A stretch of 64,000 bases of DNA from Branchiostoma floridae (lineage: Eukaryota; Chordata; Leptocardii; Amphioxiformes; Branchiostomatidae): NCBI RefSeq assembly GCF_000003815.2, contig NC_049985.1, positions 11,709,699 to 11,773,698 on the forward strand, read 5' to 3'. The notes beneath the pieces are model-generated. The model had not been told where the DNA came from, ran no database searches, and saw only the letters and a list, made by a program, of their open reading frames with translations. Position 1 is the stretch's first letter; every line of letters begins with the position of its first letter. A program made the translations under genes and the position numbers. Below are positions 1 through 64,000 of the stretch, piece after piece.

Positions 1-1840
1 GTTGTTTGTACCAAGTTTCTACAGTCAATGGTACAGAGAGATGGGATTGTAAAATGGCAGTGGGAGTCGGATAATCAACCAAACAGATTCATTTGTAGCA
101 AAATTGACCAATTACCATTGTTTTGAGTATTGCCAATTCTCAAGTTTTCACATACAATCAGGTCAGGTCCGGACCTGGAAATGATCCTCTGGACCTGAAC
201 AGGACCTACACCTGAATTTTCTGTACTGGTACCTACCCCTACCAACAATAGATTTTTATCTTTCTGTCCATTCATATCTTATTAGTTATCTGTTTTCTGA
301 TACTTTTTTTTCAATCTACGGTATATATGTGCTCAATTTACAGCTGATTTCCACAATTTACTGTGTGGTCGAAAACTTTTTTTTGTGGAAATGGCCGAAA
401 ATTGATGCGAGCGCGGATCATGTCATCCATATAATCAAATCAACATGGCCTTATTGAAGAGTAGTATCCGTTGTCATCTCACCACATGTACAGATTCAAC
501 ATAGAAAAACAAACACATGCAGCTATGAAAAATACATTTTACTATCACAGTTTTAAAATCAAGATGAAATCAAAATGATGCCCTTAAAATGAGAGAAAAG
601 ATTATGTGAGCGAGCTAGCTCCTAAATAATTGATTACCCCTGGCCCTGTATATGCTAGAGTTGGTGACTCGTGACAACCAAACGTAATACTTCTCATCAT
701 GATGACGAATGCACCGAATTTGAAGAACTTGCAAACATCCACCGGGATAATCATGTCATCTATTCCACTTACCCACTTCTGACCAATTGTATTCTTTACC
801 GGGTGGGGTGGTAAGAATTCCCGGCCACTACTTAGCCTCTTCCAGGCTCCACAGGTCGCTGGAGAAAAACAATTGGCCAAAGAGACAGGTAAAATGTCAG
901 AAGGGTTAGCTGGACGTCCTTGGTCTATTTGGCCAATTTTTCATATTTTTCCTGCGACTATTGGAGCCTGGAACACTGTAACACTGAATTGAGATCCGAA
1001 TTCGGTATGGTATCAACTTTTCTTGTTATCAAAGATCCTAGCCGTCTGACAGAAAGTACAAAGCATAACAAAACTTGTAACTGTACAGAATATCAAACAG
1101 AGTACAGATTTTATAGACAACGCACAACCCCTCGAAACAAAATCGGTTCTACCATGCTACAACCCCTGCGATGCTTAATGGTTTGTCCCTCACGTCCAGA
1201 GTGTAGGTCCTTGAACTCCACGCAACGATCTCTGTTTACGGTGAGGGAGAGAGCAAAAGTCCTCTGACCGTCTGAGAACCGCCGCAGTGTGACTAATGTT
1301 TGCGAAGGGATGGCTCATCTTCGTGGACAGTATCTCACCGACTAGTCTCTTTCCTGTCGGTCATCTCTAAACTGGACCATGCTGGCCAAATTTGAGAAAA
1401 TGTGCAAGTCACAATGTAAGCATGTTTTTAGTGAGACGGAAACAAGGAATAGCTTTCCGATATTTCGGGTTGTGGTCGATAATTTAAACACGAGAAAGTT
1501 CCAAAGCGCTGAACGGATATAGGTTACCCAGTGGATAAAGGTGAACTAGCGTTATATACTACGGGAGTCTTTATCATGTCGGGCGAAAATTACTTATTAA
1601 CGATTTCTAACGTTAACGTTCTACCAATAAGGATTTTGCTGCAGTACTGAGAAGAAATTAGGATTTTACAAAAAGCACCCGAGTATGAATTTCAAGCAGA
1701 CACGTAACATTAAAAGCACGAATATGCAGAAAAACATTTAAAGCGTCGCAAAATAACCGTTACATCTGCTTGGCTTATCTCTGGTTTATCCCCATCACAA
1801 CTTGCTTCTAATTTTAGCCTTTATGTAGTACACTACTCCA
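1..1840. other. Intergenic sequence, no supported gene
   Basis: No reading frame here has recognisable domains or convincing splice structure. The open frames at 75-275, 602-880 and 920-1267 are short and match nothing I know. Positions about 395-452 carry one terminal-repeat arm of the dispersed element family that also occurs near 7330-7793, 19543-19890 and 57780 (motif around CATCCATATAATCAAATC). Confidence 0.5.
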
Positions 1841-1849
1841 TATACTATT

Positions 1850-2040
1850 GGCAGCTCATGAACCCACACCCCTTTCCCTTACGTGTGTTGTTTTCAAATG
1901 GCGACACACAAGTCAACGTATATAACGCAGTAACCATTGGCGGCTGCCATTATACATGCCAAATATTACCATTTAACTAGCTCATACTAGCTACCACCGG
2001 TCCGACGACGTGACACCGGTAACGTAGACACCCTAGAAAA
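1850..2040 (+). promoter_or_regulatory. Conserved upstream block of NME copy A
   Basis: This stretch shares several exact blocks with 12555-12670, the equivalent position upstream of NME copy B. Examples are CCCTTACGTGTGTTGTTTTC and the later TAGCTACCACCGGTC. Sequence between the blocks has diverged. Block-wise conservation upstream of both paralogues suggests retained promoter or 5' UTR elements from the tandem duplication. No TATA box is obvious. That the blocks are regulatory is an inference. Confidence 0.4.
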
Positions 2041-2374
2041 TCGATTCACATTCAGCCTGTGTTCAAGTTGACGCCGTACGTATAGGAAGACACGCATTCA
2101 ATGGTTCAGTGGATCCCCAGGGAGCTACAAGACTGACAACCAGTTTGATTTGTGAAGAAATGCTTCCAAGTGGACCAACATCCTGTACAGAACCAATGTG
2201 GTTAATATTGATAGAAAGTCCGTAGTCTATTAGACGTTTGTTTTCAACGGTTTGTGATTATAAAGGTAAACGCTTCCGGGTTGCAAATATCATCCAGTGG
2301 ATTTCTCTGCGGGTGCAGTACGTGCGGCGCAACCAACAATATGATGATGGCGCGGTACACCATTATCATAGCCT

Positions 2375-2382
2375 GTTCAAGG
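2375..2382. repeat. Target-site duplication, left copy (GTTCAAGG)
   Basis: The 8-bp GTTCAAGG is repeated at 3312-3319 on the other side of the element. The uninterrupted paralogous site near 12908-12917 reads TGTTCAAGGGCG, so the duplication is real and 8 bp long. Confidence 0.85.
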
Positions 2383-3311
2383 TAGCCGCAGAGACGACTG
2401 TTGGCCTATTATCGCTTATACTACTAACGCTCCCGGCCAACAGTCGCAGACTTCAACATTGAACGGAATCAAAAAATCGCCGAATAAACGAGCCGCTGCA
2501 CTAATCCTCGGATCTCTGGGTGTCCCTCACTTCCTAAGAGCCTTACCTAGCCAGCCGGAGCGTTTTCCGGCTCAAAAACCCCCTTCGCTAGCCGCGCCGG
2601 GACTAAATCCACTCCGATCGCACTGTTTATACACGCCGAGTGGCGGACATATTGGAAACACAGGATTAGGCGGCGCGCCGAATCAACCGCGCAAATAAGA
2701 GACTACTGCTCCGATGCGCCATTCCAATGTGGGAAAAGGGGGATAGTCNNNNNNNNNNNNNNNNNNNNNNNNNNNNNNNNNNNNNNNNNNNNNNNNNNNN
2801 NNNNNNNNNNNNNNNNNNNNNNNNNNNNNNNNNNNNNNNNNNNNNNNNAATATTATCAAAAACATATTGAACTCATTGAAAAAATATCCAAAGCCCTTTC
2901 CAGTTTGTTATTCTGCTTGAATATAGTTGATTTGAAATTTCAGGGAACTTTCCAACTTTCCCCACATAGGAATGGCTTATCAGAAAAGTAGTCTCTTATT
3001 CGCGCGGCTGATTCGGCGCGCCGGCTAAGCCGGTATTTCCAATATGGCCGCCACTCGGTGTGTATAAACAGTGCGATCGGAGTGGATTTAGTCCCGGCGC
3101 GGCTAGCGAAGGGGGTTTTTGAGCCGGAAAACGCTCCGGCTGGCTAGGTAAGGCTGTTAGGAAGTGAGGGACACCCAGAGATCCGAGGATTAGTGCAGCG
3201 GCTCGTTTATTCGGCGATTTTTTGATTCCGTTCAATGTTGAAGTCTGCGACTGTTGGCCGGGAGCGTTAGTAGTATAAGCGATAATAGGCCAACAGTCGT
3301 CTCTGCGGCTA
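2383..3311. mobile_element. DNA transposon with long terminal inverted repeats
   Basis: The element begins TAGCCGCAGAGACGACTG and ends with the reverse complement. The inverted arms are about 360 bp each (2383 to about 2745, and about 2950 to 3311), nearly identical over their outer 300 bp. The centre is lost in the 100-N gap. The flanks are a perfect 8-bp duplication, and copy B of the same region lacks the insertion. An 8-bp duplication with TAG ends fits the hAT superfamily or another 8-bp-TSD group. The arms contain a 79-codon open frame on both sides (2459-2698 on +, 2996-3235 on -). It is simply the mirrored repeat and shows no transposase motif. Any transposase would have to lie in the gap. 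Confidence 0.85.
2749..2848. other. Assembly gap, 100 N
   Basis: Exactly 100 unknown bases, the conventional placeholder for a gap of unknown size. It falls in the centre of an inverted-repeat transposon, a structure that commonly breaks assemblies. Confidence 0.98.
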
Positions 3312-3898
3312 GTTCAAGGGCGAGGACGGCGAACGTCATGTTCAAGAATCCGTGGAGCTGCAACGGACTGCTGTATCATGGTAGAGTCGGGCGACAAGCC
3401 GTGTCAACGTAAGCCTATATTGCTGATATTCTATAGGTAGAAGTGCAGCAACATATAATTGGTGTATTCTATATATCTATATATGAAAGGAAGCATTTGA
3501 GCGTAGATCAAATTAGTTATTTAGCGGCTCGAACTCTGACCTCAGAAGACTCCACTTGGGAGGTAGGAGTGTTTTCTCTCGAACCATTAGTGCATTCAAT
3601 AACGTTTGTTCAATATTACAAACCACAGAACATGGCAAATAATTTCACCCACCCCGAAGTTCGAAGTAGAACATCTCGAAACTTTAAGAAGCCTCCATGC
3701 GGCCACGCCAAATTAAAGCAACGTGTCTATGGGAAGGGGGTCGAAATCTACTATTCTTTGATATAGCAAGGAGTGAACTTCAAGGCCCTTTTTCAACCTC
3801 CTCGGATATAGATAAGTCACACATTCAACAGCTTTACACCAAAAGGGCAAAAGAGAACAAGATGATTGGTTCACGTTTTGGGGACGGAAGGCCGATGA

Positions 3899-6800
3899 AT
3901 GTCCTTTGGTCTCTTTTCTCGGATCTTTCGGATTCTGTATTCTGCACCAAACTTCAGCAAAGTGGCGGCAGAAAGAAACAAAGAACGGAGCTTCATCATG
4001 GTCAAACCTAACGGTGTCCAACGCGGGTTGGTGGGAGAAGTCATCAAGCGCTTCGAACAGAAGGGTTTCAAGCTGGTGGCCATGAAGTTTATGCAGGTAT
4101 ACTAGAAAAGGACATGAGGGGTTTAACTTTTAAAGTTCGTCGCTGCACATGTTGTCTTTGGTCAACATTTTGCCGTGTTTGCCATGGGTGACGGAAATGC
4201 TTCGCTTTTTAATAGGAATGTTTGCTGGATTTCAATATCGTTGCATTTAGCTTTTACAGTGATAGAGCAGGCATGCCGACTCCTCTCTCATTCTGCAACA
4301 GTTTATTACCGACCAAAATGTACAAATATCTCTCTTTAAAGTGCCACAAGACTAGTAAATGTTGTAATAGATAACGTGTAATTGCAGGCTTCTGAAGAGC
4401 ATATGCAGAAGCATTACACCCACCTGAAGTCAAAGGGATTCTACGCTGGTCTGTGCAAGTACATGTCAAGTTCACCTGTCGTTCCAATGGTGAGGATACT
4501 TTGTTTATTGTTGTTTATTTTTTATTCCCTCAATATGTCCAACAGTGATATATGGCTTATCTTCAAATTCATTAAATATATGTTTGACTAATATTTTACT
4601 ATACCTGGTAGGTAAATGCGATAGTGAGTTGTTTGTGTGTTGTTTGCAGGTGTGGGAAGGTTTGGATATGGTGAGGGCCGGACGTGTTATGCTGGGAGAG
4701 ACCGACCCTGTAAGTCCTTTCTTTTACTTTTGCTGTGAATTATCGGGTTTACGGAAAAGGCTGAACTGTGTACCTGGGCTGTCTACCTGGGCTGTCTACC
4801 TGGGCTGGCTATCACATCAGGCTACTTGGACCTACGAAAGCCGATTGGGACAAAAGCTGTTTTAGCAGTAGGGGTTGTTTGTACTCAATGAAGAATCTGT
4901 GTGTGAAGCTATTGTGTGTGTTACATAACCCAAAGGTTCTGGGTTCAAATCAGTTGATATGCCACCAATCTTGTACCCTTGGGAAGGGCTATCAACACGA
5001 CTTATCGGGCTGATTGGATTAGTCTTAAGACTGGTGGCTAGTTGGTCCAAGGCGTCCAGGAGAGGTTCTTTAGTGGCTGTCAGGGTCCAGGCTTCTGCGC
5101 CATACATTAGGATCGACAATTGAATTGTGAGGAGCTTTAAAAAAGCGTTGCTAAAGTGCAAGGGTCTGGAACTGCTGCCATTCGGTGCTAACTCAGATGA
5201 CCTCAATACGACAGCAATTACCCCAGGTGTTAATGGAGCATTCCACTCCACACGGGAGTGTTATTTTCCGATAGATATTAATTTTAGGAAGTGATAACTG
5301 CATACTACTTCACATTATACGATAAAGTACCCAGTTTCTTCACATGCCTCAAAAGCATTCAGTCTTCTACTAAACTCCCCAAGTACCCTCTAATTGAATC
5401 AATCCTATGGCTGAATACAATGCAAAACTTTTAGGTAAGGTTACAAAACTAATTTCAGGTTCGCTAAGAAATCTCGCCTTGTTCTTGTATGCTTTGCTAT
5501 CTTATGAGCAATTTGCCTTCTCGGTGTGCTTAGCATACCTCATTTATTCCGAAAATATGTACGATAAACACAGTGTCTATGCGTATAGGGAATGCATGGG
5601 TAGGGTCTGCATGGGTTTAGTGAGTGTCCTTATTGTACACATCACGTAATTCATCCCAAGGTGAATTCCACAAAATTCGGCAGATTATGTATTCATTGCC
5701 ACATTATCTATTGGAAAACAAGACTCCCTTCTGGAGTGGAATGCCCCTTTAAGAGCCCTTCCCAAACGCATAAGATCGGTGGCATATCAACTGATTCGAA
5801 CCTAGAACCTCTGGGTTATGTAACATACACAGCTCCTTCAAACACAGCTGCTTCACACACAGCCCGTTCACACACTACCACTTCACACAGCTCTTTCTCA
5901 TAATAACACACAGATCCTTCAGACACAGCTTCTTCGCTGAGCACAAACAACCCCTACTGCTAAAACAGCTTTTGTCCTAATGGGCTTTCATAGGTCCAAG
6001 TAACCTGACGTGATAGCCAGCCCAGGTAGACAGCCCAAGTAGACAGCCCAGCCTTTTCCTTAAACTCGTGAATTATCTGGAACTTCACCACACTGTCACC
6101 TCCCTTTATTTGTACCTCATTATATATTTATTAAACTTCTTGTTAAAAAATTTTCCTTCATATGATCTACTTATTTGCCTATCACTCTGCTGATGTTTTT
6201 TGTTTTTTTTTGTTTCTTAATGTAAAATGGCATAACAACTGTGAAGATACAGCAATACAAACTGCGATGAAAACTGTATGACATGCTCGCTTGCAAAAGG
6301 GCACATCTACTGACTTGACACTTGTAAAAGTAATGCACCTATCAATGAAAATCCACAGAGAACCTCCTAGGATCTCAGTGGGGACCTTCTATTTTTCAGG
6401 CTGACTCCAAGCCTGGCTCCATCCGTGGTGACTTCTGTGTACACGTTGGCAGGTAGGTGTAAACAACAACAACTCAGAGGGAATACTACAATTCAAAAGT
6501 TAAGGGAGGGTACAGTTATTTCAAACTACTTTTTCAGTCCCTCCGTCCCTGTTTGAATGTCTTTTTTTTCTGTCAAAACTTCTTGACATATTTTTGTATA
6601 ATCTTTTGTAATATTTTGTTCTCTGTTATAGTACATAATGCGATACAGTCTTGTTTTTTGCAAATGGCAACAATTCTCTTGCAATTGCTTTACCACCATC
6701 ACTGTACTGAGAAAACTAGAATCATCTGCAGTCATTGGAGATTTCATGGGGCTGACTGAAAAAAACATTCTAGGGTCATACTCTACTGATAGCAATACAA

Positions 6801-7213
6801 ATGCATGTACATCAGCTTTCAAAGTTGCTCTCAAAAGTGTTATGATTTCAATGCTTACTGAATACTTACCCATCAATCAACTTTATGATGCCATGCAACA
6901 TTACATACACTATAATACATAGTTGAAAAAGTTTAAACTTTGTTCTAACACAACAGAAGACTCGCCATAACTTTTTGGTTGAGTACTATGACCTTCTTCA
7001 GATAGATGATTTGCTGCACTGATGTTCAACTATGGACTCCACCAACACAGAGGAGCTTTCATTACGATACATTATAATATTGTTTTTTGCAGGAACCTTG
7101 TCCATGGTAGTGACTCCATTGAGAATGCAGAGAAGGAGATAGCGCTGTGGTTCAGGGAAGATGAACTTGTGAACTACAAAGCCGGCCAGTACGACTGGGT
7201 GTATGATGACTAG
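3899..7213 (+). CDS. Nucleoside diphosphate kinase (NME family), copy A
   Basis: NDP kinase transfers the gamma-phosphate from ATP to NDPs through a phosphohistidine. Exons: 3899-4096 (or 3958-4096 if spliced from a leader), 4388-4489, 4650-4709, 6400-6452 and 7093-7213. All junctions are GT-AG and in phase. Starting at ATG 3899 gives 177 residues; the leader model (3338-3408 joined to 3958) gives 181. The protein holds the family landmarks: the lysine of KPxGVQRG, the H-Y pair before [19 protein letters not shown], and the active-site signature NLVHGSDS with the catalytic histidine. Oddities: the normally invariant Asp of KPDG is Asn (KPNG), and the base triplet matching the copy B start is GTG. 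The residues encoded just upstream from ATG 3899 ([20 protein letters not shown]) are basic and hydrophobic without acids, also compatible with a mitochondrial leader. The gene is probably functional, but the true start is unresolved. Confidence 0.85.
4745..6069. mobile_element. Inverted-repeat transposon in NME-A intron 3, with nested LINE piece
   Basis: The left arm (about 4745-4990, resuming at 5226-5285) and the right arm (about 5700-6069) are inverted copies. Both hold the GGCTGTCTACCTGGGCTGGC and TTTTAGCAGTAGGGGTTG motifs. The flanks carry an 8-bp direct repeat GAATTATC at 4737-4744 and 6070-6077, supporting transposition with an 8-bp duplication. It lengthens intron 3 of copy A to 1.7 kb, against 152 bp for the equivalent intron of copy B. 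Confidence 0.75.
4991..5225 (-). mobile_element. LINE reverse-transcriptase 3' fragment
   Basis: The minus strand encodes [20 protein letters not shown] followed by a Leu/Asp-rich stretch. This resembles the end of non-LTR retrotransposon reverse transcriptases (YGxExWTL). The fragment interrupts the left arm of the inverted-repeat element, so it inserted later. It is truncated at both ends and inactive. Confidence 0.65.
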
Positions 7214-7251
7214 GAAACTGTGGTGATGCTCATACCAGTCTAGCCTACACC

Positions 7252-7257
7252 AATAAA
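7252..7257 (+). terminator. Poly(A) signal AATAAA, NME copy A
   Basis: AATAAA lies about 40 bases after the copy A stop codon, in a short 3' UTR just ahead of an inverted-repeat element that starts near 7328. Confidence 0.55.
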
Positions 7258-7327
7258 TGGATTAAAGTATATCACTATGATGCATGGATACCAGCCATGT
7301 ATTTTCCATGTGCAATTTACTGAACTA

Positions 7328-7793
7328 CGGTCATGTTGATTTGATTTAATGGATGACATCTGCGCATGCTCGTTATGAACCATACTGTGAATCGTACAAA
7401 GCTGCTGCAAAATGAGCGTCGTCCAAACATCCATCTTACTTTTTCGTGGAAGAAACTGGTATCTGTCTTGCAGTGACCGTCCAACTTTGGCTTCTTGCTG
7501 CTGATTCTGCCATCGTACCTAGTAGTAGTACATGTGATGGTTTATTCCTTCTAAAAGTACACAGCAATAAAAAAAGATACACCAGAAAATGCATACTGCC
7601 ATAAAATGGCAATGTCAATTCCAAGGTCAAAGAACAAAATGTGAAAGAACAAAAATGTTTGGTATACTGTTACTTTGTACAGTGTTTGTTGGGCATATTT
7701 TTTTTGGCCAAACTTTTTTGTTATCCGCACCCTAGAATCAGTTTTGGGGTTCCCAGAGGATGTCGTCCATATAATCAAATCAACATGGCCTAA
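7328..7793. mobile_element. MITE-like element of the GGCCATGTTGATTTGATT family
   Basis: The left end (7331-7360, TCATGTTGATTTGATTTAAT and GGATGACATC) and the right end (7758-7793, GATGTCGTCCATATAATCAA and onward to CATGGCCTAA) are inverted copies. The interior has no coding frame of note. The same terminal sequence recurs at about 395-452, 19543-19890 and 57780-57850, so this is a dispersed non-autonomous family. Confidence 0.6.
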
Positions 7794-8475
7794 ACTCTGC
7801 TCAATATAACACAAATAGTAGAATACTCCATTCTGCATATTATGCTCTTAGGTTTATCACTACCCTTGTACTGGCTCATATGCAATGTCTTGACAGCAAT
7901 TAAAAAATGTAATTCTGTAAGGTGTAATTATTATGCAAAAATAGTATATTTTAAATTTTGTATTATAGTGTAAATGCTTTTAGATGGTATATGAATTATG
8001 ATGGTATATTAAAGAAATACATTTCCAATGTACAGGTTATGAAAGTCATATTTATTCAAACTAGAAAACTTAAGTACTATAAGTGTGAAACGTTGCTTGT
8101 ACAATGAGATGCATGATAATACATGTGCATGATTTTGCAGACTTATGTTATTGCTCAATGTACATATTACATGAAAGTGCCTGTATCTTAGCAAGTGCAG
8201 TTGTAAGTATTTTGCTTACTATGGCTTATAACAATGTAACCAAATGTTAAACCAAGTGATAAACATAAACATATATACCAGTTTACAGCTTGCACATACA
8301 TGTAGTATTCTGAATTACAAAACTGTGAAAGGTAAATAAATGTCTATGAATGTACCTTTTTGTCATCTTGCACTACACGTACCAGTATATCAAACTACCT
8401 AGAATGAAAACTATGCATGATCTTACTTCATTTGAACACAAGTAACCATGTAAGCAACATAACATGTCTGTCTAC
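7794..8475. other. AT-rich intergenic sequence between convergent genes
   Basis: This lies between the 3' end of NME copy A (+) and the 3' end of the RecQ-like gene (-). It is AT-rich with only short open frames. I see no domain, RNA or repeat structure I can name. Confidence 0.5.
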
Positions 8476-8481
8476 TTTATT
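8476..8481 (-). terminator. Candidate poly(A) signal of the RecQ-like gene
   Basis: AATAAA on the minus strand about 320 bases past the stop codon at 8800-8802. Position and strand fit, but nothing else confirms it. Confidence 0.35.
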
Positions 8482-8799
8482 CAGTAGAGTGCAGAGCTGC
8501 CTCTTGCCACAAGGGGGCATTGAAGTAACAATGCCAACCTAACATGGCTGAGTCTGTATCCTCCTCCCCCCTCCCCCCAAATCCTGGTAGCTCCAGTCAT
8601 CATGATGTGGTTAGTAGTAGACTGACTAGCACCAAACCTTTTGCTGATGAAAGCTATTAAAATGGAAGTGTGCAAGAAAACTCCAATGTACTATCAACCC
8701 CATGATACTCAGTTCATATGAATTTCAACTTCTTGAGAACTATTCTATGATACCGAACCATGACAACTACATGTACTTGTAAGCTACTAACTTGGGGCA

Positions 8800-11407
8800 C
8801 TAACTTTCTTCCTCTGAATCAGAGTCTGGTTCAAAGAATATATCGTCATTCTCACTTTCACCAGAAGACGGCCCATCAAAGTACCCTGTGTAGTAACAAT
8901 CAAAGGAAGCTTTCTCTTTAGACTGTTCTGACTCAGCATCTAACTCTGTCTCAAAACCTGGATGTGGAATGTCATTAAACACTTCGGAGATGATAAGTAA
9001 GATTTCCTTGGCATGTGCCTGACGGAACACAGGTAGTTTGTTCACATCCTCTAGCGTGAATATATGAGCACAGTGTTCAACAACAGCGTCAATCAGTTCA
9101 TCAGTGAACAAATGGTAACACTGAGCAGGTAAGAAAAGTGGAACATTGGGATGCAGGGATGCCTGGTACTCCAACAACAACTCCCTTAAAAGCTCTTGCT
9201 GTTCCTCATCTACCTCTCTAGTTTGGCCTGGCCAGTTGAACTCTGATTTGTTGAAAAGCTTTTCAGACAGTGAACATGACATAGAGCAATCATCACCTGC
9301 ACACTTACATGTACCGTGGCAGCTGGTGCAACACTTATGGCCTGGCTGTACAGATACAGGAGTGTCTTCAAAATGACCCACCAACCGTTTCCTGATACAA
9401 GTTTCGCCACTGTTCCCTTCCACAAACTCTTTCACAGCTTTATCAACTTTCATGAGTTGCTCATCCTTGTAATACAACACGGCCTGACCCTCCTTACCCT
9501 CACAGCCTGCTCTGCTCATCATCAGGAGAATATTCTCCATGTCCTCTGGAGGACCGTACATCACGACTTTGCCAACATTCTTGACGTCAATCCCCTGACC
9601 CAGGGCAGCAGTAGCCACCACCACCCTACAGCTCCCCTCTCCCACTAAGGATCTCCTAACTCTGTCCTTGAGCTTGGCCAGAGTAGCACTGTGGTATATT
9701 CCAATGAGCATATTAGCAGAGATCTTCTCCTCCCCAATCCAGGCATCATCTCCCAGTTCATGCTTGAGATAGCTAAACACTTTCCCCACTGCATTTAAGT
9801 GTCTACAGTAAATAATGATACACTCCATATCCAGCCCTTTGTCGCGCACTTCATCAACTATCCAGTCAAGAGATTCCATCTTGCACATGTCATCAGGAAA
9901 GGGTACAAGAGCTAGTCGAACACTGCGCTTGTTGGGACTGGCTCTTACAACGTGGGCTTCCTCCAGCTGCAAGATGCTCCTCACCCTCCCCACAGCCTGC
10001 AGGTCTGCTGATGCTGTCAGCGCCATGATCGGGGTTCCTACAGGAGAAAAGTTTCAACAACTATCAATGAGTGAATGATGAATTAAGACCTGTATTGCAT
10101 ATCTATGCCCCATTGAGTTAAGTATACACCACAACAAAGGCATGTTTACAAACATGTGGATCATTATACAAATGTGTAGTACACATTTGTATAATGATCC
10201 ACATGTTTGTAGGATGGGGCAACAGAATCTTTTTGTTCATTTTCCATAAACACAAAAAATAAACAGACATTTGGTAAATAATCAGATGAAACCTTACTTT
10301 GAAACTTTGTTTCTTAGAAGGAAAATTGATAAATTACAATCATATGATTCATCCTTCACTCACCTTCCTTTACCAGAGACCTGAGCTCTGGAAGTTCATA
10401 GAAGGCTTGTCTGAGTTCAGACTGATATTTTGACTGCCGGCCCCTATAAAGAAAACAGAGATTGCGTCAGAAAGATTATAGAAATCACAACAATGCGGTT
10501 TTATCCTACTCTTCAACTTCAAGCAGTGGTTAGGCTCCGGCTTTTTTTTTTTACTTTCAGTTAATGAGTTATGCGTTTGTATCGGGCTTTCTATTTTGTA
10601 CCCGTTTTCTTGATGCCTCGCGGTCCATTTTTCTCACCTCCATGATATGGGACGGGAAATCAGAGACACTATGATAAACTATGCATATGTAAAGCCATTT
10701 CAAGCGGTAGACCGCTGAGCGGTAAGATCAAGGACTCGAAGGAGTCGCCGAGGCGATGCAAGGTCATGCAAAATGCATGGCATCATTTCCACGAAATAGT
10801 AGAAGATTCTGCATTTGATAACGTAAAATTGTTTCAGGCACGTTGTGATTAAAGACGATATGCACAAGATTATGAGAAGTGAATGGTACCATTTGTATGC
10901 CAGATGGGCGTCGTCTACAACAACTCCAGCGAGGTTTTCCCGGTAGACTGCAGAAGACAGCATGTCCCTCCACTCATCTTCCAGCATCCACCGCTCTGGA
11001 CCTCCCAACACGAGCGGGAACTCTCCTTTCGCGATCCCTTCGGCGTCATTCCCACCAAGCTGTGCCACTTTCACACCAACTTTTGTCGCTTCTCGTATTT
11101 TGTCCTCCATCAAGTCCACGGGCTGAAGATGCTCCGTGTTTTGAAACTCCTTGATCAGAGCCACCCGCGGTGTCAACACGATGACAATAGGGTTGACGCG
11201 ACCTAACTTTTCGAACACCATTGGGGCGATCTGATAGACCAAATCTTTGCCAAACCCAGGGGGTAAGAACGCCAAAACATCTTTCCCACCAGCGAAAGCC
11301 TTCAAGGCCTCAATTTGCTCAGGTTTTAGTGAAGGAATGCCGTCCAGTTCAGCCAAAACTGATGCGATTGCTGAGTCGACTTCACTCTCACTTCGTGTGG
11401 CAGCCAT
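8800..11407 (-). CDS. RecQ-like helicase family protein with altered ATPase motifs
   Basis: Three exons: 11407-10890, 10443-10364 and 10037-8800, all GT-AG and in phase, giving 611 residues. The order of superfamily-2 motifs is RecQ-like: LKPEQ (Q motif), LPPGFGKDLVYQ (Walker A), VLTPRVALIKE (Ia), VVDDAHLAYKWG (motif II), IMALTASA (III), IIYCRHLNAVGKV (IV), VVVATAALGQGIDVKNV (V) and MSRAGCEGKEGQAVLYY (VI). A cysteine-rich stretch (CCTSCHGTCKCAGDDCSMSC) follows, then an acidic C-terminus (DDIFFEPDSDSEEES). No RQC or HRDC domain is evident. RecQ proteins normally read GK[ST] and DE[AC]H; here GKD and DDAH replace them. It therefore may bind or hydrolyse ATP poorly, or belong to a divergent invertebrate RecQ-like family. 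It lies between the two NME copies on the opposite strand. Confidence 0.85.
10147..10211. repeat. Perfect 32-bp palindrome with a one-base loop
   Basis: Bases 10147-10178 and 10180-10211 are exact reverse complements around a single G at 10179. The arm begins TACAAACATGTGGATCATTA. It lies in intron 2 of the RecQ-like gene. Transcribed from either strand it would form a long hairpin. Confidence 0.9.
10506..10602. mobile_element. Solo arm related to the 11893-12109 MITE
   Basis: Shares GGTTAGGCTCCGGC, a T-run and TCGGGCTTTCTATTTTGT in the same order and spacing as one arm of the element at 11893-12109. No second arm is present. It lies in intron 1 of the RecQ-like gene. Confidence 0.55.
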
Positions 11408-11892
11408 GTTGAAGGAGATGAGGGACCGTACGGTAATTCCCCGGGGGACGTACAGGGGAGGGGGTGCTGTTCAGATGGAGTGGGTGGCCATGGAAAATAA
11501 TTCGCGAAGAGAAGGACCAATGGAAAATAGACTTGTCCTGGCGGTAGGGCCGCGTTTAGAATGAAAAGAATTAGTCAAGCCATCCGAGTACCGGTCATCC
11601 CTCTGGTAAATAACGCCTAGTCCCTAACTCAAAAGTTATTTTCAAGCAGATGCAAGGCAGATTTACGTCAAGGGGAAGACTTTATGATAAGTGCGTTTTA
11701 TAACCCGACAAGGTCAGAATACTGGGCAGGACTACTTTGAAAGGTAATAAAGGAGACCATATACATCAGGGCACCCCAGCCATCACTGAACAGAGACGTG
11801 CGTCTTGTTAACCTCATTGGTTCTTCCAACTCTGAAAGAAAGACGATGTGGCCTCAGTAAAATGTTAAAGGGCATACATTATGAGAAACAGC

Positions 11893-12109
11893 TACTCTCC
11901 AAGCAGAAGCTAGGCTCCGGCTGTTTTTTTTAACGTTTTTTAGTCGTTTTTTTCGGGCTTTCTATTTTTTTATTTTATCTTGCTGCATGTGTCAAAACCT
12001 AACACAAGGTGGCGTACTTCAAGAAAAATGACAAAATAGAAAGCCCGATAAAAACGACTACAAAAAAACGTTAAAAAACAGCTGGAGCCTAACCTCTGCT
12101 TGGAGAGTA
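11893..12109. mobile_element. 217-bp MITE with 9-bp target duplication
   Basis: The ends are inverted copies: TACTCTCCAAGCAGAAGCTA on the left, and TAGCCTAACCTCTGCTTGGAGAGTA-type sequence on the right (differing at a few bases). The arms extend inward about 80 bp to the CGGGCTTTCTATTTT block. The flanks are the 9-bp direct repeat AGAAACAGC (11884-11892 and 12110-12118). Duplications of 9 bp are typical of Mutator-like elements, but I see no transposase. It lies between the 5' end of the RecQ-like gene and the upstream region of NME copy B. Confidence 0.8.
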
Positions 12110-12554
12110 AGAAACAGCCCCTTCATGACATTGTAACGCCAATCACTACGTCTTAAACAAAAAAAGTTCAACTGTATTTATACGTCAAACATTTTCACGG
12201 TATCCGAAGTATGTAACGGTTCAATAGACAATGTATTGTAAAAAGAAATCACGATTTAATTGTAGATTCTACAATCAGCCTGATGATCTTACTAATTATC
12301 TAGAAGGCTGATATGCGTAGTTATTACACATATAACTAGATCTTTAATGCTAGTTTAGGCACACTGCTAGCCTATGGCTCATACGCGTTAGTCATGAATA
12401 ATCTACAGTGTGCTAGAGTCTAAATGATTTTCCCTTAAGTTCCAACTCTAGAAGTGTTGAGTAGATTAATTGAGTGCTTCTCCCCAAAAGGACCTCTTTC
12501 TTTTGTCCAAAAGAAGCCATATACATTACACTCGCCACAGTACAAGCCATAACC

Positions 12555-12670
12555 TCCCATGACCCCACGCCCTTCTCCCTTACGTGTGTTGTTTTCAAAT
12601 AGAGACGTCACACGCAGTTAAAACTGGCGGCAGTGTATACTAGCTACCACCGGTCTGGCGATTTGAGGCC
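12555..12670 (+). promoter_or_regulatory. Conserved upstream block of NME copy B
   Basis: Counterpart of 1850-2040 upstream of copy A. It keeps CCCTTACGTGTGTTGTTTTC and AGCTACCACCGGTC, with intervening sequence shortened. This suggests a promoter or untranslated first-exon region carried along in the duplication. Confidence 0.4.
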
Positions 12671-12850
12671 GATTAAAAATCGATTCAGTTCGACACGCAG
12701 GAAGACACGCCCCCCATATGGAACATCAGTGGATCTCTTGCCGACATGTGATTTGTGTGCATGATCTCAGCGACGCTTAAAGATCAAGGACATTGTATGT
12801 AAAAGCTTGTAAATGTCAACGCAAAGATTGTCCGCTGGATTTCCCAACGG

Positions 12851-13017
12851 ATGCAGTACGTGCGCAACCGGTACCACATTATGACGCGGTACACGATTAT
12901 CTATGCTTGTTCAAGGGCGAGGAAGACGGACTTTGTGTTGAACAAGCCACGGAGCTGCGTTGGACTGCTGTATCGTGATAGAGTGGGGCAACAAGCTATG
13001 TCATCGCTATCTACCTC
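12851..13017 (+). CDS. Candidate N-terminal leader exon of NME copy B
   Basis: An open segment from ATG 12851 (MQYVRNRYHI, with a second in-frame ATG at 12881) runs 55 codons plus two bases to a GTAAG donor after 13017. Joined to the TTCAG acceptor before 14256 it reads S-K-M-A-E-K, in frame with the kinase, and predicts a 212-residue isoform. The leader is rich in Arg, Lys and Ser with few acids, as in mitochondrial presequences. The same frame and donor exist upstream of copy A. If unspliced, the donor itself creates a TAA stop, so the alternative is a free-standing 56-codon small ORF. It is weakly conserved at the protein level. Confidence 0.45.
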
Positions 13018-14259
13018 GTAAGGACTATCCTATTTGATTTTCAGAGATGAGTGCATATGATGTTTTTCTGTGGTAAATCATGCATGGAACGAATATTGGA
13101 GTCTAAGCATAACAACTGCTCAAAAGTTAATGAACACCAACTAGTACATAGTACAACAGATCATACAGATTAAAACGCTTCTGGGATATATTAAAAAAAG
13201 ATGGCATGGGTAAAACCTCCTGCGTTTGAAATGGCATATCTCAAAAACTTCTGGCAAGTTCTGCCTTAGAAAAGCTTAATGCCCCACCAATTAGCTACTT
13301 GCTATCCCAAAGCCATTCATGATAAGCTTAGTAGAATAGCCGCGGCAACCAGCCAATACTGTAAATGGGGCTGAAAGGCTAAATGCCCTAGCCTAAGTAT
13401 CAGCCTGGTTAATTTACCAGTGAACTAAAATGTCCTAGATTATTTATGTATATAGATATGAGCTAATTTGGTGGGGGTCCTATGGGGGGTCAGTTTTGTT
13501 TTGTGTTTTATTTTCTTGTTTGTGTGTAGTGGGAAGATCCAACCGTTTCTCAACAGTTTGTAGATAATGGCGATGAACACGAAACGTCGTAAATGCAACT
13601 TATCCTACGGATTTAACAAAAAAGAATATGTGTCAATGACCTATAATTAACGTTAATAGTAATTTAAAGTTTGACAAGAAAGTCCCCCCAAAAAGTCGTT
13701 AGAAAATAAACTTGCAAATAAACTTCCATTATAATAATATTTTACTAAAAAGATTTGGTAAGACTAAGAACATAACGTTAGTATTCTCATCAGCAATCCT
13801 ATAATGTTAAAGCTTCTAATGTCTTTATGCGAACTGTTGACCCCATTATCAGCTGAACTCTGTCCATAAATAAATCATATTCTGTATATCACATGGTTCC
13901 CCAAGTACCGCACATACGATTAGGACGATACCAATGGCTTCTACTTTTCGGAGTGTTTTCTCATTAATGGAGGGGATGATAAGTTTTTGTCACTTTCTAA
14001 ATGAAACAATCAAATAATAGACGGCACTATTTTAAGTTAACAATAAAATTCAAATATCAAATTTGGTACCATGATGCTACGAAAGATTTAATATTTTAAG
14101 TTTTAGTAGGTTTAAGAAATTGACACCCCTATATGTAAAGTAAACTAGTCTACTTTGCCGCGTGTCACATGTCAACCGGTCTCTTTTTCTCCCCGGCCGC
14201 CATCTTGTGCCTGCATGCTTGCTACTCTCCTGTGGATATTGCACCAAATCTTCAGTAAA

Positions 14260-16470
14260 ATGGCAGAAAAGAACAAGGAACGCAGCTTCATCATGATCAA
14301 GCCCGACGGTGTCCAACGCGGGCTGGTGGGAGAAGTCATCAAGCGCTTCGAACAGAAGGGCTTCAAGCTGGTGGCCATGAAGTTCATGCAGGTATAGAAA
14401 AGGCTACAGGCCATGCATGCATGCTCTTGATGCCATGAGGTCTGGGGTTTAAATTTTAAAAGGCTTGACGTTGCACGTGTCGGTCCGTTAAGTAATTTAA
14501 ACGCGTTTTCCTGCTTCCAAGTTGCCGGATACAAAAGTTATGCACAGTTTACAATTTAATTTTCCTGAAATTTATTTTCTGTGGAGTGTCGATTCGAATT
14601 ATTATGCACGCGTGGTTGTCAGGTTTTTGTTCTCAAATTCTGCACCTGTGCAACAGATCAAGATGAAAAGAACTTCGTATTTTAAAAAGCTTGATAAGTC
14701 CTTTTTTGTCATAATAGCTGACATTTTTTTTGGGGGGGGGGGGATCAGGAAGGTTTACATTTTGAATGTAAGGAAATGATTGACATACTAGTATGACGTC
14801 ATTGTTCAGAAGGCCATGGTAGGGTGTGGTCAGTCAATCAACCAGTGAATGAAGTGGTCTGTGTCATAATGTTGTACAAATGTGGTGTTCTGTCTTGTTT
14901 TGCAGGCTTCTGAAGACCACATGAAGAAGCACTACATTGACCTGGCGTCAAAGGGATTCTACGCTGGTCTGTGCAAGTACATGTCAAGTTCACCTGTCGT
15001 TCCAATGGTGAGGATACAGGCCATTTTTATGTCCAACATCGTAATATGATTAAGCTTTGTGTAGTTGGTACATCTACCAGTTTCTGTATGTATCTGTATC
15101 AATATTGCTGGTATGATTGCCCTTTCGGAGTAACACACCAGCTTCGCAGGCATGCAGCAGCTGGTTATATCACACCGAACGACTTGTCACAAGCTCGTGA
15201 GGATGCGCCTACTGTACTTGATGACAATGAATTCCACTCAGTGATAGTTGTAGGAAAGAACAAGTATTTGAACGCATCAGTCCCATTCCAAGTTCTTGTC
15301 TGAGCTGGTTTAGATAACTCAGCTATTGATCAATATCAACTCGACACCACAAAATGTGAACAGATAACTTTCCATGTTCAAGGTTAACTAAGATTAAGAA
15401 GACAACATTGACTGATGAGCAAATATACAATGTATATCCAATTATCTATTCATAACATTTTTGTACTGATAGGACAGAAGCTAGCCTGGTAACCATGACA
15501 TCATGACCTCCACAGTATCTCTATGCACTTGGAATGTTGGCCACGCACTGTCACCCAGCTCATTTGTACATACCAGGGGTTAATAGTTTCGCACATTGCA
15601 CCTCATTGGTTTCAGTTGCTCATCAAAAGAAGAGAAGACTGGCTGGAAATTTAACATAGGCTGTCAGCAAAAAAAAAACCTATGCTTAGTAAGTTAGTAG
15701 GACTGAGCCCAGTAAAACTCCACTAAGCTGGCCTGTGGAAAAAGGTTGCCAGATTTACTGAAGTCTTGCGTTGTTCGTGTGTTGCTTTCAGGTGTGGGAA
15801 GGTCTGGGTGTGGTCAAGACTGGACGTGCGATGCTGGGAGAGACCAACCCTGTAAGTAGTTAGTCCTACTTTCCAATTTTGCTGTCTAAATCTAGAACAA
15901 CAGAACTCTGCTGCTTTCTTGCATTTGTTCAAATTGTGCACCCGTCTGAAAATCTTCAGGAGTTAAGTGGGGAACTAAGTCATGATTCCATTCTTTTCCT
16001 TAGGCTGACTCCAAGCCAGGGACCATCAGGGGCGACTTCTGTGTACAAATTGGAAGGTAGGTGTCAACTGTAACAAGGATAACGTATTCCTATTTGAATA
16101 TCTTTGAATAGCTTCTCGAGTTGTTTTGTTATCAGTTTGCAACACATTTTTCTTCTATTAGAGTTGTGTTTACCCCAAACTGTGATACAGTACACTCCTC
16201 TGAAAATGATTAGAACAGCCCCTTTTATTTCAGTTCAAGGTGACCTTAAGAGACAGGTGGGAATCAGTAGGCCATTAATATTATAATGCTAAGACATCAC
16301 TTAAGCTGTGTTACGAAGTGCTCATGATAGTACTTAACCATTTCTGTAGGAACCTTGTCCACGGTAGCGACTCGGTTGAGAGCGCAAAGAAGGAAATCGC
16401 GCTGTGGTTCAAGGACGACGAGATCCCGACCTATACTGCCGGCCAGTACGACTGGGTGTACGAAGACTAG
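14260..16470 (+). CDS. Nucleoside diphosphate kinase (NME family), copy B
   Basis: Exons 14260-14391, 14906-15007, 15792-15851, 16004-16056 and 16350-16470, all GT-AG and in phase, give 155 residues from ATG 14260 ([20 protein letters not shown]). This is close to the usual 150-155 residues of cytosolic group I NDP kinases such as NME1/NME2. All catalytic landmarks are intact: the KPDG lysine and aspartate, HY before [20 protein letters not shown], and [10 protein letters not shown] with the catalytic histidine. Exon boundaries match copy A exactly. The start is chosen by family alignment, but a GTAAG/TTCAG pair allows a longer form from 12851. It is the better preserved of the pair and a likely housekeeping NDP kinase. 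Confidence 0.93.
15101..15200. repeat. Dispersed repeat shared with 26505-26610
   Basis: Contains CCCTTTCGGAGTAACACACC and GCAGCAGCTGGTTATATCAC. Near-identical motifs occur in the same order at 26505-26610 in an INF2 intron. It is probably a short interspersed element of unassigned class; here it is in intron 2 of NME copy B. Confidence 0.55.
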
Positions 16471-19400
16471 GATACCACCGTCTTACACAAGCCAAGTCAC
16501 AGCCTTAGCAGACTCTAGCAGATTCCCCTACATTCCTGTAAGCGTGTCTTTGTGTTTTTGTGACGTCCTGTCTTTCAAAATGAATATGTAACACAAGAAT
16601 GTACCTTAAATCTCAGTCTGTAAACTAATCCCTGGTATTGCTGCCCACTGTGTGAGCAGACTAGTTCTGAGAAATCGTGTACTGGATGACCTGAAGTATA
16701 ACTTTAGTCCAGTTCAGTATCCAATGTGAGTAGTTTACAGACAAACCACATCTTGTCTTTGTTCATTTGAAACTAGGACTACTTCTCAACTTTATATGAA
16801 ACACACTTCAGTCATTACAGGAAGGGTGTCATTTGTTGTGCATGTTACGTACAAAATGTGTGATTTGTCGTACAATGAATTTCCAGCATTGATTTGTGAG
16901 TGTACTGCAGGGGTTTGTGTTGGGCCCCAGCTTGGTTTGTGCAAGACTACCGTACATCATTAAAGCTAGATTGCACCTCAGACTTTGTCATGTTTTGTCC
17001 TTTGTGAACTGGTCTAAATTCAATGACAAGTATTAATTGTAGGGTAGTGTTGCAAGAAAATGCTGTCAAAAAGTTTGCACAATTTTTCTTTTCTTGCACC
17101 AGTTAATGCCAATTTGTAAAGGGAGATCCCATAACATATTCATGTAAGTGGCCTGTCCATGTTTTTCGTATCATCTTATGCACAGTAAAGCATAACAGGT
17201 TTTTAATCCTCTTCCAATGTACTAGTATCCCCACTCCTCTCAGTCAGTGCCAACTTTCCTAGCAGTACAGTCCCTAGCCACAACCTCACACGTAGCAAGA
17301 CTTGGTCACGTGTCTACCCTACCATGTTAAGATATCACACAAGCAAATGATGGTTGCACACCGTCCTTTATTTTACTACAAAATCCATAGCATTTTATGT
17401 GCATGGAATGATCACCGACGTATGATATTGGTGTGGCATATTGTTATGCACGCAAATATTTGTTAAAAAAATAGATAACTTCCTGCATGAGCAGGATGGT
17501 TACTCTTAACCACTCAAATCTTACCTTTTTTAAACACAAGAAGTTAGTTATTGTGTCCATCACGTAATAATAATAGCCATTTCAAAGGTACAAGATCTTC
17601 TTAGAAATAAATGCATACATGTAATTGATATACGTTGTAAACATGAATGGCCCCAAATAGTTTTGAATCAATGAATAAATCTATATGACAAACATGTTCA
17701 CCTGTAACTTGTGACTACAACTCGCTTTTTTTGACAACTTACAAGTCTGACAAATATGTCCTCATGACCGACCATTTGATGGGAATAGTAGACTTTTGAG
17801 ATAATATTTGCAACTATTTCAGATGCACATTTGTCAAGTAGACAAGAAGATTGATAAACAATGGGGTCTCCATTGAAGTTGAGTTCAGAAGAATGTAAAT
17901 TTACAAATTATTGCAAAGCAAACTTAGACTAGCCTGGGCACCATCAGCATTTTTGACTTGTATTTCTGCATCCATATGCATGTATATTTTCTAAGTCAGA
18001 GCTACCGCAAACAAGAGAAAAGCAAGCCCGATGACAAAAACGTATTGTGAATTTCATGAAACAAATATTACAAAAGACTTTAATTTAGTTTTCTGCCCTT
18101 GTAAGTTTTGTGGTGCTGTGAAAATGAAGAGTATTCTTTGAGTTTGTGGCTGAAAGTATGGTAGACTAGTAATACAATGGAATGCGGAACAAACCTTCAC
18201 AGTTGAGATCACAGTAAAAACTGCAAACTAAATACCAATTTCACAATATACAGCAATCTTTTTGGCCAATCACATTGTTGATGTCATGGCTGGTGCCATT
18301 ATTTAAGATATTATACATGATAGGAGGTAGCTGTATACATGTGGCCATAAATGCATGATATCTCCTAATGATATAAACACATATAATATCACATATAGAA
18401 ATTTACCATATATTGTTGGCATAGACCTATCTATCAACAGTATTGTTACAACATTTTCACAAGCAACACACATTTAAGACAAAATGGTTCTCCTTTCCTT
18501 GCATAATGCACATTTTCTGAGTCATGACAAACTTTCGTTAAATTTCATATGATCACAAACTTTCCAGTCTGATAGGCTTAATTGCACCTATTTTTTCATA
18601 AATATTTCTCCAAGAAACTCAACTGGTTGCTTTAAGTTTACATGTATCTCCTTGTAACATTCATCAGATAGTTCTTATAGTGTAATAGAATTATTGGAAA
18701 TTATAAAATCTATCCTTTAACAGCAGCTATTGTACAGACTGTTAGGTCTGCTGCTTTTAGCAAAGCATAATTATATAAGCTACTAGGTAGTTTAGCCAGA
18801 CTAAAACTATGCTTTTGGTTGCACACCTGACCAAATAATGGCCAGTCAACTACAGGTTAAGTAAGCCAACATCATAATAACAAGAAATAAAATCTGACAG
18901 GCTTACTAAACAGCTTGGAGGGTTCATACTTTTTAGACACCTATGATTTAGATGCAAAAGAAAAATTATATTACAACATGGTACATTGTGAAAAGTCATA
19001 AGTCTTACTGCAACCTCTGTCACAAGGAGCCATTATCTACTAAGTTTGATATTGACATTGCACAAAAATCTGAACCTAGAGTCTTTTTTTAATCTTTTCT
19101 TTTATACCCGAACTTGTCTTGATTTGACCTTTTGGAAGATGTTACATGTACTGCAGGAATTTTATGTATGTTTATTGCTATGTTTTCAATCCCTGCATAC
19201 ACGGTTTTGTTTTTGCTTCACCAGACAAGTCAGAGAAAAAAAGAATATGACAAGGAATTTCATTTACACAAAACACTCAATAAGTTAATTATCTTTCTTC
19301 TGTCATGGATTGTCTCTGGTACAAAAAGTAAAATTATCTTCTTTGATGACAATTTCAGATTCTGTTGTCCATCTCAGTACATGGTAGAACACCAGTTCTC

Positions 19401-19540
19401 TGAACTATAGAGGATGGCAACATTGACATAATGCTACCAAAATCTTACCTCTCAACAGCTGATATTACATGAGGATGTGTTTATGGGTGGATAGTAGATA
19501 CCTCTGGTAATTCTTTGTTAGCTTTTGATGCAATATGGGC
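16471..19540. other. 3' UTR and intergenic sequence downstream of NME copy B
   Basis: About 3 kb of AT-rich sequence without a supported gene. An ATTAAA at 16959-16964 is a candidate poly(A) signal for NME copy B. The INF2 transcript, running on the opposite strand, may end in the 17-20.6 kb range, but no poly(A) signal is decisive. Confidence 0.5.
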
Positions 19541-19542
19541 TT

Positions 19543-19890
19543 AGGCCACTCTGACTTAATTTTATGGATGACATCCTCTAGAGACCCCAAGACTAATAGT
19601 GCTAAACCAGAGGACTAAACATCCAGTCCATTCTTTTACAGGTTTGGTTTGTCTTATGTTTACCTCTAGTAATACTGTAAGAGACAATCGTCGCCATTTC
19701 ATTTTTCTACCATGCTCCCTGACCATGTACCCCCTTTAAAATACCCTGGATAGCAGATCTTCTGGCAAGCATAGAATTCTGATTGACGAGAATACTTTAG
19801 GGTCACATGTGGCCACATTTTTTTTAGAACAGGCAAAAATCAATGCATGCGCAAATGTCATCCATAAAATGAAGTCTGAGTGTGGCCTAA
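19543..19890. mobile_element. MITE-like element, same family as 7328-7793
   Basis: Left end CTTAGGCCACTCTGACTTAA and TTTATGGATGACATCC. The right end is the inverted copy (GTCATCCATAAAATGAAGTC and onward to GTGGCCTAAG). Length about 345 bp, with no coding capacity seen. Confidence 0.65.
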
Positions 19891-20931
19891 GTAACAAGCG
19901 CTGACATGGCAGAAATTGAGACAACTATATGATTGGAAATATTAATGCATCTATAGTAGTCAAAACATTCTGCAGGAAAGAGAGGGTATGGGCAAAGCAT
20001 CCACCCATATTTGAGTCATTTTTTTAACACTTTTCAGATGTTGTTCTCTAAGATATAGCCAGGTTGAGTCACAACATCATGAGAAGCATCTTTTCTCAAG
20101 AAAGATTTATGCTTTCAAGTTTAAAGTTCATAACACATCACCAGCTGTAACCTACAGTGCTGGTTACTGCAGGGTGTTTAGCAAACATAGATGCTCCTCT
20201 GCCTTCTCCTGGAAAAGCCATGACAGTGCCGCCATCTTTTCAAACCATCAAAATACATCTGATCAGGATTTAAAGATGTCATCTTAATATTTTCTGTATA
20301 AGGTTCCCTCCAGTGGCCATAGCCACTATCTACGAATCTTGCATTATTTATATGAACTCTGAGAGGTATATATCATGACCAGATGTCTATGTTGGGAACC
20401 ACCTCACATATATATTTTTTATAACTCGTCTTATTTCCAACCCTTTCCAGTTGTCAAGCAAGCATGAGCCTCAATTCAGAGGGAGTTTGATATGACATGC
20501 ATACTCCTATCAGTCACACACAGCCTCTTTTGAAAAGCTGGTGCACATATCATTACACCAACAGCATTGCTTTAATGCTACTTTTAACCACCTTTTTATA
20601 CCTTTCACATACTCCCCACATATTTCAAACCACCCTGTTTATTTTTATTTGTTGGATGGTTGAAGCTTCACAATCAGTTAAGTTGGCTTTCTTCCATATT
20701 GCACATATTTGCTATAAGTGATTTGATAATCTGCTGATACATTTCAGAAATTAATTTTTTTCTACCAAGCAGTTTTTTTTTTTTTGTGTGCCTTCTTTTA
20801 ACTTTGTGAGGCAGCATGATATCCGATATGGAATATCTCAACATTTTGCAACAATGCTCCCCAAAAGCTTTCAAGTTTCAGCAAGTTTTTTCTTTCTTAC
20901 GTATAAGACCCAAAGGATGGAACCTACACTT

Positions 20932-21074
20932 TTATTGCTGCTTGCAGGTGATGGCATCAGCTATCTTATTAACATCAGGCAAACCGAAGGGGCTTCCAGG
21001 AGGACTGCAGGCATTCCGAGTGCGATGCCTGGGCGGTGGTTCAATCGGCTTTTGCGCTGGTGGTGGCTGGTCTC
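20932..21074 (-). CDS. INF2: INF2 last coding exon, ending CKQQ
   Basis: Forty-seven residues rich in proline ([20 protein letters not shown]), ending ADAITCKQQ and a TAA stop. The cysteine is fourth from the end, the place of the CaaX cysteine in one human INF2 isoform (CVIQ). The second a-position here is Gln, which is unfavourable for prenylation. AATAAA overlaps the stop codon. If the preceding intron is retained, the alternative end runs [15 protein letters not shown] and stops near 21294. Confidence 0.85.
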
Positions 21075-24000
21075 CTGAAGAAAAAAGGAAATATTAGAAA
21101 ATTCCATCAAAATTCCAAAATTCATTAAAGCAGTCAACAAAATAGCACTAAACTTTGAAATCTCCTGATTTTTTAGTGAGTGTAACATAGAAGCTACTGT
21201 AGGACACAAAAGTGGAGAAAATTCAAGATGAGTAATGTGTATGTTTTGGACTTATGAAAAACAAACTCCATAGAAGTCAATAGTAAATTAAAATCACACA
21301 AAGCAAATTTCCACAAGCAAGCAAGTGTACCATGAGTCATCCTCTTGAACCCGCTGGCACAACTTACCTGGTCCGAAAAGTGACATGGCCAGTGCAACGT
21401 CACTTGGGACGTCCCCCTTGGCATCCTGCACTTTCTCCTGCAGCAGGCTATAAGGGCTAGGGTCCTCGTTCCATCCTCGAGATCTACGTCTCTCCCTCGA
21501 CATGGACAAAGTACTCGGTCGGGAACCGCTGTCACTCCTATCCCTCGAAGAGTCACCAGAGCCGTCTCTGTCTTGTTCTCCCAACTTGTCTTCCTCGGAA
21601 TCAGGAAGTTGGAGTTTCCAGTCTATGATGGTGGACTGAGACTGTCTGATGGGGTACGACCTCATGTCAGGTTTGCCGTGGATATGTTCGGTTGTGTTAG
21701 CCCGGTGGAGCTCGTAACGCGAGTCCAGGTCAGAAAACTGCTCAGAGGAGGATCTGGTGGGTCCAACCCGTCTCTTTGATTGGTCCTTGCGGGGCTGCTG
21801 GGCAGCCTGGGGTTGACTAGCGCTAGCGGTAACTTCTGTGTCTGCACGGCCCAGTTCGTGTGACGAGGCACGCGCTGGGTCTAGTTTGGACGAACTAGTG
21901 CCAGCTGCATAACGGGCCTGGTCCAGTTGGGACATGGCATGGACACTAACCGACTGAGGTGGGAGGGTTGTTCTGGCATATCCGTGAGTCGGAGGATGAC
22001 CTCTTCTGGAGCGGCTGCGACGTGAGTGACGGCTGCTACGGGATTGCACGTCATGTCGGGGCTGGGTATGTGTCAGGTGAGGGCCAGCCTGGGCATGCAA
22101 ATGGTCCAGTAAAGGCCTGCTTCTGGAATGCCCCTGGTCTTGAGAGGGGGTGCTTTGGCCATGGGAAGGGCGCTCTTGAGCATGAGGGGTTTTGGCATGG
22201 GCATGACCAGGATCAAGGAGGGTGCTACATTTAGCATCAATCTCATCATGATGCATATGCAGACTGTCCTGACTCCGGAACCTGTCCCTCGCTTGGGCAG
22301 GATCTGGCTGAAATTGTGAGGAATCCTGCAAATTTGGGACGCTTCCTAAGTCTACATAGTCCGGCAGTGGAGGGAGGCTGCCCATTGCATTGATGTCAAT
22401 GTAGTCAGGTAGTGGGGGAAGTTCACCCATTGACGCGATATAGTCAGGTAGGGGAGGAAGATCACCCATGGAGCTAGCATAGTCAGGTAGGGGAGGGAGC
22501 TCTCCCTTTTCAAGGATCTGTTTCGTTGTTGGTGACAAGGTTAAACTTTGTTTCTTAGATTTAGGGAGAAGCTGCCCTTTATGTTTGATGTTTAAAGAGG
22601 AGGCTTGGCTTCCACCATCTTGAGTGTAACTCAAACCAAGAGATGACCCACTCCTGACCTTTAAGACTTCAGGCTCTTGCTCTATGTTGTAATCAGACTC
22701 TGCCTGTGCCAGTACGCGTTGAGCCTTCTTATTGTGATGCTCTATCCTTTCATCAACTGATCTTTGTCTCTCCCGTGAGTCTAGCGTTCTGTGAGATCCT
22801 TGGTGACGATGTCGCTCGGCAGGTGCAGACTTGTGTCTCTGCCTGGCTCTCTCCCCAGCCTCTGCCTTTGCCCTGGCCTCTGCCTGTTGTCTCTTCTGCC
22901 TCCTGCTTGCCTTTGTATCCCGGGGTAACGAGGTAGAAGTGGGCCATCTACTTAGACTAGTGTGCTCTCCCAATATCACTTGTGGTTCTGGAAGCTTTTG
23001 TTCTTTGCTCTTAGATTGAGCAGTGGACGATCCTTTCCTCTTGGGTTGAGCGGCAACATGCTCTGGCCTTGCGACTCCCCTTTTGTCGACATGCTGCGGC
23101 GCCACCTTTCCAGGTGTTGGTATTGCAGTGGGAGTGTCCATGCCCATTGTCAACTCCGTCAACACCTGCTGCCTTGAGCGAGGACGTCTCACATTTGAAG
23201 AGGTTGGTAATGACCCTTCTTTCGGTTGGCCGGCAAAACTTTGCAATGTCTTACCCGAACCCTCTGCACTGCCCATGATTTCTTGACTCGATCGTTTCTG
23301 ACCTGGACCTGTTTTTGCTCCCTTGTCCTGCTTCGAATCACCTCTTGTCTGTGCTGTCTCGGGCACTTTACCATCTATCGAATCTCTTTGCGACTTGTCA
23401 TCACTACCTTTTGATTGCGTTACCGTTTTATCCGGTTGACTTTCTGCTTGAACTTTCTTTGCAACATATTCATTTTTGTTGGGCTTTTCAACTAAGGAGT
23501 CACCTGTGGGGGGTTGTTCTTGTGATTTGTTCTGTGGTTGTGGGATTGTGTCGTCCTTCTCTGTTTGGCTCGGCTGTGGCGGCTGACAGTTCTCCTCGTC
23601 AGCACAGGTAATCTCTAACTTCTGGATCTGGTGAACTACATATTCCATCGCCTCCGGGGAGATAACTGCCCTGCAAAAGTCAACAGCACAACCAAAAGTC
23701 ACAATTGAGGCTTGAGGTTGATCTGGTGCCAAACAACTTTTACAATACTATATAATGGTATATCCACCACAAATCACAAGAAATATTGAATGAGCAATGG
23801 ACCTATTACTACAGCCACATCAATTGGACAAACAGATTCAAATGTCAAGTGCGGCATACATGTACACTTTACTTAAATTGAAATTCTAACTGCAGCAGAA
23901 AGATCCTTGCCACAGCATTGGCAATGACGATAGGTTGTTGCATTTGCAATAATCAAAGTTTGTTTTACCTAAAATGAGCCATCAAATGTTGTAGAGGTAC

Positions 24001-27000
24001 ATACTTCAATGTACCTTTGCCATTTTTATGGCTTCTTGCAGTCAACCAGGAATAGCATTGTAAACTTCAATTAACTACTGAAGTGCAGATGGGTTCATCA
24101 TCCTAATACATTGTAGATACATTGTACATAAGGTTCATTTTTCCTAACTCTTGTGTTCAGATATCTATTAGATAATAGAAGTAGTTGTGGAAGCTAGTAG
24201 TCAAAGTGTGAGGCAGTAGGTATGTACAAACTTTACAGGTACCTGAAATGTAACATGCAACACTGTAACGCTGATCAATTTCTCGCTGAGCTGCAGGCTT
24301 GGTCATGGGCACTTCCTGTGGCTGTTCTGTTTTTGGAAGATCTTGTTACCAAGTTTGGAACATTTTGGATTGTACAGAGTTTGATCAGCACCGAAATTCA
24401 CCAGGTTAGTAGTTGTAAGCAATGACTATACAGCATTAGGTTTTATGTTATGATGGTTGCTTTTGTTAGTAGTGTGGGATTTTGTGTGCCACTTCTCATT
24501 ACACCTTTGGGGCACAGTTGATTCTTACTGACAGTGTGTTGGGATTAGATTTGGAGGGATACAAAAGGATAGAGACCCAGGTATTCAATAGAGAAGTTTT
24601 CTTTTAAAACAAATTTTAAAATAAGCACATAGTTTTCCATTTTAGTCTAACTTTAAGTGAGAGGCAGATAGTGGTTCAACAAGCTGGTTGTGTAATAGGC
24701 AAGAAATTTACTGCAGTTGTCTACATTGTAAAATTGCAAGTTATGAAGCAATTAAAGCAGCTTTTATGATAAGTCACCTTTCCTTTGGGGATGGGTAAGA
24801 CTTTTCACAATCAGAGGACTGACTGAGACTGTCCTCATCTGTGGTGCAGGAGGTGATACTGCTGGAGCGCTCCCTGGGAGGGTGGAGCAGGCTGGGACCC
24901 TGATCTGAGGACTGGCTCTCCCTGTCTTCACTGGAGTCTCGCTTCTGGGACCTTCTCTCTCTTTTTCTACGTGAAATGACAGGATAAGCATCAATTACTA
25001 ACAAGGTTCTCAAACTACAGCCCATATTAGCACGAAAGGACACTTACAAATATTCCTTTTTCCCCCCGAACTATACCGGAGTGGAACTCCCTGCCTGGCA
25101 CGGTCGTGACAGCCCCACTGTTGGGTCGCTCTGTGCTGGAAGCTTACCCGCCTTAGCCCAGGACCTCAACTCCCCCCTATAGTTTGCCCCTGACGGGGTT
25201 ATCTGGGGGTAGTGTAATGTAATGTAGATGAGATGATTGTACATAAAAATGTTGTGTAAGCTATTTACTGTTATCAATTATGTATCAATCTTCAGGAAGG
25301 GAGAGAGCTTGATATTCTATGGAGTTGACTTCACTGTGATTACATAAGTCAATGACTTAAAGAATAAATCTGCTTCTCTTAAGAAGAACAAAATCCCTTT
25401 GCCTGTGATGATCAGGACATTAATCTGTATGTTGTCATCTGTCCTGTCATGCATAAATGTTCTGCTGACATAGCAAATGATTTCATTTTGCCCTGATTTG
25501 GAATGAAGGAAGCCAGGCTTGTGCATTGCTGTATTACCTATCCTTCGCTGATGTGTAGGATGATTTGTCACTCTCTGATGTCTGGCTGATGATGCTGATG
25601 CTGTCCTCATCAGTGGTACATGATGTCACACTGCTGGAGCGGTCCCTTGGCACAGGTAAGTTCTGGGGCACGATCTGGGTGCGATCCACCTGACGTTCTC
25701 TGTTCTCGCTGGGGTCTCGCTTGTGTGATCTCTTGTCCCTTTTCCTGGAATCAGAGAATTTGTGATAGAATCAAATGCAAATTCTGTGTCAGTTGTGCCA
25801 CGAACATTGCAGTACAAACAAAGGAATGTGAATTCTGTTTGCACAACCTTTCAATCATTGCACGTATTTTTCGCAACATGAAAAAAAGCCACTCAATTAG
25901 CATGCCTGCGGTTAGTTTCCAATTACAGCAAACAGAACTACTGTATTCAATGCATATGCTCACTATTTATGAACCTGAAGTTGTATCTAATGATTCTAGA
26001 GGTTGGATTTGTGCTCATTATAGTCACATAAAGTTGTGGTACCTGGCTGGACTGGCAGTTTTAGTTTTCCCGTGAGGCTTCTTCATCTTGAAGCCTCGTC
26101 TAATGTCCTCCAGCAGGTTGTCCACCATACCTGGTGCTGCAAGTGCACAAAGGTATCACAGTATGCAACCTAGTGTTCATTAAGCATCTTTAATGCGTCT
26201 GCTCTGAGATACTACTACCAGTACTACTACTACTACTACTGACTGAGAACTGAGAACAGATTTGTTTCTCTCTACCTTCTGTTTCCGTGGGAGAGGCGGG
26301 GGCGCTGAAGCGTCCAGGTGGCGGGGCGTCGGCCTTCATGGCCTTCCTCCTGGCCTCGAACTCCTCCCGCTCACGGCGCTTCTTCTCTGCCATGTCCTCC
26401 TGCAACCGGCGCTGGATGTTCTCCTGAGCACGGCAGATTTAAAGAAATTTAGCGGCCTGCAAATCTAAACAATGTCATACAGTCACAACATCTCTGTATC
26501 TGTATCTATATAGCCGGTATAACCGCCCTTCGGCGTAACACACCAGATTTGCAGGCATACAGTGTGGCAGCAGCTGGTTATATTACACTAAACAACCTGT
26601 CATGCCTAACCTTTGCACATCTATCTGCATGATACCTCTATTTGGCAATAAAAGTTCCTGGTGCATTTAACTGATATGTCAACTGCAGTATTCAACCAAA
26701 CATAACCTCCAAAATATGCTATCATCTGTAAATACTGGAAAGACTTTGTTCGTCATTTTGACCTGGATGATGACCACACCTTGTGAGCTGTCTTGACCCT
26801 CTCACAGAATGTCTTGAAGATCTGCAGGCACTCCTCGAGTTGGAAGCTGTTGGGGTCCTCGCAGAAGTGGACAGCCAGCTTCCTGGCCAGCTGCTTGATG
26901 CCAGCCAGCTCTTTCTGCAGCTCGCAGACACTCACCATGGCTCGCTACACAAGTCGGATTTTACATTAGAAACAGGAGTTCAAAGATATGACACATCCAT

Positions 27001-30000
27001 GAAATATTTAGAGTTTCTTAATGTCCTTTTTAATTGTAGTCCATCAAATATGCAAATGAGGTATTGATTAACTTTGCATGTGTTCATTGATCACTTCCTG
27101 TCACTCTACAGTGAACAGGACTGGCATGTGGAAAATGGCCTACTATTTTCTGCCATCATGCAGGAAAATCATTTTGACCTCCAAGTCAACCTGTCCATCC
27201 TGCCAGTCTCTGGTTACAATGCATTACACTGCACTTGGCTCTCTACACAGTGTAGACAGCTGCTCAAACTAATGTTAAGTGCTCAGACTAGAGCATGTTC
27301 ATATTGTCTAACTTCATAAACTCTTTACAATGTTTTGCACTAAGCCTGCTTAGTCATTGTGTGAAATGAGCAGATTCCAAAGATTTTTTCAGACAACTGC
27401 CCCCTATGTGTTAAAGAGAAGCCGTACCTCGACAAATGTTTGGAACTGCTCCTTAACATCATCCTCAGAGTTGGACAGCTGTTTGTGGAGACGGTGCAGT
27501 CCTGTCATCAGCTGCTGGATCTCACTGCTCAGCCCTTCCATGGATAACCTAGGGGTCATTACATACATGACTAACAAACTAGAGGTTTTTTACATTCGTA
27601 GAATTCATAGATTTATTCTATTACATAGGAAGCTTTAGGATTGATGGTAAAGATGAAGGGTTATTCCTGACCTTGCTGCTTCTTCCAGATGTTTCATGTC
27701 ATCTGGGAAAGTCAAGATGGCTGGGTCCTTCTCCTCTGCTTCCTACATGAGCAGTAAACATAGAACCTAACTTACTGTATCTTAGTTTATACCATGCATG
27801 CACAAATATGAACTACAAATCCAAGACTTAGTTGAAAAATACATTATACTGGTAAGTTCCATTTAATACAATTGGTTTCTTTTTGTTTTATCTTGAGTTA
27901 TTTGTGCAGGGTAACACCTAATTGTGATGTTGATGACTGCAACACTTTTAGACGATGAACAAGAAAGCATTAAGATTGCAGATAAGTATCAATCTGGTAA
28001 GATAAATGCTGCTTTACCTGCACCACAAAATGCATCAGGTTCATCTTGGGCTTGTTGGCCCTGGTGTCGACCAATCGCAGAAGAGAGTGGAGCCGGAAGC
28101 CTGCAGCATTGCCAGCATAACCACCCTGCACAAGGATTTAGTTCCATTTTAGATGATAAGACATGCAAAACAGGATTGGTACAGACCCGCCAAATGTGAA
28201 ACAGAAAGGGTTGGAACTCAAAAGAAAGCAAAAAAACTTGAAAGGGGTGTACTACACACTAAAAACAACAAAAGTGTATCATAAATACGGAACATCTTGC
28301 TCATACCCCATTGACTGCCCACAGCTCTGGAATAAATGCAAGATTCTATGATTCTTTTCTGGTCTATTTTTGAATAGTAATAACAAAATTCAAGAAAGAC
28401 AATTTGAAACATTTTTTGGTCACAAAGATCTAGCAATCAAAGAATTTAAGTCTAAGACATCTGTGCACACTGTTGTTTCCACTGAAAAGAGACAAATTTT
28501 ATTTCATCCCTTGGGTACTGGGGAAATGAAAATTTTGATTTGAGGTAAGAACAGCTGCAATGTCCTGATAAGGATGTTTCACCATTCTAATTACCTTGCA
28601 GCTGTAACCATGTATAGAATTTTCCTTTGACCAGATAAATGTCAGTGGACCTCCTACGTATACTATCAGTTGCATAAGTAATTACAGAACCATAGTGTGG
28701 GCTGTGAATTTTAAGCAACAAAAAACGCACTGGAAGAAATGTAAAATCACAAAATTCTAAACAAAGTCTTAGTATAAATTAAACTTCCAACAAACTCTTA
28801 GCACAAAATTTGCAATGTCAGGTAAATTTGCACACGTGAAGGCTGTATTGCACATTGTGTAACAGTAGTGCCAACGACACAAAGGCAACCACACATGTAG
28901 CTGAGGGGTAGCTGAGATATAACTCACAAAGTTGAGGAAGTTTCCAGTCAACAGGATGAGCTGTAGAAGCCGTTGGAGTTTCTTGTTTTCCAGCAGGTCC
29001 TGGCACGCCTGCTGGATGGTACGGATGGACGGCTTCAGGAACGCCATGCTGGCCGAGAACTCCTCCTTCATCACCATGCCTTCCACACGCAGGCGATAAC
29101 TACACGCGGGAACGGACATGACAGGATGTGACCACTAACCCGACTCAGGACAAGTGAAAGTGCTGATCAGGCAAGTGCATGTCCTACCCCACTTGTCAGA
29201 TCAGACAAGTAAGATTTTTCCATGAGAGAGATCTTGATATACTTGTTACCATTCACAGTCTTAGCAATAAGCATTGGTCAATACAGAAAAATAGAGACAA
29301 CAATAAAATAATTCCAATGGTGGAATTGAAAATACAAATATCATTCAAAAAATGTTAGGACAAATGAAAAGTTAGTTGGAGCAAGTAAATTTTCTATGTA
29401 CTTGGCCAATAGAACAAGTGAATTTTAGAAAACTTGTCCAACACTGCATGATATGAAGCGAGTGTTATCTCCATCTCAAGTTGATTTTGTTTCATTTAAG
29501 TCTTAATTATATTTCAGCCATACCATAGGTATGGTGAAATATATTGTATTCGTAATGTTTCTTTCTTTCTCCTGTCAAATCTTCAAATCGATTCAACTCC
29601 GTCGTTCCTGGACCGAATTACTTGAAATTTGGCACAAGGGTAGAGTGGGTCAATACCCAGGTGCTTATTTCTCATTTTTTTCATATCTTCCTTTAAAATG
29701 ATTTTATTCATGTTTTTTGCAATTTTTATGTACATTTTGCCCCCCTGTTCCCTGGTGTTACAGCCAAATGACCTAAAATTTGGTACAGAGGTGCCTTGAT
29801 GATATGCCCACAAAATTCCAAAAACAATTTTGGCATACGGTACAGCAAAATGCTTAATTTTGGCATTTTTTGCGATTTTTTGCCCCAGAAATGACATTTT
29901 TTGGCTCCTATACCCCCATTTTACAACCAAATGATCTGAAATTTGGTATAGGAGTGCCGTCTACATATGCGCACATGAATTCATTGACAACTTTGGCATA

Positions 30001-33000
30001 CGGTACAACAAAATGCTTAATTTTGGAATTTTTTGGCCATTGTTTGACCAAAAACGTACGCTTTTGGCTCCTGTTCCCTGGTCTTGTAGCCAAATGACCT
30101 ACATTTTGGTAAATAGGTGCACTAGCTATTCATTCAAATGACCCATGTATAATTTCTGGCATAAACCACTTCAAAATGATATATTTGGGTACTTTTTTAG
30201 TAATTCTCCACTGGCCAGAGGGTCAACAACCTCAAGGTCGTTGACCTCTCCCACCTGAAGACAGCATGTGCACATGTCTATGTATACTAGTAACTTGATT
30301 AAAGAGGCAACCAATCACGTAGCCTGAGTCAACATCCCAAAGGGGATTGGCAGCCAATCAGTGAGCCCGGTGTTATCTGGATGAGTCCATTCTGGCACGG
30401 AGGGGGTACATATGTTTTGAATTCATGGGGATGTTTTCAAATTTAGTTTTAGAAAGGTGATAATTCAATATTCCATTTTTAGTGGAAGTGTTTTTGGACT
30501 GGTCTATTTTACCTTTTCATGCCTTTTTTGCTTAGTTCAACCTTGACCATGTTTTCAGTCAGAGTATTTCTGGACTGGTCTATTGTGCAAATTCACATGG
30601 GGTGCACTGGAAGAGTCCATTCTTGCACTAGGAATTTTGTAAGATTCATTTTTGGGTCTCATTAAGTGTCATTAGTGGAAGCGACTTTTAAACAAAAGTG
30701 TTCGATTCTTGCACATGGGTGATTTTGGAAACGTCTGTTGTTGCATGGGGAGGGAGATGGCTGAAATATGCTGCATTTGCTCTCAAGCAAATGTCGGCCT
30801 TTCTAGTTCATCTTTCTCTTCATAATTCCTCCCAAATGATGTAACTGTATTCATACGTGACTGATGAACCTCTTCAACGATCCTCCCAAATGCCTCTCCA
30901 TATATGCAGAGATTTCAAAACGTATTTCCTTTATTTCTAGGGTTGTACCATATGTCTCATCAATGTGTTCTGATGTATACATCAACTATGATAATCTCTT
31001 CTTTCTGACATTTGAGGCATGAAGCACTTTAGAAAAAGGGAGCAGGTGCTAACTGCAGATTAATGAGAATCTGATTATTTCTGGTAATGACTGTAGAAAT
31101 GCCCAATCACACAATGAAGTATTCCATCATCATCGTAGGTGACTGATGGCCAATGATTCAGCCTTTCATTCTAAATGACTCATGAAAAACCTGGCTCAAT
31201 AAGTGCTATTGACAGCATATGCATGGGAAATGATTAAAAAACAGCACCAGTAATAGTATTGATTTTGCCATTGGTACGTTCTCAAATTCTAGAATACGTA
31301 TAATTTCCTCCAGTATGTATCACAAATAGGGTGCAAGATAGTCTCGTCTAAGATAGAAAATTAAGATGGATTCTAATTGGAAGGTCAGGACGTTATTTCA
31401 CCTTGGAAGCTCTAATAGAAGGAGGAAGAATTTCTCAGCTGCTCCCAGCTTGGTCTTGTCACCTTCATAGGATGTCAGGAGCTCAATCTGCATTTAGACA
31501 TAATGGGTTTGGAATATTATTTCCATAACGTTACCATACGGAAAAGTCGTAAATTAAAGCAACTAGATTTAGTTATGATGTTACACAGATTCCAGAAAGT
31601 AGAGCATACATCGTTAAGTTTAAAGGGTATGGTACCCCTGATTTCAGCATTGGAAAATCTGTGTCTAGCATCCGTAAAATCAGCACCATGGACATAAACC
31701 ATCAATATTTCATTTTGCAGATGTCCATCTTTTGCAGCATAAGCCTTTACCCGAAATTAAAAAGTTGTACAACAGAGAAGCTATTCTATATCATGACATA
31801 ACCAGTAGCTATATATAAATAGAATTACAGCCAAAGCCTTTACCAAGTGTAGGCAAAGTTAGCCTTCACGTTACTGCCTTTTGTCCCACTAACATCATGT
31901 CACCTAATATACTCAGCATTTGCCTAGGACGGGTAATTTCATAAGAGTGGCTGGCACAGGACAGGTTTTATGACTTCATTGCATGCATTGCCAAACACAA
32001 GCACATACCTCATGAGCCTGTGGCAGCAGCCTCAGCAGTCCCTTAAGTCTCTCAGCACCCATTTTCTCAGGGTCACCTTGCTGTACCATGTCTATAATCT
32101 CTTCATGGGAGCTAGAAATGGAAACAAAATTCGTTCTGCATAAGAGGGCTCTTTTCAAATCCCTTCCTGGGGGAGACCTAGTCCTGGTTCTGGTTTATGC
32201 TTCGTAGTCTTTAAACCTGTTCAGGCTCAGTTTAGAAATACTAACGTTACATGCTCAACTTTTCGTTCTGAGGCTTACATGGCTCTAATGGGAAAATCCT
32301 GTTACATCCCAACTGTTCCATCTGTTTTCTTTGAAATCTCACAGAACAGGATTATATTCTCTATTTGCTGATCTTCTGAAATTTATTCTTAGAACATTTT
32401 ACAGCTGACTGCTGATTCTTTGGGATATCTTCTAAGACCTTCTGATCCCTTGCTATGGTCTCCTGAATATAGGCTTGAATGTTTAGTCATAGAAATTTCA
32501 CACAAAGAAAATTGACAAAGGACAGGAGTTTTTATAAAATAATTTGCCTAAGATTTCTACACATCCAACAAGTGTAATTTGTAGATATTGAATCTTTTCA
32601 AATGATATTGCTGAAAATGTGCTATTTCAATTATTGTAAAGCTTAAGATGGCTTTCATGAGTAAATGCCATGTACCTGTATTCATTTAGTTCTGCATACA
32701 TGTAGGGTACCTATAAGGGTACTGCTCTTTCACCTTACCCATGTAGGTATAATGCTGGGCAATGTGCACAGAATTTAAAATGAGTACACTTCCATAGATC
32801 TAAAACCTAAAAATTACTAATCTGCTATCCTTGGAATCTTGTACCACCTAGTCCATCCACCGCACCCTCTAAGTAGCAGTAAACGACCTACCATTTGAAC
32901 TGACGAAGGTAGATGTTGATGTTCAGACTCCTCTTCCCCTCTAGAAGGTTGACCTGCAACAATTGTTTTGTCTCACCACCGGGCAAGTAATGTATGAAGT

Positions 33001-36000
33001 TAGTAAAGGGACTGCATGCATTGTTATATACCACTACCTGATGCATGGGAACTTAACTCAGCTTGTCACAGCTTTATACTCTCCTTAGGAGCAGTCTATG
33101 GTGAAATGTTCAGATCATCCTTGCCAGCTCTATACGTAACAAGTGAAATGTATCTGGAAAATAGCTGTAAAGACTTTATATGCCCAAACAGCAGTCCCCA
33201 CCTTTTATAGCATAAAACCACTTCAGGAGGTCTAAAGAAAACTGCCTTCTGCAGCTACTTGCATCTCAACAAAACCACCTTTACCTTTGTATTGTTAACA
33301 TACTGCCCCTCCGTCAGTTTGCATTCCAGGAAATGCTCCCAAATTTAGGGTTATCAATCCCAATTTGATCTGCTGCTATGACACTTTAAATGGGATATGG
33401 CCATTATTTGCTGAAGAATTACAAGGAGATCCTCCAGTAGACATCGATAAGACAAGTCAAAGGTGATCCCTACCTCCTCCTGTTTTTTCTTCCTCTCTCT
33501 GGTGGGAAGCTCTGTTTGACGGAAAAGCTCTTCTGCTCGGGAGAAATCTGGTTCGATTCTTTCCTCCCACTCACGGATCTTCGTCCAGACATTGTTCTTG
33601 CCTGAAAGTGAAGGTTACAGTTGACAAGGATCATCTGTAGCCCTTTGAATTGACAAAAAGAGGTCTTGATTGGATGATGCATTAAACTAAGCATTCAAAC
33701 ATTCCTTGAGGTGAAAATGCCTCATGAAAATCAAAGGTTCTCTAATTTAGTTTCTCCTATCTTTATCTCCTTCTGACATGTTAAAACATCTTTGAGATGA
33801 TATTATAAAGATGATCATTATCTTCTTTCAAGATATCATATGGAAGGGATATACATATAGCAGTAATAAGCCTCACCTGACATAGCATGTTGTGGGATTT
33901 TAACCCAGTTAACATGCTTTAGCTTCCCTGCTGGTTTGGGTACATTTGGATGTACTGTCTCCTCCTTCCGCTCGATGAATGCAACTGGGATGCTCACACG
34001 TCCGGGGGGAGGGGGCGGCACGGGGGGAGAAGACGGAGCTGACTGAGGGGGATTTCTGGTCAGCAGGGGCGGGGGAGGGCCCGGTGGGGGTGGGGACGGG
34101 GAAGGGGACATTGATGTAGGTATGGGGGAGACGGTTTCTGTGGCAACTACTGCTTGCCCCTCTGCTGTGAAGACAACAATCGTGCCTGGTTGGGAAGACT
34201 GAGGTTGGGTGTAGCTGTAGGTGCCCTCGATCAGGGCATTTGCCGTGCTGATTGGGTACGCGTTTGTGGCAACTGTGGCCGCTAAGGTAGAGGATGCAAT
34301 GGTGACAATTGTTGTACCAGCTATTCCTGTTGATGGGATAACCTGGCCAGTGGTGGTGTACAGCATTGGTGCCGCTGTGGTTGGGTACGCTGATACAGTA
34401 CTCGGGTATGGTACTACTGTGCTTGGGTATGACGCTATAGTACTTGGGTATGACGCTACAGTACTTGGGTACGACGCTACAGTACTTGGGTACGACGCTA
34501 CAGTACTTGGGTATGACGCTATAGTACTTGGGTATGATGCAGGAGCAAGGGCAGAACCAACTGCAGTTGGTACACCGGTGTACCCTGCTTCTGCATAAGA
34601 AGCTTGGTGTCGGCTTTCCTGGATGGTTTCGGAATAGCCAGGTCCTGGGTATGGTGCAGGAACAATGCTTCCACCCCCTTGCCTCTGGATGGCTTCAGCC
34701 CCTGCCTGGTTAGGGACCACTTGAGTCATTGATGTTGTGTGAGTTGCAGAGACTACAGCACTGCCCCCACTGCTTGCCGCCCTGGCATTAGCGTCCCCCA
34801 CCTTGTCTGATATTGGTATGCCCTGGCTTGGCATGGCTGCCTGAATGGGCATACTGGTACCAGAGGGTGCATATTGGACTGCTGGGTGATATGTCGGAGC
34901 CCCCATTTGTGGTCGAGGTGCCGTGGACAAAGGTGCGTTTGCAACGTTGGGCTGTGCTGGATATGGATAACGCACAGGAGGGTACTGCTCTGGGGGGAAC
35001 GGGCCACGTCTGTCGGGCACGTTCATGGAAGACATAGGAATAGCTTCTTCTCCAGTCTCTGTGTATTGCTGCATGAGGGCATTAAAGCTGGCTAACATAC
35101 GGTTAACTGCCTGGGAGGGTTCAGGGGGAGCGGGGACGGAGGCATCGGCCTGTTGGATGGACAGAACTGTTGTTGTAGACGAGGGAAACACGTCCGTTAC
35201 AATAGAACGTGGGAAAGGTGGTCGTGGGCCAATTCTTGTACCAGACAGTTCTGCACTCTCCTCTCCCATCGTGAAGGGAGTTGGTACAGCTCCTGTTGGA
35301 ATTGCCGCTTTCCTATGAACTTGTTGGCCAACTAGTTCCTCTTCTATTCGTAACAACTCATTATAATTGTACCTGTACAGCTCTTCTTCAGTTGGCCTGT
35401 GTGTAACAGGCCCTGTTTCCCTTGGAACACTCCTTACTGTCTCACCCCCAGTTTTTCCACATGATTGACACATCATGGTCCTGACTTTCTCCAGATCTAT
35501 TGTCTTTTTACCCATTCTCTTTCTTTCATTCATGAGAGCCTCTATGTCTTTCATTAGCAGATCAGTCTGTGCCTCTGAGTGAAGGTTCTTTCTGGGTCTT
35601 TCAAGTGTCCTGTTGCCACCGTCGTCGGTTCCCAGCGCTAACGTGTTCTCAATTTGCCATCTTATTTCCCGCACACCCTGCGCCAGTAGCATGTCGGCCT
35701 GGTAACGTCTTTCTAATAACGTGGCCTTCTGTACGAGCCTATCTAGGGTATCCCAGACGACATCACTGAAGGAGTCGGTAGGGTCCAGTTGTAGAAGGTT
35801 GACAAGGATGTTGAGGAATGAGGAAGCCTGAGGACTGTATGAAACCTGAAATAGAAAGAAATTTTAAATGAGAAACTTGCAAGAAAAACCTATACCTAGT
35901 TTAAAATAAGAGAATGCCCGATTAATAATGAAGGTATTTAATGTCAAAGAAGAAACAGTTGAATTGTTACCCTCACAGTTAGTAAATTCAACGTATTTCT

Positions 36001-39000
36001 GTTGTGAATTTTCTCACAGGAAAAGGTTGTTGCAACGATACGTTATCTAGGTACACCACAGCTGTGAAAGGAGATACCTTTTTAAAGATTGCATAGAAGA
36101 CATCAATGTGAGATCCCAAATCTATCTCCTCTGGATTGGACAACTCTTCCTCATCACTGAGTTTTTGCTCGTCAAAGACTTCACATTGGATCAGCAGGTC
36201 TGGGTCGTCTCCACGCCTGTGCACATGTTTAGAATGACAAGCATCAATACAACATACTGTGTGTACTATTAGTCATTGGGAAAGAAACCGTAAGCAACAT
36301 TGTTGGGATAATGTCTGCCATTTTGGTCAAAGACAAGAGACTGCCTCTGTATACAGTCATTTTGTTTTCAATGTGTCTGGATGTTTGTGCTCTTGTGTGT
36401 TTGTAACTTTTTGCATACAGTAGGTAGGCAGATCAGGAGGTGTGTGCATGTGGGAAGATGGTGTCACCTTAAAGGTCAGGCTTGCAGGAGTGACAGGAAG
36501 TAGAATGGTAGAACTAGTTGTTTATCAGACATGACAGACATTCCAGGTCATGGGGTCAATCAAAGAGGCTACTAATTCATGGGGAAATATTGTTTTGGGT
36601 CTGTCTGTTTGTGTTTTCTCTGTTACCAGTATATATTTTCCATATGCTAGTCATTGTTCACAATGGAAGTGATCAATACACACAACAGACATTTATAATG
36701 GTGATCAAGACCTTATTTTCATAATCCATGAACTACAATTATACAAGCCACATGAGAGATGCTTAAACATTCCATGGAGTCATCTCATTCCATGGAGATC
36801 TTTTAACTTGCTAATACCTTCTGCATACCTTTTGAATGTTTTGATTTTGTGTAACTCAAACATATCACAACACTGCTGTTGAATGACGACACTATGGAAA
36901 GTTTTTAATGATGTACAGTGTTTTAGAGAAGATGAGTAACTTACCTGAGATCTGTCATGATGTCAAGGAGCTGAAGCCCTAGAAGATAACATATATAATT
37001 TGGTGAAATTTTAATTATAACTAGTTAAATTATGTAAATGTCTAATTTACCTGACATAATGTCTAGTGCTGCTTTGAAATGACTGGAAAGTGCTAAGGGC
37101 AAGTTAGTGATTTCTTCCATACATTTCTACAAAGAAAATGTTGAAGCCATTAACACTTGATCAACTTAACACTTGATGACCTTTGAAATTTGAAATGCAG
37201 GACAAATCCTTAGATCTTTGCTCCCTACTTCATTCAGGGCAGAGCATAAGACTCAAGACTACTTGAAGAATTTTAAAGCATGCCCACCAATTTATCCAAA
37301 TCTCTAGGTCCCAATTAGACTCTGTACAAGGGCAATTCCAGGCTACTCAAATGGGTCCCAAGAAAGAGTGTTAAAACTTAAGAATTGATTCTCGTCATGT
37401 AATGATTGATTCTAAGGATTACCGATAAACTCATTGCGGATGCGGATCCTGTCCTCCAGATCCTCGGTGGCCACAATGATACAGTTGATGAAGGCCATGA
37501 GGGTAGACTTGTAAGTTGTCACGTCTGCGAAGCGTAGCTCGTTGATGATGAGGCTGAAGCGGTACCGCTGGTTCTTGGCAAGCTGCAAAAATGGGAAGTT
37601 TACATAAAAATCCTTTTAGAAACTTTCTGTTTCACATAGACCTTCTATATTTTTTTCTGTCTTATCAGCCCATCCAAATCAACTTTATTACCTCCTTCCA
37701 TCTGAAACTTGGGCTGTAATCAGTTGCTTCTTGCCAAACTTTTAGGCAGAAATTCAGTAAAGGATGCTCACTTAGCGACCACTACCAATAATGGCAGACG
37801 GGCCATGCCTGATGGTACAAACACAACTAGACTACCAGCCAATCAGAAAGCTAGAAAGCTATTCTGCTACTCTCAGTTTGTTGTCTCTTTTTTCACTGGC
37901 TGATGGCAGAAGAAATAAGAAGAAAGGGCCAGTATAAACAATATGTTTTCCTTCAGACACATAACTAAATACTAACAAAGAGATGGTGCTGGTGCAAGAG
38001 ACACAATTTTACTTATATTGAGCAATAGGCTCTGATTGTTTATATCAAGAGTGATGTATCAAAAGTGGTGGCAGGGTAGTCTTGTGGTTAGCATTGTTGC
38101 CTTACATGCTCAAAGGTTCAAATCCCTGGCAGGCCTCAGTGAAAGGCACTTCACCTTTGACTCAGATGAAAATGAATATATATCTTTGATTAGTTATGTC
38201 TTCTTGGATAGGACATAAAGGGAGGTCCTGTGTTGGAGGAGATGGACACCTCGAGCATGTTATTAAAATCTACCACACTTATTGAAAAGGCAAGAGTTAC
38301 ATCCTGGTCTGAGTGTATCAACCCTAAACGTCTTGTCTGTATTGACAAATCGAAATGGTGAAATTCACTTGTTACATCAATCCTTCCAAAAATGTGGTAA
38401 ACCTCAGTGAACAAATAGATAAAAATATGTTTGAATAACTTTATCATAAGCTGCCCATGGATATCAGCTTCAACATATCCAATGCACTAAGATTTCTGTC
38501 TCAGGCAGTACAAGCAACATTTCACACCCAATATGTCTTCTTTGTATTCCACTCAATATGCCTCCTTTACCCTTAGAAATAGGCTAGAGCAACAGTAACT
38601 ACTTCTTGGGGAAATTTTGCCCATCCATTTGAGAGATCCTATAGGCAAGGTTATTTCATTTGACAGATGACAGCTTCCATTGGTATGGTACTCCTAAAAA
38701 CATCTTGGTGCAGCCTTTCATAAGCAGATGTAAATTGCTTGTCAGTATGGAAGTTGCTGTTAGGTAGTCCATCCTTCACTCATACCAATGCTCGAATGTA
38801 TCATCTAATGGGAATGTGTCCCAGGCTATATCGCTTGGGCATTAAAGCTATACTATAAGTGGGTGGGGTTGTACATATATTTGCTAATAAGATAATCACA
38901 ATAAATGCACATATTATAATGGAATTAAGTGAGAATAGTCCAGCCATCCATTCATGATGTTCTTCGTCTAATAACAATTTCATTTTCAGCACCAAGGAGA

Positions 39001-42000
39001 TGTACACCCATGGAAGACATGTAGTGCCTAAAATGACTTGATTCAATGAAAATCTATTTGAAACCAGCCTATTTTAGTGTCAACATATAATTTGTACATG
39101 AATCCAGGGCATAATTTCCATGAATCCAGGTGTTTCATATGACAAAACTTAAATCTCTGGGGGTCTATTTTGTGAAAATCTGACTAAACTTTAATCTCTG
39201 GTGGTCTATTTTGTGAAAATCTGACACTAATACTCAATAACATTTGAAATGCATCACTTCATTTCCACATTAACAGAATGTTAAAAATCAATGATAAACC
39301 TGCACTGTGCTTAAATGTGATGCATGATTCTCCAGAAGGGACTCAATTCACAGTTTATGAAGATACAGGGAGGTGGCAGAATAAGCAGTGAATGAACAGT
39401 AAAATAACAATTAAAAGTAAATAGAGAATAAGTAGTCACTATATTGTCTTAGATCTACCTTAGCTATATGTGTTACAAGAGAAAAATAACATCTCACAGT
39501 GGAAGATCTAGTGTTCCAAAATAACATTTTTAAATGGTGCAAATTGCTAAAATAGAGCAACGCTGATTGCCAAATCCTTTTGTATTGCAGCCTATGTGAA
39601 GTACAAGCTATCTGAACATTTATCACATAGGACAGGTATTGATTTGGGAAACCCTTATCTGTATACTGCATAACACGTCATATGGCCATTGGCTATTCTG
39701 TGCCCTTGTTTTAAAACATTTTCTTTTTGGAAAGATTGACCATACCATTAGAAGTACTAAAACTATCAAGAATCTACAGTGAATCAAATAATAAAACACA
39801 ATTCTGGATGATGAAATGTAAAGAAAAATAGGTCGACCCATTCCAAGATACCACTAGGCGATATCTTACACTTGCAATATTGACATAACACTTATTACAG
39901 GAGTTCCTACTTGATTTATTGACCTGAGACATCACATTAGTGTACCAATATGAAATGGAATATTTACTCCAATTCATGCGAAATGTTAAGAATTGACAAA
40001 ATGAAAAGGTGAAAAGTCTCCCATAGGAAATTCCCTCCTCTCTGCAGGTGGAATATGGAATACCCCTGGGACATTCCAGCATGCAACGTTTCCGCAATAT
40101 TCCAGGAAAGGTGTGAACTGAATTTTAATGAGAGAAGTACTTGCTTTATGCATATAGACCTTCCATTGTCAATTACTCAAGGTGCCTCAAGGTTGGAAAT
40201 GCTCATGTGCATCAGTGCGAGGGAAGTGTTTTCATCTATTATTTACAGCTCTTCCAAGTATACAAGTGCCAGGAATAATCTATCAGGATGCATTACATAC
40301 TCCAATACACACCACTAGTCATAACATAGTACATCAGAAAAGTTTGCAAAATGATTCAAACATTAACAATAGGTATTATGACAATTCATGTATAAGGATT
40401 TTTAGCTAGAAACTCTGGATTTAAGTATGCCTCTACTTAATACATGATGTATAATTCATATTTCAGCTGAACCTATATCTAAAGTAGGCTTAGGTATCAG
40501 ATGGTAGAAGAATAAATGAATACTATGATCAACAAAGCCTGAACATACTGGTCACAAATGTCATCCCACCTAGTTTTGCGGAGGATGAAATTGGGCAAAT
40601 CATTATTGGGGAACTGAAATGAAAGAACCTCACTATTTTGAAAAAGAATTGGCCACAAACAGAGTGCTAAAGGAATAACATAAGCAGAGAGTATGTGACA
40701 GCATACAGACAGGGTTGGACAAGTCCACTAGTCCTTATGTTCTGGGCACGTGAAATAGCCCATTGGGCAAGCTCATGGCCTACCCCACTTGCCCGATTGG
40801 GTAAGGAAGATTTTTCAATGAGTGAGATTTTGATATGTTTGTTTCTTTTCACAGTCATGGCATCAAGCATTGTTCAACGCAGATGAAGTAGAGTCAATAA
40901 TAAAAGAATTGCATTGCTGGAAGTGAAAATGTATAGAAAAAATTCATCTAATTAAAGTAGATTTTTTCATGTACTTTTTCATGTACAAGTGAATTTTAGA
41001 AAACTTGTCCAACCCTGATACAGAGTTTTGCACCATAGTGCTACAAAGATATGAAACATAAGGATGTTGTTACCTTATAGTTTTCCAGGGCATCAATTGC
41101 GAGCTCGTAACCCTCCAGCGAGTAGACACAGATGGCGGAGAGCAGCTCAAAGACTTGTTTCTTCACCATCGTGTTCTCTGTGTCCAAGGCTGCACAAACA
41201 AATCACATATTTGTAATTCTTACTGTCAAACAATTAAGAAATTTCTTTTTAGGCTAGTAGCATGTAGGCATTGTCATTGAAGAGAAGGATAATTTTTCTT
41301 TTTAGAATGGTGTATTTTCAGAATGGTGTAAGAATATTTCCTCAGGAAAAGGTTTGATATTGAATGTCTTCTTTTTTATGGATTGTTTAACTTTATACAG
41401 CAACTTCATTTTAACAACTATACTACCCTTTTAATATATTCATAAAATCAATCATCTTTCATACGTCTTCCTGGCCTGCTGATTCAAGATCTTCTATATT
41501 AAATTCTTCTGCATATTCAATATGCTCTATTACCCCCATTTTTCACAGGACGCTCTTTTCATAAGAATACCAGTCATGCCATATTTCTTCTTTCACATTT
41601 GTAAGGAGATGAACCATAGAAGTACAAGAATGATCATAACATATTTATGTGATTAAATCATTTTTTCTTGTATTAGGCCACACCAAATTTATTTGTTGCT
41701 TCTCAGAAATGCCTCTTTTTCATTTTGAACAAAATAAAATCCCACCCCAAAAATAATACCTGTGTCAGGTTTTGCTAATTACAGAACTGTAAATATTTCC
41801 ATTCAGAGCCATATAGACATAATTTCAGTCTAAAAACAATGCCTTTTATTCAGAACAGTAGTACCAAATCAAAAGAAGGGATTCATTGCATAAAAAATGT
41901 CATTAAAATCTGAAAACTTGAATGATCCTGTTGTTTTTGTGTTATTTAAGCCGTATACCTTTACCCCATTAAATTTTTTTTTGGCCTATTGGGCTAATGT

Positions 42001-45000
42001 TTTCCTGAAAAATCCAAGAAGCAACAAATAAATTTTGTGTGGTCATAGTTGTTGATTCTGACTGTAACACCTCGAGATCATCTCCATGTCCTTGAGCCAA
42101 ATTGCATATCTTCATCTGTCAGTGCATAGAAGGTAAATGTGATGTTAAGATAGGGGTTAGCTCAATTGGCTCGGACTATTTCAGGGCACTGTTGGCAGCC
42201 ATCTTGTGGATTGATGTGTGCTTTGATAAAGTTGAATGCCTTAGAGAACCATTCTACTTCATGCATCAAAGAAACCATTTTGGGCCTGGAACAACTGAAC
42301 ACAAAGATAAAGATTATCTCACTGGACTCTACAGTAGCTATACTGAAGGAAGAACCTAATGTCTACTCGTACAGTACTGTTTATAGCAAATACAATAATT
42401 GTAGATGTGGGATATCAAATGTAGCTACAAAGCTAATAGTACATCATCCTTGCAAAGGTGGAGTGTTGAGAAAACCTAACAGATGTAACTGACATCATGC
42501 ATGTGGCAGTACGTCCCTACAATGGTGAGTTTGAATGTGGTTTTAACGCAGCTCTCTCAAAATCCAAGAATTTTACTGCTGTCATGGACATTTTGGAATA
42601 CTGAATATTTACTCTGACAATTATGCTTCTCAGATTTTTTTCAGAAAAATAATTAGACAGGGCGAAAATAATTTTTTTCAAAAGGTATCAGGTGAAGGTA
42701 TACGGATTAAATAACACAGTGTTTTTTTTACAATGAATCCCTCCTATGAGTTGTTACTAATGTTTTGAATGAAAGGCATTGTTTTTAGATTGAAATTATG
42801 TGTATGCAGCTCTGAATGGTAATATTTACAGGTTTGTGATAGCAAAACCCGTATTAATTTTCATCAGGACTTAATTTTTTTTTAAATGAAAAAAAAGTGG
42901 ACAGGCAAATCTGAGAAGCAACAAACAAAATTGGTGTGGCCTTACTGATAAAAGTAACAGAATAAGAAATACTCATGCTGACCAAGGTCACTGAGCCACA
43001 CCCTGAAAGCAAGGGATAGGATGTTATTTACATGTATGCATGCAAAATCATGGATGCCAGTTTTCAAATGAACTAACAGTCTTTCTTCATTTGAGTCAGT
43101 TGAAGGTATACTAAAGCAAAATGATATACTACCTAATCCATCCACAGCAGTTACATCCTATGGAATCTGATAAAGGAAACTGCACCACCATGAATTGTTG
43201 AGCGAACGATAGGGTGGGGCCGCAGCCATGCCATAAAATGTCTCATACGCAAAATGCTATTCTCCTTTTACATAACTATGAAAATGTAGGCCTGGGATAA
43301 ATATATGCTGACAGATTGAGCCATTCATCTGCAAATATTTTCATATAGATTTTGATCATTACAAGATTTTTCTTATTTATTTAATGTATGTTTAAACACA
43401 AATTTGCATGAATCCTTACTGGTATTCACAGTTAAGAGGATGTTATCCTGAAGGTTATGTAGGTACACAGGGTGTGAAACGTTCTCATGTTGCATGATGC
43501 ACACTACATTAGATTTATTATGGTTATTAATGATTCTGCATAATTTACTGTCTTCCTATGCTGAAAACTGGATTCATAATAAATCACATGTAGCCCTTGT
43601 GCCTTAGTGACCTCAGTGAAAAGAAAACCCTGTTTGTCACAAAACAATGTTGCAACAATATACACATATCCTATCTTGTGCAAACAAACAAAAATGAACA
43701 GTTTGATCCTAAAGGGAACATTGGAGCATAGACTTCATTGACTAAGTGAAGCATTTCTAACTCTTTGTTTTGCTTGTTTATGATCAGACTTTGCTTAATG
43801 GCTTTTACACAAACAAGGGGTACTGATACCTTATTTTTATGTAACAAAAACTGTGTTAATTTGTAGCTCTGAATTGAAATATTGTGACTTTTGAAATCAC
43901 ATAAAATCCAGATATAATGCCAAGATTTGTTGGTCAAGAATATCATTAAAAGCAGATGAGTAGAAATTTTACATGAATAAGGAATTATCATATCATAGAA
44001 TTCTATGATAATATTGTGGTTACATGACCAAGGAGCCCTGAATTGAAAGGATCATATTTCTGTTATCCTTAATTACAGTAGACATTATCTATATCAGTAT
44101 CACACACAAATATTCTCCACCGAATACAAATCTATATATGAAATGACATGATAACAAACATGTGTCCCTTTGTGTTCTATGAGTCTTACAAATCCTAAAT
44201 AACCAAGTCTCCTGCCTACAAATGATAGGATCTTGATGGAAGTATGGGGCAGGGGCCAGTATCACTCAGCACGCTTCATTATCTTTCATCCCTCACACCG
44301 GCGTCCCCTGGGGGTTCCCATGATTGGACGTTGGCACTGCCGTGATTTGGGAGAGGTCACATTGCCGAGCTGAACCCCCCACTGGTGACAACATCTGATC
44401 CTAGCTGCCAACTAAATGATTATCATTTCTGACTGTGTATAGAACCCTGAATATTGCCACCCATATTTTAGAACTGTAACATGAATGTTTTGTCCACAGA
44501 ATTTTTGCAATGTCCTAGTATTTCAATGGTTATATAGTGAGGGACAAGATTTGCAAAACTGTCACGAAGTGAAATAGTGAAAATCGAGTAAATTACGAAG
44601 TAATGAAATATTCTCACATCAAGCTGTCCAATGTGGTTTGATGCTTGAGTTGGAACGATGGATGGCTTGTAATGTACTTTTCCCCTGTGACTTTGGACTC
44701 TGCATGAAGTCCATGTGTTTATGTATGAGCTAATAAAGTCTCCTGTTATCATCCTGTGCCAAAAAGGTGTAATCACGATGACATTCACAGGTAATTTGAG
44801 CCAGCCTATTGAAAACCCACCCCTGCTAGTGATGTACATGTAGACATTGGCTGATCAAGACAGATGAGTGGTGACACAAATAGGAATATTTTTTAATACG
44901 CCCACCTTTGGCCAGTGTTCTGGTGAATTCCCTGTTTTCGATGATGTATTCCAGCCCGGTGCGCGAGTTCATCACTGCGCGAACACACCCGACACACTCC

Positions 45001-45290
45001 AGTTGGATGTAAGCGTTGGTAAAGCTGGAGAAGCCACGGTCGGACAGACGATCCAGACATTCGAACAAAACGCCCAGCCCATCCAGCTGCAGGAAGTCCT
45101 GCATCCACTCCGCGTCGCAGTGCTCCAGCTTCTTCTTCAATCCGGAGTAGTTCTGTACGGTCGGCGTACGCAGCAAACGGATGCATAGCTCGGGGTCGGC
45201 ATTCTCCAGGTTGGAGAGGGAGTCCCGGTCGAACCCCCCGTGCTGCTCGGCCGGGGGCTTCCGGGGGAGGATCCAACGCCGGCGAAACAT
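20932..45290 (-). CDS. INF2: Inverted formin 2 (INF2) orthologue
   Basis: INF2 nucleates, elongates and severs actin filaments. 21 coding exons (low-high): 44906-45290, 41074-41189, 37423-37582, 36945-36978, 36078-36216, 33877-35845, 33474-33601, 32892-32953, 32009-32111, 31402-31487, 28928-29099, 28018-28125, 27672-27742, 27428-27548, 26780-26944, 26276-26423, 26043-26136, 25538-25744, 24778-24966, 21368-23670 and 20932-21074. They total 6903 bases, with every junction in phase, giving 2300 residues against about 1250 in human INF2. INF2 identity rests on N-terminal matches ([47 protein letters not shown]) and on the WH2/DAD-like [12 protein letters not shown], which matches the INF2 form rather than FHOD or diaphanous. 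Domains: DID about 10-275, FH1 about 885-920, FH2 about 925-1320, DAD about 1325-1350, then a long disordered tail. Confidence 0.92.
21368..23670 (-). CDS. INF2: INF2 giant tail exon with LPPLPDY repeats
   Basis: A single 2303-base exon encodes about 768 residues of low-complexity sequence rich in Ser, Gln, Arg, His and Pro. There are basic clusters ([20 protein letters not shown]) and no known folded domain. Four LPPLPDY motifs lie at about 22360-22510, separated by short SSMGD/ASMGE-type linkers. The C-terminal part has an RERRRSRGW cluster. The exon is in phase with both neighbours (AG|G acceptor side, CCA G| donor side), so it is a genuine coding exon. It largely accounts for the protein being nearly twice the human length. 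The SLiM-like repeats suggest a multivalent SH3 or EVH1-type docking site, but this is a guess. Confidence 0.85.
24778..24966 (-). CDS. INF2: INF2 duplicated tail exon, copy 2
   Basis: Sixty-three codons with [16 protein letters not shown] at the start and [19 protein letters not shown] towards the end. It is clearly homologous to the exon at 25538-25744. Both exons have the same phase at both ends, so either one, both or neither can be included without a frameshift. Confidence 0.85.
25050..25240 (+). mobile_element. LINE 3' end fragment in an INF2 intron
   Basis: The plus strand reads [17 protein letters not shown] and then [11 protein letters not shown]. This is the typical C-terminus of a non-LTR retrotransposon reverse transcriptase (WNSLP followed by V.A.S...F/Y), with a short 3' tail ending in repeated TAATG. 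It sits in the intron between the two duplicated INF2 exons. Confidence 0.6.
25538..25744 (-). CDS. INF2: INF2 duplicated tail exon, copy 1
   Basis: Sixty-nine codons: [18 protein letters not shown] near the start and [19 protein letters not shown] near the end. It aligns over its whole length with 24778-24966. Ser-rich and basic, likely disordered and phosphorylatable. Both flanking introns are phase 2. Confidence 0.85.
26043..26136 (-). CDS. INF2: INF2 WH2/DAD-like exon
   Basis: Encodes [20 protein letters not shown] and a Lys-rich continuation. Human INF2 carries the matching segment in its combined WH2/DAD motif, which binds actin monomers and the N-terminal DID. The conserved spacing of Leu-Leu, Ile-Arg and Gly-Phe is kept. 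This motif is the best single marker for INF2 rather than other formins. Confidence 0.9.
26276..33601 (-). CDS. INF2: INF2 FH2 domain exons
   Basis: Ten exons from 33601 down to 26276 encode the FH2 actin-nucleating domain. Recognisable segments run in order: [100 protein letters not shown], and the terminal helix ending [18 protein letters not shown]. The GNFLN and GF.L..L.KL..TR.NK signatures of FH2 are present, so the domain looks complete. Confidence 0.92.
29140..29447. mobile_element. Degenerate hAT-type MITE copy
   Basis: Shares GGCAAGTGCATGTCCTACC-like, AAGATTTTTCCATGAGAGAG-like and GAATTTTAGAAAACTTGTCC blocks with the element at 40710-41017, in the same order. Its left end is eroded. 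It lies in an INF2 intron. Confidence 0.6.
29515..30810. repeat. Complex interspersed repeat with internal 160-bp tandem units
   Basis: Opens with a small hairpin (CATACCATAGGTATGG) and holds at least three imperfect units of about 160-165 bp, starting near 29745, 29910 and 30070. Each has CCAAATGAcCT and aATTTGGTAcAG-type motifs and most have TTGGCATACGGTACA. The overall ends are uncertain. It looks like a non-autonomous repeat in the intron between INF2 exons 10 and 11. Confidence 0.55.
33877..35845 (-). CDS. INF2: INF2 exon 6: end of DID region, long linker, FH1
   Basis: A 1969-base exon starting [14 protein letters not shown], which corresponds to the end of the N-terminal regulatory region. 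It then encodes a long Pro/Ser/Thr/Tyr-rich linker and a short FH1 ([14 protein letters not shown] and [13 protein letters not shown]) just before the FH2 entry [11 protein letters not shown]. The linker has about eight copies of a YPSTxAS heptapeptide (34394-34545), encoded by a 21-bp tandem repeat. The FH1 is much less proline-dense than in human INF2. Confidence 0.88.
34394..34545 (-). repeat. In-frame 21-bp coding minisatellite (YPSTVAS)
   Basis: Seven to eight copies of a 21-base unit (plus strand TACTTGGGTATGACGCTATAG, with C/T variants) encode YPSTVAS or YPSTIAS in INF2 exon 6. Because the unit is a multiple of three, copy-number change keeps the frame, so length polymorphism is likely. 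Confidence 0.85.
38058..38290 (+). mobile_element. Probable tRNA-derived SINE
   Basis: TAGTCTTGTGGTTAGCA at about 38077 resembles a pol III A box. GGTTCAAATCC at 38114-38124 resembles a B box, at tRNA-like spacing. There is no clean tRNA fold or anticodon stem, so it is a SINE head rather than a tRNA gene. It lies in the large intron between INF2 exons 2 and 3. Confidence 0.55.
38291..40709. other. INF2 intron sequence, nothing coding seen
   Basis: Part of the 3.5-kb intron between the exons at 37423-37582 and 41074-41189. It is AT-rich, with only short open frames lacking splice context. Confidence 0.5.
40710..41017. mobile_element. hAT-type MITE (CAGGGTTGGACAAGT ends)
   Basis: Starts CAGGGTTGGACAAGT and ends ACTTGTCCAACCCTG, a terminal inverted repeat with CAGGG ends as in many hAT elements. 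The flanks share the 7-bp ATACAGA. No transposase is encoded. A degenerate relative lies at 29140-29447. Confidence 0.7.
41675..42046. mobile_element. MITE-like element (GGCCACACCAAATTT ends), copy 1
   Basis: Begins AGGCCACACCAAATTTATTT and ends with the inverted form (AAATAAATTTTGTGTGGTC). A related, partly truncated copy lies in opposite orientation at about 42621-42944 in the same INF2 intron. The copies share TTATTTAAgCCGTATACCTT-like and GAATCCCT.C-like blocks. Confidence 0.6.
42621..42944. mobile_element. MITE-like element (GGCCACACCAAATTT ends), copy 2
   Basis: Inverted relative of 41675-42046. It keeps the GAGAAGCAACAAACAAAATT and GGTGTGGCC right end, but the left end is cut short at GCTTCTCAGA. 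Confidence 0.5.
42945..44905. other. Intron 1 of INF2, nothing coding seen
   Basis: Together with 41190-41674 this is the 3.7-kb first intron. It holds AT-rich sequence and short open frames without splice support. Confidence 0.5.
44906..45290 (-). CDS. INF2: INF2 first coding exon (start of DID)
   Basis: Begins [13 protein letters not shown] and runs into [20 protein letters not shown], then [11 protein letters not shown]. This tracks human INF2 from its [14 protein letters not shown] region. The start is the only in-frame ATG before that block; the N-terminus before the conserved block is short and Arg-rich. It ends AAA G|GTGGGC, joining [11 protein letters not shown] of the next exon. Confidence 0.88.
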
Positions 45291-45912
45291 TTAGGCAGCT
45301 CAGACAGCATTCATAGAGAGCAAGACTTAATTAGAGCTTAGAGATGCTGTTTCAGACAAACAACATAAGCTACGGGGCAGCCCTAACATCATTGTACCGC
45401 CCATTGTCTGTATTTTACCTGGACTGCATCGCATAGAAAGGTGAGAACCACCACAGCCCATATGCATCCTCCCATCATGCAGCTGCATTAAATATTAATG
45501 GCCCTCTGACAAAATGGAGAGATAATCAGGAGAGGGCCTCATGAATTATTCATGAGCAGCATGCCTGCGGACATGCATTCAGCCAACCGGCACTTCACGC
45601 CATTTTGTGCAATGACTAGCTGACGGCTCAGCCATTAGTAAGCAATTCATAATGCATCCAATGCCATACAGTGCTAGTACATTGATATCAAGCTTCATAT
45701 TGACAACACATAGCAATAATCCTCCTCTGTTGTGATATTGGAGCTGCACCGACCATGTACCAAAGGAGTTGACATGCCCAAATAATTTTTTGGGAAAAGT
45801 TATCAATTTCAGGGGCAATTTCGTTTGTCAAGTGAATTTAATGCATTGCTCCAAATGTTATGGAATATTTGGAATGAAATTGAGCTATAGGTTGCTGTTT
45901 TTCACCTTTTGA

Positions 45913-46128
45913 TATACTGTAAATGCATTTAAGTTCGCGGGGATTTAATTTCGTGGTAGCGGGAAAAATGACTTTTCGCGGTGGATTTACTTTCGCTGTA
46001 ACACCATCGACTGCAGTCTAATACCTTAATAGAAAAATGTTCGCGGTGGATTTAAGTTCGCGGTAAAGTGGTCGCCGCGAAAACCGCGAACATTAATCCA
46101 CCGCGAACATTTCTGCATTTACAGTATA
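45913..46128. mobile_element. Palindromic mariner-like MITE
   Basis: Ends TACTGTAAATGCATTTAAGT and its inverted form GCATTTACAGTA, flanked by TA. The interior repeats the GTTCGCGGTGGATTTA motif in both orientations. The TA target and the palindrome fit a Tc1/mariner-type MITE. Confidence 0.75.
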
Positions 46129-46440
46129 TTGTTGTATTTGGTCATTGGGCACATGTTGTAGTTTTCCAGCTATTATAATTAAACAATAGCTGAGAGCTTG
46201 AAGGCTGAAATCTCATGTTTGATTCTAAGGTTTTTAATTTTCATCTCCTTGATTTTTTCCTGAAAATATGGAGGAAAATCTTAAATACTAGTCAGTAAAT
46301 GTCATAATGTTACATATTACAACAAGGCTATTTCTATATACTTGTGAAGTAATAGATTCCATTTCCCATCAATACTGATATGGAATGTATACAGCACTTT
46401 TTATCCAACATTTTGTACGATTTCGAAAATAATTCCTTAT

Positions 46441-48222
46441 TGTTAGAGTCCATTCCGAGTCACCATGAGGGTTTTTAGACAATAATTGTAATAAGTTGGA
46501 ATTATTTAGAAAAAAAGAATATCTAAGCCCCAACAGTTATAATTTTTTCAAAAAAATTAATATGGCATTTTGAATCTATTTGAATGCCTTTGAATACTTT
46601 GGAAACATTTTGAAAGAGATCACACAAAAATCTCTTTATTTACAATAATTTTCAAACATTTGCAGGATTCTTTCACTTTTACAAATATTTACAAAATAAA
46701 AATGGTAAACCTTGCTAAATGGTAGAATTAATTTATTGGCCAATTAAAGTTAGCCCCTTTTGTCTGCCTGGTATATTTTTAGATTTCACTGGTGGGCACT
46801 GATGGGTTCTTTGTGGTAGGGCATAGACATGACACCTTACTATACTTTGCAAGGATGTGTGAATTGCTTTCTTCCTAGCCCACTGAACCAATATTACAAA
46901 AAATGGTAGAAAATGGTAAATAATGGCAAAATGCTGTCACCATTGTTTACAAACTGTTAGAAGTATTCTGTTCCACATCATGAATATTTCAAAGGTTTTT
47001 ACAGACCAGGGAAAATATGTAGTTAGTTCAAATAGCATTAGAAATATTTCAAAAGTATAAAATCTCCTGGCCATATAATTTAAAACAATTGAAAACATTT
47101 GTAAACTAGAGTTCGGCGATCTCATACCTCCATGAAAATTCAGAGCTTTTGTAAATTTCATGCAATTGACTAACACATTAAACATGATTTATGCATGGTG
47201 TTGTTCAGCATTGACTAACGTACACATCTCACAATTATAAAATTCCCATTATTAATCATAAAGCGGTTTTGCAATTTTTACATAAATTATGCAAATAAGT
47301 TCCTCATTGCCATATTTGGTATCTGCTTATATTCCACCTATCATAATTGACATGTGTTACATTTTTTGAAGTCCAGTTATTGAAAACAACGGAATTATAC
47401 AATTTCCTCATTAATTATGCAAATTAACTCGCCATTTGCATAACACGTATATCATTATGAACATCTTTGCCTAAGGTACCCGCATGCCTAATATGATGCC
47501 AATCCGTCACTCCTTTCTGCATTTATCCTCTTTGGAATGTCTTGACAAAAATGCCCCTGCAGTTCCTAAATTAAATGTTAGGGGGCTGAAACTAGCCCCA
47601 CTTTGTCATGACCCTAAAAGCTATCTACCACCCAAATGTCTCGACCATATCACGTCCGGGACAAGAGATACATTGAAAAAACTGCTATGATAGAATGTTC
47701 TCATTAATTATGCAAATGTATTCCTATTTTGCATAATTAGTATCTTATCTTGTACAACATTGTCTAAGGTACCTACATACCAAAAATCATGAAAATCCGT
47801 TGTTCCCTTCTTGAGTTATCGTCTTCAGAAGTTTTTGACAAAAATGCCCCTGCTATCCCAAAACTAGACGCTAGGGGGCCCAAACTTATGTCACTTTTTT
47901 CTGAACACAAGAGCTATCTAATACTCAAAAATCGTGACCATAGCATGTTCAGAATACCGAGATAGCAAAACCGGAAGTGGCGCTGCAGTACCAAGGGGGG
48001 CCGCTAGATGGCCCAAAATCTAATCATTTCCAGCTTTCATCATACCCTACCAACACACCAAGTATGAAACCAATCCATCCAGCCGTTCTTGAGTTATCTT
48101 GTTTACACACACACAGACAGACAGACAGACAGACAAACGCTGGGTAAAATATAACCTCCATGATATTTCATGGAGGTAATGATGACAATGGCAACCCTCG
48201 TGGTGACTTGGAATCGACTCTA
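46441..48222. mobile_element. 1.8-kb element with inverted GAGTC..GAGGGTT ends
   Basis: The left end (TAGAGTCCATTCCGAGTCAC and then CATGAGGGTT) and the right end are inverted copies of about 30 bp with four mismatches. The 7-bp TCCTTAT flanks both sides (46434-46440 and 48223-48229), offset about 3 bp on the left. The interior holds two related units of about 290 bp (near 47400-47690 and 47691-47960) with ATTAATTATGCAAAT and GACAAAAATGCCCCTGC. A (CAGA)n tract and CTCCATGATATTTCATGGAG follow at the right. No transposase was recognised. Related interior sequence recurs at 61425-61680 and 62400-62550. Confidence 0.6.
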
Positions 48223-48600
48223 TCCTTATCACCATGAAATAGTGAATGCCACCCCCTCCCCCTTTATCGACCAATCACCCCACATAATCAAGCTGTTTCG
48301 GTCAGAATAAACAGGGTTTAGACATAAGCAATAAAAGAAAACATTGTTGTTACCAGCATTTCTTGGCTCTGAAGTGTAAATACAAAAAACAAGCAGCTTT
48401 CAGCAATTTCAGACCACCCGATGGCCATATTCTTATTTTTTTTCAACCAAATTGAAACCTGAACTGAAACTAGCAGACAATTCAGATCATCGTGTCGGAT
48501 TTACCTCAGTCTCCTTTCAATCTTCGTCAAAAGCAGGATATTAAGGAATGTTTATATGCTTGTCTGAGGTTAGTTAAACGCGTGTTTGTTTCTTTAAATA

Positions 48601-48644
48601 TTCTGTTTGTTTGTTTGTTTGTTTGTTTGTTTGTTTGTTTGTTA
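48601..48644. repeat. (GTTT)n microsatellite
   Basis: About ten TTTG/GTTT units in the INF2-lectin intergenic region. Confidence 0.9.
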
Positions 48645-48734
48645 AGAACCGGTATAATCGAAGAATCTATTAGGTACCGGTATGAGGGTAACTTAAGATA
48701 TTAACGTTAACTTAACATACAGATTCGGAACCAA

Positions 48735-49165
48735 CTATGATGATATGGATGTTATGTTCAGCACCAAGGGCAGGTCAGGCAGTGCGGCTGCAATTTACAA
48801 CAACAGGGGCACAGGTCTGACAGTGCGGATGTTATATTCAGCACTAATTATAAGGACAGATCTGAAAGTGCGGCTGTTATATTCAGCACTAAGGACAGGT
48901 TAGGCAATGCGGGTGTTATGTTCAGCACTAAGGACAGGCCAGGTAGTACGGATGTTATGTTCAGCACCAAGGACAGGTCTGACAGTGCGGATGTAATATT
49001 CTGTACTAAGGGCAGGTAAGACAGTGCGGCTTCAATGCACAATAACAGGGGTAGGTCTGACAGTGCGGATGTTATGTTCAGCATTAAGGACAGGTGTGGC
49101 TGCAAAGTACTGCAACCGGGGCAGGTCTGACAGTGTGGATGTAATGTTCAGCACCGGGGAAAGGT
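48735..49165. repeat. Minisatellite, about 36-38-bp units
   Basis: Roughly eleven imperfect units containing GACAGTGCGGATGTTATGTT followed by CAGCAC(T/C)AAGGACAGG. A minority variant has TGCAATTTACAACAACAGGG. The minus-strand open frame (48848-49105) with LNITSALSDL-type repeats is a by-product of the array. Confidence 0.8.
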
Positions 49166-49169
49166 CATG

Positions 49170-50280
49170 CTAGCACAAGGGGGGGGGGGTACATTCTGGC
49201 TTCCTGGAACTTTCCTTTGGTACTCTAGAGAAATGATAATGTACTTCTTAGGGGTTCCTCTTTTCTATCTGATTCACACAACGCCAAACTCTTACAATCA
49301 TTCATTATGTACAATGTACAAATCATGAATATAAACCAATCTTCCTACCAAACCGACTTGGAAGTACTTGCGCACAATTAAGCTGTGACGTTATATAAAA
49401 TTCACTTTCCTTACACGACACGTCATAACATGAATTATGTTACACTATGGTTCATCCTACATTTCTTTGTCATTCTATTGCTTTGCCTGTCTGTATTTGT
49501 TTTCAGTGTTACTGCATTTTGTTTTGATGTCATACGCAAATAAACATTGAGCTTGAGTGTGTCATTTTGTCTTTTAAATGTTGCAATAAAAAGAACTGTT
49601 GTAGATGAAAGGTGGCGTTTTAACATTAAAGTGATACACAGAATGACGCACATCGGCGCTCTTTAGACAGTAAATTGCAGGTGGTATATGTGCATGGATG
49701 GCACAAAATGTTAGTATGATTCACATCATACTTCATTGGAAGTTTTGTGGACTGTAGGGTAAGGCTGCTATCTTACGCTTGGTACGTGTAACTTTCAACT
49801 GTGCAACGACAAACTGCGGATATACACGGAATTGCACAGAACGCCCTATTATTCCATCATTCTACCTTTCGCTCATGTACATGATACATTTCACTTGTTG
49901 CCCTATAGTTTGTTATTTGTCTAATCTCTGGAAACGGCTTTCATTTAAGACAAAGAAAATCCCCACAAACGAATGATTGAACCGACAGAACTTGTGTGAC
50001 CGGGCTACTTTTTTTTTACACAAACACGCACAGTAAATGTTTTCTTGGTTCCCAATACCATTATTATTATTTTTATTTATCTGTTCACGTGGCCTCAATA
50101 TACTGTATATTTCTTCGTATTTTGTTCAATAGTTGCACATTGTCAAGTTACAGTTACCGTAAAGACGATGGCTGTAACATTCTTTAATTAGGTTTCGATA
50201 TTCTCTTGTTGATTTGGATCGTATTATTAAAATCTTCATAACGTTATTTAAGCTATCGTAGTCCTAAACAACCACACATG
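49170..50280. other. Intergenic sequence, nothing recognised
   Basis: Lies between the minisatellite and a simple-repeat tract. It has short open frames only, with no domain, RNA fold or inverted repeat noted. Confidence 0.5.
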
Positions 50281-50341
50281 TGCGCGCGCCACACACACAT
50301 ACATACATACATACATACATACATACATACACACACACACG
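50281..50341. repeat. (ACAT)n/(AC)n simple repeat
   Basis: Alternating AC tracts flank about nine ACAT units. Confidence 0.9.
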
Positions 50342-50778
50342 TGTAAATGTAAATATTACGTACGTTACTTCATATTGATTCATGAATTTTTAAATGATCA
50401 TTTAATTCTGAAGAAAATCCTTGCTAAAATTAAGCTTTCGTTCGGTAAGTTATGCGTTTCCTCACACAAGATTCCTTTACACTTGCTTCACCTCATGTAG
50501 TCAAACCATGATGTCACAATTTTATTGGTTCTACTACGTAACCTTCTCACTGTTGTCTACCCCTTAGCCAATACAACTTTGATGTCAAACAGCTACCTTT
50601 GCGTGCTAAGGGTTAACTGTCCTGATTTCACACTTTTCCCTGTGTATAACATCTATATAGCTATACAGCTATAACATCCAATCATGATGCACGGATTCAT
50701 TACTTCTTACATTATCACCCACACACCGAAAATCCTGGCTACAAACACGACTCCCTACAGAAAGATGTTACTTAAAAA

Positions 50779-51270
50779 TGGAAAATAAAAACATAAATGA
50801 ATAGATAAATGAAGTATAACTGTATTGATGTATTATCAGTACACCTATACATTAATAGAAGAATGATAATAATCCGTTAATAAAACAATAAATGAATCAA
50901 TAGATTAATTAGCTATGATTTATCGATGGTTAATTGATATTTCAAGTCGTAAGATTTCACATTGTTAATGAAACAATAATTGCATTGTTAAATCATTAAC
51001 ATATTTAAAGAACTATAAATTGATAGCTTAATGAATGAACTGAATTGACTAGAAATTTAATGAATGAAATATAAGCAATTGTTAATTCGTTTTGTCCTTT
51101 TAGTTATTTATCGATTTCAATGTATTCATTGAACCATTAACTAATTCATCAGTCATTCATTTTAGTTGATCCATTTACTGTTTTAGAAATCGATCGATGT
51201 TAAATCATTGTATTTATCAAATGGACTGTGTCATCATTGATTGATAATTAAGCTATAAGATCATAAATTT
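50779..51270. repeat. AT-rich degenerate ATTGA/AATGA-type low-complexity region
   Basis: Dense, imperfect reiteration of AATGAAT, ATTGATT and ATAAATGA-like words over about 490 bp. No strict period. A poly(A)-signal-like AATAAA on the minus strand (51268-51273) lies downstream of the lectin gene. Confidence 0.6.
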
Positions 51271-51882
51271 ATTTGCTGTATCTTTAACGTTAAGGGGTGG
51301 GAAAATGGCACTAAATGTTTCTCCCGCCTATATGCATGTTAAGCACTACGACTTGTGGTCCATTACGGAGTTTATCATATAGATCCCAAACGTGTAAAAC
51401 ATCTACAGTTGAACCATTTATAAACAAATGTATAATTTTACAACTGTTAAGGCTCAGCTCAACTCAGACCCGTCAAATCTGTATTGGTGAAAGCTGTTAG
51501 TAAAAATGTTGAAAAGACACACTTATAAGTACACTTTATCTGTAATTTCAATACATGGTGTCCGCTTTGCTACATTGAAATGAAGATCAATTCTACTTCA
51601 AATACGGAATACACTTATTAGTATATGTCTTAAGTAGCAGACCTTGCCATATTTTATATTATTGTTGAGCAAAATTATTTGTCATTTCTACAACTGCGTT
51701 ATCACCACCAGAACATTCCCATAATGTTCACAAGTCACAATTAACACTGTTGTCCTAAGTTTCGGATTTCGAACAAATTCTTTGCTATGATCATAGGGTC
51801 TTCAACAAGGTGACTTCCATTCACTATTAAGACACTGAAGTCAACCCTTTCTTTGAAATCTTGTTGCCATTCTTTACTTGGC

Positions 51883-53091
51883 TTAAGGTGGCCGTTTTGT
51901 GCGAGCCTTGCACACGAAGGGATAGGGCTCGTCACAGTAAGCGTCGTTCCAGTGGCCTTGCTTCTTCTTCTTTCCAGTCCAGGAGTTATAGGTCTGTGGA
52001 AAATATTACAAACATCGTGTTATTCAGGCCATTTTTGTATATTCATTTTTGGAATGACATTCATCAGTTTCCTTACTTTTGAAAAGAAGGTCTCTTGCTG
52101 AGCTATTAATGACATTTTGATACGGTGTAAGAAAACCAGCAGAAACGATTTCAATCTTTGATCTGTACATGTATGTACTGAGAGATTCTAGAAATCGTAC
52201 AAAATAAAAACAACAAGAATATACCACATGGCACAGACATAATCTTAATCTAATTCATCTAACCATCAGTACCATATGCATAATTCGCCATCTTCTTGCA
52301 TTATAACAAGTTAAACATTGTGTTATTCTGACCAGCTTTCCCTGTTGTGTTGGGAATGCAGGCCACTTTTGCCAGAGACGAGTAGAAATTAAAGAGCAGC
52401 ACACACCTTGATGTACATAGCGCCACAGTGCTCTCCGCGGAACAGAGACATTATCTTCAAGTTGTTAGGTTCACCAGGGGCCCAGTTCTTGTAGACAACA
52501 CGTGACCCATCCGTCCACATCAATGGTCCTTTCTTGTGTATACCCGTCAGTCCGAGCCAAACCATTTTTTGCCTCCCTTCAGGAGCTAAAATGAAGAAAA
52601 ACGTCTCGAGTTTTGTCAGTCAGCCGGGCACATCTGTAAGAGTCTGACTAGAATAAATTTAGTAAGATAGATACAGCTGCAAAATAGTCATGTTAACGTT
52701 GTCTACAAATGCTAGACAAGAGGAGTATCTATCAATACATATGCATTATTGGGAGTTCGAAGGAAGATTTGCTTTTTTTCTCGTTTGAAGTATGGTTTCT
52801 TTGACATTAAAGGTAAAAGGTGGCAATAAGGATTTCTGACTGGTTGGTTTACGAAAATGTTGGGCCTACTGGTGATAAGGTAAGACTCAAGATCCATCAT
52901 CATTGTTATGTATGACCCACCTTTGGTGACGAAGGATGCAATGAAGTTGTTCTCTTGTGAGTTCTTGACAGACGCAAGATGTGCACTCATTATTTTGCAC
53001 CTATCATTCGCATTACTCCAGCCGACTTTGCGTTTCACCAGCATGTAGCAGTAGTTGTTGTGCTCTTTCCACCCAGGAGAACATCGCAGGG
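51883..53091 (-). CDS. C-type lectin domain exons
   Basis: Three exons (53091-52921, 52585-52407, 51993-51883) encode [72 protein letters not shown] and [21 protein letters not shown] and WND are the calcium-site motifs that favour mannose-type sugars. The extra N-terminal cysteine pair marks a long-form CTLD. The stop follows TKRPP. Confidence 0.93.
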
Positions 53092-56000
53092 CTGTGAACA
53101 ACGAGAGTGTAGTATGGCGTGGGCAAAGGCTCCTAATGGAGTTAAATTGTCAATTTTTTCTCAAATGAATTGCAGCTACATAAACATGACTTCAAACCCA
53201 ATCAAGTCTTTTGGTTCAACTGGACTAACTCAAGTCGAGTGGCAATGAATTTCCCATAGATATTTGTATGTGTCCTGAAAATAGAAAATCCTAGATCCTA
53301 CAAACAACCGTTAAAGGGTACGAGTTCACCATACAATTGACAATTGATAAACAATAACCTACCACGTTGGCAAGTAGGTCCGGTCCAACCAGATGAGCAC
53401 GAACATTTGTAGCGTCCACGCCTGTTCATGCACTTCCCATGCCGGCAAGGCGTGGGCTTCTTCATGCACTCGTTGATATCTGTGACAGACGACAGAGGGG
53501 TTGTTATTGTTGTTAATTTAGGTATAGAAGCTCATCTTTATAATCAGAATTTGCACCGCCAGATTTTAGTCCAAGTTAGACCTTAAGGAAAGAAAAGAAA
53601 GGGGGAAAAGGACAATTAAAACATTTCAGATATAAGAAGTGAAAATAAGAAGACAGGATACCTTGGTGACAGTTCTGTCCAGTCCATCCAGGCGAGCAGG
53701 TACATTTGTATCCGCCATCTTTGTTCACACAGCGTCCATGTTGACAAGGATTCTTGGTACATGCATTTATATCTGTGTGATAATGGTGGAATATCATATC
53801 TGTGTGATAATGCCGTAAATATCTTCTCGTAAAAAGATTTAATTCAGTTGCAGCTTGTCATGATTATCAATTCAAGTCATTTCCATATATAGTCTTGACT
53901 AGTTTACCAAAATGAAGAAAATGTCAAAGTATGGCTTGCCTTTCCTCAAAGAATAATATCCAGCCTTTTACATGAAGGGTTCTCACCTTGCTGACAGTTC
54001 TGCCCAGTCCATCCAGGCAAGCAGATACATTTGTATCCGCCATCTTTGTTCACACAGTGTCCATGAAGACAAGGCTTTCTGGTACACTCATCTGTGTCTG
54101 TGTGAAAATGGTGGAATATCTTCAGTCTTTGAAAAAGCAAATAGTGATCTCGTTTAGATGTAATTCGCAATTCAATGTTTCATTTTGGTTTCCTCAGAAC
54201 TAAGAAGATATTAGCTTGGAATACTTTTCAACCAAGAAAAGCACTATTGGCATTACCAATATCTTTCAAATTATAACAAGATAAAAACTAACCTTGCTGA
54301 CAGTTTTGTCCAGTCCATCCAGGCGAGCAGGTACATTTGTATCCGCCATCTTTGTTAACACAGTGTCCATGTAGACAAGGCTTCCGGGTACACTCGTTTA
54401 TGTCTGTGTGATAATGGTGGGATATCTTTTCATTAAGAAACAAAAACAAAAACGATTCGAGATCATTGAGTTGCAGAAAAGTGCCTTTACGAAAGATTCC
54501 CATATGGGGAAAAAAAGTTTCGCAATTTAAGTGTCGAAAACCAATTTTCAAAATTCAATCCTGATTTTAATTTGGACTTGGTATTTGATAAGTTTCATGT
54601 TGTCTTATATTATTACGTTAAGTTTACACTCGTCAGTTGTTCCACTCGTTTGGTTGTATGACATGTTATGTTATCCGGCTTTGCTTTAATTCGGTTTTGT
54701 TTAACTTGAACCGGCATCAGGACGTTCCTATAACATATTTAGCTTCACAGTAATATACGCTCGTTTGTCTGAGTTCAGACATGGCTTTTGGTCAAATCTT
54801 GGTAAATACAGGAAGTCTGAAAAACAACTTGTTTGGTTTACTTTATTCAAAAGTGAAACCAAACACTACTGTTACTTACTGTAGCAGTTTAGGTTGCATG
54901 GACAACCGGCAACAAAAATGATATTTCCTTACCTGATGAAATTCTGAAAAGGTTCAGTTCTGTGAGATATGGCTGATAGCCCGAGTGGGTCCGAGTGATG
55001 AGGAACCTCCAGTACCGCGCTGTTCCCCGGAACCCGCCGAACTCCTGCCGCCGGTACGTCCCTCTTTGTACGTTAGTAACGGTCAGGACATCCTCCCAGT
55101 TGTACGGACTCCCAACCTGCGACTTTTGCAGCGTGAATGCTGCGATGTCATGGGTGGTGTCACCGTAGTTGTTGACTGCGATGCGGGTCAGAGTTTGGGG
55201 CACTGTGAGATCGAATGCGATGTACCAGTTGTGGTTTTCGTCGGTACCTTGAGGGTTCCAGTAGGTTCCAATATCGCCATCCAAGGCCTTTGCGGCATCA
55301 TATGTCACTCCATTCTTGACCCACGGTGTGCCAGTGGACCCCACAACCCATGACGAGTGCCGTGTTAACCATCCCCAGGAACACGCATTACAACCATCGA
55401 AATGCCTTTCATCTAGTCGAATAAGAAACAGAGGTGCAAATAAGGCATATGATGATGGACAATTCTCACCTTCTTCAGTGCAATTCTGACTGGTTCACAT
55501 TGTACTGCAGGACAGATGTCGCTGCTCACAGTTCAGATGCGGTCCTGAAGAAGGTGACAGACGGTCACCGAGCACTGGTTGTGTAAAAAGAGTCTCTTTA
55601 TTCAGTGACGTACCAACCTGATGAAACTGTTCACGGATAGTAGATCTAGAGTTTGGGGCTTTGTTAACTGTTACATCATATCATATCATATCATATATCA
55701 TATCATATCATATCATATCATATCACATCACATCATATATCATATCATATCATATCATATCATATCATCCTGCCTCATTATGGAAATAACCGTTGTAATT
55801 AGCATGCTCTATCATAATTGATGTTTTCTCTGCCTAACAGCCAAATTACATAATTGTGCGTGAAAAAGTACTATCATTTGGCAAGATTGTGCATCCGTTT
55901 TCATTTTAGATTAAATTCTTTTAGAAAAAAAGCAATACATGAGTGAGACCTGAAAATAATTTGCGATGTGTGTAAGATGCACGCAGCGTTTTAGGAGGGG

Positions 56001-59000
56001 TAGATATAATCTAATGTCTCACGTAATCATAGTAACATTTGTTTAGTGTTTATAGATCACAAAAAAGAGTACCAGAAGAATGAAAACGAGAAGAATTTGA
56101 TGAATGCAGTGTAAACGTCGGCCCTTTGAACGGCAAATCAAGCACACCAACATAGTGCCCAACACCTGCCTGCTATGTTGATAAGGAAGCTCTATACATT
56201 ATGCATGACCATGTAAACTAAATGTAGTAAATGCCTACCAGAGAATACTTGGACTTCACACAGGGTCAGTATTCGGTAAGGTCCGGGAAGACGGACGCCC
56301 ACATAGCGACCCTTCATCCCCTGACAGGAGACGGAAATGGACGGCTGGTTCAGGTTCATTTGATGATTACCTCCACACTTGGGGTTCGCGCTGACCTGGT
56401 CGGAATCCCCGATGTGGATGTTGAAGGGGTTGAGTCGTTTGGAGCAACAGTCCTGGCGGTTGAAGATGACCACTCTGTAGATATTGGAGACAAAGCAGTG
56501 GCATTTGCTTTTCATACACGGTGTATGTTCTAATGAATGTCCTTATACCCCTGTCACATTTGGCAAAAAAGTTTTTTGCACAACAATTATACAAGGTACA
56601 AAGTATGGCCTATATGTGACAGGGACGGTTTTCAGGTGAAAAATACGCACAATTCTCTGTCGATCTTAAATATGGCCGACCTTCCATCGATACGCCTGAA
56701 GATCGTGGATAATGTGACAGGGGTATTTTGAAACCCACTTAATACTTGTAAACCTTTATATATACATAGTCACTTAAATTACTAATGATACTGGAACCTG
56801 CAGATCAAGCTTTTCGTTTATCAGGTATTGACTGATTCATCTACGTAAATTGCCGATTCAAATCAGAACGAAATACATGTATATAGACACGCATATAAGG
56901 CAAATTAATGCTAATGCTAATAATCACACATTCACAGACACACAAAAACTCACACGCCTGCACACACACACACACACACACCTGTCTACAGTGAACACTC
57001 GGGGACTATAAGAAAATGGTCATGTGTGTTTGTGTGTGCGTCTGTCTGAGTGGACTTAATTCTTCGGCATATTTACTGTAATGTCGATATTTGATATTTC
57101 AGACTGTATTTAAAGATTTATCTAATGCTTCAGGATATTCAGTGTATCAATGTCATGTGTATATGTTTATGTGTTTATGTGTGTTTGTCATAGCGCCAAC
57201 AACCGCTGCCTGTGACACTTGTATTGTTCACAATCCGAATAAAGACAAAGTCATTAATGATATATTAACCTAGTGTACATCTATATATACGTACCTGTCA
57301 ATCACATACGATTGCCCAAGATCCACCCACCAGCTCGGGTTAGCCTCCCCCGGGAAACCTTTAGTGTGTGTACAGGAACCATGGTGGTAGTGGGTATCGG
57401 TGTTTCCGTCTACGGCAAGACTCGCAGCCCCGTCCGGACGGCTGCTTGTTTGGAACGCTGTCTTCCCCAGGGCGACATTCATTCCTACCTCAGACGAGAG
57501 GACTGTCATTAGCACTCTAACTTTTCTGTCAATAGTCCAAGCTGAAGAAAATGTTCTATTCCTAACAAAAAATACTATTCCCAGGTGCAGTACACCAAGT
57601 CAACTTAATTGGCCACCAGACATGGCGGCAGAGGGACATGTAAGATAACGATGATTTGACTTTCAAGTGGGACATAATCATGTTTGAATAGGGGAAGGGA
57701 AAGGTGCCGAAAGGCTAATGAACAATGCTTTAAGTATAGAACAAACGAAATATAACCTTATTGTCTGTCCAATGTCACTTATCGCAAGGCCATGTTGACT
57801 TGATTTTGTGTATGACATCCTCTGGGGACCCCAAAACTGATGCGAGCGTGGAAATAAAAAAAGGCCCCCGCCCAAAAATCTCTCTTCATTATGAAATCTA
57901 AGTTGTCAGGAAGACTGAAAAATGACTAAACACACAGTATGGTATTCCAAACACTAACTATAGATTTTTCATTTTGTTCTTTGACTTCGTCTTCTTTGAC
58001 TCTGAAATTTACTTTGATATTCTAAGACACTAAGCTTCTTTTTTTGTGATATATTTTTTGTTTACAAGAAAAAAGCTAACCTTCCTGACAGTTCTGTCCA
58101 GTCCATCCAGGGTAACAGGTACATTTGTATCCGCCATCTTTGTTCACACAGCGTCCATGTTGACAAGGGTTCCTGGTACACTCGTTTATATCTGTATGGT
58201 AATGACGGGATATCTTGTCATTAAAAACAATTAGTGCTCCTTCAGATACACTTAACTATTCAATAATTCTTTTGGTGGGGTTTTACCCATAAGAAATATT
58301 TCTGGAACACTTCTCAACCTTCAGCAAGAAACTGCTAACCTTGCTGACAGTTGTGTCCAGTCCATCCAGGCGAGCAGGTACATTTGTATCCGCCATCTTT
58401 GTTCACACAGCGTCCATGTTGACAAGGGTTCCTGGTACACTCGTTTATATCTGTATGGTAATAACGGGATATCTTGTCATTAAAAACAATTAGTGCTTCT
58501 TCAGATACACTTAACTATTCAATATTTTTTTTTTTTTGGTTTTACCCATAAGAAATATTTCTGGAACACTTTTCAACCTTCAGCAAGAATATGCTAACCT
58601 TGCTTACAGTTCTGTCCAGTCCATCCAGGTGAACAGGTACATTTGTATCCGCCATCTTTGTTCACACAGCGTCCATGTTGACAAGGTTTCCTGGCACAGT
58701 TATTAATGCCTGAATGATAATAATTATTTTATTTTATGGTGTTATTATCAACTGTTTGTCTGTTGTTTTATTAATACAAAAGCAGAATCACTGTCGTACA
58801 AGGAAGGCATGAAGAAAGAAAAGGGAAATCAAATTATCCTTTGACGTTTGTTATTCATATGTAGAGATCATTTGCATAATCAATGATGCCAAATTGTTAA
58901 ATTTGGCCGAAGGACTATCATTAAAATCCTCTCCATCAACGTTAGGTAATTAGAAACGCAACGGGCCAAACAAATCCCTCATGCACATGTATGCTCACCA

Positions 59001-61247
59001 TCCTGTTCAATGCTACTTTCCTGTCTGGTACTGGCTGTGTACGTCTTGTTCCCGTAGACGTCATCTCGCAAACCCTGGGCAACAAATCCAGACGGCTGTG
59101 CCTTCACGGCAAAGCCTCCTGTGGCTGTCAAAGCAGCAATGTCTTTGAATTAGCATGGAAGTACACCTGTATTGGCATAGCTAAAACTAAATTAGTTCAA
59201 AAGAAAAGTTATCATTTTGAATTCAACATCACGAATCACATATATTACAGACAAAAAGGGGGTGAGCACTCGTTACCTGTAATTGGCCCTGAGGTAAGAA
59301 TTTGCGATAAACTTTGCACAATTGAATTGAAGAAAAGAAACAGGATTGTTGTTTGTGATAAGAAAGTGAGAACATACCATACTGACAGTTCTGTCCAGTC
59401 CATCCAGGCGAGCAGGTACATTTGTATCCGCCATCTTTGTTCACACAGCGTCCATGTTCACAGGGGTTCCTGGCACACTCATTCATATCTGTGTGGTCAA
59501 ACATTCCTGTCATGGAACAGCATATCAACTAATTATCGGCTCAGTTTTTCAGCTCACAGAGAGGACGCTATTACTTACAACACAATACAAAAAGGAAACA
59601 GCATCATCTTTAGTTAGAGGAAAGAGGTGACCCACCTTGCTTGCAGTTCTGTCCAGTCCCTCCAGGCGAGCAGGTAGAGCCTTCATCTTTGTTCACACAG
59701 CGTCCATGTCCACATCCATCAATGTCTGTATAATGAGGAAAATAATTATAGTCTCAAATAGTCCCATGCAAAGCAATAGCATTTGAAATGTTATACACAT
59801 AAATGTCTATATCTGCTTTTTGAAAAGCAGCTAACAGGTAATTTGAGCAAGAAAGATAACCAGACCAGACAAAGTATTCTTAATTGTGATGCTTTAAGAA
59901 AGGTACTTACCTTCTGTAAAGTTTGGTCTAGTCCATCCAGGGAAACAATCGCAGCCATAACCAGAATCATGGTTCACACAAGTCCCATGTTGACATGGTT
60001 TTGTGATACAACCATTTATGTCTATGTTGGAGGAACGTATCAAAATGACTTATCTGATGAAGAATTTCAATAACTCGTTAACGTTATATGTATCTGAATA
60101 TAGTACTCACCGCAAAATTTTCTTCTTTATTTTGGCTTATTCATAGAAACTGTCTGTAAGACCTTGTCTGACTTAGCCTGGGTACCATCCGGTTAATAAC
60201 TCGCTCCTATGTTAGCTTCTTCTATATTTATGTAACGTTATGTATCATAAACGACGAGCTGTTATCCGGGTGGTACCCAGGCTATGTCTGACTGTAGATT
60301 CAAGGACATTGCAGAGGATCAAGTTCAAGTTATGCTGACACATGGGTCCTACGCATCTACACAATGTATTAACATTGTTTACCCGTGGTTGATAGGTATG
60401 TGCTCATTGTTGGTAAGGCCATGGTGTTCACAGTGGCGACAGTTGAGCTATTTGACATCGGGAGAGTCGTCATCAGTAGAGGACCTGCCCCCATCAGGGC
60501 GTCCTGCTGATACATTGGGTCATGTGGTGCCTACCACGGGTCAACAAAGTTTGAGTTTATTTCGATATCCTTATGGGGCTAATCCTGTAAAGGTTAAGTC
60601 AGAAGCAAACTAAGATACGAAATGTACATACATTTACACCGATATGTACAGGTGTCAGAGAATGACAATGCACACAAAAAATACGAGAAAAATAAAAAGT
60701 CATTCAACTTTTACGATATCAATCATTTGCCGGTGAACTATTAACCATTGGATACGGTCTCTACACCAGTAGGTAGTCGATTCCAGAGCTTTACAGATCT
60801 AGGCACAATCGTCCTCTTTCCATTCTTACTTTTGGGTTTGGGTAATAAAAATTGTACAATAACAGTCTTGTTACATGCCATCGCGTTCGTGCATTGAAAC
60901 GTTGTATTTGTTGGTGTCCCTCGATTCGCCTGTAGCAACAATTCTAAACAGTAGTTTCAAAGTACGTAAACTTGGTTTTATATTTTACCAGTATGTAGCC
61001 TAAATCCACCATGTCAATTTGGAAAGTTACATTTAGATATCACTATTGTTGTCTGATATATGGGAAGTTCATAATCAATCAAAGAAGACGGTAATACTTT
61101 GGCCCACCTTGCCTCCAGGTAAGAGATGAGTTGCCAGGACCACAGTAATGACAACTGTGACTACCACAAGGAGACCACAACCGGTACCCAGCGCTAGCCA
61201 GAAGACTCTGTTAGATGTCAACTTTTGCCACATGTCCCAGACGCGCT
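51883..61247 (-). CDS. Type II membrane lectin: TM, EGFs, FTP, F5/8C, EGFs, CTLD (5' partial)
   Basis: Eighteen exons in consistent phase, about 912 residues. From the N-terminal side: TM 61113-61247; EGFs 59911-60021, 59636-59725, 59378-59488; linker 58999-59124; EGFs 58599-58709, 58340-58450, 58081-58191; FTP 57295-57502 and 56239-56474; F5/8C 54933-55412; EGFs 54293-54403, 53987-54097, 53662-53772, 53363-53479; CTLD 52921-53091, 52407-52585, 51883-51993. Nearly all module borders are phase 1, the classic exon-shuffling phase. With a single TM segment near the N-terminus and all extracellular modules after it, the topology is type II, with the C-type lectin outermost. The cytoplasmic exon and start codon lie upstream and were not identified. 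Likely role: binding fucose- or mannose-bearing glycans at the cell surface, in adhesion or innate recognition (inference). Confidence 0.85.
53363..54403 (-). CDS. Second EGF cluster, four repeats
   Basis: Four phase-1 exons (54293-54403, 53987-54097, 53662-53772, 53363-53479), each one EGF module of 37-39 residues. Three share the core [13 protein letters not shown] and WTGQNC; the last ([17 protein letters not shown]) is divergent. DIN(E/A)C and DTDEC starts are of the calcium-binding type, though the Asp/Asn in the later consensus position is replaced by the KDGGYKC sequence. Confidence 0.9.
54933..55412 (-). CDS. F5/8 type C (discoidin) domain exon
   Basis: One 480-base exon encodes a full domain: [46 protein letters not shown], then [20 protein letters not shown]. 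This is the discoidin jellyroll pattern of ALDGD..TYW, IxFDL, and Y.RF.I...... at the end. A short Cys-containing lead ([11 protein letters not shown]) precedes it. Such domains bind lipids or glycans. Confidence 0.88.
55677..55768. repeat. (ATATC)n-type simple repeat
   Basis: About 18 TCATA/ATATC pentamer units with minor variants, in the intron between the FTP and F5/8C exons. Confidence 0.92.
56239..57502 (-). CDS. Fucolectin (FTP) domain exons
   Basis: Two exons (57502-57295, 56474-56239) encode [78 protein letters not shown], and a final [10 protein letters not shown] with [10 protein letters not shown]. This matches the eel fucolectin/tachylectin-4/pentraxin-1 family. The His and the RxD-type Arg residues plus the CC pair of the fucose and calcium sites appear present (HYHHGS, NRQDCC). 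It probably binds terminal fucose. Confidence 0.92.
57775..57870. mobile_element. Fragment of the GGCCATGTTGATTTGATT element family
   Basis: GGCCATGTTGACTTGATTTT, then GTATGACATCCTCTGGGGAC and GATGCGAGCGTGG. Same terminal sequence as 7328-7793 and 395-452; only one arm is recognisable. It sits in a lectin-gene intron. Confidence 0.5.
58081..58709 (-). CDS. First EGF cluster, downstream three repeats
   Basis: Three EGF exons (58599-58709, 58340-58450, 58081-58191) with [15 protein letters not shown] and WTGxNC. The first begins [10 protein letters not shown] and lacks the acidic N-terminal residue of the others. The exon-plus-intron units starting at 58081 and 58340 are both 259 bp and nearly identical, including intron sequence, so this part arose by recent tandem duplication. 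Confidence 0.9.
58999..59124 (-). CDS. Possible linker exon between EGF repeats
   Basis: Forty-two codons ([20 protein letters not shown] and onward to QESSIEQD), open throughout, with an acceptor (GACAG|CC) and donor (G|GTGAGC), both phase 1 like the neighbouring EGF exons. It has no cysteine and no known motif, with one NKT glycosylation sequon. It could be a real spacer exon, an alternative exon or a chance match. Confidence 0.45.
59378..60021 (-). CDS. First EGF cluster, upstream three repeats (two degenerate)
   Basis: Exons 59911-60021, 59636-59725 and 59378-59488. The first reads [15 protein letters not shown] and ends WTRPNFTE: the sixth cysteine is Phe. The second is only 30 codons ([19 protein letters not shown] and then GGTGQNC), has four of six cysteines and a Trp-to-Gly change. 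The third ([15 protein letters not shown]) is complete. All keep phase-1 borders, so the frame is open through the degenerate modules. Confidence 0.8.
60174..60284. mobile_element. 111-bp MITE with 9-bp target duplication
   Basis: Inverted ends TAGCCTGGGTACCATCCGG and CCGGGTGGTACCCAGGCTA (one mismatch), flanked by the 9-bp direct repeat TGTCTGACT (60165-60173 and 60285-60293). It lies in the intron after the TM exon. Confidence 0.8.
60740..60941 (-). mobile_element. LINE reverse-transcriptase C-terminal fragment
   Basis: The minus strand reads [20 protein letters not shown]. This resembles the (R)xxxxWNxLPxxV tail common to CR1/L2/Rex-type retrotransposon proteins. Truncated; in the intron between the TM exon and the first EGF exon. 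Confidence 0.6.
61113..61247 (-). CDS. Transmembrane exon of the lectin gene
   Basis: Encodes [15 protein letters not shown], then the hydrophobic [20 protein letters not shown] and LATHLLPGG. The basic residues before and the EGF modules after the hydrophobic span indicate type II orientation. The first two bases complete a codon from an unidentified upstream exon. A GT donor at 61107 would end in phase 0, while the next EGF exon needs phase 1. A GC donor after 61113 (GAG|GCAAGG) gives the right phase. Confidence 0.7.
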
Positions 61248-61424
61248 CTGAGATGGAAGGAATTTGATTGACATTTATTCACCAGCTATGTGGCCTGATA
61301 ATTAAAATATGTCACATAATGCCTAGGAGATACATTGTACAAGCTTTGCAATAATAGTTCCAGATGAAATTAACGTTCTACGACCTCATGCCGCGTAATG
61401 TTAACCTTTTGAGTGATGCAACGT

Positions 61425-63310
61425 AAATGTTTCTCATTGATTATGCAAATAAGGCGTGTTTCCAAAGAAAGCAGCTAGGGGGCCAGACTTTGTCACCTCT
61501 TTGTAGGCACAAGAGCTATCTGCCACCAAAAAAGTCCATTCCTTTGATAAGCGCTAAGCCAAGATCTAACCACACACTAAGCTCATATCAATCCATTGAT
61601 AGCATCTTGAGTTAGGCAGCCAAACCACCAACACTAGTACGGCAAACGGTAACAAAAACATAACCACCTTGGCAAAGTAACGTTTTGCAAAGTACACCTC
61701 AGGAACTTTTTATTTCTGTTCAAGCTGTGGCATTGACATGCATGTAAAATATGGTCCCAGTTTTCAGAAAGCACTTGTGACTACAGCTAGACTAGATTAT
61801 ATTTCGACGGACAATAGTTAATGTTTGCCCTCCCACTCTGTTTAACAAGCCCGTCAAAAAAGAGATTCTAACTTTTCATCACAGAGCGTCGCCTGCAATG
61901 TAACGACCAAAATTTGTTGAGTTTTATATATTCATAAAAGGCTTCATATACATTACACTCAAGCCTGAAAATGTGAGTTGTAACGTTACTTCTTGTTTCT
62001 GGGTGGCGGCATTGGACGCCCTTCCTAATGCAGATAAATAAATTTAAATAAGATAAACTACGCAGCGTCATTATACTAGTACGCGCACTGTTTGCCTCTG
62101 TTTACCACACCTTCGTCATTCGGAGGCCTTTTTTAAATGATACGCATATTGCGGTACATCTCATGCCAAAATAGTCGAGAAAATTTGACCCCCCAAAAAA
62201 CGACTGATTCTCCAGTAGTCCCAATCCTCAACATTGACCACACTCTTGTAAATCCACTTAGGGGAACACATGAAAAATACATTCATGAGGACAAATGAAA
62301 AATCAACCATTGGTTAACCGTTTATGGTCCATACATATACTTCCAGAAGAACGATGTCGAACGGTAAGCAACTCTGCTTCCAAATCATATCCAGGCAACA
62401 ACAGCCTTTCATAGGCCGAGACTATCTAACCACACAGTAAATTTCAATGAATCCAGCCATTCATAGCTTCCTGAGTTATGCAGCTAAACTGCTACCAACA
62501 CTGCTACAAACGCTAAGAAAAACATGACCTCCCTGGCGAAGTAACGATACATATCTACAAGTGTTGCAAAATATGCATGGGGAACATTATTTTAAAGTTT
62601 CTGACGTTTTGTGGATCACTGACTTCAAATGCTTGCAATTGCCTTTCTGTAATAAGTAAAACATTAACATAAAATATGGTCTCAGTCTCCAGGAAGCACA
62701 TATGACTATACTAGACGTCTGACTAGAACATATTTCGACTGACAATAGCTAATGTTTGCCCTCCCACTCCGTTTAACAAGCCCGTCAAATTAGTTGATGG
62801 AAAAAGCGATCTGAGAAATTCATCACACTGATTCTAGCACACAAGGCTTGCGTAACGCTTAATTAGTTCTCAGCCTCACCCAAACTCCAGGGGCACAACT
62901 CAAATCTAAGGGCATAGTTATTAAGTATGAAACCATTAATGCACGCCGACCAAAACTCAACCAGTTCTGATCATCTGTGACGTTGTAGGTGATAAAGACG
63001 AAAAACATTGGCAACTTAGCTGCGATCCGAGGTGTCTTGGTCAACTTTAGGGCTCTTCTTGGTCTACTTACAGTCATCCGCCCACTTCTTTACGGTTAAA
63101 ATATGGAGAGATTCCGCATCAAGCATTTTGACAATGTCGTTGTAGATATATTCGAAAGGGTGTCGCCTGCAATGAAACGACTACAGCCTTTTGAGATTTG
63201 GATATTCTTAAAAATGCTTCATACTTAATATGCAAGCCCAGAGGCGTAAGCTGTGATTCAGGGTGGATGCATTGAACGCCCGTTGTACAGATAACTATAA
63301 CTGAAATAAG
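61425..63310. repeat. Duplicated repeat-derived block
   Basis: Positions about 61560-62090 are duplicated at about 62440-62800 and 63150-63310. Shared words include AATGTTTGCCCTCCCACTC, GTTTAACAAGCCCGTCAAA and GTCGCCTGCAATG. The second copy is interrupted by about 350 bp (62800-63150). The left part belongs to the repeat family seen inside the 46441-48222 element (GCTAGGGGGCC, CACAAGAGCTATCT). No supported exon was found, though the missing 5' exon of the lectin gene should lie here or further upstream. Confidence 0.5.
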
Positions 63311-64000
63311 ATAAAACTAGAGTTCCACGAAACACATACCTTCGCCAGACAATCAAGGGTTGTTATGGAGAATGCCTTTATCAATGACTTAAAGGTTTTA
63401 TAGCTTCTCAAGTTATGTTATCCGCACTCACACACACTCACACAGAGCCCGCTGCAGTACCGACGAAAGATAAAGAGCGAACCATTTTCAAACTCAACCT
63501 TTGTTTCTGCGACCGCTACTCAATACCAAGTATCATGAAGATCCATCAATCAGTTCTCCAGTTATACTGCTGACCTACATAAAGACTCACCTAACACTAT
63601 GGCTTAAGCCTTAACCAAAAGTTTAATCTTCTTGGCGAAGGTAATGAAAAGGCCACAAACCACCAAGCTTCCACTTTTCCCTGCCACATAAGCATCACCA
63701 AAATAAGGGGGAAAACACCCCTTCACATCAAAATGGAGAAACCCCTTCCCATAGTGCACAAACAAACAACATGGCGCTTGCAAAGTGAGAACTAATAAAC
63801 AATGTGTTAGCAACAATAACATCTATGTTTTGCTGACACAAATATGTCATGACCTCCACAAGCCTGGAGCACAGATGTAGTTACCGACACTGAGCACTGA
63901 TTGTCCAGAAAAGAGGTCGATTGAAGGATTTACACATTCTTCTAATTATCATGTAAATTAAGCCCCGATTTGCATACAATACATTTCAGGATTTTAATCA
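63311..64000. other. Intergenic or upstream sequence, nothing recognised
   Basis: No domain, RNA or clear splice-delimited exon. Minus-strand open frames are short and match nothing known. Confidence 0.45.

Follow-up and report, generated by a model that had tools for sequence, protein, structure and literature searches.

A Probable Mosaic Membrane Lectin of Branchiostoma floridae Combining F-Type, F5/8C and C-Type Domains with EGF Repeats

Gene Model and Exon Chain

Analysis of a 64,000-nucleotide stretch of Branchiostoma floridae DNA (contig NC_049985.1, positions 11,709,699 to 11,773,698, here called the window) indicates that one gene on its minus strand encodes, with reasonable probability, a type II (N-in) membrane lectin with F-type, F5/8C and C-type domains carried on EGF arrays. 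This explanation was preferred because the exon chain is phased and open, each domain type is matched in Pfam, the lectin-site residues are kept, the introns are short, EGF copies lie on both sides of the FTP and F5/8C domains, and pN is lower than pS. The product is probably a real lineage-specific mosaic lectin, in which well-known parts stand in an unusual order.

The chain runs on the minus strand from 61247, where the TM exon begins, to 51883, the last base of a TAA stop, which agrees to the base with the limits given in the initial annotation. It comprises 19 exons and 969 codons without an internal stop, and all 18 introns, of 147 to 826 bases each, are GT-AG and phase-compatible. The exon borders were picked to fit, so the open frame and the phase match are partly by construction, while the domain matches are not. 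The domain order is TM, stalk, three EGFs, a 144-base exon, three EGFs, FTP, F5/8C, four EGFs and a long-form C-type lectin domain. The "one open frame" first described thus holds as an in-phase chain in which all the named domains are supported by Pfam, but it is spliced from many exons. Likewise, phase-1 borders are not found throughout but in 15 of the 18 introns, among them those at each of the 14 domain borders; phase 0 is seen in the TM/stalk intron and in the last one of the C-type domain, and phase 2 in the intron within FTP. Symmetric phase 1-1 domain borders are expected of exon-shuffled mosaics, and their presence at every domain junction supports the proposal that a predicted composite membrane lectin was assembled by exon shuffling.

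Four donors (stalk, FTPb, EGF9 and EGF10) score only 6/9. A first exon upstream of the TM exon was looked for and not found. A tblastn search of the gene model against the rest of the window gave a best E-value of 1.9, and Rfam at the gathering threshold gave no matches in the window. The window also holds formin and helicase coding frames. A coding score (codon log-odds) trained on these frames failed to tell the true frame apart from its two alternatives, secure exons included, and therefore measures composition; the high scores of the stalk and 144-base exons were dropped as coding evidence.

N-Terminal Segment and EGF Repeats

All exons described below lie on the minus strand. The TM exon (61108..61247; phase 1 in, phase 0 out) encodes 13 residues followed by a 29-residue hydrophobic run which, because of its length, was taken as a putative signal anchor. 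An in-frame ATG stands nine codons ahead of the run, which is preceded by MWQKLTSNR; translation starts at this ATG, or else there is an additional upstream exon. The stalk exon (60383..60530; donor 6/9) is rich in Ser, Thr and Met, with one NSS sequon and no domain. Its phases, 0 in and 1 out, are those required between the TM exon and EGF1, and it was assigned with moderate confidence. The 144-base exon (58999..59142) between EGF3 and EGF4 has 48 codons, phase 1-1 borders and one NKT sequon, gave no match in Pfam, and leaves the frame intact if skipped. It is only tentatively included in the gene. Neither this exon nor the stalk exon carries a domain, and the splice sites of both are weak.

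The whole product matches EGF_CA with an E-value of 1e-53, in nine stretches against ten EGF exons. The calcium-binding start [DN]x[DN][EQ]C is present in six of the ten EGFs, and the motif Cx[DN]x4[FY]xCxC in nine. The EGFs first reported after the TM segment correspond to six EGF exons, two of which are degenerate, with the 144-base exon lying among them. EGF1 (59911..60021) has Phe in place of the sixth Cys, with the hydroxylation-type motif present, and EGF2 (59636..59725), with 90 bases instead of the usual 111, is seven residues short and has four Cys. EGF3 (59378..59488) is of the calcium-binding type (DMNEC) with an EGF_CA match. EGF4 (58599..58709), which starts with INNC and lacks the calcium Glu, forms a tandem array with EGF5 (58340..58450) and EGF6 (58081..58191), both of the calcium-binding type. 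The array consists of a 259-base exon–intron unit in 2.4 tandem copies, with 89.2% identity between the exons of EGF4 and EGF5, 95.5% between those of EGF5 and EGF6, and 92.7% between introns; exons and introns diverge alike.

On the C-terminal side of F5/8C, EGF7 (54293..54403) is of the calcium-binding type and holds the best EGF_CA stretch (residues 667-699), and EGF8 (53987..54097) is of the same type, with DTDEC. EGF9 (53662..53772; donor 6/9) starts with DINAC, lacks the calcium Glu and holds the best PF00008 stretch (residues 745-773). EGF10 (53363..53479; 117 bases, donor 6/9) is by eye the most divergent of these four. EGF exons on one side of the FTP and F5/8C domains are 83.8 to 93.7% identical to those on the other (12 pairs), and pN was lower than pS in each of the 28 pairs of EGF exons, pairs that are not independent of one another.

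Lectin and F5/8C Domains

The 969-residue predicted product was searched against Pfam, and some domains were also searched alone. For the whole product, F5_F8_type_C_2 (E 2e-32) had its best stretch in the FTP domain and F5_F8_type_C (E 8.4e-23) in the F5/8C domain, while Lectin_C gave an E-value of 3.2e-19. The FTP domain, the F5/8C domain, the four EGFs and the long-form C-type domain with EPN and WND, all named at the outset, are borne out by these matches and by the residues present.

The FTP domain is encoded by two exons. The first (57295..57502) carries the F-type cation motif h2DGx as AVDGN and the fucose His in SCTHT; an alternative start at 57541 would preserve the frame and offers a stronger pyrimidine tract (8/11 vs 4/11). 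The second (56239..56474) carries both Arg and the Cys pair in NRQDCCSKR. Among solved chains, the domain matched FBP32 (E 1.4e-49) and 1k12, the eel fucolectin AAA (E 1.5e-21), and in an alignment to both, the fucose His, the two Arg and the paired Cys are all conserved. Of the fucose motif HX24RXDX4(R/K) (PMC5712786), the RXDX4R part is matched by RQDCCSKR, and the alignment places the His of SCTHT opposite that of 1k12; the spacing from His to the first Arg is 29 residues here, 26 in the 1k12 row and 24 in the printed motif.

The F5/8C domain is a single 480-base, phase 1-1 exon (54933..55412). Searched alone, it matched PF00754 (E 1.5e-11) and PF22633 (E 4.9e-11), with 45 bits against a curated Pfam cut-off of 28.2. 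Its best E-value against solved structures by sequence was 0.28, a single-sequence AlphaFold2 model reached a mean pLDDT of only 37.7, and NCBIfam gave one sub-threshold match, NADase_discoid, at 20.6 bits (cut-off 38). The FTP and F5/8C domains each match both discoidin-type models, F5_F8_type_C and F5_F8_type_C_2, and a common jelly-roll fold is given for F-type and F5/8C domains in the part of PMC5712786 consulted. The three binding domains first proposed therefore stand, but they probably represent two folds instead of three.

The C-type domain is split over exons a (52921..53091; the first three of six Cys), b (52407..52585; VWLGLTG, EPN and GEHC) and c (51883..51993; HWND, the last two Cys and the stop codon). 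Alone, it matched Lectin_C with an E-value of 4.9e-20 over profile positions 3-106 of 107, and 205 solved sequences were matched at E up to 0.001. By eye, the six Cys are found in RCSPGW, YCYM, DRCK, GEHC, AYCD and FVCK, and the calcium site 2 set is present as EPN, the Glu of GEHC and the WND of HWND, residues whose roles are those established in mannose-binding protein. With these residues in place, fucose binding by the FTP domain and mannose-type binding by the C-type domain may be expected, although sequence motifs do not have the power to prove ligand specificity.

Alternative Explanations

All exons likely belong to one transcript, since no intron exceeds 826 bases and EGF exons on both sides of the FTP and F5/8C domains are up to 93.7% identical. 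It is unlikely, though deserving of attention, that at least two adjacent same-strand genes have been read together, for example TM-EGF(-FTP) and F5/8C-EGF-CTLD, or that the FTP and F5/8C exons occur only in some isoforms. Exons with phase 1-1 borders stay in frame however they are combined, so the agreement of phases has no power to exclude several genes. Domain-architecture differences between lancelet species have often been traced to gene-prediction errors, and many genes of the first B. floridae annotation are described as fused or missed, in the part of PMC6071037 that deals with them. The gene contains nine polyadenylation hexamers (a raw count), with occurrences in the 826-base intron ahead of F5/8C (55602) and in the following intron. 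Against several genes stand the largest gap, which is that same intron, and the close similarity of the EGF arrays on either side.

Two scans for signal-peptide-like first exons, both run without a positive control, decide little on this point. The first (donor at least 7/9, 10-residue hydrophobicity 2.2, no charge rule) gave one hydrophobic candidate, 59403-59277, on the minus strand within the limits of the gene, against an expectation of about 0.3 at the window rate of 0.31 per 10 kb; this candidate would favor several genes, and it overlaps EGF3 in another frame. None was found upstream or on the plus strand. The second scan (phase-1 donors at least 6/9, hydrophobicity 1.9, n-region not net negative) gave none within the gene, for which the rate over the whole window predicts 1.4; this speaks for a single gene, but the numbers are too small to weigh much; its charge rule was added after the first result was known and removes the 59403-59277 candidate. 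Elsewhere it gave one upstream, one on the plus strand and 20 across the window on both strands. The upstream candidate, 62071-61873, was without support as a missing first exon.

That the locus is a decaying gene of mosaic-lectin ancestry, which has ceased to yield the complete protein, appears very improbable. The Cys missing from EGF1, the seven residues and two Cys missing from EGF2, the four 6/9 donors and the equal divergence of exons and introns in the EGF4-EGF6 array would fit such a history, but the chain has neither frameshift nor stop, every intron is GT-AG, both lectin sites retain their key residues and pN is below pS in every EGF pair. There is a modest chance, greater than for either of these readings, that the same gene makes a matrix or adhesion protein for self glycans instead of an immune receptor, which would be compatible with the proposed gene structure. 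Modules of the EGF, F5/8C and lectin types are characteristic of matrix and adhesion proteins as well; nothing decisive stands against this role, and canonical sites would accommodate self glycans as readily as foreign ones.

Proposed Mode of Action

For the single-gene membrane lectin, the N-terminal hydrophobic segment would anchor the protein in the membrane with its N-terminus inside, and a short stalk and two EGF arrays would hold out the FTP domain beside F5/8C, with the C-type domain at the far end. The FTP domain would bind terminal L-fucose via its His/Arg/Arg triad, and the C-type domain mannose, fucose or GlcNAc through calcium, via EPN, Glu and WND. The F5/8C domain may supply a further contact. 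Acting jointly, several weak sites could provide avidity for surfaces rich in glycans, in the manner of a receptor for innate-immune recognition or for adhesion. A bolder idea, which we regard as doubtful, is a single-chain two-key glycan receptor with fucose and mannose sites at a set spacing on EGF rods, the rod length varying by the 259-base tandem duplication, so that individuals could differ in receptor reach.

Comparison with Known Proteins

Type II C-type lectin receptors have an N-terminal anchor, a stalk and a C-terminal C-type domain, the stalk being a coiled coil. The C-type domains of two such receptors, asialoglycoprotein receptor 1 and CLEC10A, are among the matches listed for that of the lancelet protein, which differs from both in having EGF repeats and two binding domains more. 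MFGE8 and EDIL3 have EGF and F5/8C domains in common with it but are secreted, with two F5/8C domains and no lectin domains. The 1k12 and FBP32 (3cqo) chains consist of F-type domains only, which have the Cys pair and the His/Arg/Arg triad in common with that of the lancelet protein.

Should the three binding domains be encoded by a single transcript, this would represent a compact composite glycan receptor built from standard exons in a lineage reliant on innate immunity; knowledge of the component families would be unchanged by it. The exact domain order was not found in a literature search of open-licence papers. The earlier remark that no vertebrate protein with this order is known carries little weight, as the host is not a vertebrate and PMC5712786, in the part consulted, describes F-type domains of teleosts and coelacanth that occur together with C-type lectin and FA58C domains. 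The same part reports F-type domains combined with C-type, F5/8C and TM domains in eukaryotes including amphioxus and fish, and names amphioxus mosaics. Combinations of this kind are on record from lancelets and fish, and it is the order itself that is unusual.

The lancelet fucolectin-CTLD-CTLD-CUB-APEC proteins also join fucolectin and C-type domains in one chain, but have CUB, APEC and two C-type domains, and the portion of PMC12373286 that describes them makes no mention of EGF, F5/8C or TM. Drosophila furrowed and CG9095 resemble the lancelet mosaic in having F-type and C-type lectin domains and a predicted TM domain; they differ in their complement-control repeats, and EGF and F5/8C are not mentioned for them in the relevant part of PMC5712786. 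According to that description, the C-type domain of CG9095 is without the sugar residues, whereas the lancelet C-type domain has them and both lectin sites appear intact.

Exon Chain and Domains of a Probable Mosaic Lectin Gene

The composite membrane lectin of the initial annotation agreed to the base with a chain of 19 exons on the minus strand (61247 to 51883), encoding a transmembrane (TM) segment, a stalk, EGF1–EGF3, a 144-base exon, EGF4–EGF6, an F-type lectin domain (FTP), a discoidin-type domain (F5/8C), EGF7–EGF10 and a C-type lectin domain. All 18 introns (147 to 826 bases) are GT-AG and phase-compatible at every junction, and the joined product of 969 residues has a single, terminal stop, but the exon borders were picked to fit, so that the open frame and phase match are partly by construction. 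Phase 1, previously described as present throughout, was found at all 14 inter-domain borders and in 15 of the 18 introns, the others being the TM/stalk intron (phase 0), the one within FTP (phase 2) and the final intron of the C-type lectin domain (phase 0). The stalk exon, with phase 0 in and phase 1 out, has the phases required between the TM exon and EGF1, which mildly supports it. The first exon of the gene was not found; an in-frame ATG lies within the TM exon, 9 codons ahead of the hydrophobic run.

Pfam on the whole model gave EGF_CA (nine stretches), EGF, F5_F8_type_C_2, F5_F8_type_C and Lectin_C; run singly, FTP, F5/8C and the C-type domain each scored as well. Aligned to the solved F-type lectins FBP32 and 1k12, FTP retains the His and the two Arg as well as the Cys pair, whereas its His-to-Arg spacing is 29 residues compared with 26 in both reference rows. 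For the C-type domain, 205 solved sequences scored at E 0.001 or better (60 of them listed). Six Cys, VWLGLTG, EPN, GEHC and HWND were read by eye in this domain; the roles of the Cys set, EPN, GEHC and HWND are assigned by analogy with mannose-binding protein. Judged from Pfam, the identity of F5/8C is secure. Its best sequence match to solved structures reached only E 0.28, and its single-sequence structure model was unsuccessful. Since FTP and F5/8C have one fold in common, the three folds originally proposed are reduced to two.

EGF Exons and the Single-Gene Reading

The gene contains ten EGF exons, EGF1 and EGF2 being degenerate. Pairwise identity among the seven 111-base exons EGF3–EGF9 is 83.8 to 95.5% (21 pairs), and 83.8 to 93.7% for the 12 pairs across FTP-F5/8C, with EGF5/EGF7 and EGF5/EGF9 highest; these ranges exclude EGF1 (111 bases; 63.1 to 68.5% identical to the other 111-base exons) and EGF2 and EGF10 (other lengths, uncompared). 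pN was below pS in 28 of 28 non-independent pairs of the eight 111-base exons. In the EGF4–EGF6 exon-plus-intron tandem array (58065-58698; 259-base unit, 2.4 copies, 93% matches), exons are 89.2 and 95.5% identical and introns 92.7%; they diverge alike, so selection there gives no clear signal. The array is a candidate site of copy-number change.

The exons might, less probably, belong to several genes; phase-1 exons join in frame whatever the combination. Nine polyadenylation hexamers (a raw count) lie within the gene, and PMC6071037 traces lancelet domain-architecture differences to prediction errors, stating as well that some lancelet-specific architectures seem correctly predicted. Against this, the introns are short (at most 826 bases) and close EGF copies are common to both sides of FTP-F5/8C, which together support a single gene. 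From sequence likeness, such copies suggest that FTP and F5/8C sit within one former EGF array, or that arrays were copied from one another, either being simpler to picture inside one gene. Signal peptides decide little: scan 1 gave one candidate within the gene span versus about 0.3 expected, and scan 2, with a charge rule introduced after that result, gave none within the gene versus 1.4 expected.

Neighbouring Genes and Repeats

A 223-codon stop-free frame on the plus strand (58946-59617), which runs opposite EGF3 and the 144-base exon, is probably due to chance. Downstream of the lectin gene, a diaphanous-type formin lies on the minus strand (21297-45290; Drf_GBD 44829-45290, FH2 28772-29134); the long frames at 33839-35863 (proline-rich) and 21297-23747, without Pfam match, were assigned to it by position only. 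Between both genes, a 39-base-unit tandem array (48747-49095; 8.7 copies, 70% matches) has long open frames on both strands. Beyond the formin, minus-strand pieces at 8803-10053 and 10703-11470 match Helicase_C and DEAD, and the 8803-11470 frames give the impression of a helicase of the RecQ type or of a mobile element that carries a helicase. At 2383-3311, an inverted repeat flanking an N run (365-base arms, 95% complementary, 199 bases between) is either a fold-back element or an artefact of assembly.

Comparison with Known Mosaic Lectins

According to the available text of PMC5712786, F-type domains are expanded in hemichordates and cephalochordates, with more than 70 clusters in B. floridae, and are lacking in urochordates and eutherian mammals. 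Their frequent eukaryotic partners there are C-type lectin, FA58C, CCP and TM, with amphioxus and Drosophila named, and in teleosts and the coelacanth they are associated with C-type lectin and FA58C. Other papers report 300 B. floridae C-type lectin genes with further domains (PMC10140915) and a lancelet fucolectin-CTLD-CTLD-CUB-APEC clade (CTLD, C-type lectin domain), most of whose sequences are dispensable in the pangenome (PMC12373286). The F-type distribution and the C-type gene number make a lancelet the probable source of the gene, with a hemichordate or other origin less likely. Many novel domain combinations are described for amphioxus innate receptors in PMC2575513, the text of which contains neither "lectin" nor "EGF". 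With the partner combinations in print and the exact domain order not found in the accessible text of open-licence papers, the gene appears to be a variation on known mosaic lectins.
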